Shown here piece after piece: positions 1 through 64,000 of a stretch of DNA of 64,000 nucleotides. The position numbers and the translations under genes were made by a program. Under the pieces are notes generated by a model. The model was not told the origin of the DNA. It was given only the letters and a program-made list of their open reading frames with translations, and ran no database searches. How positions within the stretch are numbered: the first letter of the stretch is position 1; each line of letters begins with the position of its first letter. Origin of the DNA: Promethearchaeota archaeon (GTDB lineage Archaea > Asgardarchaeota > Lokiarchaeia > Sigyniarchaeales > SOKP01); NCBI GenBank assembly GCA_019057795.1, contig JAHLWS010000005.1, forward strand, positions 1-64,000. The letters run 5' to 3'.

Positions 1-201
1 AATATTCCTTAGTAAAATCTTTCCTGAATTGGGTCTTAATAGTTTTGCAATTAGCTTAAGTGTCGTGGTTTTCCCAGCTCCATTTGGACCTATTAATCCA
101 ATAATTTCACCATCTTGAACTTCCAAATTAATATTATCAAGAGCTAAGAAAGAGCCATATTTCTTACTAATGTTTTCCAATTTGATAACGGTTTTTGTCA
201 T
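1..201 (-). CDS. ABC transporter ATP-binding protein (partial, runs off left edge)
   Basis: Reverse-strand translation MTKTVIKLENISKKYGSFLALDNINLEVQDGEIIGLIGPNGAGKTTTLKLIAKLLRP; Walker A GPNGAGKTT. Confidence 0.9.
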   Translation of the reverse strand, partial: MTKTVIKLENISKKYGSFLALDNINLEVQDGEIIGLIGPNGAGKTTTLKLIAKLLRPNSGKILLRNI

Positions 202-911
202 GAGCTTTTTCTAAAGAGATACAACAGCATAAAGGTATAACTAATATTAAATAGAGAAGGAAAAATAATTATTTCCATTTTTTTTTTAAGCTTATTTTTC
301 ACACTCACTAATTAGTAAGATTCAAAGTAAGTTAATAAACGTTGTGTACTTCCTAAGGTTTTTGTTTATTTTTAAACGCTCATCTCGTATATTAATTAAT
401 TGAACTATCTCACGGAAATCAAGTGTCATAATCAAATTGGGAGTTTTCAAGATGGTGAAGAATATAGTTTCTGGAACGTCTTAATTGAATTTAGAGGAGA
501 TTTTTGGTTTCTCAGATTTTTTTAAAGAATTTACCAGATCTAAAGTTTTTTTAGATTCAATTCTCGGCAAGAGGTATATTTCTGAAATGATTAAAAATCT
601 TGAATTTTTTATTTGATAAAATTGGAATAGATCTTACTGAATTTTTACAATCCGATGTGCAACATAGAAGTGTTTACAGGATAGAAACAATCATATTAGT
701 ATGAACTTTTTTTCTTAGAGGATTGCGATTTATAGGATTTTAAAAATTTAAATTCCCTTTTTATTTTATTGAAATCCATTCTAGAATACAACCAAGCATA
801 TTGTAGACTTTTATAAATAATTTAGATCAAAAAACTAAATATTCACAAAAATTATATATACTTTTATTGAGTATTTACTATTTAGTCAAATATTGAAAAA
901 TAAGTGATTTA

Positions 912-1313
912 ATGGATATAAAAAAGATTATCTATTACTGTATGGTAAGTATTTCTGGTATTTTCGGGATTGTGTATTCATTCTTCCATGTTAACCTATT
1001 AATTACATCTTTCTTGGCTAAATTAATGCTTATAGGTTCTTTCATTTTTTTAATTACGGGATTAATTTATATAGTTTATACTTTAAAAGAAAAGGAAAAA
1101 AAATATGGTGCTATGGGACATTTGAGTTTTCTTTGGTTTTTATTTTTACTTGTTGCGATTTCTTATACAAATGGATTAAGCAACCCAGATATACAAGGTA
1201 TGAACTTGCCATTTTTCGTCCTTGGAATTAGTATTACCCTTGGATTTAGTATTGGGATTTTGTATGTGTATTTTTCTGTAAAAAAGATTAAAACTAAAGA
1301 AATAGATAAATAA
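912..1313 (+). CDS. small membrane protein, about 4 TM, unknown function
   Basis: ORF with hydrophobic segments. Confidence 0.55.
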   Translation: MDIKKIIYYCMVSISGIFGIVYSFFHVNLLITSFLAKLMLIGSFIFLITGLIYIVYTLKEKEKKYGAMGHLSFLWFLFLLVAISYTNGLSNPDIQGMNLPFFVLGISITLGFSIGILYVYFSVKKIKTKEIDK

Positions 1314-1322
1314 ATAAAAAAG

Positions 1323-1970
1323 TTATTGAGCAATAGACCAGACAATAAAAAGAACAAGAAGACAAAATGAAAGTATAAATAAAAAAATAATAACAGCTTT
1401 ACGGTAATTTTCCTCAGTCTTTTTTGCACTTGGGTGCTTAGATGGTATTATTCGGCTATTTAAATCAATTTTATTTAACGATGTGAAGGATTCTAAAAAA
1501 TTATTCAATTGTTGCGCATAATCAACCGTAAATGGAGAGTCTCTTAGGTATGAAAGATATTTTGGTTTTTGAGAAATAAATTCAAGGGCTAAAAAATTAT
1601 ATTCTCCTGCAAAAAAATCAATTCCTTGCGTCCGAGGAATATTACGGGTGAAAACATTAAACCTTTTGATATCTTGCAATTTAAATGATCTCCGGTAGAT
1701 ACATAATTTAGACCAAAATCTCTCATAAATTAAAATATTGTCAGCATTATCAATCTTAAAAATCAATTCAATATTTTTACATAATAAACCAATAATAAAA
1801 GTTATGGTCACCAGTGATCCCAAAAATATATAATACCAAAACTCATGTCTTAAAAAAAAAGGAGGAAATACCAACATAATCATTGGTAGTAAAGACAATA
1901 GTAATATTACATACCAATATGTTTTAAGATGTATTTTTATTATTGGAAGATCCTCTTCTGATGAATCCAT
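1323..1970 (-). CDS. membrane protein with three TM segments, unknown function
   Basis: 215-aa ORF, hydrophobic N-terminal pair and C-terminal helix. Confidence 0.6.
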   Translation of the reverse strand: MDSSEEDLPIIKIHLKTYWYVILLLSLLPMIMLVFPPFFLRHEFWYYIFLGSLVTITFIIGLLCKNIELIFKIDNADNILIYERFWSKLCIYRRSFKLQDIKRFNVFTRNIPRTQGIDFFAGEYNFLALEFISQKPKYLSYLRDSPFTVDYAQQLNNFLESFTSLNKIDLNSRIIPSKHPSAKKTEENYRKAVIIFLFILSFCLLVLFIVWSIAQ

Positions 1971-2081
1971 ATTAAAGTCATTTTTGTCAATATTATTATC
2001 TTTCCTTAGATAAGTTTGCTTTACATTTCTGACATTTAATTTTTTCTATTATTTTATTTAAAAGTTATATGGACCCTCTTT

Positions 2082-2270
2082 ATGTTGAGTTTAATTCTTC
2101 ACGATGAGTGGTATTGTGTTGAATGTCAAGATAACGATCGCATCTGGTATCCCGCACATGGTAGTGAAGAAAATAGAAGACAGCACGACTATATTAATTA
2201 TTACTATGAACACAAAGAAAAATTTGAAAAGAAATATCTAAACAAAATTAAAGGAAAGTCGGATAAATAG
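2082..2270 (+). pseudogene. truncated paralog of the C-terminal part of the zinc-ribbon protein at 38903..39352
   Basis: HDEWYCVECQDNDRIWYPAHGSEENRRQHDYINYYYEHKEKFEKKYLNKIKG aligns with HDEWYCTECHENDRIWYPAHGSAENRWQNDYINMYYEQKEKFEKKYLNKVKK; N-terminal CARC half missing. Confidence 0.7.
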
Positions 2271-2452
2271 TTCTGCCAGATTGGCAAAAATATTTCTAGT
2301 TGGTATCCAAAGGATGTCGCATTGATCATTGGGGGTATAATCATTGGAGGTTTAATCGGGCTTTTAAGTTTATCAATCTACCGGAAAAGAAAACGACTGA
2401 AGTTTTTCAAAGAACAATGACTATTTTTAAAATATATTAAACTCTTCTCTAT

Positions 2453-2950
2453 TTAGATATTTAACTTGTCACATATATTTAAGGCAATAATTTCCCTTGT
2501 AACTTGGGCTTCACATTTTTTCCATGATTCCAGTTTCTTAATTTCTTCCCAATCTTTTTCGGTATAATTTGTCCATTTAATCTCGTGTTCTTCCTCTAAA
2601 TCATCAAAAATGTTATCAGAAATTACATATTCTTCAACCTTATAAGGATATTTCATAAATTTTTTTCCATTTTTCCACATTACACTTATCAAATCTTCTA
2701 GTTTAGAATAGAGAAACGAATTCTCTAACTCTTTTCTTAATTCTTCGTATTTCTGTTCTTGAAATGGTTCAGTAATGAAAAAACATCTATGTCGACAACT
2801 AAAGTTTACAATTTCCTCTTTAGTAATCGTTACTCCAAAGTTAGTCAAGTTTTGAATATTAGGGTCCTCATCTTCCCCCATTTCTCTGGCAATTTTGTAT
2901 AGTGCAATTTTGATTTCTTTAATTTTATCTTTATTCAGCTTAGTAATCAT
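2453..2950 (-). CDS. hypothetical protein
   Basis: 165-aa ORF, no recognised motif. Confidence 0.5.
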   Translation of the reverse strand: MITKLNKDKIKEIKIALYKIAREMGEDEDPNIQNLTNFGVTITKEEIVNFSCRHRCFFITEPFQEQKYEELRKELENSFLYSKLEDLISVMWKNGKKFMKYPYKVEEYVISDNIFDDLEEEHEIKWTNYTEKDWEEIKKLESWKKCEAQVTREIIALNICDKLNI

Positions 2951-3092
2951 TTATCCCTCTTGATTTATATCCATATAGAACCGCCTTAGTTGAAAAACAT
3001 TTATAACAACTTTTGAGGATAAAAAATAACTTATTGATTTTATGTCAATAGACTTAAGCGATTTTTAGGTTTTTTGAATAATTTTTAAACAA

Positions 3093-6092
3093 ATGAGAAA
3101 TAATAATTATATTATGGTCTTGCTAAAAGACATCGAAATCGATATAAATCAGATTAAGCGTTCTACAAGTGAGCATCAAATAGAGCATTGGTTTAATAGC
3201 TTATTTGATAATTTGGAATTGAATTATCAACCACAACTAAGAATTTTAAACGGAAAACCAGATTGTTTAATTGGAGATATCATTATCGATTTTAAATATA
3301 ATTTAAAAAAAAAGGAAATTAATGCTTGGGCAGCCAAAAAAGGTAAACAATATGTTCAGGAATATTACCAAAAAAGGGGTAAAAATCCATCCTTATTAAT
3401 AGTTATATCGGAAAAATATATCCTTTATTACGATAAGGATATTTCTTTAAGAAATGAGAGAGAGTTGAGCAAGGAATCGATTGTATCATTAATAGAGTGC
3501 CTTTTTGAGCCAAAATCGGTAAATTCAGAACAATTTGCTGTACTCTTTGGCGTTAATTCTCCATTATACATCTTAGCGTATTCAAGATTAGAAACTCATT
3601 TTGACGATCATCATGGAGAAAAGACAGTATGCTTTGATCAATGGAAACGTCACTTTAGATTAGCGTACCATGATGATGAAGTGGGAAAAGAGCTTTTTCT
3701 TAGGCATTCTTACCTTAGTACCCTTTTAAAATTGATTTTATATAAAGAATTCATGAATCCAGAAGAATATTCACGAGATTATTTTAAAGACTTAGAGAGT
3801 TATTTTGAAAAGAGAGGTATTTCGTTATTCCATTACGACTTCTTTCGTTGGGTTATTAATGTTCAAAACTTCTGTGATGATTATTTCGAAAAATTAAAAA
3901 TAATGGATTTCGAAGCAACCGATATCTTTCGAACAATCTATCAAGAAATGATAATAGCTGGAGTACGCCACCGTTTAGGCGAATATTATACGCCAGAAAT
4001 ATTATGTAAAAAAATGGTCGAAAAATCCTATTCAATAGGTGATCGGGTTTTAGATTCTTCCTGTGGTTCTGGTACATTCCTAATTGAAATTTGCAAAAAA
4101 ATTGATTCACATTTTGCCCTTAAAACAAATGAAAAACCACCAAAAGAATGGTTTAGTGTTGTTAATAATATTTTTGGTTTTGATATTAATCCAATTGCTG
4201 TTTTGACATCAAAAGCGAACCTATTATTATATTTTAAATCGCAAGAAAGATACATCGAAGATATTTCAATTAATATTTATCTATGTAACTCAATTGATCC
4301 AATTGAATTTTCTTCTTACGCTGATCTTGAGTTAGGAAGTTATTATTCGTTCTGTGTTGATCTATTAGAAGAAGAAAGAGAATTAAGGATTCCAGGAGAG
4401 GCATTGTCAGAGAAAAATATTCAATTCTTCCAAAACATTGTTAATGCTCTTTATAGAGTATGGGAATCGTTTGATAATTACAAGGATACTTGGGAAGCGG
4501 CAACTCACTCTTTAGAACCTAAACTAAAAAACACTTTTTTTGACTCAAATGAAAAAGTAGTAAAAGCAATTGAGAAGTTCTTTAATGAACTATACATATT
4601 AAAGCTACAGGATAAAGATCATATCTGGTTATATCTTCTCAACAACCTTGTAGGTATACATTTATTATTGTTAAAAAAGAAAATGGATCTGATAATAACC
4701 AACCCACCCTGGTTAACTTATAAGGATGCTGATAAAAGATTAAAAGAAAACATGAAAAAGATCACATCCCAATTTGGGATTAAACCTGCTGCTAAAAATG
4801 TAACAAACATAGAGGAAGCAGTAGTTTTTCTTTTTAAAATACCAGATTTATATTTAAAGAAAGACGGTTCAGGTAAAATTGCTTTTGTTATGCCGCGTTC
4901 ATTGTTAGTATCCTCTCAAAATGAAAAAGCAAGGCGGTTTGACCCATTCAATAATATTAGTTTTTTCGTATTTAACGATTTAATATTCAATATTGATTGC
5001 TGTTGTATTTTTGCTAATTACAACAAAATTAAAATCGATAAAAACACAGTATTTCAGAAATACCCTATTAAATGCGAATGCTTTGATTCAGAAGGTCTTG
5101 AACTTATCGAAGATTATGAATTAGAACCATATGTCTATTTTGAAAGTAATAGAAAAGAGAAATATTTAATAAAAAAACTAATTCAATCAGAGAAGAAAAA
5201 GAAGCTTCTACCAATTAAATTATCAGATTACTATAAGAAATTTATCCAAGGGGCGGATTTAGTACCGAAATCCTTACTTTATTGCAATGTAGTAAATGTA
5301 ATTGAGCATGGCAAAATATCCCTTATAGATCCATGGATTTCTCCGCAAGCGAAGGGAGTATGGAAAAAGAGATATTATAATAATGTAAGAGTCGAAACAG
5401 AAAATGTTTTTCAAGCAACGCTCTCTCGTGGTTTATATCCATTTTATATGAGACCATATTCAATATTTTTACCTTTGGATGCTAATTATCGATTTAGGCT
5501 CTCTAAAATAGGACCATTTAGTAGAAAACATTGGAATACTATCAATAAGATCTATAAAAAACATACGAAATATGATTTATTTGAAGTTGGGATAAATTAT
5601 AGGAATAAACTATGTACAGATAGAACAGTCAGACCTTCTCAACGCGAACAATATAAAGTAGTGTTTCCAAATGCTAAAAAATTGTGTTCTGCTGTTATTG
5701 AGGACCCTGAAGGAAGAATCTATATAGATTCTACTCTCTATTATTATGGAGCCGAAAGTAAAGAAGAAGCTTATTATATCTGTGGAATGCTGAATATTCC
5801 TGAACTTTATAAAAGTGTTAAAGTGATCAGTGATACTAGACACCACCATAAAAGACCACTCTATTTTAACATTCCAAAATTCACTAGTAGCAATGATCAG
5901 CTAAAAATTGCCGGTATTTCAAAATCTTGTCATGATCAAGTAAAACTTTTATTTGAAAATAATGAGAAAGTTAAAGAGAACGAGACATATGACCTAATAA
6001 AGGATAAACTCAGAATTATCCAAGAAATAGGGCTTAAGATTTTAAAATCTCCAGAATCTCAAGAAATAGTAAAAGAATATATGCTTAAATAG
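3093..6092 (+). CDS. Type IIG-like restriction-modification protein: N-terminal PD-(D/E)xK-like segment plus N6-adenine DNA methyltransferase
   Basis: PDCLIGDIIIDFKY near N-terminus; GEYYTPEILCKKMV, motif I VLDSSCGSGTFLIE, GFDINPIAVLTSKAN, motif IV DLIITNPPWLTYKD; long C-terminal region compatible with target recognition. Confidence 0.85.
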   Translation: MRNNNYIMVLLKDIEIDINQIKRSTSEHQIEHWFNSLFDNLELNYQPQLRILNGKPDCLIGDIIIDFKYNLKKKEINAWAAKKGKQYVQEYYQKRGKNPSLLIVISEKYILYYDKDISLRNERELSKESIVSLIECLFEPKSVNSEQFAVLFGVNSPLYILAYSRLETHFDDHHGEKTVCFDQWKRHFRLAYHDDEVGKELFLRHSYLSTLLKLILYKEFMNPEEYSRDYFKDLESYFEKRGISLFHYDFFRWVINVQNFCDDYFEKLKIMDFEATDIFRTIYQEMIIAGVRHRLGEYYTPEILCKKMVEKSYSIGDRVLDSSCGSGTFLIEICKKIDSHFALKTNEKPPKEWFSVVNNIFGFDINPIAVLTSKANLLLYFKSQERYIEDISINIYLCNSIDPIEFSSYADLELGSYYSFCVDLLEEERELRIPGEALSEKNIQFFQNIVNALYRVWESFDNYKDTWEAATHSLEPKLKNTFFDSNEKVVKAIEKFFNELYILKLQDKDHIWLYLLNNLVGIHLLLLKKKMDLIITNPPWLTYKDADKRLKENMKKITSQFGIKPAAKNVTNIEEAVVFLFKIPDLYLKKDGSGKIAFVMPRSLLVSSQNEKARRFDPFNNISFFVFNDLIFNIDCCCIFANYNKIKIDKNTVFQKYPIKCECFDSEGLELIEDYELEPYVYFESNRKEKYLIKKLIQSEKKKKLLPIKLSDYYKKFIQGADLVPKSLLYCNVVNVIEHGKISLIDPWISPQAKGVWKKRYYNNVRVETENVFQATLSRGLYPFYMRPYSIFLPLDANYRFRLSKIGPFSRKHWNTINKIYKKHTKYDLFEVGINYRNKLCTDRTVRPSQREQYKVVFPNAKKLCSAVIEDPEGRIYIDSTLYYYGAESKEEAYYICGMLNIPELYKSVKVISDTRHHHKRPLYFNIPKFTSSNDQLKIAGISKSCHDQVKLLFENNEKVKENETYDLIKDKLRIIQEIGLKILKSPESQEIVKEYMLK

Positions 6093-6404
6093 ATTTTAGG
6101 GAGATTGAGAAGATTATCTATAGATCAAGAGATTTCTTATATCGACAATAAGCTACATAGTCCTGAACATCATCTGAATCCATGATTTCTTCCAAAACTC
6201 TTTCTGGGGTTGGATTTTTTTAAGAGAATTCCATACCTTATTATTAAAAATCTTACTACTTAAAATCCTCAGTAATTTCAATACATTTAAAATAATAAAA
6301 ATCTTATTTTTATTTAATTCAATAGTTTAACAAAAATGTAAATTAAACAAAAATTATCGTCTAATTTATTAATTTCTATTAAATATAAAAAGGTGTAAAA
6401 AAAT

Positions 6405-6806
6405 ATGTTAAAACATCGTGAAGTAGTAAGGTGGTTCTTAATTATCGACTTTCTGATAGGTTTACTTTTTGCAGGAATCTTTGTAATCATTCCAGATCTC
6501 TTCTTAAACTTTATAAACTGGCCTATTTCTGCTGCTGATCACCAAGCCTTATTTGGCTACAGAATACTCGGTGCAGCTATGTTTGGCCTTTCTGTTGCTT
6601 CCTTTCTGGCATCTTTTGAAGATAAATGGGAAGAAATTAATGTAACAATGGAAATGCAATGTATTTGGCTTTTAGGAGCAATTGTAATGATGCTATGGGG
6701 TCATTTTAATTTAAGTCTCCCGTTAGAAGCTTGGTTCATTGATGTTATACTCATCGTGTTATTTTTTGGATTCTTAATTCTCTCCTTGATTGAAAGAAAT
6801 GTTTAA
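6405..6806 (+). CDS. four-TM membrane protein, unknown function
   Basis: 133-aa hydrophobic ORF. Confidence 0.6.
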   Translation: MLKHREVVRWFLIIDFLIGLLFAGIFVIIPDLFLNFINWPISAADHQALFGYRILGAAMFGLSVASFLASFEDKWEEINVTMEMQCIWLLGAIVMMLWGHFNLSLPLEAWFIDVILIVLFFGFLILSLIERNV

Positions 6807-7200
6807 TGCAAATAGAAAACCTATAGAAATAACTTCGAAATCAATTTATTCCAAAAATTTATTTTTCTTTTTTTTGATGATTATTACTTTGATATTACAA
6901 TTAAATATTACGTTATTGGATTTGAAGTGGCCTTCCTAACAGCTCTAATGAAGTATTTGATGAAAAAGGCGTAGTTTAAAAACATTTAAACTGAATTATA
7001 GTGTGCTAACGAAAGATGAAGTAAAGAAACTTTTCCTAATCTTATCTCAAGGATTTTGCTATACTTAAGGCAACAGCTTGACCAGGTGACTAAATTTATT
7101 TAAAATTAAAAAATTTACAATGAAACAAATAATAGGTAAAATACTTTAGAAAAATATTATTTGTAGATTCTTTATAACTTTCGATTGATATATAAAAAAT

Positions 7201-7671
7201 ATGAAAGAATGTTTTGGTTTATACATAGGTAACGATACGGATTGCTTTTGGGACGATCGATCTGGATGGTCTGTCGTACATGCTTGCAAACACCCATGTC
7301 ACTGTTATGCTGTAGGGTATAGGGGGAACCTACCTTCCACTCACCCGTCTTACTTAATATTTCGTCGCGAATCCCATTTAGTTTTAAATTTAGTAGATAT
7401 GGATCACCTAGATGACCGCTTTATGCGCCCTATCATAATGGCATTCTATAGTTTCATGGATGAGAAGGAAGGGCAAAAAATCCTAATACATTGTAATAAA
7501 GGTGAATCGCGTGCACCGAGCCTAGCTATCCTCTATTTAGCAAAACGCAGAAAAAAGATCCCAGATGATTCTTTTGATGCTGCAAAACAATCTTTTAAAA
7601 AGATTTATCCTATATATAATCCTGGACGAGGTTTTAATAAATATTTACATCAATATTGGGATTCTTTATAA
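7201..7671 (+). CDS. dual-specificity / protein tyrosine phosphatase-like protein
   Basis: HCx5R signature: ILIHCNKGESRAPSLAILYLA. Confidence 0.8.
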   Translation: MKECFGLYIGNDTDCFWDDRSGWSVVHACKHPCHCYAVGYRGNLPSTHPSYLIFRRESHLVLNLVDMDHLDDRFMRPIIMAFYSFMDEKEGQKILIHCNKGESRAPSLAILYLAKRRKKIPDDSFDAAKQSFKKIYPIYNPGRGFNKYLHQYWDSL

Positions 7672-7694
7672 AGTAAATACAACATAAGCGATAC

Positions 7695-7731
7695 TATCTC
7701 CCTCCCCCGTGTTGCTCCCTCCTAAAAAAGT
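7695..7731 (+). repeat. 37-bp C-rich intergenic repeat, copy 1
   Basis: tatctccctcccccgtgttgctccctcctaaaaaagt; 3 mismatches to copy 2. Confidence 0.8.
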
Positions 7732-7870
7732 ATGGGTAGAACAAGGTCAAATTAGAGAATTTTAATATCCCTTATTCCCTGAGAGATACTCTCGATCACC
7801 CAAAGGGCTAATGTTGTGGTTTAAATAGGATTGCAGTACTTTTCAAAAAAATTAATTAAATATTTAGTTT

Positions 7871-8515
7871 TTACTGCTCTTCTTCTATTTTTTTAAGAAC
7901 TGCACAAATGTTAGGAAATATTTCTTCAAGTTTAGTTATTCCGGTGTTCCTTACTAATTCTTCAATAGATATTCCCTTTTCCCTTAAAACTTGTTTTATT
8001 TGTTTTTTAATTGCTTTTCTCCCCGCGGACTCTCTTTTTCTTGACAGGTCAATTTTTACACCCAATTTGAGTTCCACCAATTTAGCAACTTCCTCCTCAA
8101 TAAAAACTTCTGGTCCTCCTATAATACAAAATAAAATGACATTATTTGGTCCTGTTTTACATTTTATTAAGAATGCTCCTTGGAGGGGTAGAACTTGATT
8201 GACACTTATACCTTTAGATTTTAAATGTTCCTGAATCTCGATTGCTGCATTCTCCTTAATGTGTTCCCCATCCACAATGAAAATAATTGAATTTGTCCGA
8301 AATTTTTCAGATAATAAAGGGATAGCATTAAGTGCATCCAGCCCTGTTTGTTTCTTAAGCGGTGTATTAATAGAAAATATTGCTTTATCATATCCATTAA
8401 ATTTCTTACAGAGATTCTTAAATATAACACTCTCAGGAAATGTTCCATTACCAGAAATTATTAAGTAATAGGAATCAATACCCTTAATACTCTCAACCAA
8501 TCTCATCAAAATCAC
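7871..8515 (-). CDS. hypothetical protein, partner of the upstream AAA ATPase (possible TOPRIM/DUF3226-like)
   Basis: 10-nt spacing behind the ATPase gene; IIFIVDGEH strand-acid motif; homology weak by eye. Confidence 0.5.
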   Translation of the reverse strand: MILMRLVESIKGIDSYYLIISGNGTFPESVIFKNLCKKFNGYDKAIFSINTPLKKQTGLDALNAIPLLSEKFRTNSIIFIVDGEHIKENAAIEIQEHLKSKGISVNQVLPLQGAFLIKCKTGPNNVILFCIIGGPEVFIEEEVAKLVELKLGVKIDLSRKRESAGRKAIKKQIKQVLREKGISIEELVRNTGITKLEEIFPNICAVLKKIEEEQ

Positions 8516-8524
8516 AACAAGGGT

Positions 8525-9484
8525 TTATAATCGAAGTGCGTCTAATAACAAGCGTGGGTCTGTGTTCGCATCTAATAAATCTTCTAATTCATCTAAAGTT
8601 AATATTTCATGACTTAAAATATCCTCATTTGACTTAGTCAATTGGATAATTGTAGTATCTGGTGGTTTAATATCTACCAAGTGATATAACACATCGATAC
8701 TATGGGTTGAAATTATTGTTTGCCATTTTTTACTCTTCAACCATTTTAGGAATAGTTTGATCATTGTAGGGTGAAATCCTGCTTCAAAATCATCAATTAT
8801 TATAAGTTTAGGTGATAGTACCTCAAATATCGCCATAATTTTTATTAATTTCTCTGCTCCAGATCCAAGATCTTTCAATTTGAGATATACATTGTTATCA
8901 GGATATACTTTTCTCAAACTAATAGGCTCAAGAAAAACAAGTTCGCTATAGACATCATTAACACATTCATTAAGGAATTTTGCGAGTTCAATATGATATC
9001 CTTTTTTCATTATTAATTCCTTAAGAACCTTCATTCTATTTTCTAAATCTCTCAGTATAAATGTAGTAAATGGAATGAATAATACCATTTCATTTCTTTT
9101 TGTTGGTGGCACTTCAAACTTTTCAGAGATTTTATTACCTATAGACATTTGATTGTTATTCCAATACGTACTGGTAGCATTTTCACTTATTTCAATAACT
9201 GCATTTGAGTTTTCAATCCCAAATTGTAAAGTTGAAGTTCCTGCATAAAGATAGAGAAGATCTTTAATTGAACCTTGGTGTAGTTCTTTTAAAATATCGA
9301 ATTTGTTTCTACCGGTTATGTAATCATAATCTTTTGGATCAGGTAATAAGGATAATGCTTCTAATATTGATGATTTTCCGGCATTATTCTTTCCAATTAA
9401 AACTGTAAAATTACTAAATTTTAAAGTTTTATCACAAGCCTTAATTCCTCTAAATTCTTTAATATTTAAACTGCTAACAAACAT
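8525..9484 (-). CDS. AAA/ABC-class ATPase (RecF/OLD-like)
   Basis: LNIKEFRGIKACDKTLKFSNFTVLIGKNNAGKSSILEAL (Walker A GKNNAGKSS), LGSGAEKL signature-like, KLIIIDDFEAGFHPTM (Walker B), IISTHS. Confidence 0.85.
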   Translation of the reverse strand: MFVSSLNIKEFRGIKACDKTLKFSNFTVLIGKNNAGKSSILEALSLLPDPKDYDYITGRNKFDILKELHQGSIKDLLYLYAGTSTLQFGIENSNAVIEISENATSTYWNNNQMSIGNKISEKFEVPPTKRNEMVLFIPFTTFILRDLENRMKVLKELIMKKGYHIELAKFLNECVNDVYSELVFLEPISLRKVYPDNNVYLKLKDLGSGAEKLIKIMAIFEVLSPKLIIIDDFEAGFHPTMIKLFLKWLKSKKWQTIISTHSIDVLYHLVDIKPPDTTIIQLTKSNEDILSHEILTLDELEDLLDANTDPRLLLDALRL

Positions 9485-9641
9485 GACATCTCAATTTATT
9501 CTCTTTTAAATTTCTTTAATATAATATAGTATTAATAACTGATATATTTAGAGTTCTACAAATTAAACTTTACTTCATTATTATCTTAACCTATAATAAA
9601 TACAATAGAAATATATAATTTTTCTTATTCTCTACTATAAT

Positions 9642-9678
9642 TATCTCCCTCCCCCGTAGTGCCCCCTCCTAAAAAAGT
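9642..9678 (+). repeat. 37-bp C-rich intergenic repeat, copy 2
   Basis: tatctccctcccccgtagtgccccctcctaaaaaagt. Confidence 0.8.
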
Positions 9679-9886
9679 AGAAAAATTGAAGTTTAATAAT
9701 TATTCGACCTTTTAGACTGAAACCTTATCCAAATTTCTCAAATAAAGGGTTATTTTATCATTATAAAGGTTAATTAGAGAGAATATCTTACTTATATATA
9801 ATATTCAACAATTCAATTAAGTGCTTTAATTTAAATATTAGATTAGATTAGCTATTAACTATATGAATTTAAATTAGTGACCAAAT

Positions 9887-10138
9887 ATGGCAAAAAAACA
9901 AAAAAAAAGAGATACTTATAGATATAAGTTAAAGGAAGGTAATGAAATTCTGAATTTTGGCATAACAGATGATCTAAAAAGAAGAGAATCTGAACATAAA
10001 AGTGAAGGAAAACAATTCTCTAAAATGGAAAAAGTTGGACCTGCGGTCACCAGAGAATCTGCCCTTAAATGGGAAAGGGAAAGTATCAAAAAATACAAAA
10101 AAAGTCATGGTGGAAAAAGTCCAAAATACAACAAATAG
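9887..10138 (+). CDS. small GIY-YIG-like protein
   Basis: TYRYKLKEGNEILNFGITDDLKRRESEH resembles the GIY-YIG core (Y.Y..G......GIT.DL.RR..EH). Confidence 0.65.
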   Translation: MAKKQKKRDTYRYKLKEGNEILNFGITDDLKRRESEHKSEGKQFSKMEKVGPAVTRESALKWERESIKKYKKSHGGKSPKYNK

Positions 10139-10168
10139 GAATTACCTCTTACTATTTCTAGTTTTAGT

Positions 10169-10205
10169 TATCTGCTTCCTCAGTGTTTTCCCCTCCTAAA
10201 AAAGT
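10169..10205 (+). repeat. 37-bp C-rich intergenic repeat, copy 3 (divergent)
   Basis: tatctgcttcctcagtgttttcccctcctaaaaaagt; same length and ends as copies 1 and 2. Confidence 0.65.
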
Positions 10206-10401
10206 GGGTGTTGAATAAAATCAATTGGTTGTAAAAAGATTTATTATTTAAAACAGCTTGAGTGCAGGAGTGGGTTTTAGAAGAACATAAATATGAATTT
10301 GTCGCAATTTTGATTGAAATCGATTAGGGGAGATTTGAATCTAAAATAAAAAAGAATTACTTTGAGCATAAATTTTTTAGGAAGATTTATTATGTGATTT
10401 A

Positions 10402-11502
10402 TTGATGGAAACGAATACAAACTTTGAGGAAATTATTCGAGAACTAAATGAACGCGATCTGGAACGATTTAAAAACTTGTCTGATCGCTTTAAACTCCAA
10501 TTAGATAAGATAAAAGATGGATTCGCTCCACCGATTTTAGAAAATTTGAATAATTTTTATTTGGATATATTAAATCATCTCGCTGAGGGTTTCAAATTTA
10601 GATTAAAATTAGTTATCGATACAAATATTATTTTCAGTGAAATAAGAGCAATCCTAATGGGCAAACCTTCATTTTTAAGTAATTTAATTAATATTCCATT
10701 TTTAGAACTATTTGCTCCAAAAAAAATTAGAGAAGAATTATTCAAGACAATAGAAGAAGATTTGCCACCTAATTTAGACAAGGAAAATGCTTATTCCTTA
10801 GCTTATTTTTTTTTTGAAAAAATTAGTATTTTAGACCAAGAAAATGAAGAAGCTTGGGAAAAAGCTCATATCTTACTAAAACAATATGATAAGGATGATA
10901 TTCCTTTTTTAGCATTAGCGATTTCTCTAAATGCACATGGAATAATCACTAAAGACAAACATTTCAATAGACAAGAAGATATGAGCGTCTGGAAATTAGG
11001 AATAAGTGGTAAAGTAACTTCAACAATCTCAAGAGGTGTTTTTTCTCTTTATATCATAGATTATAGCTTTAATAAAATTCTCTTCACTTTAGCAAGGTGT
11101 ATCTTTATTATTTTTCAGGGGTTTCTTGAGTTTTGCCATGAACTTTATTCTGCTATTAAAGCTGCTTTTATTTCAATGCATGAAAAGTATTCTAATTTAC
11201 CCACATGGCTACAAGTAGGTATCCCTGTTATAATCATAACAATTCCTACTTTAATTTTAATTTTTTCAGAAAAAGCTCGTAATTCATTAAAAGATTTCAT
11301 TATAGATTTAAAGGATAATTTGAGTCTATTTATAAAACATTTCAGTGATGATTTGAAATTTAATATCGAAATAATAAAAAACCTAACAATAAAATTATAT
11401 CCTTTTTTTGAATTAGTAATTGAAGGTATGGGCTATCTCTTTTATTCAGCTATTTTACTTGCTAAACAAATAAAGACATTAGAAGATCGATCTGTAATTT
11501 GA
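10402..11502 (+). CDS. PIN-domain protein with C-terminal transmembrane region
   Basis: KLVIDTNIIFSEIRAIL ... APKKIREELFKTIEE ... YDKDDIPFLALAISLNAHGIITKDKHF (PIN acidic pattern); later WLQVGIPVIIITIPTLILIFS TM helix. Confidence 0.8.
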   Translation: MMETNTNFEEIIRELNERDLERFKNLSDRFKLQLDKIKDGFAPPILENLNNFYLDILNHLAEGFKFRLKLVIDTNIIFSEIRAILMGKPSFLSNLINIPFLELFAPKKIREELFKTIEEDLPPNLDKENAYSLAYFFFEKISILDQENEEAWEKAHILLKQYDKDDIPFLALAISLNAHGIITKDKHFNRQEDMSVWKLGISGKVTSTISRGVFSLYIIDYSFNKILFTLARCIFIIFQGFLEFCHELYSAIKAAFISMHEKYSNLPTWLQVGIPVIIITIPTLILIFSEKARNSLKDFIIDLKDNLSLFIKHFSDDLKFNIEIIKNLTIKLYPFFELVIEGMGYLFYSAILLAKQIKTLEDRSVI

Positions 11503-11639
11503 TGAAACTATGATTTTTATCAAAAAGTTTAAATTATCTTAAATTAAGTTGTATTAAAAGAAGTGAAATAGAAAAAGTATCGAATAATGAATTTTTGGAA
11601 TACTTAGTGGATAAGGACAAATAAATTAAAACAGATCAA

Positions 11640-12809
11640 ATGATAAATTTAAGAAATAAAGTATTTTATATAATAATTTTTTGTTTTTCTTATGCTGTTT
11701 TCATTATAGTTGGATTAGGTCTTATGAGTAGATTAAATTATTATACAATTTTCTATACTTTAAAGGGTGATGATATTGTTGATAAAGAAGTATCCTTTGG
11801 GATGAATTTTCTCGGAAGTTTTATAAATTGGTCAGATTCAAATACCTATATTCTATTTTTTGAGGATAGTTTTCTGCTTTTATCCAATTTCATCTATTAC
11901 GCTTATGTTTTTTCTCATGTGATAATTTTAATTGGTTGGATCTTATTCACCTTGTCTAGTGCCAAGAAAAAAAAAAAGCTTGCAATTAGTATCTCCTTCT
12001 TTATTTACATTGGGATCTATATTTTTCTTATTTTTTATATGCCCTTAAGATTAGATCGAATGGTAGATCAAACAAATTTGAAATATATAGAGTTAAAGGA
12101 GTTTAATCCACAAATAACTTATCTTATTTTAAGCTCACCTGCTCCCTACTGTGAGATTTTCATTTGGTTTCCCATTATTTCACTCATTGCTTTTTATCTT
12201 ATTAATTATCTCTCTTTTCAACAATTAGTTGAGAAATTCGCATTTATCCTAAAGAGAGAGATATTTTTCAGAGATTTTTATGAAAAAGTTATAAAAAAAT
12301 ATAATGAAAACGAATATTGGGACATTAAAGAAACACTAGAATGGTGGAATAAGAGAACTCCTCCTCTCGTGAAGAAGCAAAAGCAAATTAAATTTTGTAA
12401 AATAGTTTCATCATTTGCAAACTCACAAGGAGGATTCATTATAATAGGCATTTCCAATTCATTTCCTCGAGAAATAATAGGAGTACCTAATATTGAAAAT
12501 TGGATGAAAGATCTCGAAGAGAAGCTGTTAAGATGGATGAGGTTTGAGAATAAATTCTATAGATTAAAAGAGATACTTCTTCCAAATGAAAATAACCAGA
12601 TGAGGAGATGCATTGCTCTCCTGATATTTCAGACTAAAAAACCCGTTTCGGTTGAAATAACTAAAGGAACATTCTTGTATGGTAAGAGATTAGGTTCAGA
12701 GAGCGTCTCAATTGACCCTAAAATATTAATTAAAGAAAAAAAAGAGGTCTCTAAATTAAACATTGACTTTCTCGAGGAAATGATAAAGGAATATGACTTG
12801 AGTTATTAG
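11640..12809 (+). CDS. membrane protein with C-terminal AlbA_2 / Schlafen-like domain
   Basis: Four N-terminal TM segments; KFCKIVSSFANSQGGFIIIGISNS matches the AlbA_2 core 'FANxxGGxxxIGI'. Confidence 0.7.
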   Translation: MINLRNKVFYIIIFCFSYAVFIIVGLGLMSRLNYYTIFYTLKGDDIVDKEVSFGMNFLGSFINWSDSNTYILFFEDSFLLLSNFIYYAYVFSHVIILIGWILFTLSSAKKKKKLAISISFFIYIGIYIFLIFYMPLRLDRMVDQTNLKYIELKEFNPQITYLILSSPAPYCEIFIWFPIISLIAFYLINYLSFQQLVEKFAFILKREIFFRDFYEKVIKKYNENEYWDIKETLEWWNKRTPPLVKKQKQIKFCKIVSSFANSQGGFIIIGISNSFPREIIGVPNIENWMKDLEEKLLRWMRFENKFYRLKEILLPNENNQMRRCIALLIFQTKKPVSVEITKGTFLYGKRLGSESVSIDPKILIKEKKEVSKLNIDFLEEMIKEYDLSY

Positions 12810-13086
12810 ATATAAAAGAATAACATAAAAATTTATTATTTAAAAATGATGAACTTCTTTATAAAAATAAATAAATTCAATTAAAATCTTGAAGTGATTA
12901 AAAAACCATCTGAAATCTTATTTAATATTTTTCTCGTATTGCCCTATTGGATTAATTTAAGGAGCGGAGATTATATTTTTCATAATGAAGAAATATTTAA
13001 TTCTCTATAAAAAAACAATAAAATTGAATCAGATACCATCTCAGGTTTGAAAAATTATATACTCAATATTCTGTCTCCTATAATTA

Positions 13087-13123
13087 TTAATTCCTTCCCC
13101 TATGGGCCCCCTCATAAAAAATT
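13087..13123 (+). repeat. 37-bp C-rich intergenic repeat, copy 4 (most divergent)
   Basis: ttaattccttcccctatgggccccctcataaaaaatt; shares CCTTCCCC..GGGCCCCCTC.TAAAAAA architecture. Confidence 0.5.
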
Positions 13124-13333
13124 ACTGCTATTATATTGAAATTTCTTGCTTTTATAATATTTTAACACTATTATATATATAAGTGAATAGAAATATGGAG
13201 GATTAAATTCACTGTATTTTAAAAAAGAGTTATAAAGTATGAATGATAAAGAAAGTGTATTTAGATTAGTTTTAGATCTGGACACTTAAACGATTAGTGT
13301 ATTTTAAAAAAGTATTATGCTAATATGCATTAA

Positions 13334-14989
13334 ATGTTTCCTTTAGAGATTTATTTCGTTCTAACTTTAATTTTATTTATAAGCACTATACTCTTTTACA
13401 TCTCAAAAATTAGGGAATATAACTCTCGTAAATCTCAGTATATAATATTGATCTTATTGGTAATCATGTGTGCAATTTACTTTTCAAATTTGGGTTCATT
13501 TAATCCTTCAGACACAGAAGATCCTGTTGAAACCGCAATTTTTAGTGGATTTTCATATTTATTACTATTTTTTTCTGTTTTTGTATTCATTAAATCTTTT
13601 TTTCCTTCTGACCAAGACATTATTGAATTGAAACCCCCTTCAAGATATAGAGCAAGAAAAGGTATTATTGAAATAGGAAAAGTTATGAAAAAAGAAAGAA
13701 AGAAACACAAATTCTTTCTCTCCCTTAAAGATCTTGAAAGACATATGTTCGTATGTGGTACTACGGGCTCTGGGAAGAGTAATTTCTTACAATATCTCTT
13801 AACCAACTTTAAAAAACACTATGATATTCCTTTCTTACTTGTAGAATTTAAGGGGGAATACACGTTTTTACAAGATATAATTGAAGATATGTTAATAATT
13901 AGACCTGGAGAAAATTTTTCTATAAATATATTTAATCCAGAGGGGGCCAATCCAGAAATTCACGCTGAAAGAATTTTTAATATTCTAAAAAGTGGACAAT
14001 TTTTAGATGAGCAATCGGAATTCTCCCCTCAAATGGAAAAAGTCTTGGTGGATATTTTAACAATAGTATGTAGTAATCCACAATATCAGAGCTGGAAAGA
14101 TTTTTTTAACCAATGTGAACAGTATCTAGAAAAGGAGAAAAGAAATATCCCTATGCTACATCAGAGTCTTGTTAGTATTCAAAATAGAATTAGAAGATTT
14201 TCATTGGGACCATTAAAAGCTATTTTTTCTACAAGGTATAAATTGAAAGTAAAAGATCTATTTGACAAGAATATTCTAATCGATCTAAGCTCTATTATAC
14301 GATTAGGTGGAGAAAAAGAAGATGCTCTATTTTTTCTAAATATGGTTTTAAAATATTTATGGGATAAAAATATAACACAAGGAGCGTATCAATTCAAAGG
14401 CATAAAGCACCTGACAATTATCGAAGATGTACAATATTTTGCACCAAAAGATTCATCATCCCAATCCAAATTGACAACTTACTTAGAAGATATCGCACTT
14501 TTACAACGAGGTACTGGCGAATGTTTGATTTCAATTGCCACACGCCCTCAAGTAAGTGGCGAAATTTTAGCAAATTGTGGCGTTTTGATTGTATTTAAAA
14601 GTTATATGCAGAGGAGTCTCCTCCGTGAAATACTGAATCTTGAAGAAGAAAATGAAGATTATTTGTCAATTCTAGAAGAAGGACAATGTATTGCCCGTGT
14701 AAACTCTGTAAGGAGACCATTTCTACTTTGGGTTCCGTATTTCGAAAGACACTGGTTAAAACGGGGAGACGTGAATAGAAAAAACAAACAAATTCTAAAG
14801 AGATTAAAGGATAAAGATAAACCAGATATTAAACTAAATATAGAAGAACTAAAGCAAAATACTAAAAAAGAAATAAAAAACAAAAACAAAAAAAAAGGTT
14901 CTAAACCTCATAAAAAGAAAATTTCACTGGAGAGTAATGGATTTAAGCATAAGATTTATTGCAAATTTTGCGGAAAAGAAGTAGAGTAA
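13334..14989 (+). CDS. membrane-anchored HerA/VirD4-like ATPase
   Basis: N-terminal TM helices; HMFVCGTTGSGKSNFLQYLL (Walker A), LTIIEDVQYFAP (Walker B), LLQRGTGECLISIATRP; C-terminal half zinc ribbon YCKFCGKEVE*. Confidence 0.8.
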   Translation: MFPLEIYFVLTLILFISTILFYISKIREYNSRKSQYIILILLVIMCAIYFSNLGSFNPSDTEDPVETAIFSGFSYLLLFFSVFVFIKSFFPSDQDIIELKPPSRYRARKGIIEIGKVMKKERKKHKFFLSLKDLERHMFVCGTTGSGKSNFLQYLLTNFKKHYDIPFLLVEFKGEYTFLQDIIEDMLIIRPGENFSINIFNPEGANPEIHAERIFNILKSGQFLDEQSEFSPQMEKVLVDILTIVCSNPQYQSWKDFFNQCEQYLEKEKRNIPMLHQSLVSIQNRIRRFSLGPLKAIFSTRYKLKVKDLFDKNILIDLSSIIRLGGEKEDALFFLNMVLKYLWDKNITQGAYQFKGIKHLTIIEDVQYFAPKDSSSQSKLTTYLEDIALLQRGTGECLISIATRPQVSGEILANCGVLIVFKSYMQRSLLREILNLEEENEDYLSILEEGQCIARVNSVRRPFLLWVPYFERHWLKRGDVNRKNKQILKRLKDKDKPDIKLNIEELKQNTKKEIKNKNKKKGSKPHKKKISLESNGFKHKIYCKFCGKEVE

Positions 14990-15353
14990 AACATGGAAAA
15001 ATGTGAGGAGTGTTCGACCAAATTAGAAAAGGAAGATAAAGAGCATATGGAATTAGAAAAATTCATAGATACTTTGTTGGACAAACAAAAAAAGAGTTAA
15101 AAAGGTTTGATGAAATGCACATGAAAAGATCTCATGCTTTCTCTTATTTTTGTTTTAGAATTCATAGATTATTATTTAATTTTTGTAATTATAAATCTTT
15201 ACCATCTTAAAGATCGTTTTGCTGCAAAATTAACCATCGAAATGTATTTTGCTGCTTTCTCCTATCCTGTTAATCTTGCATTTGATCAATCGTTAAATTA
15301 GATAAGGCAAATACAAATGTGCTTTAAATTCTGGAGTAATAGTATTTTTTATT

Positions 15354-16223
15354 ATGTTACTCAAAGAAGTACCATACTTCTTAATTTGCCCTAAACATAC
15401 GACACGACATAAAAAGGATATCTTCAAGTCAATTTATCATTCACTTTATGACAAGATTGATTCTGTTGTATTACCTGAAGGACATTTTCTAGTTCAAAGT
15501 TATGGTAAAATTTTGGATTCAATTGTAATAGAATTAGATGATGAATCCGATTATAATTTCCTTAAAGCTTTAGGTCCATTTACGACATGGACTTTAAATC
15601 ATTTGGAAGATTATACCATTGGAAAGAATATAATGCAGGATGGATTGAGAGTTGGAACGATTTCGATTTTCGTCCTTAGAGTTTATAGATTACCTAAAAA
15701 TATTTTAATAAAACGGCCTCCTCAACAGAGCGTCTCTAATCAATTTTTTAATTGGGATGTTGAAGATGATGAAGTTTTTGATTTTAAAAATCCAGTTGTG
15801 CCTGAAGAAGAATTCAACGAAATCTTGTCTTCGATCAAATATATTTATTCCTTATACATAGCCATGAAATCTGCAAAAGATGAAAATTTTAAAAACCAAA
15901 TCACTTTCGAAGATTTATGGCAAAAAATTCAATCGAAATTTGAACCTAATATGATAATTTATACTTTGAAGCAAAAAAAAGCCAATGAAATCATCGAAAT
16001 TAACGACTCTGGAATAATAGTCAAAACTGAGAAAGGGACTGAATTAGTAGAAATTGAAATGATAAGAAAAGCATGGGAAAATTTAGTAAAAGATGGTGTT
16101 CTCTACAGAGATGAACATGAGAAATCAACTTATCGAAGCTCGTTTATTTTAGGACTACTATCACAATTTAATTTCATAGAAACAAGCTTGAAAGGTAGAA
16201 TATGTATAAAACTGAAGGTTTAG
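15354..16223 (+). CDS. hypothetical protein
   Basis: 289-aa ORF downstream of the HerA-like gene. Confidence 0.6.
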   Translation: MLLKEVPYFLICPKHTTRHKKDIFKSIYHSLYDKIDSVVLPEGHFLVQSYGKILDSIVIELDDESDYNFLKALGPFTTWTLNHLEDYTIGKNIMQDGLRVGTISIFVLRVYRLPKNILIKRPPQQSVSNQFFNWDVEDDEVFDFKNPVVPEEEFNEILSSIKYIYSLYIAMKSAKDENFKNQITFEDLWQKIQSKFEPNMIIYTLKQKKANEIIEINDSGIIVKTEKGTELVEIEMIRKAWENLVKDGVLYRDEHEKSTYRSSFILGLLSQFNFIETSLKGRICIKLKV

Positions 16224-16264
16224 TTATTTTTTTTTATATCATTAATTAATTAATTAACAAGGAT

Positions 16265-16561
16265 GTGAAAATTATATCTCAGCATAGGTGGTCAAAAGAA
16301 GATCATATAATCGCACTTTATTTATATCGATTTGGTATGGAAAGCTTGGGTGACCCTGTAAAACTATTATCTTTATTAGAAATACCTGTATCCTCAATGA
16401 CAATGAAATTTGCAAATTTAGTTTCAGCAATATATGGTAAAGATGTTGGAAAATTTGGAACTAGTGAATTGGATAAAGAAGTAGTTAAAGAATACCTAAA
16501 TTTGCCACAAGAAGATTATCGAAAACAAGTTTTTGATATCATTTATAAGAAAATGGAATAG
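16265..16561 (+). CDS. small protein resembling the N-terminal HTH-like domain of HNH-type restriction proteins
   Basis: RWSKEDHIIALYLYRFGM ... LLSLLEIPVSSMTMKFANLVS; GTG start. Confidence 0.55.
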   Translation: MKIISQHRWSKEDHIIALYLYRFGMESLGDPVKLLSLLEIPVSSMTMKFANLVSAIYGKDVGKFGTSELDKEVVKEYLNLPQEDYRKQVFDIIYKKME

Positions 16562-16570
16562 TTTTACTAT

Positions 16571-17620
16571 TCATTCTTGTATCATAGCCTTTTTGAATTC
16601 AGCAATATGAGCATTATTCGCATAAAAGCGTTCTAAAGATTGTTTCATTTCAATAGCTATAGCTTTTATTACTGGGACGGGTACTGAATTAGCTAATTGT
16701 TTATATGCTTGTGTCATTGAAACAGGGAATATAAATGAATCGGGAAATCCTTGCAGTCGCGCCCATTCCCGTTCCGTCATTTTTCTTATCCCCTCGTTAT
16801 TCTTCTTTTTAAGTGGATCATCTCCTGGCCTCCACGCATCGTATTTTATGGTGTCTTTAACCAAATTTCTCTCTTTTCCCATTCCGCCGCAGACGATCGT
16901 ATTGGCCACTTCTTTCCGCCCTATGACCTGGTAACCGAATCCGTGTCCTTTTGCTTTATGACGTGTCCTATGATTTTTTAGCGTGTTCAGATATTGTTGT
17001 GATAAAAAATATTTTGTATTAACATCTTTTTCTAATATATTACCAATTCTAACATTTCTATTTTCGCCTTCAGGAAATTTAAATTTAATATCCTCCCTAA
17101 ATCCAACAATGTATATTCTTTTTCTCTTTTGAGGTAATCTAAAAAGACTGGCATCTAATATTGTGTAATAAATTGTATATCCTAATTCATTCCTTAAAAT
17201 ATCTTCAATAGTGTTAAAAGTTCTGCTTTTATCGTGATTTTTCAAATGTTTAACATTTTCAAGTAGAAAACATAAGGGTTTTTTTTCCCTTATGATATCT
17301 CTAATATAGAAAAAAAGGTTCCCTCTTTCGTCGTTAAAACCCTCCCTATATCCAGCTATTGAGAATGCCTGACACGGAAACCCAGCCAATAAAATATCAA
17401 AATCGGGAATATCTTTGGTAATTACTTCTTTTATATCAGCCTTTGGATTTTCTCCAAAGTTTAATTTGTAAGTTAGACAGCAAAATTCATCTATTTCACA
17501 TGAAAACACAAATTTTATCTGATCTCTGAATGCCTGTTCGAATCCTAATCGAATACCGCCGATACCCGCAAACAGATCAATTGCTTTATATATATACATT
17601 AAATTTATGTCAAAATCCAT
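16571..17620 (-). CDS. DNA (cytosine-5-)-methyltransferase
   Basis: Motif I DLFAGIGGIRLGFEQAF, motif IV GFPCQAFSIAG, motif VI ENVKHLKNHD, motif VIII QKRKRIYIVGF, motif X QLANSVPVPVI. Confidence 0.95.
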   Translation of the reverse strand: MDFDINLMYIYKAIDLFAGIGGIRLGFEQAFRDQIKFVFSCEIDEFCCLTYKLNFGENPKADIKEVITKDIPDFDILLAGFPCQAFSIAGYREGFNDERGNLFFYIRDIIREKKPLCFLLENVKHLKNHDKSRTFNTIEDILRNELGYTIYYTILDASLFRLPQKRKRIYIVGFREDIKFKFPEGENRNVRIGNILEKDVNTKYFLSQQYLNTLKNHRTRHKAKGHGFGYQVIGRKEVANTIVCGGMGKERNLVKDTIKYDAWRPGDDPLKKKNNEGIRKMTEREWARLQGFPDSFIFPVSMTQAYKQLANSVPVPVIKAIAIEMKQSLERFYANNAHIAEFKKAMIQE

Positions 17621-17728
17621 TATAAATATATGTTACTATATTCTATCTACATACATATATTTAAATTACAGGGAATTAAGAAGACGAAGATTGAGATTCA
17701 TATGGAAAGAACTAGAAAAGAAAGCGTA

Positions 17729-18952
17729 TTATTTTAATTTCCAAAAATCTCTTCCATCCCTATTAATATGAAGAATTTCTTGCTTTCGTACTAATTCACT
17801 TAGTTTAACCTTTAAGAATCTTACATCAAGCATTTCCTTCATTCTTAATTTTGAGACTAAATCATCTAAATCTTGCCATTTATTAGATAGAGTATTAATT
17901 ATATTTTCTTTAGTTATATCTATTATATGAATCTGTCTGGTTTTATCTAATCGTTCTATATCGGGCAATTTTGATTTTAGGGACGCGATTGGGACACTTT
18001 TTTCATATCCTAAAAATATTTTCTGTTTTTCACTTTTTTTTTTTAAAACTACTTTTTTCTTTGAAAGATCTTCTTCTATAATTTCTTTAATTAATTGTTT
18101 GAAATAGTTTTCCCATTTTGTTTTATGTGGTTTTGGCCATTTATTTCCATTTTCAGTTCCAAGTTGTTTTAATTTATTTCGTAATATCTGGGAGTGATTA
18201 GTAGTCCAACTTCCTTTTTTGATCTCATTATTTAATACTTCAATCAATTTAGGAATTTCATTTCTGTGATTAATTAATATTTCTTGTTTATATGATGTCA
18301 TAAAAGTATAGTGAGAATAGGCTACGGGTTTTACTTTTCCTATTTTAGTTATAACTTCATCTAGTATAAGTTCCTTTGGAATAAATTGTGCTAACCTTAA
18401 AAAATTTCTAAAACCTTCAGGGCTATAACCAATTCTTCCATTTGTCGAATATTTCTCGCTTTTTCTTATACCCATCCATTTTATTACTCTATCACCTAGT
18501 AAAGGAATTAAATTTCCAACCATTCTCAAAATTAATCTATTCTCGCTACTAATATCATGTTTAACATCAGTATACCTCTCAGAATCTTTCAAACGTCTTT
18601 TAATAAAACTATGTAAAATTTTTCCAATTGTATGAATTAATGAAGGAGGTTTTTTTCCAGATGTAACTTTTTTTCTACTTGGATCTTCTGGTTCATAAAG
18701 GGCTATACCATCTTTTAACATGTAATCCTTGATTTCCCTTCGAATTTTCAAAGCTGCACTACCTGAAAGAAGAACAAACGCATCTTTAGCCCACTTCTCT
18801 TTTGAGGAATAGATCAATTGCTCTGCTAATGTACTCAGTTCTATTGTAAGATCAATATCAGAAATACCTAAAATTGTCTCCTCATTAGTCATATCAGCTT
18901 CAAAGATCTCATCTTCATTCTTTATTTTATCTTCATCAATAATACCTGACAC
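17729..18952 (-). CDS. uncharacterised protein in GHKL ATPase / C5-MTase operon
   Basis: 407-aa ORF, same strand, 12-nt gap from the GHKL gene. Confidence 0.7.
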   Translation of the reverse strand: MSGIIDEDKIKNEDEIFEADMTNEETILGISDIDLTIELSTLAEQLIYSSKEKWAKDAFVLLSGSAALKIRREIKDYMLKDGIALYEPEDPSRKKVTSGKKPPSLIHTIGKILHSFIKRRLKDSERYTDVKHDISSENRLILRMVGNLIPLLGDRVIKWMGIRKSEKYSTNGRIGYSPEGFRNFLRLAQFIPKELILDEVITKIGKVKPVAYSHYTFMTSYKQEILINHRNEIPKLIEVLNNEIKKGSWTTNHSQILRNKLKQLGTENGNKWPKPHKTKWENYFKQLIKEIIEEDLSKKKVVLKKKSEKQKIFLGYEKSVPIASLKSKLPDIERLDKTRQIHIIDITKENIINTLSNKWQDLDDLVSKLRMKEMLDVRFLKVKLSELVRKQEILHINRDGRDFWKLK

Positions 18953-18964
18953 TTAATACCACCA

Positions 18965-21556
18965 TTATCTCTTCAAAGTAAATTTCTTATTTAATTCGTG
19001 AAATTTAGCTTCAAAATCCCACCAATTCATATTTAAATATTTTATGCGATCTTCAAAGCAGTAAAATAATAATATACCCAAACCTTTATACCAAATTTCT
19101 TTATCCAAACCTTCGGGTGTGTCAAGACGTTCAAAGAGTGGATGCAGTACATTAATGTATATTGTTTTTTCCTCTGGTTTAAAATAAGCTATGTCTTTTT
19201 CATCAGGATCAGGTATATATTTAATTTTAAGTGTTTTTCTTTCTTTCTCAGGTTTATCCTCTAGAATAATACTCTTTATTAATAATTCTTCTAATTCAGG
19301 AAATGATTTTTCATGAGGTTCTTCAAAATTCCATTTAGCTGAAATTGTGTACTCCCTTTTTCTTAAATCACTATAATCTATTTCTTTTACTGGAAACTTT
19401 AAATAACCTTCCTCATTGATATTAAGAAGATACTCATAATCTTTTCTTGTTTCACTTTCCGCTATTAAACTTACTCTTAATTTCCCTTTCATCTCACTGA
19501 CATAAGGATTTCTAATATGAATAATAGGACATTTATCAATTGTATTAATTTGTATTGATTTAAGGCTTTTTTCAACATAAATTGGAGTTTTAATTGTCTC
19601 GATAAGTTCATTATCTTTTTTGACATTTAATGCATATTCATATTTTCCCCTTTTTTCTTTTTTTTTAATTTCAGTATCAAAAATTTGACTGCTTAATTTT
19701 GTATATGATTTTAATTTTGAATTCTGAATAATTTCCCATTCAGTATCAGTTTCATGTTTTCTCTTAAATTCTAATTCTATTGGAAAGGGAACTCCAGAGA
19801 AGTTGCATTTAACATTTATTCGAAATGGTTGTCCTCTTAAGACTAATTTTGGATCCACACCTTCTATTTTCATTCTTTCCAGTATTTTATTAAAGTTAAA
19901 AAATTTTGTCTTGATATCAATACGTTGATTTTTTATATCTTTTAAAATTATATTGATTTTATATTTGCCTCTCTTGTGTTGATATTTTGGTTTTTTTGAT
20001 AGATTTATTCCTGGATATTTGATTTCCTTCTCTTCTAAGGGTTTGAGTTTATCAACTTCTATTTCCTTTAATTCATCAAATACTTCGCAAAGCAGTTTAA
20101 CTTCATTTAACTCTGTTTCTGATACATTTTTTATGCTTGTAGTTATAATAAAGTCAGAGATTTGGTCATGTATAAATTCTGGTTCATATTCGATCTTCTT
20201 TATATATCGCTCTATAGTTGGAGGTTCTTTTATGTCACTTTCAGTATTATCAGAATACTCTTCATCTAATTTTCCCTCGTCAGCTACAATGTCGACGATA
20301 TCTTTTAAGCCTACTTCCTCTAAGAAATTTAATATATCTTTAGTTAATGTGTCTTTCCCTCCTAATGTTTTAAGTCCTCCTATTTCCTGACTAAAAGCAA
20401 TTTTTAAGTTAATACAATGTGTTCTTATTGTATCTCTTAAAGTAGGTTCAATTTGATGAAAACCAGCATGAGTAGATTTTTCAAACTTTTTCAAAGCTGT
20501 CGAATTAATTTCTCCAATGATTTGATAATCATTCCTCCCTAGAGATATTTCATTTGGAAATATCTTTACTACTCTGTCATTTACGAGTATTCTAATACCG
20601 TCAAAAATATCCTTTGTATGACATTTATCACGTAATTCAAATAAATCATTCGTTTTCACAATACCAATTCTAAAGTTATCAACAGTAAAATTATTACTAC
20701 TTTTTCCCCTCCCAGTCCCCCATGTTTCAGGATTCTTCCTGATAATCGGCTTTAAGATACCCTTCTCTATTAATTCAGGATTATCAAATTTCTCAAAAAT
20801 AATTTCTTCTTGTATCCCTTCATTTTTAATTGATAAACAAATTTGTATTTCAGATCTATTAATAAATTTATAATATCTTGAATAAAGAACATTCCTAATA
20901 GCTGAAGAAAAATCAGAAATTACAAGTTCTTCAAGTCGATCACTGATATATTTCTTTAGTTTACCTTTATCTTCTTTAGAAAATAATTTAAAAATCCAAA
21001 CAGAACCATAGTTATTTTCAAGTTCATCCCCATTTGGGATATCCCATTTTTTATATACATCATCAGATTCTTCGTAAGCAAAGGGATTTGGATCTAAATA
21101 ATTCCCTATTTTATCAGTTACCCATGTGATTATCGAATATCCAGGATTTTCTGATTTATCTCTTGGATTTGAAAAAATTTTAATTTCCTTACAAAAAGCA
21201 AGCCAGGTTTTCCACCCCTGTCCAAAAGCCCCCCCTGATCTCCCCGTCATATCCTTAGTTTCTCCTCCAAACTTAAAAATACCTTCAATCCATTCTCGAT
21301 CAGTTATTCCATGGGTCCCTAATTGATAAAAAATGATCTGATTTTCTAAAAAGTCCAACACAATTTTAAGCTTAACATCATTATCATTAAAGTCTCTTCC
21401 AATTTCTATATCATCAAGAAAAGCATCAAAGAAATTTTGGAATTTTTCATCAACTAAAATCTCTGGTAATGGTTGATCATATCCTTTAGCAATATTATTT
21501 GCCTGTTTTGAAATGTTAATCTTAAATTTGCTTCTATGTGAAGAAATATCTGTCAC
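18965..21556 (-). CDS. GHKL (Hsp90/MutL/MORC-like) ATPase, large protein
   Basis: Motif I ExxxNxxDA in LVDEKFQNFFDAF; LGTHGITDREWIEGIFKFGGETK; GRSGGAFGQGWKTWLAF; C-terminal TIYINVLHPLF. Confidence 0.7.
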   Translation of the reverse strand: MTDISSHRSKFKINISKQANNIAKGYDQPLPEILVDEKFQNFFDAFLDDIEIGRDFNDNDVKLKIVLDFLENQIIFYQLGTHGITDREWIEGIFKFGGETKDMTGRSGGAFGQGWKTWLAFCKEIKIFSNPRDKSENPGYSIITWVTDKIGNYLDPNPFAYEESDDVYKKWDIPNGDELENNYGSVWIFKLFSKEDKGKLKKYISDRLEELVISDFSSAIRNVLYSRYYKFINRSEIQICLSIKNEGIQEEIIFEKFDNPELIEKGILKPIIRKNPETWGTGRGKSSNNFTVDNFRIGIVKTNDLFELRDKCHTKDIFDGIRILVNDRVVKIFPNEISLGRNDYQIIGEINSTALKKFEKSTHAGFHQIEPTLRDTIRTHCINLKIAFSQEIGGLKTLGGKDTLTKDILNFLEEVGLKDIVDIVADEGKLDEEYSDNTESDIKEPPTIERYIKKIEYEPEFIHDQISDFIITTSIKNVSETELNEVKLLCEVFDELKEIEVDKLKPLEEKEIKYPGINLSKKPKYQHKRGKYKINIILKDIKNQRIDIKTKFFNFNKILERMKIEGVDPKLVLRGQPFRINVKCNFSGVPFPIELEFKRKHETDTEWEIIQNSKLKSYTKLSSQIFDTEIKKKEKRGKYEYALNVKKDNELIETIKTPIYVEKSLKSIQINTIDKCPIIHIRNPYVSEMKGKLRVSLIAESETRKDYEYLLNINEEGYLKFPVKEIDYSDLRKREYTISAKWNFEEPHEKSFPELEELLIKSIILEDKPEKERKTLKIKYIPDPDEKDIAYFKPEEKTIYINVLHPLFERLDTPEGLDKEIWYKGLGILLFYCFEDRIKYLNMNWWDFEAKFHELNKKFTLKR

Positions 21557-21824
21557 CCATTTTTATTTTCGATTTTAAAATTCTATAATTGAAATTTCTC
21601 ATTTTTTTTTTTAAATTATAATCAAATTTCCTTTTAACTTCTTCTATCGCAGATTTTATACTTTTAATAATTTTGTCTACTTCTTGTTGAGTATATTCAT
21701 AGATTTGGGGATTTGCACAATTTCCTAATATACGAAGTGACTCTAACACTCTTTGCGTACGAGGTGTTACTATTCGGATAAATTTCTCGTGTGGTGTTTC
21801 ATTTTCAATTCTTACTTTTACCAT
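21534..21824 (-). CDS. small conserved-looking protein at head of GHKL operon
   Basis: IRIVTPRTQRVLESLRILGNCANPQIYEYTQQEVDKIIKSI; overlaps the GHKL start by 23 nt. Confidence 0.65.
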   Translation of the reverse strand: MVKVRIENETPHEKFIRIVTPRTQRVLESLRILGNCANPQIYEYTQQEVDKIIKSIKSAIEEVKRKFDYNLKKKMRNFNYRILKSKIKMGDRYFFT

Positions 21825-22246
21825 TATTTTTGTGAATCATATTAAGTGTTGGATTAGGTTTACATTATTAATGTGATCATTAGTATATAAATTTATTGTA
21901 TTAGATAATTATTAATGAGTATCTAATAAGATTTCATCGTATAGATAAATTTATTATATTTCTCTAAATATTATTAATCCTACTTTTTTATATAATAATA
22001 CTAGATCCTTTAGATATTCTTCCCAATATTTCTCTATTAACACAATATAAAAATAAATCTAATAATGTTAAAAAAATCTTAATTAATTTCTCAAACAAAA
22101 TTAACAAGAAAAATATTGATGATTTAAATATAATCATTTATTGAATTTCTAAAATTAAAATTTTTTTCTTTATATACTAAAAAATATGGATTATTTACGG
22201 TCTAATAGAAAAATGTTAATTAGATATTAGTATCCCTTATCACAGA

Positions 22247-23180
22247 ATGAATATATATAAAGCCATAGATCTTTTCGCGGGCATCGGCGGTATTCGTTTA
22301 GGATTCGAACAGGCTTTCAAAGATCAGATAAATTTTGTGTTTTCATGCGAAATAGATGAGTATTGCCGCAAAACATACTTTAACTGGTTTTCCGTGTCAG
22401 GCATTTTCTATAGCAGGATATCGGGAGGGATTTAACGACGAAAGAGGAAATTTGTTTTTCTATATTAGAGATATTATTAGAAAAAAACAACCAATTTCAT
22501 TTTTTTTAGAAAATGTAGATAATTTAATTACACATGATAAAGGTCGTACATTTTCAATAATTAATAATATCCTTGAAAGTGAATTAAAATATTATATCCG
22601 CTATAAGATTTTAAACGCAATGGATTTTGGACTTCCACAGAGAAGAAAAAGAATATTTATAGTAGGATATAAGAAAAATTTAAGGTTTGAATTTCCTAAA
22701 GGCGATAGTGGAAATCCTATGGTTGATGATATTCTAGAAACCAAATTAGTTGATGAAAAATATTATCTTTCTCAACAATTATTAAACACGCTAAAAAATC
22801 ATAGAACACGTCATAAAGCAAAAGGACACGGATTCGGTTACCAGGTCATAGGGCGAAAGGAAGTTGCTAATACGATCGTCTGCGGCGGAATGGGAAAAGA
22901 GAGAAATTTGGTTAAAGATACCATAAAATACGATGGTAAATTAGATGAGTTTTTAAAAATTGTTGAGCTTGTGTTAAACAAAAAACCTCAAAATATCGAC
23001 CTTGAAATGAAAGATCAGTATAGGCTTAAAATGGATGTAATTATGTTAAAATATATCGGTTTGAATAAAAAAGATGTTATAATTCTTTATAACGATTTGA
23101 TCAATTTAGTGAAACAAAGAGAAGAGAGAGCAACAAGTATAAAACGCGAGAAAAAGAAAAAAAATAATAATAAAAATTGA
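22247..23180 (+). pseudogene. decayed DNA (cytosine-5-)-methyltransferase
   Basis: Two frames: DLFAGIGGIRLGFEQAF (22247..22435) then GFPCQAFSIAG...ENVDNL...RRKRIFIVGY (22356..23180); segment before PCQ deleted and C-terminal motif X absent. Confidence 0.85.
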
Positions 23181-23327
23181 CACAAATATAAAAACCTTAA
23201 CTTCTACTCTGTTATTGAAAAACAGATAAATTGAATTAATAGAATTTAGCTTAGGTAAGACAAAAGTTTGAACCTTTTTTTTTTATTGAAAATACATAAA
23301 ATAAACAATTAAATCTAAAATCAGAAC

Positions 23328-25384
23328 ATGTTAATAGAAACATTATCAATTGAGAATTATCGCTCCATAAAGAAATTAACCATTAAAATAAAAAATAACT
23401 TTTTACAATTGATTGGAGAAAACAATTCAGGGAAAACAAATGTTTTTAGAGCTATAGAGTTATTCTTTAAAAGTTCTGTTGCTGGAATTACACAAGAAGA
23501 TTTTTTTCAAAAGACCATAAAAAACTCGATTAAAATATCAATAACATTTTTCAATTTAACCGAGTCGGAAAATTCATTTTTTCAAGATTTTTTATGTGAT
23601 AACAAACTAATTATACAAAAATTATATCGATGAGCGAAGAAACTGAAAAAGTTTCATCAGATTTTCTAATAACACGAGATCTTCCAGAAATCCCCCATTT
23701 TGATGGTAGTAAATTTGATAAATGGAGAGAAAATAGCGAAGCAATTATTAATTTTTTTAAGGAATATGATTATGAAGATAATATTAAAAGCGATAGAGGG
23801 ACTATAACTAAAGCAAGTGTAGAAAAAGCTATACCTCAATTTATTAAAGAAAAAGGTAATGAATGTGAAACGAAAAAAAAGGAGTGTAATACAAACCTAA
23901 AATGGAAAGATATTTCTAGCTACTTACCAGAAGTGTTATATATTGAGGCGACAAAAAAAATTTCGGAAGAAGTAAAAACATCTGAAAGAAGTAAATCAAT
24001 TTATAAAAAAATTTTAGAGAAAATAATTTTAAAAAGCATAGAGGACAATTTGGATGATTCAAAAATAATTAAAGAATTTAAAAAAAATCGCAACCAGCTA
24101 GAAACCCTTCTAAAAAAAGGAGAAGATGAAGAAGATAAACGGTTTGAAATAATTAAACAAATTGAAAGTAATTTATTGAAGAATTTAAATCAAAATATTG
24201 CTACAAAAAGCATAGAAATTAAGATTTTTCCCCCAAGATTGCAAGATTTTTTTTCGAATACGGATATAATAATTAATGATGGAATAGAAAGCTCAATAGA
24301 AAATAAAGGCGATGGGTTAAAAAGGTCATTAATTTTTTCTCTTTTTATTACCTATTCAGAATATCTAAAGAATAAAATAAAAGATAAAGGAATTTCAGAA
24401 GATAAACCATTTTTATTTTTAATAGAAGAGCCTGAATTATATTTACATCCCCAAGCACAGAAATCCCTTAGGGATATATTAATTCTAATATCTACTTACG
24501 ATCAAGTGTTTTATAGCACTCATAGTTCTAATTTCATTGATATAAGTAAATATTTATCAATAGGATTAACAATTAAAGAACCGATAGAAACGGGTACTCA
24601 AATAAGTTTTATTGAAAAAAAGTTATTTGAACCACAGATACAAAAAGAATATGAACTTTTAATGAGATTCAATCCTGAAAGAAACGAAATGTTTTTTGCA
24701 AAAAAAGTGGTATTAGTTGAAGGTAATGTGGAGAAAATTGTATTATCTCATGTTGCTGAGTTAATGGGTAAAAATTTTGATAAATTAAATTTCTCATTAA
24801 TAGAATGCGGTGGAAAAACTATGCTATCTTATTTTATCACGGTATTATCCTGTTATTCTAAACCGATTATCGTTATTCATGATATTGATCCGTTAACCCC
24901 TGTACAAGAAAAATCTGCAGATGAATTACGAGAGTTAGGATATGAAAATCGAAAGATTGAGCAAATTCAAGAGAAGAAAAGACGATTTAAGGATAATAAT
25001 AAGATTGATGATCTTATTTCAAAAGAACATAATAAAATTGGCTTAATTACAATAAATCCTAATTTTGAAAAATTAATCGGAATAACACAACACGGAGATA
25101 AAAAAACTCTTAAAGCTTTTAAATTTGCTAAAGATCTTTCAAAAGAAAATATTGACAAAGATTTACAAGAAATAATTGATTTTATTTTAGCTTTTCAAAT
25201 AGATAAAACTCGGCACGAGATTAAAAAATACGAAATTGATTGTATTTCAAACAATGAAGAAAGTCATCTTGAAGAAGAACTATTACCAACAGACGAAACT
25301 GTACATGATAAGCCTAATTTAAATCAGAAACCTAAAGTGAAATATAAAGAACAAGTTAATTTAGATAGTTTTTTTGAAAGTTAG
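23328..25384 (+). CDS. OLD-family ATPase/TOPRIM nuclease, split by an ATGA frame break at 23630-23633
   Basis: First ORF has LSIENYRSIKKL...GENNSGKTNVFRAI; second has FLFLIEEPELYLHPQAQKSLRDIL (Walker B), STHSSNFID, VVLVEGNVEKIVLSH and IIVIHDIDPLTP (TOPRIM E and DxD). Confidence 0.8.
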
Positions 25385-25538
25385 CGTTAATAACGAATGA
25401 ATGAATTTTACTATAATTTAATTAATGTATATTTTAGATAATATAACTTCTTTTCAATGATTTAAACAAGTATTAGATATAAGTATAAGATAGTAAAATC
25501 TAATTTATTCTTTAATCAATTGACTATTAAAATTAATA

Positions 25539-26228
25539 GTGATTCAAATGGAGAAAAAAAGTGCTAAAGCTAAAATTCTGGAGTTATTTCAAGCGAATGC
25601 TAACAAGTGGATTCCTATAAATGATATTCAAAAGGTTGCTCAAATAAGTGAGTGGGCAAGAACGATTAGATTTCTAAAGGCGGAAGGATGGAAGATAGAA
25701 AAAAAAGGCGGCGGTAAAACTACAGAATATTGCCTTACATCTTTAGAAAAAAAGGAAGGTGTTGTGAGAGGACCTATAAATCCCAGAACCAGAGCAGGAA
25801 TTTTGCGTAGAGATGGTTATCGTTGTGTACACTGCGGAAAAAACCCTGAAGAGGATAATATCAAACTTGAAGTCGATCATATTATTCCTGTTGCATGGGG
25901 TGGAAAAACTGAGCCAAAAAATCTTCAATCATTATGTAGAAAGTGTAATCAAGGTAAGAAGAGCTATTTTTCTGATTTCAACGACGATGATGCTGTTAAA
26001 GATATAATAAAAGCACCATCTGGAACAGAAAAACTCCTACTAATAGGAGCAAAATTAATAGATCGTCCTTTAACTGTAGATTTTATAGGGACATTAGCTG
26101 GAATTCGCGATTGGACTCGCACTATTCGTTCTTTACGCCAAAAAGGTAGAATCAATTACAAATGGGACAGTAAAACCAACACTTACACATTTTTAGAAGT
26201 AAAAAAGAAAGAAAAAGAACGTCAATAG
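25539..26228 (+). CDS. HNH endonuclease flanked by winged-helix-like repeats
   Basis: GILRRDGYRCVHCGKNPEEDNIKLEVDHIIPVAWGGKTEPKNLQSLCRKCNQGK; EWARTIRFLKAEGW and DWTRTIRSLRQKGRI flanking repeats. Confidence 0.9.
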   Translation: MIQMEKKSAKAKILELFQANANKWIPINDIQKVAQISEWARTIRFLKAEGWKIEKKGGGKTTEYCLTSLEKKEGVVRGPINPRTRAGILRRDGYRCVHCGKNPEEDNIKLEVDHIIPVAWGGKTEPKNLQSLCRKCNQGKKSYFSDFNDDDAVKDIIKAPSGTEKLLLIGAKLIDRPLTVDFIGTLAGIRDWTRTIRSLRQKGRINYKWDSKTNTYTFLEVKKKEKERQ

Positions 26229-26261
26229 AAATTATTTTAGAGGATAAACAAAACTTATTAA

Positions 26262-27596
26262 TCAAATTTTTGATGATACTTGCTCATCAATAAATTTATC
26301 TAAACTAATTTCGGTATTAGGTGTAATGAGTAATTTCGATATTATGTTATGAAACTTTCTTTTATCGGAGATATTTAACAACTTCTTTGATATTTGAATT
26401 TGATTTTTATTAATTTTACTAACTATCTTAAAAAGCTCCATTTTTCTCAATAAAAGTTCTATATCGTTAATTCTAAGATAATTCCTGTTAATGAAAGTAT
26501 GAATGGATGAAATAAACTTCTTACCAGTCTTAGGAATGTCTTTTTTCTCGTAAAGCTTTTCCAATAAAACAACAATTTCTTCAAATTCTTCTGAAATTTG
26601 AAGCTTTTTCATAATAATAGGATTTAATAAAGAATTTTTCATTTCTAAAGCTAAACTTTTTATTACGGGTACAGCAACGGAATTTCCGAGTTGTTTATAG
26701 GCTTTGGTCATTGATACAGGAAATTTAAACGAGTCGGGATAACCTTGAAGGCGAGCCCATTCGCGGGGAGTCATTTTTCTTATTCCTTCTTCGTTCCGTA
26801 ATTGAATGTCGTCACCTTCCTCTTTCCAGCAATTTGGTAATATTTTATCATAAACGAGATTTCTTTCTCTTCCCATACCTCCACATACAATAGTATTTGC
26901 TATACCATTGCGAGATTTCACTTCGTATCCGAATCCATTTCCTTTTTCTTCGTGTCGGGCTCGATGTTTTTTTAAACCGCTTAAATATTCGTGAGAGAGG
27001 TAATAAGAGCTTTTAACTTCTTTTTCTAATATATATTCAATCTTTACAGGAGTATTGAGTGGTTTTGGGAATTTAAAAGCAAGATTATTCTTAAATCCGA
27101 TAATAAAAATTCTTTCCCTATTCTGAGGCACACCAAAATCTTTCGCGTTGAGAATTTTTGTATGGATGTTGTAATTCAAATCTTTAGTAAGAACATCTTT
27201 AATTATTTGAAATGTTCTTCCTTTATCGTGATTTCTTAGGTGTTTAACATTTTCTAATAAGAATGCATCGGGTTGTTTTACTCTTAAAATCTCGGCTAAG
27301 TTAAAAAATAAAGTTCCTCTTATGTCGTTGAATCCTCGCTTCTCTCCCGCTATAGAGAATGCTTGACACGGGAAACCGGCAAGCAGAATGTCAAAACTCG
27401 GAATTTCTTTAGGATTTACCTTAGTGATGTCTCCTAGAGGATTTTCACCAAAGTTTTCTTGGTAAGTTTTACACGCGTAAGGATCTATCTCGTTAGCATA
27501 CACGAACTTGATCTTATCTTTAAACACTTGTTCAAAACCTAACCTTATGCCTCCAATCCCGGCAAATAAGTCAACAGCTCGAAAATTTTGGTTCAT
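26262..27596 (-). CDS. DNA (cytosine-5-)-methyltransferase with C-terminal extension
   Basis: DLFAGIGGIRLGFEQVF, GFPCQAFSIAGEKRGF, ENVKHLRNHD, NRERIFIIGF, QLGNSVAVPVI. Confidence 0.95.
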   Translation of the reverse strand: MNQNFRAVDLFAGIGGIRLGFEQVFKDKIKFVYANEIDPYACKTYQENFGENPLGDITKVNPKEIPSFDILLAGFPCQAFSIAGEKRGFNDIRGTLFFNLAEILRVKQPDAFLLENVKHLRNHDKGRTFQIIKDVLTKDLNYNIHTKILNAKDFGVPQNRERIFIIGFKNNLAFKFPKPLNTPVKIEYILEKEVKSSYYLSHEYLSGLKKHRARHEEKGNGFGYEVKSRNGIANTIVCGGMGRERNLVYDKILPNCWKEEGDDIQLRNEEGIRKMTPREWARLQGYPDSFKFPVSMTKAYKQLGNSVAVPVIKSLALEMKNSLLNPIIMKKLQISEEFEEIVVLLEKLYEKKDIPKTGKKFISSIHTFINRNYLRINDIELLLRKMELFKIVSKINKNQIQISKKLLNISDKRKFHNIISKLLITPNTEISLDKFIDEQVSSKI

Positions 27597-27894
27597 TTAA
27601 AATTACCTCTTTTTCTGATCTTTTATTGCATGACTATATAAAAGAAAATTCTTAAGAATAGATTAATAAATCTTCGGTTATTAAATTTAAGAGACCGGCA
27701 TAACAGAAATTTACCAATTCATAAAGGTTTTGCTTCGCATTAACTAATTATCGTAAATCAAATTTTTTTAAATTTACTGTTAAAGAATATAATTTATAAT
27801 CAATGCGTAATTGTTACACGTCAGATAAGAGAATTCTTTAAAATGGGTTGTAATTATCTCAATAACAAAAACAAAAACAAAAAAATTCCAAGAA

Positions 27895-28536
27895 TTGATC
27901 CTAAACTGGGCGGATAATAATTTAGTTGAGTATCCGTGGCGAAATAAAAGGAATCCCTATAAAGTATTAATTAGTGAAATTCTCCTTACGCGAACAAAGG
28001 CTAAACAAGTCACTCCAGTATATAATGATTTTATGACAAAATATCCAACAATAAACCATTTCTTGAAAGCAGAATTAATTGATCTGAAAAAAATGTTAAA
28101 ATCCCTTGGTTTATTGTTTAGAGCCGAAATGCTAATAGAGCTTGCCTTTCAACTAAAAAAGGACTTTGATAATAAAATTCCAAACACCTTAGCGGAGTTG
28201 AAAACTCTAAAAGGAATAGGGGATTACGGAGCAAATGCAATATTATGCTTCGGTTTTAATGAGAGAAATCCATTATTAGATGTTAACTTCATCCGCATCT
28301 ATACACGAGTATTCGGTATAGAATCAAAAACAAAAACGCCGAAAACGGATAAATTCTTATGGGAAACTTCGAAAGAATTACTCCCCGATACTAATTACAT
28401 AAACTTCAACTACGGTGTATTAGATATGGGAGGAAATATTTGTTTGAATAGAATCCCAAAATGTACTATCTGCCCGATTAAGAAGTTATGCTTGTATTAT
28501 TCCAAATTCGGAGCGAAACAAGAGATAATAATCTAA
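27895..28536 (+). CDS. HhH-GPD DNA glycosylase with 4Fe-4S cluster loop (MutY/Nth/MIG-like)
   Basis: YPWRNKRNPYKVLISEILLTRTKAKQV, ELKTLKGIGDYGANAILCFGF (HhH), LLDVNFIR (catalytic Asp), C-terminal C-x6-C-x2-C-x5-C (CLNRIPKCTICPIKKLC); open frame extends upstream to about 27829, true start uncertain. Confidence 0.85.
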   Translation: MILNWADNNLVEYPWRNKRNPYKVLISEILLTRTKAKQVTPVYNDFMTKYPTINHFLKAELIDLKKMLKSLGLLFRAEMLIELAFQLKKDFDNKIPNTLAELKTLKGIGDYGANAILCFGFNERNPLLDVNFIRIYTRVFGIESKTKTPKTDKFLWETSKELLPDTNYINFNYGVLDMGGNICLNRIPKCTICPIKKLCLYYSKFGAKQEIII

Positions 28537-28841
28537 CTAATAGGCTAAGTGAGTTATTGGTTTTTTATAAGTAATTAAAGTAGGTTTAATTATTAGCTCT
28601 TGTTACGCTCCAAAATGTAAAATATATTGTAAAGATCTTAAAAATCCTAAGTCAAGTAGTCATATAAATTTAAAATTTCACTAAGAAAAATTAAAAACAA
28701 CTGTTTTAATTTTAAATGTATTTAAGACTTATATTCAATTTTAAATTAAAAATAATTGGTTTTAATAATATTTTTATAATAACTATTATAGATTAGAAAA
28801 CGGGAATTTAATTTAAAAATTAAAATTCAGAGATAATTTTA

Positions 28842-29813
28842 ATGCCATTTATTTTTTATAGTAGTGCTGATGAAACCCTCGATAATTTAGTTTTTAGTAA
28901 AAATATTTGGGGAGTTAGGACGAGTCGAGTAAAACCAAGTTTAGAAAATAAACCCAATGAATTTCGACAGGGAGCAATAATAATTTGGTATTCTAGTGAA
29001 AGTGCTTCTTTTATTGGCTAATCAACAATAAAGCATGCTAATTTTTTCCCATCTGAGCACACTAGTGACAATGTCAGTGCTTTTGAATTAGAAGCTACTT
29101 CTAAATTTAAAACAAAATTAAGAAGAACTCCTCAAATTTATAACTTGATTTCAGATTTTAGTCTATTATTTAACAATTATAGAATTATAGATAATGAACT
29201 TTTTAATAAAATTATCTCTATAGCAAAAACACCAGAAATAGAGTCTATAGAACCTATAGAACATTCACATAATTCAATAGTGAATAATTTATTAAATATT
29301 GGAAAATTAATGGGCTATGAGGTTTGGGTGGCCAATGATCTAAAGAACAAAATTATAAATGAAAAAAGGCTAGGAGATCTTTCTGTTGATGACTTAAATC
29401 TTCCTGGGTTTGACAATTCTACATTAAATATTCTAAAAGCGATAGATGTAATTTGGTTACAACAAACATATATTATAGCCGCGTTTGAAGTAGAACATAC
29501 AACCTCGATATATGGTGGGTTGCTACGATTTTCTGATTTGTTTTTATGCCTTCCTAATTTAAAAATAAATGCATATATTGTTGCACCAAATAATAGAAAA
29601 AATGTGGTTGAAAAACAATTAAGTAGAATTACTTTTAAACAGATCTTTAATAATAATATTGCCAGCGTAGTTAACACTATTTATTATTCTTCTTTAAATC
29701 TTGGGGTTGAAATTGTTGAATCTGTATATAAAAGAGGAGGCCATTATAATGCAGAAAACTTTCTTATTCATTGTGTAAATGAAGAGTGGTATGATATCAT
29801 GGATCAGAGTTGA
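28842..29813 (+). pseudogene. restriction endonuclease-like (PD-(D/E)xK) gene interrupted by one in-frame TAA
   Basis: ATG at 28842 in frame with ORF 29145..29813; TAA at 29019..29021; AIDVIWLQQTYIIAAFEVEHTTSIYGGLLRFSDL nuclease-like core. Confidence 0.6.
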
Positions 29814-29908
29814 AAAAATTAAGATTTCGTGAAACGGTTAGTAGAGAACGAAGAGATGAATAGAGTTTATAAAAAAAAATAATTAATAAAAATTTTAACT
29901 CTATTATT

Positions 29909-30511
29909 TTATTCGTTTTTCTTAAATTTACTGGCTACATGCTGCATTTCGTAAATAATTCTTAATAACTCCATGGTAAACATTAAAGTGGCTTTAGTTC
30001 GATTCTCATCTGGAGGAATCAGTTTATGAGTTGATTGATTTCCAATCTCTCTTATCAAATCCGCCCATTCTTTAATAATTGGAGTTATATATCCCTTTTC
30101 TTCAAGATAATCTAAATAACTGATAAAGGATTGACCTTCTTCAGCACCTTTATCTACACTAACGTGCATTAGAATCTTACGGCATACTAGCTCACATGCG
30201 GTAAAGGCATTTATTGAAAAACAACTTCGTGCCTCTTGATATGCAGCTTCAATTTCCACTGGAAGCCCTTCTAATTTTTCCCCTGGTTTAGTACCAGGGA
30301 TAATCTTACCTTCTGACCATATAGATCCTTTTATACAGGATGTACATATCATAAATTGGATAATTGGGTCATCTAATTTATTTTGAGTTCGAGAATATAT
30401 ATTTACAACTCTACCCGACACATGTCGATCACAATGGCCACATTTATAATCAAGTCTAGAAACTTGACTAGTTCCACCGATATTATTAATTAAATTCTCG
30501 TCAATTGGCAT
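29909..30511 (-). CDS. DUF4145-like protein with N-terminal zinc-ribbon
   Basis: YKCGHCDRH...FMICTSCIKGS; VEIEAAYQEARSCFSINAFTACELVCRKIL. Confidence 0.75.
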   Translation of the reverse strand: MPIDENLINNIGGTSQVSRLDYKCGHCDRHVSGRVVNIYSRTQNKLDDPIIQFMICTSCIKGSIWSEGKIIPGTKPGEKLEGLPVEIEAAYQEARSCFSINAFTACELVCRKILMHVSVDKGAEEGQSFISYLDYLEEKGYITPIIKEWADLIREIGNQSTHKLIPPDENRTKATLMFTMELLRIIYEMQHVASKFKKNE

Positions 30512-30632
30512 AGGAATTATTAAATAAGTTAATTATATAAAACTTATTATTAAATAATTGTATAAATATTCGTGAAATAACCGATATTATTAAAATTATT
30601 TCAATTAAATAATAATTTATACTTCATTTTCC

Positions 30633-31826
30633 CTATTCTTTATTTTCATCGCTCTTATCGAAGTGAAGTTTCCATAGTTTCCCTTCTTTATCCTCATAAA
30701 TGAAGCCCTCATCGGTTTCTTCAATTCTACTTAAATCTAATTGAATCATTTGGAGTCCTTCCTTTTTTCCCTTTTCTATAATTTGCTTTTGAACTCTGGC
30801 TTCTTTAAATGATGGGTCAATTTCCAGAGCTTTTTCAAAACATTTCAAAGCTTCCTCAAACTCTTTAAGCTCATATAATGCCCTACCCTTACATAACCAC
30901 TCAACTTTATCTTTTGGGTTTTTCTTTAATGCATTCTCGCAAGTTCTGATTATTTCTTCAGGATTTTCAAAGAAATTTCCCTCGATTTCATTGATTTCTT
31001 TTTCAACATCGTCTCTCATTATTACCCGAGGAATTCTTTCTTGAGGACTTTCCAAAAAACCTTTTATTGTATCTATTTGATGTCTTGCTTCTTCAAAGTA
31101 AGGATCAATTTCAAGTGCGGCTTTCATGCATTTTATTGCTTCCTCATAGTCACCTAAGCCTACCAACGCTATTCCCTTTCTATACCAAGCGTGTATAAAC
31201 GTTGAATCAATCTCTAATGTCTTATCATAATAAATTATAGCTTCACTATGTTTTCCTAACATTTCAAGGACCATTCCTTTAGAAAACAATGCATTAATAA
31301 AATTAGGATCAACTTCAAGAGCTTTTTCATGATATCTAATTGCTTCCTCGAATCTTTTTAAAACTCCCGCAGTCATTCCCTTTCTATACCACGCTTCTTT
31401 ATGCTCAGGATACAAATCAGTTATTTTAGTATAACATTCAAGGGTTTCTTCAAACTTTTGTAAATTGTAGAATGCCAATCCTTGATTCAACCATGCTTCC
31501 GCGTCTTCGGGATTCAATTCCAACACTTTCTTATAACATTCAATTGCTTCTTCATATTTTCCTAATATTCCCAAAGCAAACCCTTTATTATACCATGCCG
31601 CTGTGCTAGGTTCTATTTCCATGATTTTATCATAACAAAGGATTTCATCCTCAAATTGATTTAAGTTATGTAAAGCCGTCGCTTTAAAATACCACGCATC
31701 TAAATTAACGGGATCAATTTCAAGATATTTGTCAAAAATCTCAATAGCTTCTTCAAACTTCTGTTTTTTGATTAATTCAATACCCTTGTCTACCTCATGT
31801 TCACGATTAGGATTTTTGTTTTCCAT
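30633..31826 (-). CDS. tetratricopeptide repeat protein
   Basis: Repeated 34-aa units such as AWYNKGFALGILGKYEEAIECYKKVLELNPEDAEAW. Confidence 0.95.
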   Translation of the reverse strand: MENKNPNREHEVDKGIELIKKQKFEEAIEIFDKYLEIDPVNLDAWYFKATALHNLNQFEDEILCYDKIMEIEPSTAAWYNKGFALGILGKYEEAIECYKKVLELNPEDAEAWLNQGLAFYNLQKFEETLECYTKITDLYPEHKEAWYRKGMTAGVLKRFEEAIRYHEKALEVDPNFINALFSKGMVLEMLGKHSEAIIYYDKTLEIDSTFIHAWYRKGIALVGLGDYEEAIKCMKAALEIDPYFEEARHQIDTIKGFLESPQERIPRVIMRDDVEKEINEIEGNFFENPEEIIRTCENALKKNPKDKVEWLCKGRALYELKEFEEALKCFEKALEIDPSFKEARVQKQIIEKGKKEGLQMIQLDLSRIEETDEGFIYEDKEGKLWKLHFDKSDENKE

Positions 31827-31888
31827 TGGTTTTCAATTTGATTTGTTCTTTATATCTCTACTATGTTTCAGACCTTTTTAAAAAAAAA

Positions 31889-32671
31889 TTATTCGGATTC
31901 AAGAGAGGCCCAATATCCTGTTGGTTCATTACATGAAATTGTTTCTAATATTAAATCATAAGATCTTCGGAGTATTGTTTTATACTTATTTAGATCTTCC
32001 TCAGATTTTAGGGAGAGATAGCCCCATTTTTGTCCCCCAACGCGTTCTGTCCCTGCTGTAGCGGGATCTACGCCTTCCATCTCTTCTCCTCTGGTAAATA
32101 TCATTAATCTGATGAAGTTTTTTCTAAAATAAATATAAGTAAAGACTCTCTGGGGAGAATAGATAGTATAACCCAGTTTTACTCTTTTTACAACTATATC
32201 TTCAGAAAATGTTTTAAAGTAGCTTAGTAAATCATCGCTTAGATGAATTAAACTTTCGGGAATTATATTAAAATAATCTTCTCCTTCAGGAGGTTTTAAT
32301 GAATCAGGTCTTTTTATGGGTCTATTTTCAATCCCTTTTATTACATCCTTTAATTCTATCACTTCAAGATTTGAAGGACATCCATTCCAATTATGTTCCC
32401 AGCACACAATTACATCACATTCATTTGCATTATGACCATGTGTTTTAAAATTTTTGCTATAATATTCAAATTCAATTCTAATACGCGACCATCCCCTTCC
32501 AGTAAATCGTCTAGCAATACAATCTGGAAAACCAGGCTTTATCTCTTCTACATACATATTTAGATCTTCCATAACTTTACCAAAAAGAAATACAACTCCA
32601 TTTTCATTTAAAGGAGCATATACTAGACCTCTAAAATTAATTATATCTCCTACTACACTTTTATCTGCCAT
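31889..32671 (-). CDS. PD-(D/E)xK nuclease-like protein
   Basis: INFRGLVYAPLNENGVVFLFGKVMEDL...GFPDCIARR..RIRIEFEYYSKNFKTHGHNANECDVIVCWEHNW. Confidence 0.65.
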   Translation of the reverse strand: MADKSVVGDIINFRGLVYAPLNENGVVFLFGKVMEDLNMYVEEIKPGFPDCIARRFTGRGWSRIRIEFEYYSKNFKTHGHNANECDVIVCWEHNWNGCPSNLEVIELKDVIKGIENRPIKRPDSLKPPEGEDYFNIIPESLIHLSDDLLSYFKTFSEDIVVKRVKLGYTIYSPQRVFTYIYFRKNFIRLMIFTRGEEMEGVDPATAGTERVGGQKWGYLSLKSEEDLNKYKTILRRSYDLILETISCNEPTGYWASLESE

Positions 32672-32992
32672 CAGATTAACTTCCCATTATTAATATTTTA
32701 TTAATTTTTACTAATCTTTTAAATACATTATTTATATTTAATAATATTTTATTAACAATCATTAAAAATTTGACAATATCCATAATCTGATCGTGAAACG
32801 GTTAGAATTTTAAATTAAAGAATAGAGCGTTCATTCACGTCTTACATGATTTTTTTATTTATAAAAGAAGAATACCAAATAATTTATGATAATTTAAATA
32901 ATTGTATGCCCTAAATTAATACAAAAACCTCTAAATTTCCAAACCCTTATGATTTATTGAATATTTCGAAGTAATAACATAAATAGATAAAA

Positions 32993-33769
32993 ATGCAAGA
33001 ATTGTCAAATATAAAAACAAGAAAAATTACCTTAGGAACTAAAGAGTGGGCAGATAGTAATGTAAATTGCTACATTGGTTGCTCGAATAATTGTAGATAT
33101 TGCTATGCCAAAAATATGGCTATTCGGTTTAAAAGAAAAACCGAAGATACATGGAAATATATGGAGCCAAATCAAAAAAATATTGATAAAAAATATGGAA
33201 AGCGAAGAGGTCGAGTGATGTTTCCAACTTCTCATGATATAACAAGTGAGAGTTTGGAAGGTTGTTTAACAGTTTTAAAGAAATTAATCGATGCAGATAA
33301 TAATGTTTTAATAACTACGAAACCTAAATTGAATTGTGTTATGGAAATTTGTGACTTAACCGAAAAAGTTAAAAATTTCATTCAATTCCGTTTTACCATT
33401 ACATCAATGAATGACAAAATCTTAAAATTTTGGGAACCAGGAGCTCCCTTATTTAAAGAAAGGTTTGAATCTCTTAAATATGCATACAGGAGAGGATTTA
33501 AAACGAGTATTTCGATTGAACCATTTTTAGATAAGGATCCATTACCGCTGATTAAAATTTTACTCCCTTATGTTACAGAATCGATTTGGATTGGCAAGAT
33601 GAATTATATAAAAGCAAATGACATTCCAAGTAATTTTAGAAAGGATTATAATTCAATTCGAGAAGTTAATAGCAAAAACAATTTAAAGGCTATTATTGAA
33701 AAATTGCATATATTCCCAAAATCTCTTATTCATTTGAAGGATAGTATTGAAAATTACCTTTCGCATTAA
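32993..33769 (+). CDS. radical-SAM-like three-Cys-motif protein (DUF5131-like)
   Basis: NVNCYIGCSNNCRYCYAKNMAIRFKRK (CxxxCxxC after short spacer), located directly upstream of TcmP. Confidence 0.75.
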   Translation: MQELSNIKTRKITLGTKEWADSNVNCYIGCSNNCRYCYAKNMAIRFKRKTEDTWKYMEPNQKNIDKKYGKRRGRVMFPTSHDITSESLEGCLTVLKKLIDADNNVLITTKPKLNCVMEICDLTEKVKNFIQFRFTITSMNDKILKFWEPGAPLFKERFESLKYAYRRGFKTSISIEPFLDKDPLPLIKILLPYVTESIWIGKMNYIKANDIPSNFRKDYNSIREVNSKNNLKAIIEKLHIFPKSLIHLKDSIENYLSH

Positions 33770-33982
33770 GTATTGACTTTTAAAAATTACTAAATTAATC
33801 CATTTTATCTATTTTTAAATTGTTGTTGACTTTTCTAGCAAAACCTTAAAAACATGATAAATGGCTTTTTGTCGGCTACTAAAATCTGAAAAAGAACCAT
33901 TAGAGTCCTTTATTCTTTGATTTTAATTAACTGTTTAATAATAAATATTAATAGGCTAGTTGTCAAGTGTTAATGTATTGAT

Positions 33983-35356
33983 ATGAGTAGCAATAAAAAT
34001 GTGACCATGAAGGATTCAGCTTCTGAAAACCTCAAATTCCCTGAACATACCAAAGAAAAACTCGATGGAATTAAGTATTATTATAAGGTATGGTTTAATA
34101 TTGTTAAAGGCCAAAATTCATATATTATTGATTTCTATGCTGGAACGGGTTATTGTAAAATTGAGAACGCTATTTCTCAAATATCGGGTTCAGCATTACT
34201 AGCTGTTGATTTATTCAAAAATGATGATAATAAAAAACTGGGTGTTTTTTTAATAAATAATGATGTTGAACAATGCAAACTACTTGAGACTAATATATCT
34301 GATTATATCGACAAAAAAAAACTTCAAGCAAGTGTTGGTAAGGAAATCAAAATCATAGAGAGCGACTGGAAATTGGTTATTGATGAAATTTTAGGCTCTA
34401 CATCGGATGGGATTAGACTCTTTTTATTTGATCCTTATGGCATCAAATCAATTCCATGGGGAAATGTTGAACTACTTATTAAAAATGCAAAAAGCGAATT
34501 TGGATATAAAGAAACAGGGTTTGAAGTATTATTAAACTGGGGATGGCATAAAATCCGGCGAATATTGGGAAATTATTATAAAAATAGATTTTCTAATAAA
34601 GAATTGGATAATTTAGATAAGTTTTTTGGTCCTGTTAAATGGAAAGAAATTGTTGATCAGTATCCTAATACAATTTTTTCGGAAGAAGATGACAACAAAA
34701 TTGAAAAACTAGCTTATGATTTAATCAGAGCCTATGCTAGAAATTTCTTTAAATTTTTTAGATATGTTAAAGTCCATCCAATTCATTATCGTAAAAAGAG
34801 AAAAGAATCTCATTTAAAAGATAAAGGAAAGATAATGTACTTTTTAATATTTGCATCCAATTATTATGAAGCATTGAACATAATTGACAAACCATTTAAA
34901 GAATCGAGAGAAGCAAAGATTTTTTGTAATCTTCCAAAGGGTCAAAAAACATTTTCTGATTGGGGAATTAACTCAAAAGAAATTAAACCTAAAGCCTCGA
35001 CTAGAAGAATTAAAATAAATGATAAGATAAAAAGATTAGAAGAAGAATTAGGAGAAAATCTATTTCAAAAAACAAAGAACATAATTAAATATTTATATAA
35101 TGAAAAAAGCCATGATTATGGTTGTCCCGATTATGTATTATTTGATAAATTTAAAATAAATGAAGAAATATACATACCTTATTTAAAAAGAACTCGTATA
35201 ATTGATGTTAGATTAAAAAGAACAAAAAGAGGGAATATAATTAACTATTATTTTTTAACCCACCCTATCTTAGTTGATAGATCTGAATATCTATTTCTTA
35301 ACAATGAAGTATTTACTCATCAAGACGGCGTTTTTGATAAAATTATATTTGAGTAA
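33983..35356 (+). CDS. tcmP: three-Cys-motif partner protein TcmP-like
   Basis: HTKEKLDGIKYYYKVWFNIVKGQNSYIIDFYAGTGYCKIE..ISGSALLAVDLF; LFDPYG; pairing with upstream three-Cys gene. Confidence 0.75.
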   Translation: MSSNKNVTMKDSASENLKFPEHTKEKLDGIKYYYKVWFNIVKGQNSYIIDFYAGTGYCKIENAISQISGSALLAVDLFKNDDNKKLGVFLINNDVEQCKLLETNISDYIDKKKLQASVGKEIKIIESDWKLVIDEILGSTSDGIRLFLFDPYGIKSIPWGNVELLIKNAKSEFGYKETGFEVLLNWGWHKIRRILGNYYKNRFSNKELDNLDKFFGPVKWKEIVDQYPNTIFSEEDDNKIEKLAYDLIRAYARNFFKFFRYVKVHPIHYRKKRKESHLKDKGKIMYFLIFASNYYEALNIIDKPFKESREAKIFCNLPKGQKTFSDWGINSKEIKPKASTRRIKINDKIKRLEEELGENLFQKTKNIIKYLYNEKSHDYGCPDYVLFDKFKINEEIYIPYLKRTRIIDVRLKRTKRGNIINYYFLTHPILVDRSEYLFLNNEVFTHQDGVFDKIIFE

Positions 35357-35803
35357 ATAATCGCGAAATAACCGTTATTCTAGGTGTTCCTAGAAACAGG
35401 AAATTAAAGCCAAAACAACCAGAGCGCAAAAAATACTTTTTAATTTTATGCACAAACAAACCGAGTGCACTTTCTCTAGCGGGATATCAAATTGAAAAAA
35501 TAAGAGTGCAAATAAGAGAAGGTATAGCGGACATGAACACTTTTATTTATTTAAATAACCATCGAGGTAATTGAATATACTATCTTTAATCCTTAGAAAA
35601 GACTGATCATATACTTTTGCTTTTTCAATTATTTTTAATAAATTCTCTTTTGAATTAATTTGTTTAATATTGAAGAAATTATGTTTGCAATCGAAATTGA
35701 TACTCAGGCATTATTCTAAAAACTCAATCAATTAGGTATTAAGGATTATGTTGATATTAATCGACCAAATGCATCCAAAAAAGAACATATCTAAATTTTT
35801 AAA

Positions 35804-36154
35804 TTAGAATTTTAATCGCCTTTTTTTCTTAATCGAAACTTCAATCGCTTTTATCTCTAAAGGATTTAACCCCTCCAAAAGAATGGCTTCAGCAACCTTT
35901 AAACCACTCTCATTAAGAAGAATCTTATGCCGGGAACCGTGATTTTTAAGATTATCTACATATACTCTATCAATATATCGCTTTTTTGTTAAGAAAGAAA
36001 GCACTTGAGAAATTTCGCTCTTGGATTTATTAAACTTCTTAATGATGTCCTCTGTTAGTATCTCTACCTTACGATAACGCTGTTGCCTAAGAAATAACAA
36101 GATCCTTGAACTGAGTTGGGGGTAAAATCTCTTCATTTCCTCGCTAGATAGCAC
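35804..36154 (-). CDS. winged-helix transcriptional regulator-like
   Basis: Helical HTH pattern VEILTEDIIKKFNKSKSEISQVLSFLTKKRYIDRV. Confidence 0.65.
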   Translation of the reverse strand: MLSSEEMKRFYPQLSSRILLFLRQQRYRKVEILTEDIIKKFNKSKSEISQVLSFLTKKRYIDRVYVDNLKNHGSRHKILLNESGLKVAEAILLEGLNPLEIKAIEVSIKKKRRLKF

Positions 36155-36544
36155 AATATTTATCTATTTAAAAGCTTTTAAACTCCATTTTTTTTCAATG
36201 AATAGTTAAACAGAAAAGATTTATAATAGATTTAATAAATTAGGTTAATTTTAAAATATTTTATCATAAAAGAAAGCTATATCTGGTCCGTATGGATACT
36301 TTTTTTGCCTTTCACATTCTACTAAATTAATAAATTTCGTACAGTCTAAAATTACTTCTTCTATGTCTTCAATAGAAAACTGAAAATTGATGGTAAAGAT
36401 TTACAGAAATTTAATGATTTCATTAATAACCTCTGGAAAGAGCAAAATGATAAATCATAAACCATTTGAAAAGAATTTAATTCCTTTTTCTGTTTTATGG
36501 GCTCTTTAAATTGATGAAGTTAAACCAAGTAATGTATTTCTATC

Positions 36545-36745
36545 TTGGTGAAAAAAATGAAGAGTGGTTATTACTACATCTCTTGCGATAAGTGTTATAA
36601 GCTTCAAAGTTTTGAAAAGGCTAAGAAAGATGACCCATTCCATGATGATGTTGATAATGTTGGATTAACGCTTCTTTCCTGCAGCACTTGTGGCAGTACC
36701 GACATACAGATTATTATCTCTCAAATAGTTTTAGGAAACTATTAA
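36545..36745 (+). CDS. small zinc-ribbon protein
   Basis: YYYISCDKCYKLQSF ... LLSCSTCGSTDIQIII (two CxxC). Confidence 0.65.
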   Translation: MVKKMKSGYYYISCDKCYKLQSFEKAKKDDPFHDDVDNVGLTLLSCSTCGSTDIQIIISQIVLGNY

Positions 36746-36810
36746 ATTCTTTTTTTTTTTTTATTCAAGATAGATTTACTCTTCTAAAAGAAAATCAAAT
36801 AAAAATACAA
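36715..36810 (+). repeat. direct repeat, left copy (3' end of 36545..36745 plus downstream region)
   Basis: attatctctcaaatagttttaggaaactattaaattct(T)nattcaagatagatttactcttctaaaagaaaatcaaata; similar to 36917..37010. Confidence 0.85.
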
Positions 36811-36853
36811 ATAGCCATTTTTTATTTAAATAAAACAATATAATATCATTAAT

Positions 36854-36916
36854 AGATTCCTACCAGAAAAAGGTCATCATACAGCCTTCAAGATAGAAAT
36901 ACACTGGTAGGAATCT
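36854..36916. repeat. perfect 13-bp inverted repeat with 37-nt loop (possible hairpin RNA or MITE-like end)
   Basis: AGATTCCTACCAG (36854..36866) and CTGGTAGGAATCT (36904..36916). Confidence 0.85.
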
Positions 36917-37010
36917 TAATCTCTAAAATAGTTTTAAAAAACTATTAAATTCCTTTTTTTTTATTCAAGATAGATTTACTCTTCTAAAAGAAAATTAAAT
37001 AGAGAGAGAA
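36917..37010 (+). repeat. direct repeat, right copy, encoding a duplicated C-terminus GILISKIVLKNY*
   Basis: ttaatctctaaaatagttttaaaaaactattaaattcc(T)nattcaagatagatttactcttctaaaagaaaattaaata. Confidence 0.85.
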
Positions 37011-37200
37011 CACTGAAATAGCGAGAAGTTGTTCTCAATTACACTTGAAAGCTAAGTTTAGAGAAATTTAAACCAGTTTACAATACTTTAAACTTCATTC
37101 TTCATCTCTTTGGAAGAATAAATATAAATACTTGACTCTAATACTTAAATCATAAGACTGCGCGTTATTGCAATCTTAAAAACCAAAAGGTTGGAAAAAA

Positions 37201-38847
37201 ATGAATAATTTAGATAATGACAAAAATAATATGAAACAACTTGCAAAAATCAGAGACGCATACACTAGCCTCGTGGATTATTTAAAAGAACTCATGTTTA
37301 AAAAACGCATCCTAGATTCTCCTTCGTACGCAGAACTCTCAAGAAAACTTGGTTTTCGCTATAACTGGATCAAAGAAAAGAGATATTCTATGAAACAAGG
37401 CCATTTTCCTAAGAAAGAAACCTTTGACGATTTATATAACCGATTATCAGAACGATATATGGACCAACTAAGCAAATCATTGAAAGAAATCCAGACCAGA
37501 TTTAACGCTCTCTACACTTTTAGCTTCTCTACTGATATGCAATCACTATCGGATTTAAATTCTAATCAAAAGTCTATTAAAAGGGAATTTTTTAATAATA
37601 TAAAAGAAATTATCAAGCATTATTTCCCGAACGCTAGAATTTTTGACACGGACATCTCAAGGCTATTCTTTAAAAAGGATCGAGTGTTAATGGATTCCCA
37701 TTTAAAAGGAAACTATAAATACAGAAGGCTTGAACTCTCTACCCTCTTCAGTTTTATCTATAAGATAAAATTCTTAACTACTGAAGAAATAATCAACAAA
37801 ATTAGGGATATTGAAAAGGTCGATGAAATTACACTTCAGAAATTTAAAACTGATGTTGAAAATTTCATTGAAGAATTCATATTTTCTAATCCATTTGAGA
37901 GAAAATATATTGGCGATTCACATTACATAGGAACCAGATTTTTTGAACCTGAATACAACTTAACATTTAAGGTTTGGTTTGAATTATCCAAAGCAAAAAA
38001 AGAACCTATTCTCTTGAAGCATGCAAGAAAAAATATGAAGTATGAAACCTTCGGAAGAATAAACAGATTCGGAGAACCTGAGAAAGGTAAAGTGTATTCA
38101 TGGATAGGTCTTATTAACATGTTAAAAGAATTAACTAGACTTTTACCAGGCGACTCTTACGCAACTACCTTTGAACATGTTTGGGGATACATAGAACAAC
38201 GCGGTTTATATCCTGTTTTACCCAGAGTTTATCATCCAAGTTGGTATTCTATAAGCACTGTAAAATTTCATGTGATCATGCTCATCATCCGGGATTTAGG
38301 ACTCGATATCTTAAACTTAGAACCTATCAAAACTGAGTCTTTTAAAAAAACTCATCAAATGGATTCATTTACTTACGAAAGACATCACATCTTTATAAAC
38401 GATAAAATGTCCATCGATGTAAACAGATTAGCTCTCGTCATGCATAAAAATCATAGTGACCTTGAAGGAAAAACTGACTTAGTTCTTGATTTAATCCAAA
38501 AAAGAATAGATCTAACTTTTGATTGTCCTCAATATTATAAGACTAACTTAGAGGATTGGAGAGACAAATGGCAAAAATATCTGGAGAGACGATGCTTTTT
38601 AGTTCAAAACGGAATTGAGAACTTTATTAAAGAATATTTTACCGACGATAACGGAAATAATTACTTATTTGAAAGATTCTTCAAAGATGTTCCAAAAGAC
38701 AACATTGAACGAGAAATTAGAATCGTGATGCAAAAGTGGATTGAGAAAAAGCGACCAGCGCCCATCTTAAACGCTCACATCTTAAACAGACTCTTCTACG
38801 GCACTCCAAATTTAGTAACAAGTGGATTTATTCAATATAAATCCTAA
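37201..38847 (+). CDS. uncharacterised 548-aa protein with HNH-like motif
   Basis: FTYERHHIFINDKMSIDVNRLALVMHKNHSDLEG resembles an HNH arrangement (HH....N....H); no CxxC pairs. Confidence 0.5.
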   Translation: MNNLDNDKNNMKQLAKIRDAYTSLVDYLKELMFKKRILDSPSYAELSRKLGFRYNWIKEKRYSMKQGHFPKKETFDDLYNRLSERYMDQLSKSLKEIQTRFNALYTFSFSTDMQSLSDLNSNQKSIKREFFNNIKEIIKHYFPNARIFDTDISRLFFKKDRVLMDSHLKGNYKYRRLELSTLFSFIYKIKFLTTEEIINKIRDIEKVDEITLQKFKTDVENFIEEFIFSNPFERKYIGDSHYIGTRFFEPEYNLTFKVWFELSKAKKEPILLKHARKNMKYETFGRINRFGEPEKGKVYSWIGLINMLKELTRLLPGDSYATTFEHVWGYIEQRGLYPVLPRVYHPSWYSISTVKFHVIMLIIRDLGLDILNLEPIKTESFKKTHQMDSFTYERHHIFINDKMSIDVNRLALVMHKNHSDLEGKTDLVLDLIQKRIDLTFDCPQYYKTNLEDWRDKWQKYLERRCFLVQNGIENFIKEYFTDDNGNNYLFERFFKDVPKDNIEREIRIVMQKWIEKKRPAPILNAHILNRLFYGTPNLVTSGFIQYKS

Positions 38848-38902
38848 TTTTTTTTTTTTACCATTATTTAAATATTCTTTTTTCCATACCTTTACCATAC
38901 CT

Positions 38903-39352
38903 ATGAAAGACGAACGAAAAATCGTCATCCGAAATGAACGGCTCAAAAAATTTAGAAATAACCTAAGACAAATCTTAATTCGAGCTGTATGGGATGAAAT
39001 CGAAATTTTAACCTATTACGCTAGTTTATACCCACCGCCACTTGACCTTCCACCCGAAGAGGAAGTAGAATTATACTACTTAGAAGGAACGAAACATAAG
39101 CTCTTTAGTCTTATGAGTAGATCTATTTGTAAGTGCGCTCGTTGTTCAAATCAAGAGAATGATATGATATATATCGAAACTCACGATGAGTGGTATTGTA
39201 CTGAATGTCATGAAAACGATCGCATCTGGTACCCCGCACATGGAAGTGCAGAAAATAGATGGCAAAATGATTATATCAATATGTACTATGAACAAAAAGA
39301 AAAATTTGAAAAGAAGTACCTAAATAAAGTAAAAAAGAATTCTAAGAAATAG
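38903..39352 (+). CDS. zinc-ribbon protein (start reassigned to ATG at 38903)
   Basis: MKDERKIVIRNERLKKFRNN...CKCARCSNQEND...EWYCTECHENDRIW. Confidence 0.65.
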   Translation: MKDERKIVIRNERLKKFRNNLRQILIRAVWDEIEILTYYASLYPPPLDLPPEEEVELYYLEGTKHKLFSLMSRSICKCARCSNQENDMIYIETHDEWYCTECHENDRIWYPAHGSAENRWQNDYINMYYEQKEKFEKKYLNKVKKNSKK

Positions 39353-39383
39353 CTCTGCCAATTCGCCCAAATAATGCTTTAGA

Positions 39384-39782
39384 TTAAACCCTGCGCCCCC
39401 TATGGCCCCCCTTGCGCCGGCAATGGTCGTGGGACTTCGGGGTGACTTCTTCTATCCTTCCTACGCGTAGACCAGAACGAGCGAGTGCGCGTATGCATGC
39501 TTGAGCTCCGGGACCGGGTGTTTGGCTTTTATTTCCCCCAGGCGCTCTTACTTTAATGTGAACGCCCAAAACGCCTTTATCTCTAAGATCGTTTGCCACG
39601 CGGAACCCGCACTGCATGGCCGCGTATGGATTCGATTCGTCGCGGTCAGCTTTAACTACCATACCGCCGCTACATTTTGCGAAGGTTTCACCCCCGCTGA
39701 GGTCGGTAGCTGTAACAATAGTATTGTTGTAACTGCTAAAGATGTGAACGATTGCCCACTTTAATTGTTCTTTTTTACTCAT
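39384..39782 (-). CDS. rps11: 30S ribosomal protein uS11
   Basis: [47 protein letters not shown]...[37 protein letters not shown]. Confidence 0.98.
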
Positions 39783-39795
39783 ATTAATTATCTCG

Positions 39796-40233
39796 TTAAC
39801 TCTTTTCTTTAACTGTTGTTAGAGGGCTACTGGGAGCGTAACCAATGAAATCTTCTTCTTCTTTTTTTACTATGTAAGAAGGGGCGTTTATTTTCTTACC
39901 TACTACTTGAATGTGGCCGTGAACAATAAATTGTCTCGCTTGATAGATTGTTTTCGCAAACCCTTTCTCAAAGACCAAAGTTTGTAGTCGTCTTTTTAAT
40001 AAGTCTTCTACGGTGAGCGATAACACATCTTCGAATCTTGCTTCTGGACCTACTACGCCGAGCCTGATTAACTTTTTACTTAGCGTTTCTTGAACCTCTG
40101 CGGCTCTTTCTTTTGATAATGTTCTTGATTGTCGTGCTATTCTTCTCCAATTACCCAGCGTGGTACGCATTTTCCAGAATTCTCGTTTATTTCTAAGTCC
40201 ATATTTTCCTAGAAATTCAAGTTCTTCAGCCAA
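39796..40233 (-). CDS. rps4: 30S ribosomal protein uS4
   Basis: [29 protein letters not shown]...[24 protein letters not shown]. Confidence 0.97.
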
Positions 40234-40310
40234 CCTTTCTTTTTGAAAGGGATGTTTTGGTTTTTTAAATTTTTTTTTTAAACGTCGTGGGTCTCCGATT
40301 TTTTGTCACC

Positions 40311-40799
40311 TTATCCTTGTTTTTGCAATTTTAATCTTCTTCTCAATACGCCGACTACTAGTCCGTGTCGTCCAGTGCTTTTAGTTTTTTGACCTCTTAC
40401 TCTCAGTCCTTGGTGGTGTCGTACTCCTTTGTAGCTTCTAATCCGCTTCATTCTATCTATGTCGCGTCTTACTGACAATTCTAGCCTATTTCCAAAGATG
40501 TGTAAATTTTCTCCGGTAACTAAGTCTTTTTTACGATTAACCATCCACGCGGGGATACCATTTGTAATCGGATCTATAATAATTTCTTCAATTCTGTTTA
40601 AGTCTTTTTCAGGGAGGGCGCCAATTCTTATGTCGGGGTTTATGCCTGCAACCACAATTATTGCTTGAGCGAATCTTCTTCCAATTCCCCTTATTTGAGT
40701 TAATCCATATTCTACTTTCGCGTTTCCATCGACTTGACTTCGAAGTTTGCGAAAGAATAATTTTTCCCGAAAGTTGGTAGGTCTTGTAGTTAAGCTCAT
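40311..40799 (-). CDS. rps13: 30S ribosomal protein uS13
   Basis: VEYGLTQIRGIGRRFAQAI...RLELSVRRDIDRMKRIRSYKGVRHHQGLRVRGQKTKSTGR. Confidence 0.98.
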   Translation of the reverse strand: MSLTTRPTNFREKLFFRKLRSQVDGNAKVEYGLTQIRGIGRRFAQAIIVVAGINPDIRIGALPEKDLNRIEEIIIDPITNGIPAWMVNRKKDLVTGENLHIFGNRLELSVRRDIDRMKRIRSYKGVRHHQGLRVRGQKTKSTGRHGLVVGVLRRRLKLQKQG

Positions 40800-40933
40800 T
40801 TTTACTCTAAATTATTACTTACTGTAATAATTAACGTTATAATTCTTAATATGAAATTAAATATTAATTTTATGGTTTATAAAGGGAGTAGGAATATTTG
40901 AGAAAAATTTAGAGAAAATCTAATACCTAATAT

Positions 40934-42427
40934 CTAATATCGCGGGTATCTTATTTTTTTATTTTTCTTTTTATCGATATGTTTAGTACATTTGTTTCTT
41001 TTGGATTTGGCAGTCTTTTCGAGAAGAGGTAATCCGGGTTTAACGTCCTTAATCTTTTTGGATTCAATTAAATCGTTTTCGATTAGTCCGCTGTATAAAT
41101 CTTTTCCTATTTGGGTTCTTATAATAACCGTATTCCAACCTGAGGGAGAACCAATAGAACCAATAGAAATATCTGCTGCTTCTGAGGTCAGATCAAAGCA
41201 GATTTCGCAATCTTCTCTTGCTAAGTGAGAAATCTCTTTAATAGGGACCGTTAATTCATCCCCAGAATTAGTATAAATAAAAAATTTGCCCTTATTTATA
41301 TCGGTTTTTCTTACGTCCTTTACGTTAACTTTCAAAACCTCGCATATTTTTAAAAAGGATTCGTACGAGAAGGACTCCATACAGAAGATGCCGATACGAT
41401 ATTTGATTTGATTTAACGAGGGTATATCGACATTATAAATTTTTGATTTTAATAGTCCTTGCATCATACAAGGAACTCCAACAACTGCTAATTTGGTTGG
41501 ATTTTTGTTTAAATCTTTTAACTCTCTTAAAGTTGGGTTATTTACGTATTTGGTGCCGGTTGTTAAAAGAATTTCGTCTTTATTTTGAATTACTAACGGT
41601 TCAGGCCTCCACGGAGTTCCGCTCATTTTTGCTCCTAGTGCTAGATCGATTTGGTTTGTGTCAAAAAGGTAATGTAAGCAAGTACTGGTAATTCCACCAT
41701 CCTGACATACTTTAGCAATACTTTTAATTTTAGTTCTTGCGGAATAAATTTCTATGTAATGTCCAATTGTAGAAACGCTTTTAATTTCTGAAGAGTTACC
41801 TTGAGTCATGTTCAAGATATCGACGGGTAAATACGTACGAGGGCATAAAAAATAACACATTCCGCATTTGATACACACGTCTTCGTCTAATTTACCAAAA
41901 CCATTATAAATATTTAAACAATTTACAGGACAAACTCCAGCGCATAAACCACATCCAGAGCAGATATTTGATTCAAACACCGCCTTAACTGGTTCGTAAA
42001 TTGATTTTACTTCTGAGGGGTTAACAAAACGGCTTTGAATATCGAAATCCTTAAAAACTGTAGCTTTAATCGCGTCGTTATTCTCTTCTATTGTTTCAGT
42101 GATTTTATTGACTACTACAAGGTTTTCATTCTTCAATAATTCTAATAAACTAAGAGTTTTTCTAACATCTATGGAGTTTTTTTCGGAAAATTGTTTAATA
42201 GAATCAAAATTATTGGGATTGTGTTGATTTAAATAATTGAAAAGTCTATATTTCAAATTCTCTTCATCGAACATTTTGAACAAGAGTTTAAAGTATTGTT
42301 CTTCGCTATAGATGCCCGCATCTAAGATTTCCTGCTTAGCGTCAATTAATGCGCGGATTCTATATGAATCTAAGGTAACAGCTACATCTTTTAAGGTTTC
42401 CCATGAAATGTTAGACTCAGAGCTCAT
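40934..42427 (-). CDS. FrhB-like coenzyme F420 hydrogenase/dehydrogenase beta-subunit family protein with two 4Fe-4S motifs
   Basis: CSGCGLCAGVCPVNCLNI, CIKCGMCYFLCP, KVCQDGGITSTCLHYLFD, VGVPCMMQGLLKS. Confidence 0.85.
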   Translation of the reverse strand: MSSESNISWETLKDVAVTLDSYRIRALIDAKQEILDAGIYSEEQYFKLLFKMFDEENLKYRLFNYLNQHNPNNFDSIKQFSEKNSIDVRKTLSLLELLKNENLVVVNKITETIEENNDAIKATVFKDFDIQSRFVNPSEVKSIYEPVKAVFESNICSGCGLCAGVCPVNCLNIYNGFGKLDEDVCIKCGMCYFLCPRTYLPVDILNMTQGNSSEIKSVSTIGHYIEIYSARTKIKSIAKVCQDGGITSTCLHYLFDTNQIDLALGAKMSGTPWRPEPLVIQNKDEILLTTGTKYVNNPTLRELKDLNKNPTKLAVVGVPCMMQGLLKSKIYNVDIPSLNQIKYRIGIFCMESFSYESFLKICEVLKVNVKDVRKTDINKGKFFIYTNSGDELTVPIKEISHLAREDCEICFDLTSEAADISIGSIGSPSGWNTVIIRTQIGKDLYSGLIENDLIESKKIKDVKPGLPLLEKTAKSKRNKCTKHIDKKKNKKIRYPRY

Positions 42428-42552
42428 TTTTTTTTTACTAATTTATTCTTTACAATTTATGTTTTATATTATATGTTTTAAATATCATAATTCCGAAAAC
42501 TCATGCTGTGAGTTAGTTACCTTCTAACTCCTTTTTTTTTAGAAGGGTCATT

Positions 42553-42981
42553 CTATTTCGGGTTAATTTTTTGTTTTGGTAGACGAGGAAGAGCTTCGAT
42601 TTTGTTGGTGATGTCTTCTACTGAGTTAAGGAAATTTTCAACTTCGGCTGCAGAGCAGAAATATTGTTGAACCCTATCTTCAGAAAGGCCTATGTGTTTA
42701 AACATCATTTTTAAAAATTTGACGTGTTCGTATGTATTTAAATTTCCTTTTCCAAACTCACATTCACCTTCTTTTCAGGAAATAATAGCTACTCCATCGG
42801 CTCCGTTCAAAAAGCATTCCATTATTAAATGAATTCCAATTCTACCAGTACATCTAACTCTTATTAAATGGAAAGTGTTAGAATACGGTTTTCTCATAGT
42901 GCCTGTTAAATCTGCTACGGAATACCCTCACTTTTCACATCCAAAAGCAATAATATTTCTTTCTTTTACGTTATTTGCCAT
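42553..42981 (-). CDS. mvhD: MvhD/VhuD-type [NiFe]-hydrogenase delta subunit; selenoprotein with two UGA (Sec18, Sec69)
   Basis: MANNVKERNIIAFGCEKUGYSVADLTGTMRKPYSNTFHLIRVRCTGRIGIHLIMECFLNGADGVAIISUKEGECEFGKGNLNTYEHVKFLKMMFKHIGL...; in-frame TGA at 42928..42930 and 42775..42777 (minus strand). Confidence 0.9.
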
Positions 42982-43002
42982 TTATTCTCGCCTATAATCT
43001 CT

Positions 43003-45003
43003 TTAATTTTCAATTTTGGTTGATATTTTCTTCATAACTTCGATTTCACTGCCCGCGATTCCTTTAATTTCCGCCTTAAATTGCTTATCTCTGTAATATT
43101 TTAAATCGATAGCTCGTGCTGGACATGAGGAAACGCACACTCCACAACCTTTACATTTTAACTCGTCAACAACGGCAATTCCATCTTCATTTACGATTAT
43201 TGCTTGATATTCGCATAATTTCTCGCATCTATGACATCCCACGCAGAGGAGCTCGTCAACTTCAGCTATAATTAACTCTTGAACGATAGTATCGTAAGAA
43301 AGCAATGTAGCAGCTTTACTTGCAGCGGCTAATGCTGTAGAAACGGAATATGGAATGTTTTTTGGTCCCGCAGCACATCCACATATGTAAATCCCTAATC
43401 CTTTAGTTTCTTGAGGTTTTAAACACCCGTGAATTTCTGAAAGGAATCCATTGGGGCCTTTACTAAGCCCCATTACATCTATCATTTTATCTGTACCTTT
43501 TGAAGGTATCATCCCTGTTGAACACACTACTAAATCAAAATCCATGTAAGAAACTTCTCCCTCTAAAGAATTGTCGTAAAAGAGTCTCATAGTTCCATCC
43601 TCGTTCAGCTTTATATCGCCCGGTTTTCCCCTTATGAACATAACATTCTGTTCTCTTATATTTCTATAATATTGTTCGTTTCCTTTATCTGTGGTTCTAA
43701 TGTCTATATAGAATATCGTTATTTCCATATCGGGGTATTCCTGCTTTAACAATTGAGCGTTCTTCAAAGAAACGCTACAACAGACAGCTGAACAATAATT
43801 ATTTCCTCTTAACGTTCGGGACCCAACACATTGGATCATAGCTACTTTTTTAGGCGATTTTCCATCGGATATTCTATATACATGCCCCTCGGTTGGGCCA
43901 ATTGGACTTAACAGCCTTTCTAATTCGATTTGTGTAATGACATCAGGATAAATTCCATACATGTACTCGTTACTTTTCAAAATGTTGTATTCGTCCCATC
44001 CAGTTGCGACAATAACAGCGCCTACAGCAATATCGAGGATTTCGGGTTCTTGATCAAAATCGACCGCTTCACTAGGGCAATCTCTTTCACAATTTTTACA
44101 GTCTATACACACATCCATATCGATTACGGCATACTTTGGCACCGCTTGCGGAAAAGGAATATAAACTGCTCTTCTTTCTCCAAATCCTCGATCAAACTTA
44201 TTAAGGATCGTAATTGGACATTTTATCGAGCATAAACCACATCCTGTACACTTTTTTTCGTCAATATATCGAGGATTTTTTCTGATTTTAAACTTGAAAT
44301 TTCCAGTTATACCACTAAATTCTATAACATCGCTATAGGTCAGTAAAGTTATATTGGGATGTTTCGAAGCATTTACCATTATTGGGGCTAAAACTCAAAT
44401 TCCACAATCGTCAGTAGGGAAAATTCTATCGAGCTGTGCCATTTTTCCGCCTATGGTTGGTTCTTTTTCGACCAAATAAACAGATATTCCTTGACTGGCC
44501 AAATCTAACGCGGCATTCATCCCCGCAATTCCAGCACCAATTACTAAAGCTGCTTTAGTTACTGGTATTTCTTTTCGTGGAACGGCTTCTAATTCTCGAG
44601 CCCGATTTATTCCTGCTAATATTAACCTTTTTGCTTTTTCTGTCGCTTTTTCTTTATCGTCTTGATGAACAAAGGAGCAGTGTTCTCTGAGATTTACCAT
44701 TTCAAAATAGTAGGGACTTAATCCTGCTTCCTGTAATACAGCTCGGTATGTGGGTTCGTGAATTTTAGGAGTGCAGGCTGCGACCACTACTCTATTTAAA
44801 TCTAATTCTAATATATCGTTTTTGATTATTTGTTGTCCAGGATCGCTACAAGTGAAATTATTAACTCTTGCTATGACTACGTTAGGCAAAGGCTCAACAA
44901 AGTCTCTTACAGCATCGCAATCAACGTGAGCTCCTATATTAACGCCTCATCTACAAATGTAAACTCCTATTCTTAGTTTATCGATGGTCTGTTTATCAGA
45001 CAT
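43003..45003 (-). CDS. hdrA: heterodisulfide reductase subunit HdrA; selenoprotein with two UGA (Sec19, Sec203)
   Basis: MSDKQTIDKLRIGVYICRUGVNIGAHVDCDAVRDFVEPLPNVV...FPTDDCGIUVLAPIMVNASKHPNI; TGA at 44947..44949 and 44395..44397 in the same frame; GxGxAG FAD motif, four-cysteine ferredoxin motifs. Confidence 0.93.
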
Positions 45004-45278
45004 TTAATTCACCTTTAGTTGAAACATCACCGAAAGTAGTTATTGTTTATACATACTTCTTAAAATTTTTATAGAAGTCTCTTTGGTTTAGGAATTTTTG
45101 AATTAATATATTTTTAAGCATTTTTTTAACAATAATTCCATTTAGATTGTTATTGATCAAAAGAGAACATATTTTTTATGCCTTAGCAGTATTATAGGAA
45201 AACTTTTTACGAGTTATTATTGTTTTAGGTAAATATCTGTAAATTTGCATTCAAAATGCAAATCTCATTAACTTTTTT

Positions 45279-45488
45279 ATGATAAATTCATTATTTTCTA
45301 ATATGGTGGAGCAAGAGGAAGGGAAAAAAGAAGATTTTGCTAAGCAATTTATGGCAGAAGAAGGCTTAAAAGGTAAAGCTAAGAGAATAAAAATCATGAA
45401 CATTATAGATAAAGTTGGATACGACAAAAGAAAAATAAGAGTTGCCTTTCTGCGCTCAACAATAACTGAAAGAGTTCAGCATGAATGA
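45279..45488 (+). CDS. small charged hypothetical protein
   Basis: 69-aa ORF. Confidence 0.35.
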   Translation: MINSLFSNMVEQEEGKKEDFAKQFMAEEGLKGKAKRIKIMNIIDKVGYDKRKIRVAFLRSTITERVQHE

Positions 45489-45589
45489 GATTTTGGATTA
45501 TTCTTACAAATATCAATAATTTTCATAAATTAATTTAATGATTATTTATAATAGAAATTAGAAATTTTAAATTTTAATGGGATTAAAAC

Positions 45590-46873
45590 TTGCGAGATAT
45601 TGAAGATTTTAGAAGAAATTTCAAAAAAATCGTTGAATCAGAGAAGAAGAGATTTAATAATCCTGTTAATGCAGAAAGAGTATGTGAATACGATCAAAAG
45701 TGGAAAAGCGTCCTACAAGAAATTCAAGACTTAAGAAAACAAAGAAACGAAATTTCTAGTAAGATTAGCGCTTATAAGAAATCGGGCGATAATGTAAAAG
45801 CCGAGAAAGCGATAAAGGAATCAAAGCAAATTAAGGAAAAAATTGACGAGTTGGAAAAGAAGAGAATCGAATATATCAATAAAAGAGAAAAATATCGATA
45901 TTATGTGGGGAATGATCTACACGAATCGGTTCCTATTGGTGAAACGGAAGAGAGCAACGAAATAGTAAGAACTATTGGAGATTTGCCTAAATTTGATTTT
46001 AAACCTTTATCACATGTATTTCTAATTGAGAAAATTAATGGAGCAGATACAAAGAAGGCATCTGAAGTGGTGGGGTCAAGGTTTTATTACTTAAAAGGGG
46101 ATATGGTGCTACTTAATTTAGCTCTCATTAGATTTGCTTTAGATAAGTTGATAAGCAAAGGTTATACTCCTTTATGGACCCCATTCTTTATAAAGCACGA
46201 AATTATGAAAGCAGCTGCAGAATTGGCAGATTTTGAGGAACAATTATATAAAATACAAGACGAAGATCTCTATATGATTGCTACATCAGAACAGACTTTA
46301 GCTGCTTATCATTACAATGAGATTATTGATCCTAATTTGTTTCCACTAAAATATGCGGGAGTATCATCTTGTTTTAGGAGAGAAGCAGGTTCACATGGAA
46401 AAGACACTCTGGGAATATTTCGAGTACATCAATTTGAAAAAGTGGAACAATACGTTTTTTGTAAACCTGATAATTCGTGGAATATCTTCGAAGAATTAAT
46501 AACAAACGCAGAAGAGATTTATAAAGAATTAAATATTCCTTATCGAATTGTTAATATCGCCTCTGGCGAATTAAACGATAATGCCGCTAAAAAGTACGAT
46601 CTTGAAGCTTGGTTTCCTGCTTCCGAAAAATATCGAGAATTAGTCTCGTGCAGTAATTGTTTAGATTATCAAGCAAGAAAATTAAAAATAAGAGTTGGAA
46701 AAGTGGGTTCTACTCAAAAAAAAGAAATCGCACACACCCTAAATTCCACTGCGGTCGCGACTGAACGTACAATTTGTTGTATTTTAGAGAATTATCAAAA
46801 TGAAGATGGTTCTGTTAGGATACCAAAAGCTTTACAACCTTATATGAATGGTAAAAAATTATTAAACTCATAA
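45590..46873 (+). CDS. serS: seryl-tRNA synthetase (TTG start)
   Basis: N-terminal coiled coil; class II motifs GYTPLWTPFFIKHEIM, SSCFRREAGSHGKDTLGIFRVHQFEKVEQYVF, LNSTAVATERTICCILENYQNEDGSVRIPKALQPYM. Confidence 0.97.
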   Translation: MRDIEDFRRNFKKIVESEKKRFNNPVNAERVCEYDQKWKSVLQEIQDLRKQRNEISSKISAYKKSGDNVKAEKAIKESKQIKEKIDELEKKRIEYINKREKYRYYVGNDLHESVPIGETEESNEIVRTIGDLPKFDFKPLSHVFLIEKINGADTKKASEVVGSRFYYLKGDMVLLNLALIRFALDKLISKGYTPLWTPFFIKHEIMKAAAELADFEEQLYKIQDEDLYMIATSEQTLAAYHYNEIIDPNLFPLKYAGVSSCFRREAGSHGKDTLGIFRVHQFEKVEQYVFCKPDNSWNIFEELITNAEEIYKELNIPYRIVNIASGELNDNAAKKYDLEAWFPASEKYRELVSCSNCLDYQARKLKIRVGKVGSTQKKEIAHTLNSTAVATERTICCILENYQNEDGSVRIPKALQPYMNGKKLLNS

Positions 46874-46898
46874 AATAAAATTTGTCTAAAAATTAATA

Positions 46899-48131
46899 AT
46901 GATTGAAATTTCATTAGAAGAATTCGAAGTTTTTTACAAGGAAAAGCTTGATTCTCAATTCTATAAAGTTAAAAAAGCTGTCAAAAAGCAGATTTCTGAC
47001 GTTCGAGATAACTTAATTGAAATAAAGGTTTGTACAGATCATTTTATTGAAGCAGGAGGCGGAAAAATAGATGAGAAAGCTGTTAAATCGTTACATTTCT
47101 TTTCTGACAGAATTAAAAAAGAAATTGATGAAGTTCAAATACCTGAAGAAGATATTACTTACGACAACTTGCATAGTTTATTAAACTCAATCAAGAAACT
47201 CTTTACAAGCATCAATGATATAGCAAAAAAATCTTTACCAAAATTCCAGAAACAAGTACAACCAGAAATAAAGGAATTAAGTTATATTACGCGGAAATTA
47301 GGCAATAAACAAAAAGGTATGGATGAGTTTCTAAGGAAAAAATACACCGATCTAAAGGAGGCAGAATATTTGCTTAAAAAGCTGCCAAAGATATTTTCTT
47401 TAAGAGATAACATCGAACATGCCAAGTCTGATTTAGATGCGTTTGAAAGTGATTTAGAAGCGAGACAGAAAGATCAAGAGGGGTTAATCCAAGAGCTAAC
47501 ATTGGTTGAAAAAAACGAGCTATTTAAAGAACAAGACGAACAAGAAGAAAACTTAGCCAAGTTGAGGATGAAAATAAACAACAAATTTGGTTTTAAAAAA
47601 GCTTTAAAAAAGTTGAAATTTGAATTAGAAAAAGAAACTATTCATATCCCTAGCATTAACACTTATTTTCTAAGAGATTTTTTAAAAAACCCAATAAATA
47701 CGTTAGTTAATGAAAGCAGGGAACTACCAAAATTCTCAAGTTTGCTTATCCAATTACGTCATGTTTTAGAAGAAAATAAGTTAAATCTTAAATCTGAAGT
47801 AAAAGATAAAACTATTAACCAAATTAATGCAATTTTTGACGAAAAAAAAATTCAAAGCGATATCGATAAAATCAAAGAGATTACTAACAAAATTAATGAA
47901 TTAAAGAAACAAATTGACCAAGCAGGTTTAGCGATTAATAGAGAAGATATCAAGAATAAAATTGCTACAAATACAATAAAAATAGAACGTTTGGAAAACG
48001 ATCTCAATAGAAAAAACAAAGATTACATAAGATATTTATCTTCTTTAAAGAAAGAAAGAGAAGAATTTCAAAAATCAGTTAAAAAGATTTTAAACGAAGA
48101 AGTCAAATTAAATATCACGTTCTCATTTTAA
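46899..48131 (+). CDS. coiled-coil protein
   Basis: Long charged heptad-like stretches. Confidence 0.75.
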   Translation: MIEISLEEFEVFYKEKLDSQFYKVKKAVKKQISDVRDNLIEIKVCTDHFIEAGGGKIDEKAVKSLHFFSDRIKKEIDEVQIPEEDITYDNLHSLLNSIKKLFTSINDIAKKSLPKFQKQVQPEIKELSYITRKLGNKQKGMDEFLRKKYTDLKEAEYLLKKLPKIFSLRDNIEHAKSDLDAFESDLEARQKDQEGLIQELTLVEKNELFKEQDEQEENLAKLRMKINNKFGFKKALKKLKFELEKETIHIPSINTYFLRDFLKNPINTLVNESRELPKFSSLLIQLRHVLEENKLNLKSEVKDKTINQINAIFDEKKIQSDIDKIKEITNKINELKKQIDQAGLAINREDIKNKIATNTIKIERLENDLNRKNKDYIRYLSSLKKEREEFQKSVKKILNEEVKLNITFSF

Positions 48132-48166
48132 TTTTTTAGATAATTTGATAATTAATTAAAGCTTTG

Positions 48167-48898
48167 CTAATTAGTTTTAATAATTTTAAAATCTCGGTTA
48201 TTTCTTTTATTTCTTTTTTGCAAAGTTAATTTTAAATTATTTTTTAGAAACTTATACATCTCGGTTTCAATTAAATTAAAGATTTTAAAGTATTCATGCG
48301 CTAGTACTAAGTCTTGCTTAATATCGATATCAAAACCCGCCCGAAACGAGTCGTAAATCGTAAATTTCAAGTTTCTTTCTTGAGCGTCTTTTAGTAACGC
48401 GACAAAAGAAGGAATATTCGGATCTGAAAAATGCGTAGGCAAAATTTTGGGAGGATTTCGTCCAAAAATAGAAATACCGGCCGAATGTATAGCAGGACAA
48501 ACGACAAGTTGGTTTTTTTTCATTAAATTACTTACTTCAATAAAATTTCTTTCTGATATTAAAATAACATCTAAAAACGTAAAAATTGTTTCTGTAGCGT
48601 TAAATTCTTCAATGGCTATGTTGTTTAAATCTCTAATAACTTCGTCAAACGATTTTCTTGGTACTGTGAAGCGCTCCTTTATCCCAACTAATCCATATTC
48701 TTCTGCTAAGTCTAATATCTCACCGCTATTACAATAAACTACTTTTTGGTAGAAGCAATCAACGTTAACTACTTTATTTGCTAAGTCTTTAAACATAGCA
48801 ATAGTCAAATCTTTGAGTAATTCTTTTGAAAAGCAATCTCTAAGACGAGATTTAGTCCTTGACAAAGGGGCGATAGGGATTAAAAGAATACTCCTCAT
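48167..48898 (-). CDS. cofC: 2-phospho-L-lactate guanylyltransferase-like (F420 biosynthesis)
   Basis: LLIPIAPLSRTKSRLRDCFS...FLDVILIS...PAIHSAGISIFGRNPPKILPTHFSDPNIPSF. Confidence 0.85.
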   Translation of the reverse strand: MRSILLIPIAPLSRTKSRLRDCFSKELLKDLTIAMFKDLANKVVNVDCFYQKVVYCNSGEILDLAEEYGLVGIKERFTVPRKSFDEVIRDLNNIAIEEFNATETIFTFLDVILISERNFIEVSNLMKKNQLVVCPAIHSAGISIFGRNPPKILPTHFSDPNIPSFVALLKDAQERNLKFTIYDSFRAGFDIDIKQDLVLAHEYFKIFNLIETEMYKFLKNNLKLTLQKRNKRNNRDFKIIKTN

Positions 48899-48962
48899 TA
48901 TGAAATTTAGGCATAGTTAAAATATAAAATATATCAAAATTAAGATCTTTAAGTTACTATTA

Positions 48963-49520
48963 CTATTTTAAATTATTTAATATTTGAATGGATAAACTTT
49001 CAAATGCCACATCCACATTTTTATTAAGTTTAGCGGAAGTCTCGAAATATTCTACTCCAAGCTTATTTACTTTTTCATCGATAAGAGACTGGTCAATTTT
49101 CCTTTCAAGGTCCGATTTGTTTCCAACTATTATGTATGGAACATCACCGCTTAATTCCTTCAATTTAGAGAGCCAGAAGGTTATACCCTTGAATGATGAT
49201 AATTCGTTTAAATTGAAAACAATCATAGCCCCAACTGCTTGAACAAAATAGTATTCGTTGCTAAAAAGTTTATCTTGTTGACCCCCTATGTCCCAAAAAT
49301 ATAGTTTGAAGCCCTTATCTTTAATATCCTTTTTCAATTCAGGGTTTTCTAATTTTATTTTATCAATCACATTGCTCAAATCAATCTCTTTAATTAAAAA
49401 ATTTGCACCGAGAGTTGGAACTGATCCTTCGTTAAATTTACCATCTACGTATCGAGCTAGTAGGCTAGTCTTGCCAACAGATGGGTCTCCGCATAAAATA
49501 ACTTTCCCTCGATAAGACAT
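48963..49520 (-). CDS. Ras/Rab-like small GTPase
   Basis: GDPSVGKTSLL (G1), LYFWDIGGQ (G3), VGNKSD (G4), ETSAK (G5). Confidence 0.95.
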   Translation of the reverse strand: MSYRGKVILCGDPSVGKTSLLARYVDGKFNEGSVPTLGANFLIKEIDLSNVIDKIKLENPELKKDIKDKGFKLYFWDIGGQQDKLFSNEYYFVQAVGAMIVFNLNELSSFKGITFWLSKLKELSGDVPYIIVGNKSDLERKIDQSLIDEKVNKLGVEYFETSAKLNKNVDVAFESLSIQILNNLK

Positions 49521-49655
49521 GCTTTTTTACCCCTATGATTTTAAATCGTATTTGATTAACATTCAGATTAAAATTTAAACTTATTTTTATTTCAGTTTGT
49601 CCTTTTTATTCGTAATTTTTAACTACTATTTATTAATAAATTTGATTAAAATTAT

Positions 49656-50510
49656 TTACGTTTGGTATGGAGCTTTTGCGGGAGTTAACTTAATTTCTTT
49701 CGTTTCTGAACTAATAAAGTGTTTAAATAAGTGTTCATAACCAATAATTTGGTTTATTTTACCGTTTTCTAACCATATTCCGGATGTATACTCCGGAGCT
49801 TCTTTAACTTGATCAAGTGTAGTTAATAGAAATCCATAATCCGCAATCAATAAACCGAAAGGAATTACATTATCGCCTTCAATTGAATGTATTTTAACAG
49901 AAATTTTTAATAGCTTTTTAATTTCTTCTTTTAAATCCTCAAAATACTTAAAGGCAATTATAATTTCCATATCGGATGAAAATTTTTTGTTCCATAATTC
50001 CTTTAAAATCCATTCGTATCCTCCTAATTCTCCCATCAGTAAATCAGGCGTTATTATAAAATAAATCCGGTTTTCTGAAGAGCTAATTAATTCCTTAATT
50101 TTTGCTCTAATTTTTTCTCGAGAATTTATTGCCCATACTCTGGGTTCTGATTCTTCTTTATCGATTTCCAATTCTGTTATGGCTTTTTCTAGCGTTATTG
50201 TATCTGCGATTTTCTTTTTGTATTGGTCTCTAATAGTTTTAAATATTTTTTCAATAGGAATAACTTGGTAATTTGCGCCCCTCTTTACCGGTTCTTTTTG
50301 GATAAAGCCTTTCTCAATTAACCGGTTAAGACTATCGTATACTCTAGCACGATCGACTCCAGAAAATCTTGCTATATCTGCGGGACTTAAAATTTTATAT
50401 TTGGCAAGAGTTAGTAAAACTTTAGAATCGTTTTTAGTAAATCCCAACGATTGTAGAGAGAGTTCGATTTCTGATTCTTCAAGCTTTATAATACCACGAC
50501 TAAACGTCAA
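49656..50510 (-). CDS. TrmB-family transcriptional regulator
   Basis: SLQSLGFTKNDSKVLLTLAKYKILSPADIARFSGVDRARVYDSLNRLIEKGFIQ...INSREKIRAKIKELI. Confidence 0.85.
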   Translation of the reverse strand: MTFSRGIIKLEESEIELSLQSLGFTKNDSKVLLTLAKYKILSPADIARFSGVDRARVYDSLNRLIEKGFIQKEPVKRGANYQVIPIEKIFKTIRDQYKKKIADTITLEKAITELEIDKEESEPRVWAINSREKIRAKIKELISSSENRIYFIITPDLLMGELGGYEWILKELWNKKFSSDMEIIIAFKYFEDLKEEIKKLLKISVKIHSIEGDNVIPFGLLIADYGFLLTTLDQVKEAPEYTSGIWLENGKINQIIGYEHLFKHFISSETKEIKLTPAKAPYQT

Positions 50511-51058
50511 GATTGGAATCTAATTCTTTTTTTATTTAGTATTAAATATCTAATTTTAAAACTATTATTTAATTTTAATTTTTCAGAAAAAAAATAATTA
50601 AATTGACACTTTTATTAAAACGTCTAATTTTGTTAAATATTTGATGACATGCATAAAAAGGTACTTTAAGCTAAAAATCCTATTGTTTAAAACTCAAATG
50701 TTAATTTAATAAAAAATGAAGATTTCGAATATTTACATGATGTTAAATCTTTAATAAAAAAAGAAGATTTCGAACTTTTGCATGAAATCCTTTTTAAAAT
50801 CTCATTCTAGTGAAATTAAACAATCAAAAAAAAATTATTCCCAATTTAATAAATTTTAAAAATTTATTTTAATAATGGTATTTTGTCGGAGTAATAATCT
50901 TTAGTAAATTTTAGATACATAATAACTAATTAACAAAATTTCCATAAAGTATTATTCCGAACCATAATATTTATATAATAGAAAATCGTAGTTATTATTA
51001 ATTATAAATTTAAATTAAAACAGTTCAATTTAAAAAAAAATTTGTGGAGGAATAAATC

Positions 51059-51295
51059 ATGGCAAAAAAAAAAGCCCCAGCAAAGAAAAAAAGCGATAGT
51101 TATATTGCTAAAGCTCCAATTCGGCGATTGATGAAAAAAGAAGGCGCTGATTTAGTTGCTGCCGATGCTCTAGATAAACTTATCGGTTTTCTCGAAAAAA
51201 CCGCTGCTGACGCAACTAAAGAAGCTATTAAGGTTACCAAGGCGGACAAGAGGAAAAGGGTCACAGCGGCCGATATTCGTAAGGCTACGAGGTAA
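51059..51295 (+). CDS. archaeal histone with lysine-rich N-terminal tail
   Basis: MAKKKAPAKKKSDSYIAKAPIRRLMKKEGADLVAADALDKLIGFLEKTAADATKEAIKVTKADKRKRVTAADIRKATR. Confidence 0.95.
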   Translation: MAKKKAPAKKKSDSYIAKAPIRRLMKKEGADLVAADALDKLIGFLEKTAADATKEAIKVTKADKRKRVTAADIRKATR

Positions 51296-51406
51296 AGCGT
51301 TAGTTTTTAAAAATCTTTAATATTTTTTTTTACTTTTTTTCTTATTATAATCTGCTTGTTATATTATCTTTTTAAGATTATTTTTACTTATTTTCTTAGC
51401 TATCTA

Positions 51407-52342
51407 TTAAAAAGAGTTGGTTATCAATAATTCCTTAATCTTTCCTCTTTTACTTCCATCACTATTTATAGCTCTTTTAGCGTAAAGGATGTTTATTTGA
51501 TAATCTTTATATAAACCTAAAATAAAATCAGAATAAGAATTACTCAACATCACCTTACAACCCCGTTCATCTAAATTTTTATATACATTAAAAAGCCTGA
51601 TTTGGTCTTCTTTGCTAAAATTACCCTTAGTATAACTGGTAAAATTAGCAGAACGCGATATTGGAACATAAGGTGGATCAAAATAAATGAAATCATCTTT
51701 CTCCGCAAAATCTAAACATATTTCGAACGAATTATTTATTAATTTAACATTTTTAAGTGCTTTATGAACTGCATTTAAATTTTTCTCGTCGCAAAACTTT
51801 GGACTTTTATATTTTCCAAAAGGCACATTAAACTGTCCTTTGCTGTTTACTCTATATAATCCATTAAAGCAACAGCGATTCAAATATATAGTTCTTGAAG
51901 CCTTGGTCACATCTGACAATTTATTATATTCTTTGGGATTTCTATCCTTACTTCGTACTTCGTAATAATAATCTTTTTCATTTTTGTGGTTTTTAAGGGA
52001 TTTTATGAGTTCAGAAACATTATTTTTTATTATATTAAAGGAATTAATTAATTCTTTATTTACATCAATTAATATAGCCGTTTCGGGTAATAAATAAAAA
52101 AAGATGGCTCCGCCGCCCACAAAAGGTTCAATATATTTATTGAATTCTTTAGGAAAATAATCGTTCATTTGTAGAATTAATTGTCTTTTACCGCCTACCC
52201 ATTTTAAAAAAGGTTTAGGCACATCTACAATAGATTTCTTCCTTCTATTTTGCTCTTTCTTAATATCAAGATAGTGAATTTTTTTATCATCTTTTCCTAA
52301 AAAATTTTGCAACGATTTTTGGGTCAAGCTTTTTTCATTCAA
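51407..52342 (-). CDS. D12-class (Dam/DpnM-like) N6-adenine DNA methyltransferase
   Basis: PFLKWVGGKRQLILQM, EPFVGGGAIFF, YLNRCCFNGLYRVNSKGQFNVPFG, FIYFDPPY. Confidence 0.95.
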   Translation of the reverse strand: MNEKSLTQKSLQNFLGKDDKKIHYLDIKKEQNRRKKSIVDVPKPFLKWVGGKRQLILQMNDYFPKEFNKYIEPFVGGGAIFFYLLPETAILIDVNKELINSFNIIKNNVSELIKSLKNHKNEKDYYYEVRSKDRNPKEYNKLSDVTKASRTIYLNRCCFNGLYRVNSKGQFNVPFGKYKSPKFCDEKNLNAVHKALKNVKLINNSFEICLDFAEKDDFIYFDPPYVPISRSANFTSYTKGNFSKEDQIRLFNVYKNLDERGCKVMLSNSYSDFILGLYKDYQINILYAKRAINSDGSKRGKIKELLITNSF

Positions 52343-52486
52343 CGTTAATATTTCATTTTTTCTAATATTATTAAATCAATTAAATCTAATATTTCTATTG
52401 ATATCAACTATTTAATTAATTTTATTACTATATGAATATCTTAAAATCAGGGATTAAAAAAGGAAGAAACCTATTGGTTTTTAGAA

Positions 52487-52915
52487 TTATCCAAACTCTT
52501 CAAAAAATTCCTTATTAAGAAATTTATCGATATTATTCTTTAATTTTTTCCTGACGGAATCCAATCCTTCAGGAACAATTCGAGTTTTGCTAAAAATATC
52601 AATATATCCTAATTCTGAGCCATATCTTGGAACTAAATGGAAATGTAAATGTTCTAAACTTGCTCCAGCGTCTTTTCCTTGATTAATTCCAATATTATAC
52701 CCCATTGGATTGTATAATTCATCGAGTAATAATTGTAAGCCTTGAATCGTTCTTGATATATGGACGATTTCTTCTTTCTTTAAATCGGTAAATTTTGTGA
52801 TATGACGATTTGGAACGCACATGAGATGTCCGGGATTGAAGGGATATAAGTTTAACACAACAAAGCAGATTTCATCTTCGTAAATTTTTAATAAAACTAC
52901 TCTTTCGTCATTCAT
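52487..52915 (-). CDS. HIT-family hydrolase (N-terminus extends further upstream in frame)
   Basis: LEHLHFHLVPRYGSE; upstream in-frame reading EKWLQALGKLDYVQGKAKPDVDCLLCSIR gives the typical CxxC before the annotated Met; start not ATG. Confidence 0.85.
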   Translation of the reverse strand: MNDERVVLLKIYEDEICFVVLNLYPFNPGHLMCVPNRHITKFTDLKKEEIVHISRTIQGLQLLLDELYNPMGYNIGINQGKDAGASLEHLHFHLVPRYGSELGYIDIFSKTRIVPEGLDSVRKKLKNNIDKFLNKEFFEEFG

Positions 52916-53037
52916 TCTGATAGAGCATAAAAGACAATCAACATCGGGTTTTGCTTTTCCTTGAACATAATCTAATTTTCCTAACGCCTGTAACCATTTC
53001 TCGAAAATTACATTTCACCTACTCATCAAATTAATTG

Positions 53038-53556
53038 TTATGAATATAAAGAGAAATCTGAAGTAAAATCTTTAGATTTAGAAAAATCTCCGGGTTTGAT
53101 TTTACCTATGCAATATTCATTAAGAATCATGTTTGAATAAGCCGCACAAGTAAATACCTTACGTATGCTTTTAAAAAACGAATTTTTTGAAATAGTACCA
53201 TCTTTTTTAAGGAAAATTTGATCGCTTATTTCGTATCGAAATTTCTGTGTATCGATTCTAAAAAAAACGTCACGAATTAGAAAAAATTTCCTCAAATCCA
53301 TAAAATATTGTAATTTTTTGTTATCTTCTAAAGCGTTTAAGGCATCCACTTGTTGAGGGGCTATTTGAATTGGGTTAGAAATTATAATTAAATCTTTATT
53401 TTTAGGTTTTAAAACAACCATTTTTGTTTTAAAACAAACAAATTGAAAGCCAAATTCAAGTTTTTTATCATCAATTGGAATTTTTTTTCTTAAAAGACCT
53501 TCATCTAATAGATATTCTTGGATTAGATGTTTTATATTACTCTCGTTGTCAGTCAT
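53038..53556 (-). CDS. hypothetical protein
   Basis: 172-aa ORF. Confidence 0.5.
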   Translation of the reverse strand: MTDNESNIKHLIQEYLLDEGLLRKKIPIDDKKLEFGFQFVCFKTKMVVLKPKNKDLIIISNPIQIAPQQVDALNALEDNKKLQYFMDLRKFFLIRDVFFRIDTQKFRYEISDQIFLKKDGTISKNSFFKSIRKVFTCAAYSNMILNEYCIGKIKPGDFSKSKDFTSDFSLYS

Positions 53557-53703
53557 TATTATACGTAATCTTTGATTCGATATAAACGTACAATTTTTAA
53601 GGGATGGATTAATTTCCTTATAATTACTTAAATCTTGAAATTATCAATAATAAGAATAAATATATTGCCTAACAATCAGGATTTAGACAATAATCTACGG
53701 GTT

Positions 53704-54195
53704 CTAATCCCAAAGTAATTTAGATCCGCATTTAGGACAAGGATTTGATTTAACGGGTATTAATTGATGGCAAATAGGACAATTCTCTGCAAGTTTAGGT
53801 TGATTTGAGACGCTTTGCGAAGCAATAGGTCTTGAATTATGAATGGGTGTGGTTGAAATGGGAATATTCGGAGTAGTAGAACCGTATTTGGTTTTAATAT
53901 GTGCCACGAATTCCTGCTCTGATTGATTCATTTTCTTGGTTAAAGAGTTCCCACTCGTTATTATCATACACGCAACTACGCCTAATGGGAGGAATGTCAT
54001 TTCATTAAAGGGTAATTCATTTAATAATAACCCAACTACAATAAATAATAATATAGCAACACCAATTAAAACGCCAATGAGGCTTGAACGGATCGATTTA
54101 TTTACCATTTTTTTATAAACGGCGTAATCATTATCCGTTATAGTAATTCCATTTTCGTCTTTAATCTTTGATATAAAGAGAGCCTTTTGTTTCAT
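53704..54195 (-). CDS. two-TM protein with C-terminal zinc ribbon
   Basis: Hydrophobic segments; CPICHQLIPVKSNPCPKCG. Confidence 0.7.
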   Translation of the reverse strand: MKQKALFISKIKDENGITITDNDYAVYKKMVNKSIRSSLIGVLIGVAILLFIVVGLLLNELPFNEMTFLPLGVVACMIITSGNSLTKKMNQSEQEFVAHIKTKYGSTTPNIPISTTPIHNSRPIASQSVSNQPKLAENCPICHQLIPVKSNPCPKCGSKLLWD

Positions 54196-54427
54196 AGTTT
54201 AGTAATATAATTACAATAATTTAAACTTATGTTTATAGAAAAGTATATAAGAACAACATAAAATGGAGAAGAATTATAAGTGTGGTTGTGGTTTAGAAAA
54301 TGTGTTTAAAAAATTGTTTATCCCGTCATTTAAAGAAATGTTGAGTGTGGATATAATCGTTGGAAGGAAAGAAAATGCAAAAATAATGATGGTAATAAAA
54401 TAGTAAGCGAAAAATTACCAAATTAGG

Positions 54428-54790
54428 TTAATATTTGCCTTTTGGTCTAGTTTGAGGTTGAACTCCTGCGTTCTTTAATTTTTCAATATTTTTTACTAAA
54501 TCTTCTGAGGAAGTGCTGTAAACAACTTGTAGAGTGTCTAAATCTATATATAAGGAGCCAACAATCCCCAATCCCATCAATTGATTATCTTTATCTATAA
54601 AAGTATTATCAAGATTCATTTTAATCGCTTTTTTATTGCCCTCAAGCTCAACAAGCTGCGGTTGACACGCAGTGTACCCCACTCCTCTATTTTTAATCAA
54701 ATAACTCATTATTGCGTAGTCTAATTCGTCGTTGATCTCTCCTTGCTCTTGGAGAATTTTTACCACATTTGGAGGGTTTTGTGATGACAT
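54428..54790 (-). CDS. hypothetical protein
   Basis: 120-aa ORF. Confidence 0.55.
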   Translation of the reverse strand: MSSQNPPNVVKILQEQGEINDELDYAIMSYLIKNRGVGYTACQPQLVELEGNKKAIKMNLDNTFIDKDNQLMGLGIVGSLYIDLDTLQVVYSTSSEDLVKNIEKLKNAGVQPQTRPKGKY

Positions 54791-54870
54791 TTTTATAAAT
54801 AAACTATATCATTTAAACAGAACTTTAAAGGGATAGAATTCACATGATGGATTTTGTTATAATAAAATTT

Positions 54871-55122
54871 TTATCTTTCAATAATAACTTCATCAACACT
54901 GTGCAGGGCACAGTTCATGCTTTCTAAAATGTCCTTTATTGAATCCAATGTAAGGTCTTCAGTACCTTTAATGGTTAAAAAGATTGAGGTTGTATTTTGG
55001 TCTATCTCGTCTGTCTTAATCTGTACATACGTAACACCCTCAGTTTTCATTAAAGTGCGGCCGATTAGTTCGTTATCGGGACTGTGTGGTTTCAAAATGT
55101 CTAATTTAAAAGTAATATTCAT
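54871..55122 (-). CDS. DUF211-like protein
   Basis: ITFKLDILKPHSPDNELIGRTLMKTEGVTYVQIKTDEIDQNTTSIFLTIKG. Confidence 0.7.
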   Translation of the reverse strand: MNITFKLDILKPHSPDNELIGRTLMKTEGVTYVQIKTDEIDQNTTSIFLTIKGTEDLTLDSIKDILESMNCALHSVDEVIIER

Positions 55123-55213
55123 GATTTAATAAATTAAATATTTAATTAAAATTATATCACTAATTGAATTATTTCAATAATTGATTAAATTGTATTTATA
55201 ATTTATTTTTATT

Positions 55214-55283
55214 AGTTTATAAAAATTGTTCAATGATTTCAATTAATTTAGATGGAATTTCTTTTGGTTCGATGATTTTACTC
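55214..55283 (-). repeat. degenerate duplicate of the 3' end of the HAD gene (IIEPKEIPSKLIEIIEQFL*)
   Basis: agtttataaaaattgttcaatgatttcaattaatttagatggaatttc versus agtttataaaaattgttcaagggtttcaattaattttgatggaatttc at 55584. Confidence 0.8.
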
Positions 55284-55381
55284 TCTATGAAAAAGAAAAT
55301 GATACGATGGGTATAGCAATCGCATTTAATAACATGTTTAATTGCTCGTTCTATTCGATAAATCTTGTAATATTGTTTCTC

Positions 55382-55534
55382 TTATTTTTCTCTTACCCAA
55401 ACGTGAAAAGCACCCTCTATTAACAATAACTCCCAGCCTTCTGCAGCTATTGCGTTTAATTCTTCCTCTAACCTTTTTTTAATTTTACCGGTGGTTAAAG
55501 ATCCTTTAAAAATTTCAATTCTATATTCTTTCAT
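55382..55534 (-). CDS. 50-aa DUF4177-like protein (below ORF-track cutoff)
   Basis: MKEYRIEIFKGSLTTGKIKKRLEEELNAIAAEGWELLLIEGAFHVWVREK*; 'aAeGWELl' motif. Confidence 0.65.
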   Translation of the reverse strand: MKEYRIEIFKGSLTTGKIKKRLEEELNAIAAEGWELLLIEGAFHVWVREK

Positions 55535-55586
55535 ATTTGATATCTCTTTTTCAAATGTTTAATTATTAGTTATAATAATTTTTAGT

Positions 55587-56282
55587 TTATAAAAATTGTT
55601 CAAGGGTTTCAATTAATTTTGATGGAATTTCGTGTAGTTCAATAATTTTATCTGCCTTTCTAAAAAATTCTCTTTTTAAGTAATTTGGAATTTTAGTGTT
55701 TAAAGCGATAGAGCGCGATCCTATGTTAATCGCTGCTTCAATATCTCGCCCAGTATCTCCAATAACCACAATTTGATCAGGTTTTACATCTATTTTCTCA
55801 CATATGTGTTTTAAATGATCTGGGTGCGGTTTAAGATTTTTAGTATCGTCACGACCTACTATAACTTCAAAGTAGTGAATGATACCTGCTGTGTCTAGTG
55901 AAATTCTTGCGTTGTTATGGGTATTATACGTAAAAACAGCTTGTTTAAGTCTTTTCTTTTTTGCAAACTCTAAAACCTGGTCTATACCCTGAGTTAAAGT
56001 CGCTTTAATGGCAGCTTCGTGTTCGACTTGAATTACGGCGTTATTCACTTCGTTAATAATTTCTTTAATTTTTTCGGAAGAAAACCCCAACTCATTAAAT
56101 ATTACTCTGGAGATTTTAACACTTTCTAAAATAGGCATTTCAATTGAAAGGTCTTCCTTTGGTATCCCATAATCTCTTAATACTTTAATAGCCTTTCTTC
56201 GAGCTTTAACCGAGTTAATTTTAAAATGTATTAAGGTACCGTCCAAATCCCATATAATTGCTTTAATAGGTTTTTCGTTCAT
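55587..56282 (-). CDS. HAD-superfamily hydrolase (phosphoglycolate phosphatase-like)
   Basis: IIWDLDGTL, VVIGDTGRDIEAAINIGS. Confidence 0.9.
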   Translation of the reverse strand: MNEKPIKAIIWDLDGTLIHFKINSVKARRKAIKVLRDYGIPKEDLSIEMPILESVKISRVIFNELGFSSEKIKEIINEVNNAVIQVEHEAAIKATLTQGIDQVLEFAKKKRLKQAVFTYNTHNNARISLDTAGIIHYFEVIVGRDDTKNLKPHPDHLKHICEKIDVKPDQIVVIGDTGRDIEAAINIGSRSIALNTKIPNYLKREFFRKADKIIELHEIPSKLIETLEQFL

Positions 56283-56867
56283 TTAATATACCAAATCGGA
56301 ATATATCGGCCCTGTAGGCGTTAAAACAGACTTTTTTAGTTTTACCTGGCTTATATTGAAAGGTCCAAATTCGAAATTTTTATTCTCGTTAATTAGTTTT
56401 TTTAGCACATCAAAAGTTTTATAATTTACTTTATCCCTTCTCAATCTTCCTATCGTAAGATGTGGTTTGAATCCAGTTCTTTTATCTTTTTGAATTTTCA
56501 ATCGCTCAGATAAGAGTTGTTCTATTATATTTTTAATTTGTTGTAAAAATTGAACATCTCCAATAAGTTTTACCCATAAAACAGAGAATTTGTTAAATTG
56601 ACCTACCCCTCTAAGACTATATTCAATGGTTTTTCCTTGAAACATGCTTTCGTTTACATCTTCTTTCAAAATTTCATAAATTTTTAGTGCCACGGATTCA
56701 GAAATGTTTCCCAAAAATTTTACAGTCATATGAAGGTTTTCTGGTTCTACTACTTTAAGCTTGGGCTGATTTTGTTTTAATCGAGATGAGAAAGCCTGAA
56801 TTTTCTCTATCGTGTTCTTGTCTTTTAATTCGATCGCTATAAATGCTCTAATCATGACTACACCCAA
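56283..56867 (-). CDS. thpR: RNA 2',3'-cyclic phosphodiesterase (2H/LigT family)
   Basis: RAFIAIELKD; two HxTx motifs HMTVKFLGN and HLTIGRLRR. Confidence 0.92.
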   Translation of the reverse strand: MGVVMIRAFIAIELKDKNTIEKIQAFSSRLKQNQPKLKVVEPENLHMTVKFLGNISESVALKIYEILKEDVNESMFQGKTIEYSLRGVGQFNKFSVLWVKLIGDVQFLQQIKNIIEQLLSERLKIQKDKRTGFKPHLTIGRLRRDKVNYKTFDVLKKLINENKNFEFGPFNISQVKLKKSVLTPTGPIYSDLVY

Positions 56868-56898
56868 TTAATGTTAATATTACAAGTTTTTTGACGAT

Positions 56899-57861
56899 CT
56901 ACCTTTCAATTTTGCCCGGAAGATAGAAATCATACTTTTTCTTAAAGACTTTAGTTTTAAGAAATCTATCAAAGCGTCTCACACTTTGAAAAATAACCCA
57001 CATACTGCTGTCGCTCTTGTAATATTTTTTAACTTCTTCTAATGTTAACGGTTCAATATCGAAATCAATTGCTTCTTCTTCAAAGAATTTATTGACAAGG
57101 TTAATCAATTCAGGGATAAGTTCGGGTTTTTGTTCCTTAAAGAAATTTGCGACTAAATCAATTGTAACCTTCCTCCAGTCGTAATATCTCCCGATAGTTT
57201 CTTCAAGAAATAAAGCTTTTAATAACCACCTTAGAAATGAAGGGGCACTTTTCAAAAATAGGACTGCCTCCATCGCTTCGTTACCATTAACCCTAAAAAA
57301 TGGTGTACTCGTATCGAAATACATTAGTTTTGTATCAAGATCAATTTTAGGATTGTTAGGATCGAAACCAATAATGGCAAAGTTAGATATTTGACCGTCT
57401 AATCCTAAATCTATAGTATTATGGTTTTTAGCGTAATCCCACACTTTCTTCATTTCTCTCATTACAAGTAGAATTAAAGTTTTAATGTCTTGATCGCTTA
57501 ATTGATGAATTACCTTATGCCCTATTGATTCTGAGGGAAGTTTTTCTTGAACGCAATAAAATTGAATTTTTCCCTCTTCGTCTTTAAACCATGCTACATC
57601 GTACTCAGGCAGATTGAGCCCCACATCTTCTTTTAAAAGTCTATTATATTCGTTATATGCCCAAATATGTCTTTCGACTTGCGTTTCATTATCAAAAATT
57701 GGAATCCTTTTATATGCTATTTGCTCTGGGTTATTCAAAATCTCAAAAACGAGGCTTATTTCACCATAACCTAAAATTTTTATCGGTACTTCTCCTTTTT
57801 CGGGATCAGAAGTATCAATTGACTTTTCTAACTTTTTTAAAACTTCAATATCAATTTTCAT
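56899..57861 (-). CDS. uncharacterised protein, possible kinase-like (APH-type) fold
   Basis: LGYGEISLVFEI...IAYKRIPIF; DLGLDGQISNFAI; weak. Confidence 0.45.
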   Translation of the reverse strand: MKIDIEVLKKLEKSIDTSDPEKGEVPIKILGYGEISLVFEILNNPEQIAYKRIPIFDNETQVERHIWAYNEYNRLLKEDVGLNLPEYDVAWFKDEEGKIQFYCVQEKLPSESIGHKVIHQLSDQDIKTLILLVMREMKKVWDYAKNHNTIDLGLDGQISNFAIIGFDPNNPKIDLDTKLMYFDTSTPFFRVNGNEAMEAVLFLKSAPSFLRWLLKALFLEETIGRYYDWRKVTIDLVANFFKEQKPELIPELINLVNKFFEEEAIDFDIEPLTLEEVKKYYKSDSSMWVIFQSVRRFDRFLKTKVFKKKYDFYLPGKIER

Positions 57862-57936
57862 ATCTAATCAATTCACTTCTTTAATATTTAAAAAAATTAA
57901 CTTAAATCTTTATAAAATTAACTCAAAAATTCAATA

Positions 57937-58980
57937 TTAATATTTTCCTAATTTCTCTACTAAGGTTTTTGCAATTCCTAAGTTTCTACTTGCCATAGTA
58001 AATGGTTCCCAGGGCCACTCACATCCTGCGGCATACATAAACATCCCACCTGGTTTTCCTAATTCAATTGTTGTTTCCACTTCGCTAATAACATCGTTAA
58101 TTGAATAAGTTGTACTTCCCAATATCTGTGTATTAGTATTTCCTCTAATACAATTATTTGTCCCGATCTTCTCTTTAGCTAATTTTAAGTCTACTTGATA
58201 ATCTAAGTCTAAAATTGCCGCGTTTGTATTCGATATTAACTTAAGCATATCTCTCCCTTCCTTATCTATCACCGAATTATCGCCACAAACATGATACAAC
58301 ACTGGAACTTTCCTTTGAATATCATCGAATAGTTCTTTTGTTGCCTTTAAACAGCATTTTTCATACCGCATTGGACCAATTTGAGATATCGCGGAATCGC
58401 CAGCGCCAATAATATTCGCTCCAACTTCGATCTGCATTTTAGCAAACTCTTTTTGTATTGGTAGTATTCGATTTATGAGATCTCTTATCCTTTTTTCCCA
58501 ATCTTGATGCTTACATAACATTAGAACATTTACCAAATCGAATAGGCAGCAAATTTCAGCAAAGGGAGCCTCGATCCATCCGATAATGCATTGTTCACCT
58601 CCAACTTTTTCGCTCAATAATTTAACAGCGTTAACTCTGTTCAATATTCTCTTATTTGAATTTAAATCAGGTATTTCGAGGGAGTAAAAATCATCAATTT
58701 TCAAGTAAGTTTTTGCTACAGGAGTGTGACTCTTCCAACCTATTTCTACACCCCACGCGTTAGCTTCGCGGTATGCATCTGTAGACACATTCACATGATC
58801 AATTCCAAAAAAATCTGAGCATTTTATTTGGGATTGCGCTAATATTTCTGGATTTTGGCAGTATTCGCGATTATAATCGATATTGTTCAAGTTGGCTGCA
58901 AGGTGCATAATAAACGGGTTAAAGGGTATCTTCTCGGGCGTCCCCTTAATCGCAGAGAGGTTTAATTCCAATCGGTTCAT
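57937..58980 (-). CDS. uroporphyrinogen decarboxylase / MtaA-like methyltransferase family protein
   Basis: GWIEAPFAEICCLFD, GAGDSAISQIGP, VLYHVCGDNSVID, CIRGNTNTQ, MYAAGCEWPWEPF. Confidence 0.8.
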   Translation of the reverse strand: MNRLELNLSAIKGTPEKIPFNPFIMHLAANLNNIDYNREYCQNPEILAQSQIKCSDFFGIDHVNVSTDAYREANAWGVEIGWKSHTPVAKTYLKIDDFYSLEIPDLNSNKRILNRVNAVKLLSEKVGGEQCIIGWIEAPFAEICCLFDLVNVLMLCKHQDWEKRIRDLINRILPIQKEFAKMQIEVGANIIGAGDSAISQIGPMRYEKCCLKATKELFDDIQRKVPVLYHVCGDNSVIDKEGRDMLKLISNTNAAILDLDYQVDLKLAKEKIGTNNCIRGNTNTQILGSTTYSINDVISEVETTIELGKPGGMFMYAAGCEWPWEPFTMASRNLGIAKTLVEKLGKY

Positions 58981-59091
58981 TTTTCTTTGGATGTTCTATA
59001 AAACTTTGAAAAATTCTTCATTTTCTTTCCAGAATTTATTATTAATATTAAATTTGGTTAAGTTTTTATTTATAATAATTCTTTTTTTCTC

Positions 59092-60975
59092 ATGGAAAAA
59101 TTAGGCGAAGATTATATACCTAGACCGGAATACCCTAGACCGCAATTTGTAAGGGCAGATAGTTGGATTAATCTTAACGGGGAATGGGACTTTGCTTTTG
59201 ATGATATAAATAGAGGATTAATTGAACGCTGGTACCTTAAAGAGAGTGCAAACAACTTTGATAAGAAAATAATAGTTCCCTTTTGCTTTCAAAGCAAATT
59301 GAGTGGAATTGAGGACACATCATTTCACGAAGTCTTTTGGTATAGAAAAAAATTTAATATTCAGAAACAATTCGAAAATAAGAAAGTTTTGCTTCATTTT
59401 GGGGCTGTTGATTATAGTTGTGTAATTTACTTAAATGGGGTTTATGTTGGCTCTCATGAGGGTGGTTATATTGGATTTTCTTTAGATATAACAAATTATA
59501 TTGAAGAAAATAATGTTTTGGTTGTTAGAGTAGAAGATCCGAGTCAAGATCTTGAAATTCCCAGAGGTAAACAATACTGGAAAGAGAATATAGAATTGAT
59601 ATTCTACCCTAGAGTATCTGGTATATGGCAAACGGTTTGGTTGGAGTCTCTTTCTCCAGATTACCAAATCGAAGATTTAAAAATTACTCCAGATATTGAT
59701 AAATCTGAAGCTATTTTTGAAATCAATATTAATGGGATGGGTTTCTCAGAGTTATATCTTATAATTAAGGTTTTATTTGATAATCAAATAATCACTCAAG
59801 ATAAAATTAATCTAGATTTCATCGGGAAAATCGGTAAAAAGAAAAATAAGAAAGTAATCAAAGAAAGGATCGAGATTTTCCATAAGAGAATGTTCCATGA
59901 GAATCAATCACGCTTTAATTTCAAGGTTGCAATACCTAACAATTTATTGCATCTTTGGGATGTAGATAATCCAAATTTATACGATCTATCATTAAAAATT
60001 GAAAATGAGAATACAGGTGAGATATATGACGAGATATCAAGTTATTTTGGTATGAGAAAGATATCAATATCAGAACAAGAGAATGAGAATAAGCAAATTT
60101 TGCTAAATTATAAACCCTTATATCAGAAATTGTTTTTGGTGCAGGGGTATTGGCCTGATAGCTTATATACGCCTCCCTCTGATGATCACATTAAAAAAGA
60201 TATTCAACATGTTTTAGATTTTGGATTTAATGGTTTAAGGACACATCAAAAAGCTTTTGATCCTAGATTTTTGTATTGGTGTGATAAAATGGGCGTTTTA
60301 GTGTGGGGAGAGATTGGTAATGCTTACCGTTTCTCTGTGAAATCACAACTTAAACTTATTAACGAATTTGTAGCTGAAGTTGAACGAGATTATAATCATC
60401 CTTCGATTATTGCCTGGGTACCCTTGAATGAAGGTTGGGGTGTCTCCGGAGCAGAGAGGGACCCTAAAAGAGGTTATTATACATCTTCATTATATTTTTT
60501 AATAAAATCAATTGATCCTACTCGATTAATTATAGATGATGATGGATGGTGGCATACGGAGAATAATGATGTGTGTACCCGACACTTTTATTCGACAACT
60601 AATTTTTTACCAGTATCATTAGAGGAAGAAATTAGAAGCCATAAAACCGCAGTTCCAAAAACTTATCTAAAATCATACGAGTATAAAGGTGAACCTATTA
60701 TTTACAGTGAAATAGGAGGATTTGCCTATGATTTTAAAGAAAATGTTGAAAAGAAATGGGGTTATGGAGGATTAATAGAAGATTCTGAAGTTTTATTTGA
60801 AAGAGTAATAGAATTACTTAAAGAATTCGAAGCAAGAAAAGAATGGATTCAAGGCTTCTGTTACACTGAACTTTACGATCAGTTCCAAGAAATAAATGGT
60901 TTATTAACTTTCGATAGAGAACCTAAATTTCCACCGCAGAAATTGAAAGAAAAACTAGATGCAATGTTTTATTAA
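59092..60975 (+). CDS. glycoside hydrolase family 2 protein (beta-galactosidase/glucuronidase-like)
   Basis: PRPQFVRADSWINLNGEWDFAFDD...FNGLRTHQKAFDPRFLYWCDKMGVLVWGEIGN...HPSIIAWVPLNEGWG. Confidence 0.93.
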   Translation: MEKLGEDYIPRPEYPRPQFVRADSWINLNGEWDFAFDDINRGLIERWYLKESANNFDKKIIVPFCFQSKLSGIEDTSFHEVFWYRKKFNIQKQFENKKVLLHFGAVDYSCVIYLNGVYVGSHEGGYIGFSLDITNYIEENNVLVVRVEDPSQDLEIPRGKQYWKENIELIFYPRVSGIWQTVWLESLSPDYQIEDLKITPDIDKSEAIFEININGMGFSELYLIIKVLFDNQIITQDKINLDFIGKIGKKKNKKVIKERIEIFHKRMFHENQSRFNFKVAIPNNLLHLWDVDNPNLYDLSLKIENENTGEIYDEISSYFGMRKISISEQENENKQILLNYKPLYQKLFLVQGYWPDSLYTPPSDDHIKKDIQHVLDFGFNGLRTHQKAFDPRFLYWCDKMGVLVWGEIGNAYRFSVKSQLKLINEFVAEVERDYNHPSIIAWVPLNEGWGVSGAERDPKRGYYTSSLYFLIKSIDPTRLIIDDDGWWHTENNDVCTRHFYSTTNFLPVSLEEEIRSHKTAVPKTYLKSYEYKGEPIIYSEIGGFAYDFKENVEKKWGYGGLIEDSEVLFERVIELLKEFEARKEWIQGFCYTELYDQFQEINGLLTFDREPKFPPQKLKEKLDAMFY

Positions 60976-61050
60976 ATTAGATTAATTTTTCTTACAGAAT
61001 ATTAGAATTTAAAATTAAAATATTTTAGAATTAGTAGGTTTGAAGTTAAA

Positions 61051-61866
61051 ATGGCGAGACCGTTATGGTTCGTAAATTTGCTGAAAAAAACTTTTCCTAA
61101 TATTAAATTGATAGCTAAATTAACGAGGTTTCCTGTTGTTGGTAAAATCTTTGACTTCCTGTTATTTGAAGGAGACGAAATTATATACCTGACGCAAGAT
61201 AAGGTAATTCCTATTAATAAAGAAGTCAAAAAACAAGCGGAAATGGTGTTACCCTCAAAAGTTTTGGATCACTTTATAGAAAAAGCTAACTACCATTGGG
61301 TAATGAATTTCTGTATATGTCGAGATTCAATGCAGTGCAAAGACTATCCAATAGATTTAGGGTGTTTATTTCTGGGGGAAGCTGTTTTAGGGATTAACCC
61401 TCAATTAGGACGACTTGTAACGAAAGAAGAAGCCCTTGATCATATAAAAAAATGTAAAGAAGCTGGTTTAGTTCATATGATTGGAAGAAATCGATTGGAT
61501 AAGCAATGGCTTGGCGTAAATCCAGGTTATAAACTTCTAAGTATATGTAATTGCGATCCTTGCTGTTGTTTATGGCGTATATCTCCCGTTTTAGCTTCTA
61601 AAATTGGTTCTAAAGTGCAAAAAATGCCAGGAGTCACCTTAGAAGTATCAGAAAGATGTGTGGGGTGCGGAACATGCATGCAAGGAATATGCTTTGTCGA
61701 TGCGATACATATGGTTGACAACCGTGCCAAAATTACTGAAGAATGTAGGGGATGTGGTAGGTGCGTTGAAATTTGCCCCCAAAACGCTATCGAACTCACG
61801 ATAAATGATAAAGAATATGTAGAGAAATCAATCAAACAAATTGAAAAAATTATCGATGTTACCTAG
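61051..61866 (+). CDS. 4Fe-4S ferredoxin-type protein
   Basis: CVGCGTCMQGICFVDAIHM and CRGCGRCVEICPQNAIEL. Confidence 0.85.
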   Translation: MARPLWFVNLLKKTFPNIKLIAKLTRFPVVGKIFDFLLFEGDEIIYLTQDKVIPINKEVKKQAEMVLPSKVLDHFIEKANYHWVMNFCICRDSMQCKDYPIDLGCLFLGEAVLGINPQLGRLVTKEEALDHIKKCKEAGLVHMIGRNRLDKQWLGVNPGYKLLSICNCDPCCCLWRISPVLASKIGSKVQKMPGVTLEVSERCVGCGTCMQGICFVDAIHMVDNRAKITEECRGCGRCVEICPQNAIELTINDKEYVEKSIKQIEKIIDVT

Positions 61867-61900
61867 TTTTAAATCTTACCAATCTTAATTCTTTAATGAA

Positions 61901-63019
61901 ATGAGAATTAAGGACTTTAAATTAGAAGAATATTTCGCAAAGTATGAGTTTAATGTTAAATACTCTTTGTGTTCCTCAGATTGCGAATCATTTAGCGTAG
62001 ACGAATTGCTAACTTTAGATAAAGATTCCTTAGGAGAACTTAAAAAGGTTTGGCTAGGTTATACTGAATCTCTTGGCAATCCTTTGTTAAGAGAAGAAAT
62101 TTCTAAATTGTATAGCAATATAAAACCAGAAGAGATAATTGTTTTTTCTGGAGCTCAAGAAGGAATTTTTGTTTTTATGAATGTTTTATTAAAGAAAGGA
62201 GATCATGTGATCGTTCAATATCCTGCTTATCAATCGCTATACGAAATCGCTAACGCTATAGGATGTAAAGTTACTAAGTGGATAATGAGTGATGAGAACA
62301 ATTGGAAACTTGATTTGAAATTTTTGGAATCTAACATCAATAAATCTACTAAATGTATTGTTGTAAATTTTCCACATAATCCAACAGGGCAACTCATCTC
62401 AAAAGAAAACTACCAAAAAATTATTAAGTTAGCTAAAGAAAAAGATATTTACGTTCTTTCTGACGAGGTTTATAAATTTTTGGAGTATAACAAAGCCGAC
62501 AGATTACCATCTGCTTGCGATCTTTACGAAAAAGGAATATCAATAAACGTGATGTCAAAAGCATTTGGCCTTGCTGGGTTAAGAATTGGATGGATTGCAA
62601 CAAAAAATAAAACCCTTTTCAAAAAAATCGCTTCTTTCAAGAATTATACTACTATTTGCAATAGTGCTTTAAGCGAGTTTTTTTCAATATTGGCTTTGCG
62701 TAATAAAGACAAAATTATTAACAGGAATTTGGACATTATTAATAAAAATTTGAACCTACTGGATAAATTTTTCGAAAACTATTGTAAATATGTAGCTTGG
62801 GTGAGACCTAAAGCAGGTTCGATTGCTTTTCCAAGGCTTTTAATTGAACAAGATGTAGAAGAATTTTGTCTTGATTTATTAGAAAAAAAGGGTGTATTGT
62901 TGATGCCAAGCACTAAATTTGATTATGGAACATCTCATTTTAGAATTGGATTTGGTCGAAAGAACTTACCTGATGCCTTACAACATTTTGATAACTATAT
63001 GACTGAAAATTATGGTTAA
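61901..63019 (+). CDS. PLP-dependent aminotransferase, class I/II
   Basis: VNFPHNPTGQLISKENY, YVLSDEVYKFLEY, NVMSKAFGLAGLRIGWIA. Confidence 0.95.
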   Translation: MRIKDFKLEEYFAKYEFNVKYSLCSSDCESFSVDELLTLDKDSLGELKKVWLGYTESLGNPLLREEISKLYSNIKPEEIIVFSGAQEGIFVFMNVLLKKGDHVIVQYPAYQSLYEIANAIGCKVTKWIMSDENNWKLDLKFLESNINKSTKCIVVNFPHNPTGQLISKENYQKIIKLAKEKDIYVLSDEVYKFLEYNKADRLPSACDLYEKGISINVMSKAFGLAGLRIGWIATKNKTLFKKIASFKNYTTICNSALSEFFSILALRNKDKIINRNLDIINKNLNLLDKFFENYCKYVAWVRPKAGSIAFPRLLIEQDVEEFCLDLLEKKGVLLMPSTKFDYGTSHFRIGFGRKNLPDALQHFDNYMTENYG

Positions 63020-63348
63020 TAATAATTGTAGAACATTTTCAATGGTTATCTGGGAGAAAATCTGAAATATTTACTATTGAATTTTTGAATACTTAAACTA
63101 TAAAGGCGATGTAACTCTTTTTTACTAAACATTGGGTTATTTTTTAGTAATTATTACTTCTTAATATTGAAGATTTATTCATCGATTTAAATGATGCTTT
63201 TTTGATAAATGCATCAATTCTAATTTCTTCCTTTGAGATGGGGTAGTTAATTATTTTAGTGAATATTCCCGCTCATAGATTTATCCATAATAAAACAATG
63301 ATATATGAGTAGGTTATACCCATAAAAGAAAGAATAGTATGAATAAAA

Positions 63349-64000
63349 ATGTTAAAAGAAACACAAAGAATGACCGGAACGGTCAAATGGTATGATGAGA
63401 AGAAAGGGTTTGGATTTATAACCCTTGATAGGGATGGTAAGGATATTTTTTTACACCATACTGCACTGCAACCAAACGAAGATAATAATATCACCAGTGG
63501 TGATTGCCTTACTTTCACAATTCAACCACAAAAAAAAGGTCTTGCTGCTATTGAAGTAACACGGTTAGAAGAAGTTGTGCAATCTAGGATATCAAAAAAA
63601 AATAAACCATTACAATACAACCAAATTGATAGTGGTTTAAATTTTGCTGATCTTGATTTAGACTCTAAGATTTTACAGGCAGTAAGAGATTCGGGATATG
63701 AGGCTCCGACACCAATTCAAGCTCAAGCAATCCCGATTATATTGAATGGAAAAGATATGATAGGTTGTGCTCAGACAGGGACTGGAAAAACTGCTGCTTA
63801 CGCTCTTCCTATCTTGCAACGATTAGTTAGTATAAAGAACAACAATAACATGAAAACCAAGCGTAAAATCAGTGTTTTAGTAGTTGCTCCTACAAGAGAG
63901 CTTGCAATCCAAATTAAAGACAGTTTTAATATTTATGGAAAATATACTGGACTAAGAAATACTGTTGTTTATGGAGGGGTTGGACAAAACCCACAAGTGA
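63349..64000 (+). CDS. cold-shock domain fused to DEAD-box RNA helicase (partial, runs off right edge)
   Basis: MLKETQRMTGTVKWYDEKKGFGFITLDRDGKDIFLHHTALQ...FADLDLDSKILQAVRDSGYEAPTPIQAQAIPIILNGKDMIGCAQTGTGKTAAYALPIL...VLVVAPTRELAIQI. Confidence 0.93.
   Translation, partial: MLKETQRMTGTVKWYDEKKGFGFITLDRDGKDIFLHHTALQPNEDNNITSGDCLTFTIQPQKKGLAAIEVTRLEEVVQSRISKKNKPLQYNQIDSGLNFADLDLDSKILQAVRDSGYEAPTPIQAQAIPIILNGKDMIGCAQTGTGKTAAYALPILQRLVSIKNNNNMKTKRKISVLVVAPTRELAIQIKDSFNIYGKYTGLRNTVVYGGVGQNPQV

Follow-up and report, generated by a model that had tools for sequence, protein, structure and literature searches.

A 37-bp repeat of fixed orientation bounds defence and toxin-antitoxin modules in Lokiarchaeota and is a probable joint of cassette recombination

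Gene modules carried between short repeated sites are known from several prokaryotic systems. Integrons, which have also been described in archaea (Ghaly et al., 2022; PMC9668308), hold their cassettes between attC sites that form a hairpin with R' and R'' boxes (PMC9668308). The XerCD-dependent pdif/dif modules of Acinetobacter place toxin-antitoxin (TA) and adaptive genes between short recombination sites, shuffled among loci (PMC6449649), and tandem integrative islands line up at one att site. Here we describe a 37-bp repeat, M1, from a stretch of 64,000 nucleotides (the window) of a lokiarchaeal genome, G000. M1 loci are like integron arrays in having tandem small cassettes, many of them with TA or defence genes, a repeated site in one orientation that is similar within a genome, and the gain or loss of one cassette together with one site, as seen between the genomes G071 and G072. 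The placement of TA and adaptive genes between shuffled short sites is shared with the pdif modules; with the tandem islands, M1 loci have in common direct repeats that all point one way and sit at a fixed hot spot on the chromosome. The genes carried are of the same kind as those of the Asgard defence repertoire (PMC11291487), the main text of which makes no mention of island, cassette or integrase. No description of the M1 element was found in the open-access literature searched.

The initial annotation of the window reported a repeated C-rich element in four copies, all intergenic and on the plus strand, and this observation is confirmed. The copies at 7695, 9642 and 10169 lie between ORFs where they had been placed and are 37 bp each, the first two differing at 3/37 positions as claimed; the copy at 13087 is more diverged, also as claimed, yet scores far above shuffled sequence (22.9 vs 8). 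PWM scores of 67, 67, 52 and 23 compare with a maximum of 8 over 20 shuffles of the window, and a later matrix gave zero matches above 4 on shuffled sequence. A 16-base pattern allowing up to three mismatches found four sites against 0.95 expected, which is weaker evidence than the PWM. As to the genes in between (Table 1), Pfam or PADLOC agreed with the calls of AAA ATPase, PIN_2, SLFN_AlbA_2 and HerA/DUF87. The phosphatase call holds only as a near match, just below the Pfam threshold, and the call of GIY-YIG between copies 2 and 3 has no Pfam match behind it.

Table 1. Repeat copies and gene modules in the window
Feature	Position	Strand	Remarks
Phosphatase cassette	7079..7732	+	M1 at right end; ORF 7201-7671; DSPc just under Pfam cut-off
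M1 copy 1	7695..7731	+	37 bp; PWM 67; R1 E 3.8e-11; right edge of phosphatase cassette
ATPase-pair module	7868..9622	-	ORFs 7871-8515 and 8525-9484; AAA_15, PARIS/AbiL-like
Promoter-like conserved stretch	9577..9625	-	Upstream of minus-strand gene; common to other modules, also without M1
M1 copy 2	9642..9678	+	PWM 67; R1 E 3.3e-11
83-aa ORF	9887..10138	+	Between M1 copies 2 and 3; earlier GIY-YIG call; no Pfam match
M1 copy 3	10169..10205	+	PWM 52; R1 E 1.2e-7
PIN_2 protein	10402..11502	+	Pfam/PADLOC
Schlafen AlbA_2 protein (SLFN_AlbA_2)	11640..12809	+	Pfam/PADLOC
M1 copy 4, diverged	13087..13123	+	PWM 22.9; R1 E 1.6e-6 (copy itself included in model)
HerA/DUF87 module	13253..15149	+	After M1 copy 4; ORF 13334-14989

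Several of these modules recur elsewhere. The phosphatase block is present in another genus at 94% identity among other neighbours, the match stopping precisely at M1's right edge, and homology to the genome G030 stops at the 3' edge of copy 1. A block common to the window and G014 begins within copy 3, at 10191; G014 also carries the HerA/DUF87 module (91%), with a different left neighbour. The ATPase-pair module is found at 84-85% in G062 and G036, there without M1. Extended homology of about 60-90 bp on the 5' side was considered as part of M1 and rejected; since it occurs without M1 and upstream of minus-strand genes, we take it to be a shared promoter. The window also contains a large inverted repeat (16837-17600 and 22246-22935, 77-89% identity) and, at 1-200 and 2098-2292, two more short repeats that are recurrent across many genomes of the family.

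Across 53 copies, the M1 consensus (CTCCCTCCCCCGTGGTGCCCCCTCCTAAAAAAGTAGG) is a conserved 37-bp block with sharp edges, preceded on its 5' side by a weak pyrimidine tract. Conservation is higher on the left, as far as about CCCCCTC, than on the right, where alternatives such as TAATTACTCGGGGAAAA occur. Folding of the 53 copies revealed no RNA or DNA hairpin (mean z -0.05, both strands; single copies were folded too), there was no Rfam match, and terminal inverted repeats are absent. Pairs of attC R-boxes were detected in 1/53 copies per strand vs 1.0 in shuffled sequence, which is chance level, and a dyad in the core is missing (0/22 identity), as is any dif-like dyad of the 28-bp Xer type with two inverted arms. 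The right end has a CCTA-AAAAAG-TAGG arm, in which CCTA/TAGG gives a weak pairing signal only. One strand is T6/G-rich, and 38/53 copies contain a two-tier G4 motif, which by sequence makes them putative G-quadruplexes. Two other readings of the element were rejected: the mirror-symmetric core (CCTCCCCCGTGGTGCCCCCTCC, identical when read backwards) as H-DNA, the mirrored positions being without co-variation, and a coding role, as judged from the absence of an open frame through the sequence.

The initial annotation had proposed a profile scan of the genome and its relatives, and this returned 25-26 copies in the genome and M1 in 35/65 genomes of the same GTDB Lokiarchaeota family. The former count comes to 26 with R1, a sequence-only model applied to the 4.95-Mb genome G000 at a cut-off of E<=0.1: 17 copies on contig C78, 4 in the window and 5 single ones (on C67, C34, C4, C65 and C80). 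The family count was obtained with R2, a broader model, which detected M1 in 0/18 genomes of other families and orders of the class. The exact core matched solely Lokiarchaeota MAGs in the GTDB collection and nothing in IMG/VR, where carriage by viruses was looked for. Copies are distributed neither randomly nor behind core genes only, the patterns that the initial annotation had named as speaking against it. Of the copies, 79/82 lie outside ORFs and only 3/82 mostly within ORFs of at least 80 aa, despite 69% local coding, and in G000 the element sits in islands of defence genes (the C78 array and the window), while the loci with a single M1 hold TA genes (VapBC, ParE/RelE, AbrB-PIN, DUF433-DUF5615).

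All 15 local clusters (56 sites) are uniform in M1 orientation, with no discordant site; if orientation were free, the chance of this would be about 2^-41, a rough figure given the shared descent of some clusters. The genes to the left and right of M1 occur in all four orientation combinations (23/20/19/14 among 82 copies), so M1 is independent of transcription. Integron cassette genes, in contrast, are mostly co-oriented. The pdif modules have inversely oriented XerC/D and XerD/C sites (PMC6449649), whereas M1 sites are direct in 15/15 clusters, and the pdif site is of dif type with a dyad, unlike the 37-bp M1. Moreover, M1 shows neither the hairpin nor the boxes of attC. With no attC fold, no Xer dyad and direct sites, the M1 system is assigned to neither integrons nor pdif. 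It also differs from tandem integrative islands in that most M1 modules comprise one or two genes and no integrase.

The 17 copies on C78 are all on the plus strand and make up a 44-kb array (58.9-102.9 kb), most intervals between them holding one or two genes. Its cargo includes HEPN, Hypoth_Ymh, a Pycsar pair, PIN, FRG, DUF6602, AbiTii, restriction-type and unknown genes; the Pycsar pair (PycC + PycTM, 72995-74275) is complete, in a Lokiarchaeon. The array is flanked by Nep1 and a zinc alcohol dehydrogenase gene, anchors whose spacing is ~69 kb in G000, ~5 kb in G023, G015, G068 and G024, and 24 kb in G007. By this comparison, the array is an insertion between the anchors. At the same hot spot M1 is found in G003, G004, G010, G008, G022 and G030, oriented identically with respect to the anchors. 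A direct repeat of 8-10 bp is seen at one G000/G003 junction only. A second array, eight M1 copies in a single orientation on contig C34 of G058, adjoins the rpS13-S4-S11 genes; large genes between its copies (24001-43000) look by eye like a BREX-type set.

Other repeats are also present in these regions. On C78, a unit of ~290 bp with a 66-aa protein is repeated at 69943-70229, 76170-76454 and 106598-106882, and partial copies at 54745, 95438 and 100373 keep the 3' end alone, resembling a gene 3' end that serves as an integration target. A second widespread intergenic repeat (GAAAGGTAAATTCAGAGTCTGATTTC..) lies at 58880-58917, 71161-71215 and 85327-85381; many family genomes contain it, and some modules have it at their edges. 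On C34 of G000, a HAD gene and an ATPase gene border a hypervariable slot (40983-43699), which measures between 23 bp and 4 kb in relatives; in G000 it holds an insert of 736 bp that carries M1 and an RHH antitoxin.

Comparisons between genomes place module boundaries at M1. The segment C78:84196-85261 matches G058 starting at the left edge of M1. A VapBC cassette is shared by two Lokiarchaeota MAGs as 872 bp of homology (87%), bounded by M1 on both sides within unrelated flanks; it is found with M1 at both ends in G072 too, and no consistent target duplication was seen at its ends. A second VapBC begins at M1 in G024, G000-C65 and G074. There are counter-cases: in G067, G036, G010, G062 and G014 the same genes occur but M1 is lacking, and there the homology ends 10-60 bp before the G000 M1. 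The exact two-sided indel comes from one genome pair, G071 and G072, which share a locus with flanks ~90% identical. The order is flankL-M1-RelE-M1-VapBC-M1-flankR in G071 and flankL..M1-VapBC-M1-AbrB/PIN-M1-flankR in G072, so that the AbrB/PIN unit with one M1 and the RelE unit with one M1 are exact presence/absence units, and homology of flankR ends exactly at the M1 edge. Thus M1 does flank presence/absence gene modules, a point that the initial annotation had raised. The terminal M1 of G071 (TTATTGCCCTCCCCGTGGTGCC TCTTACTAAAACAATATTA) is chimeric relative to the G072 copies around AbrB/PIN, its left part being that of the copy before and its right part that of the copy after, which points to exchange within M1, near GGTGCC^. 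A half-site identity test on more genome pairs gave a modest signal, with p about 0.02 for right halves and nothing for left halves.

Taken as a recombination joint of an integron-like cassette system, with exchange inside the element, M1 would account for most of this, and we consider such a role probable. A cassette would hold one or two genes (antiviral, TA or nuclease) that are transcribed independently, and would be bounded by M1, beginning in the right half of one copy and ending in the left half of the following one. Recombination between two M1 sites, with an exchange point at about positions 21-24 (GGTGCC^), would insert cassettes, remove them and pass them between species. Such exchange would join sites head to tail, giving uniform direction per locus with genes either way; it would explain the observed polarity, free gene orientation, single-gene intervals, the chimeric junction and the occurrence of the same cassettes in different genera. 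The main rival is homologous recombination between M1 repeats, which explains losses well. M1 may be conserved for another reason and act as a passive linker, the short repeats supplying homologous or microhomology joints for module swap or deletion, much as conserved boundary sequences do between the modules of phages. Such a linker would account for the loss of cassettes, for exchange within M1, for the chimeric M1 and for the same-gene copies without M1, and the 8-10 bp direct repeat at the G000/G003 junction suits microhomology. At G071/G072, gain and loss are indistinguishable, so a cassette may have been lost there through homologous recombination between M1 repeats. The gain of M1-bounded TA cassettes at unrelated loci and conservation of sequence over 37 bp are nevertheless left unexplained, and a 41-bp repeat matched at 70-85% is ill suited as a substrate for homologous recombination; we regard the passive linker as rather unlikely.

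The other options listed in the initial annotation fare worse than that of a cassette-recombination site, which agrees with M1 bounding presence/absence modules, clustering in defence arrays and being locked in orientation; its interpretation is in this sense partly supported. That M1 is a small MITE-like or IS200/IS605-like mobile element, or the end of one, inserted with one polarity into intergenic gaps of the islands, fits the dispersed single copies and the strand polarity. The lack of inverted repeats, of a transposase and of consistent target duplication at cassette ends, the crowding of 17/26 copies into 44 kb, and the G071/G072 indels, which are gene plus M1 and not M1 alone, make it very unlikely. 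Slighter still is the probability of a transcription terminator, insulator or G-quadruplex element between independent defence genes. The T6/G-rich strand and the two-tier G4 motif speak for it, the latter as a property of the DNA only, and the terminator or leader RNA is unsupported in view of the equally common gene orientations, which include divergent gaps needing no terminator, and of the lack of a hairpin and of an Rfam match. Neither fixed polarity nor cassette indels would be explained by a G4 element, nor would a terminator or insulator account for the indels.

For cassette recombination at M1 we infer a dedicated site-specific recombinase and a circular intermediate. An integron array is adjoined by its integrase, whereas no recombinase linked to M1 was found in G000, where five PF00589 matches lie away from M1 and the arrays. 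CALINs can lack an integron integrase. An integrase flanked by M1 was found once elsewhere, in G079, where it is of phage type and lies in an M1-bounded 10-kb region; it is related (40-53%) to two of the five tyrosine-recombinase matches of G000 and is a candidate only for the M1 enzyme. These proteins form a lokiarchaeal tyrosine recombinase family of 300-306 aa, 40-53% identical, which includes members on C82 and C22 of G000, the one between two M1 copies in G079 (302 aa, contig C168) and one beside Nep1 in G058. More tentatively, Lokiarchaeota may possess a cassette system of their own, independent of integrons and Xer, with a non-palindromic, non-hairpin 37-bp site, a putative enzyme and polarised defence/TA arrays at chromosomal hot spots.

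How Asgard archaea gather and shuffle their antiviral genes is an open question, to which M1 offers a sequence handle, and Asgard defence genes have been discussed as sources of eukaryotic immunity. Since M1 delimits modules, the position of an unknown gene within a cassette makes it a candidate for a defence or TA role, and the mechanism (M1 x M1 exchange, circular cassettes, the enzyme) becomes directly testable. The M1 loci suggest integron-like gene swapping in Lokiarchaeota with a different kind of site and a hypothetical enzyme.
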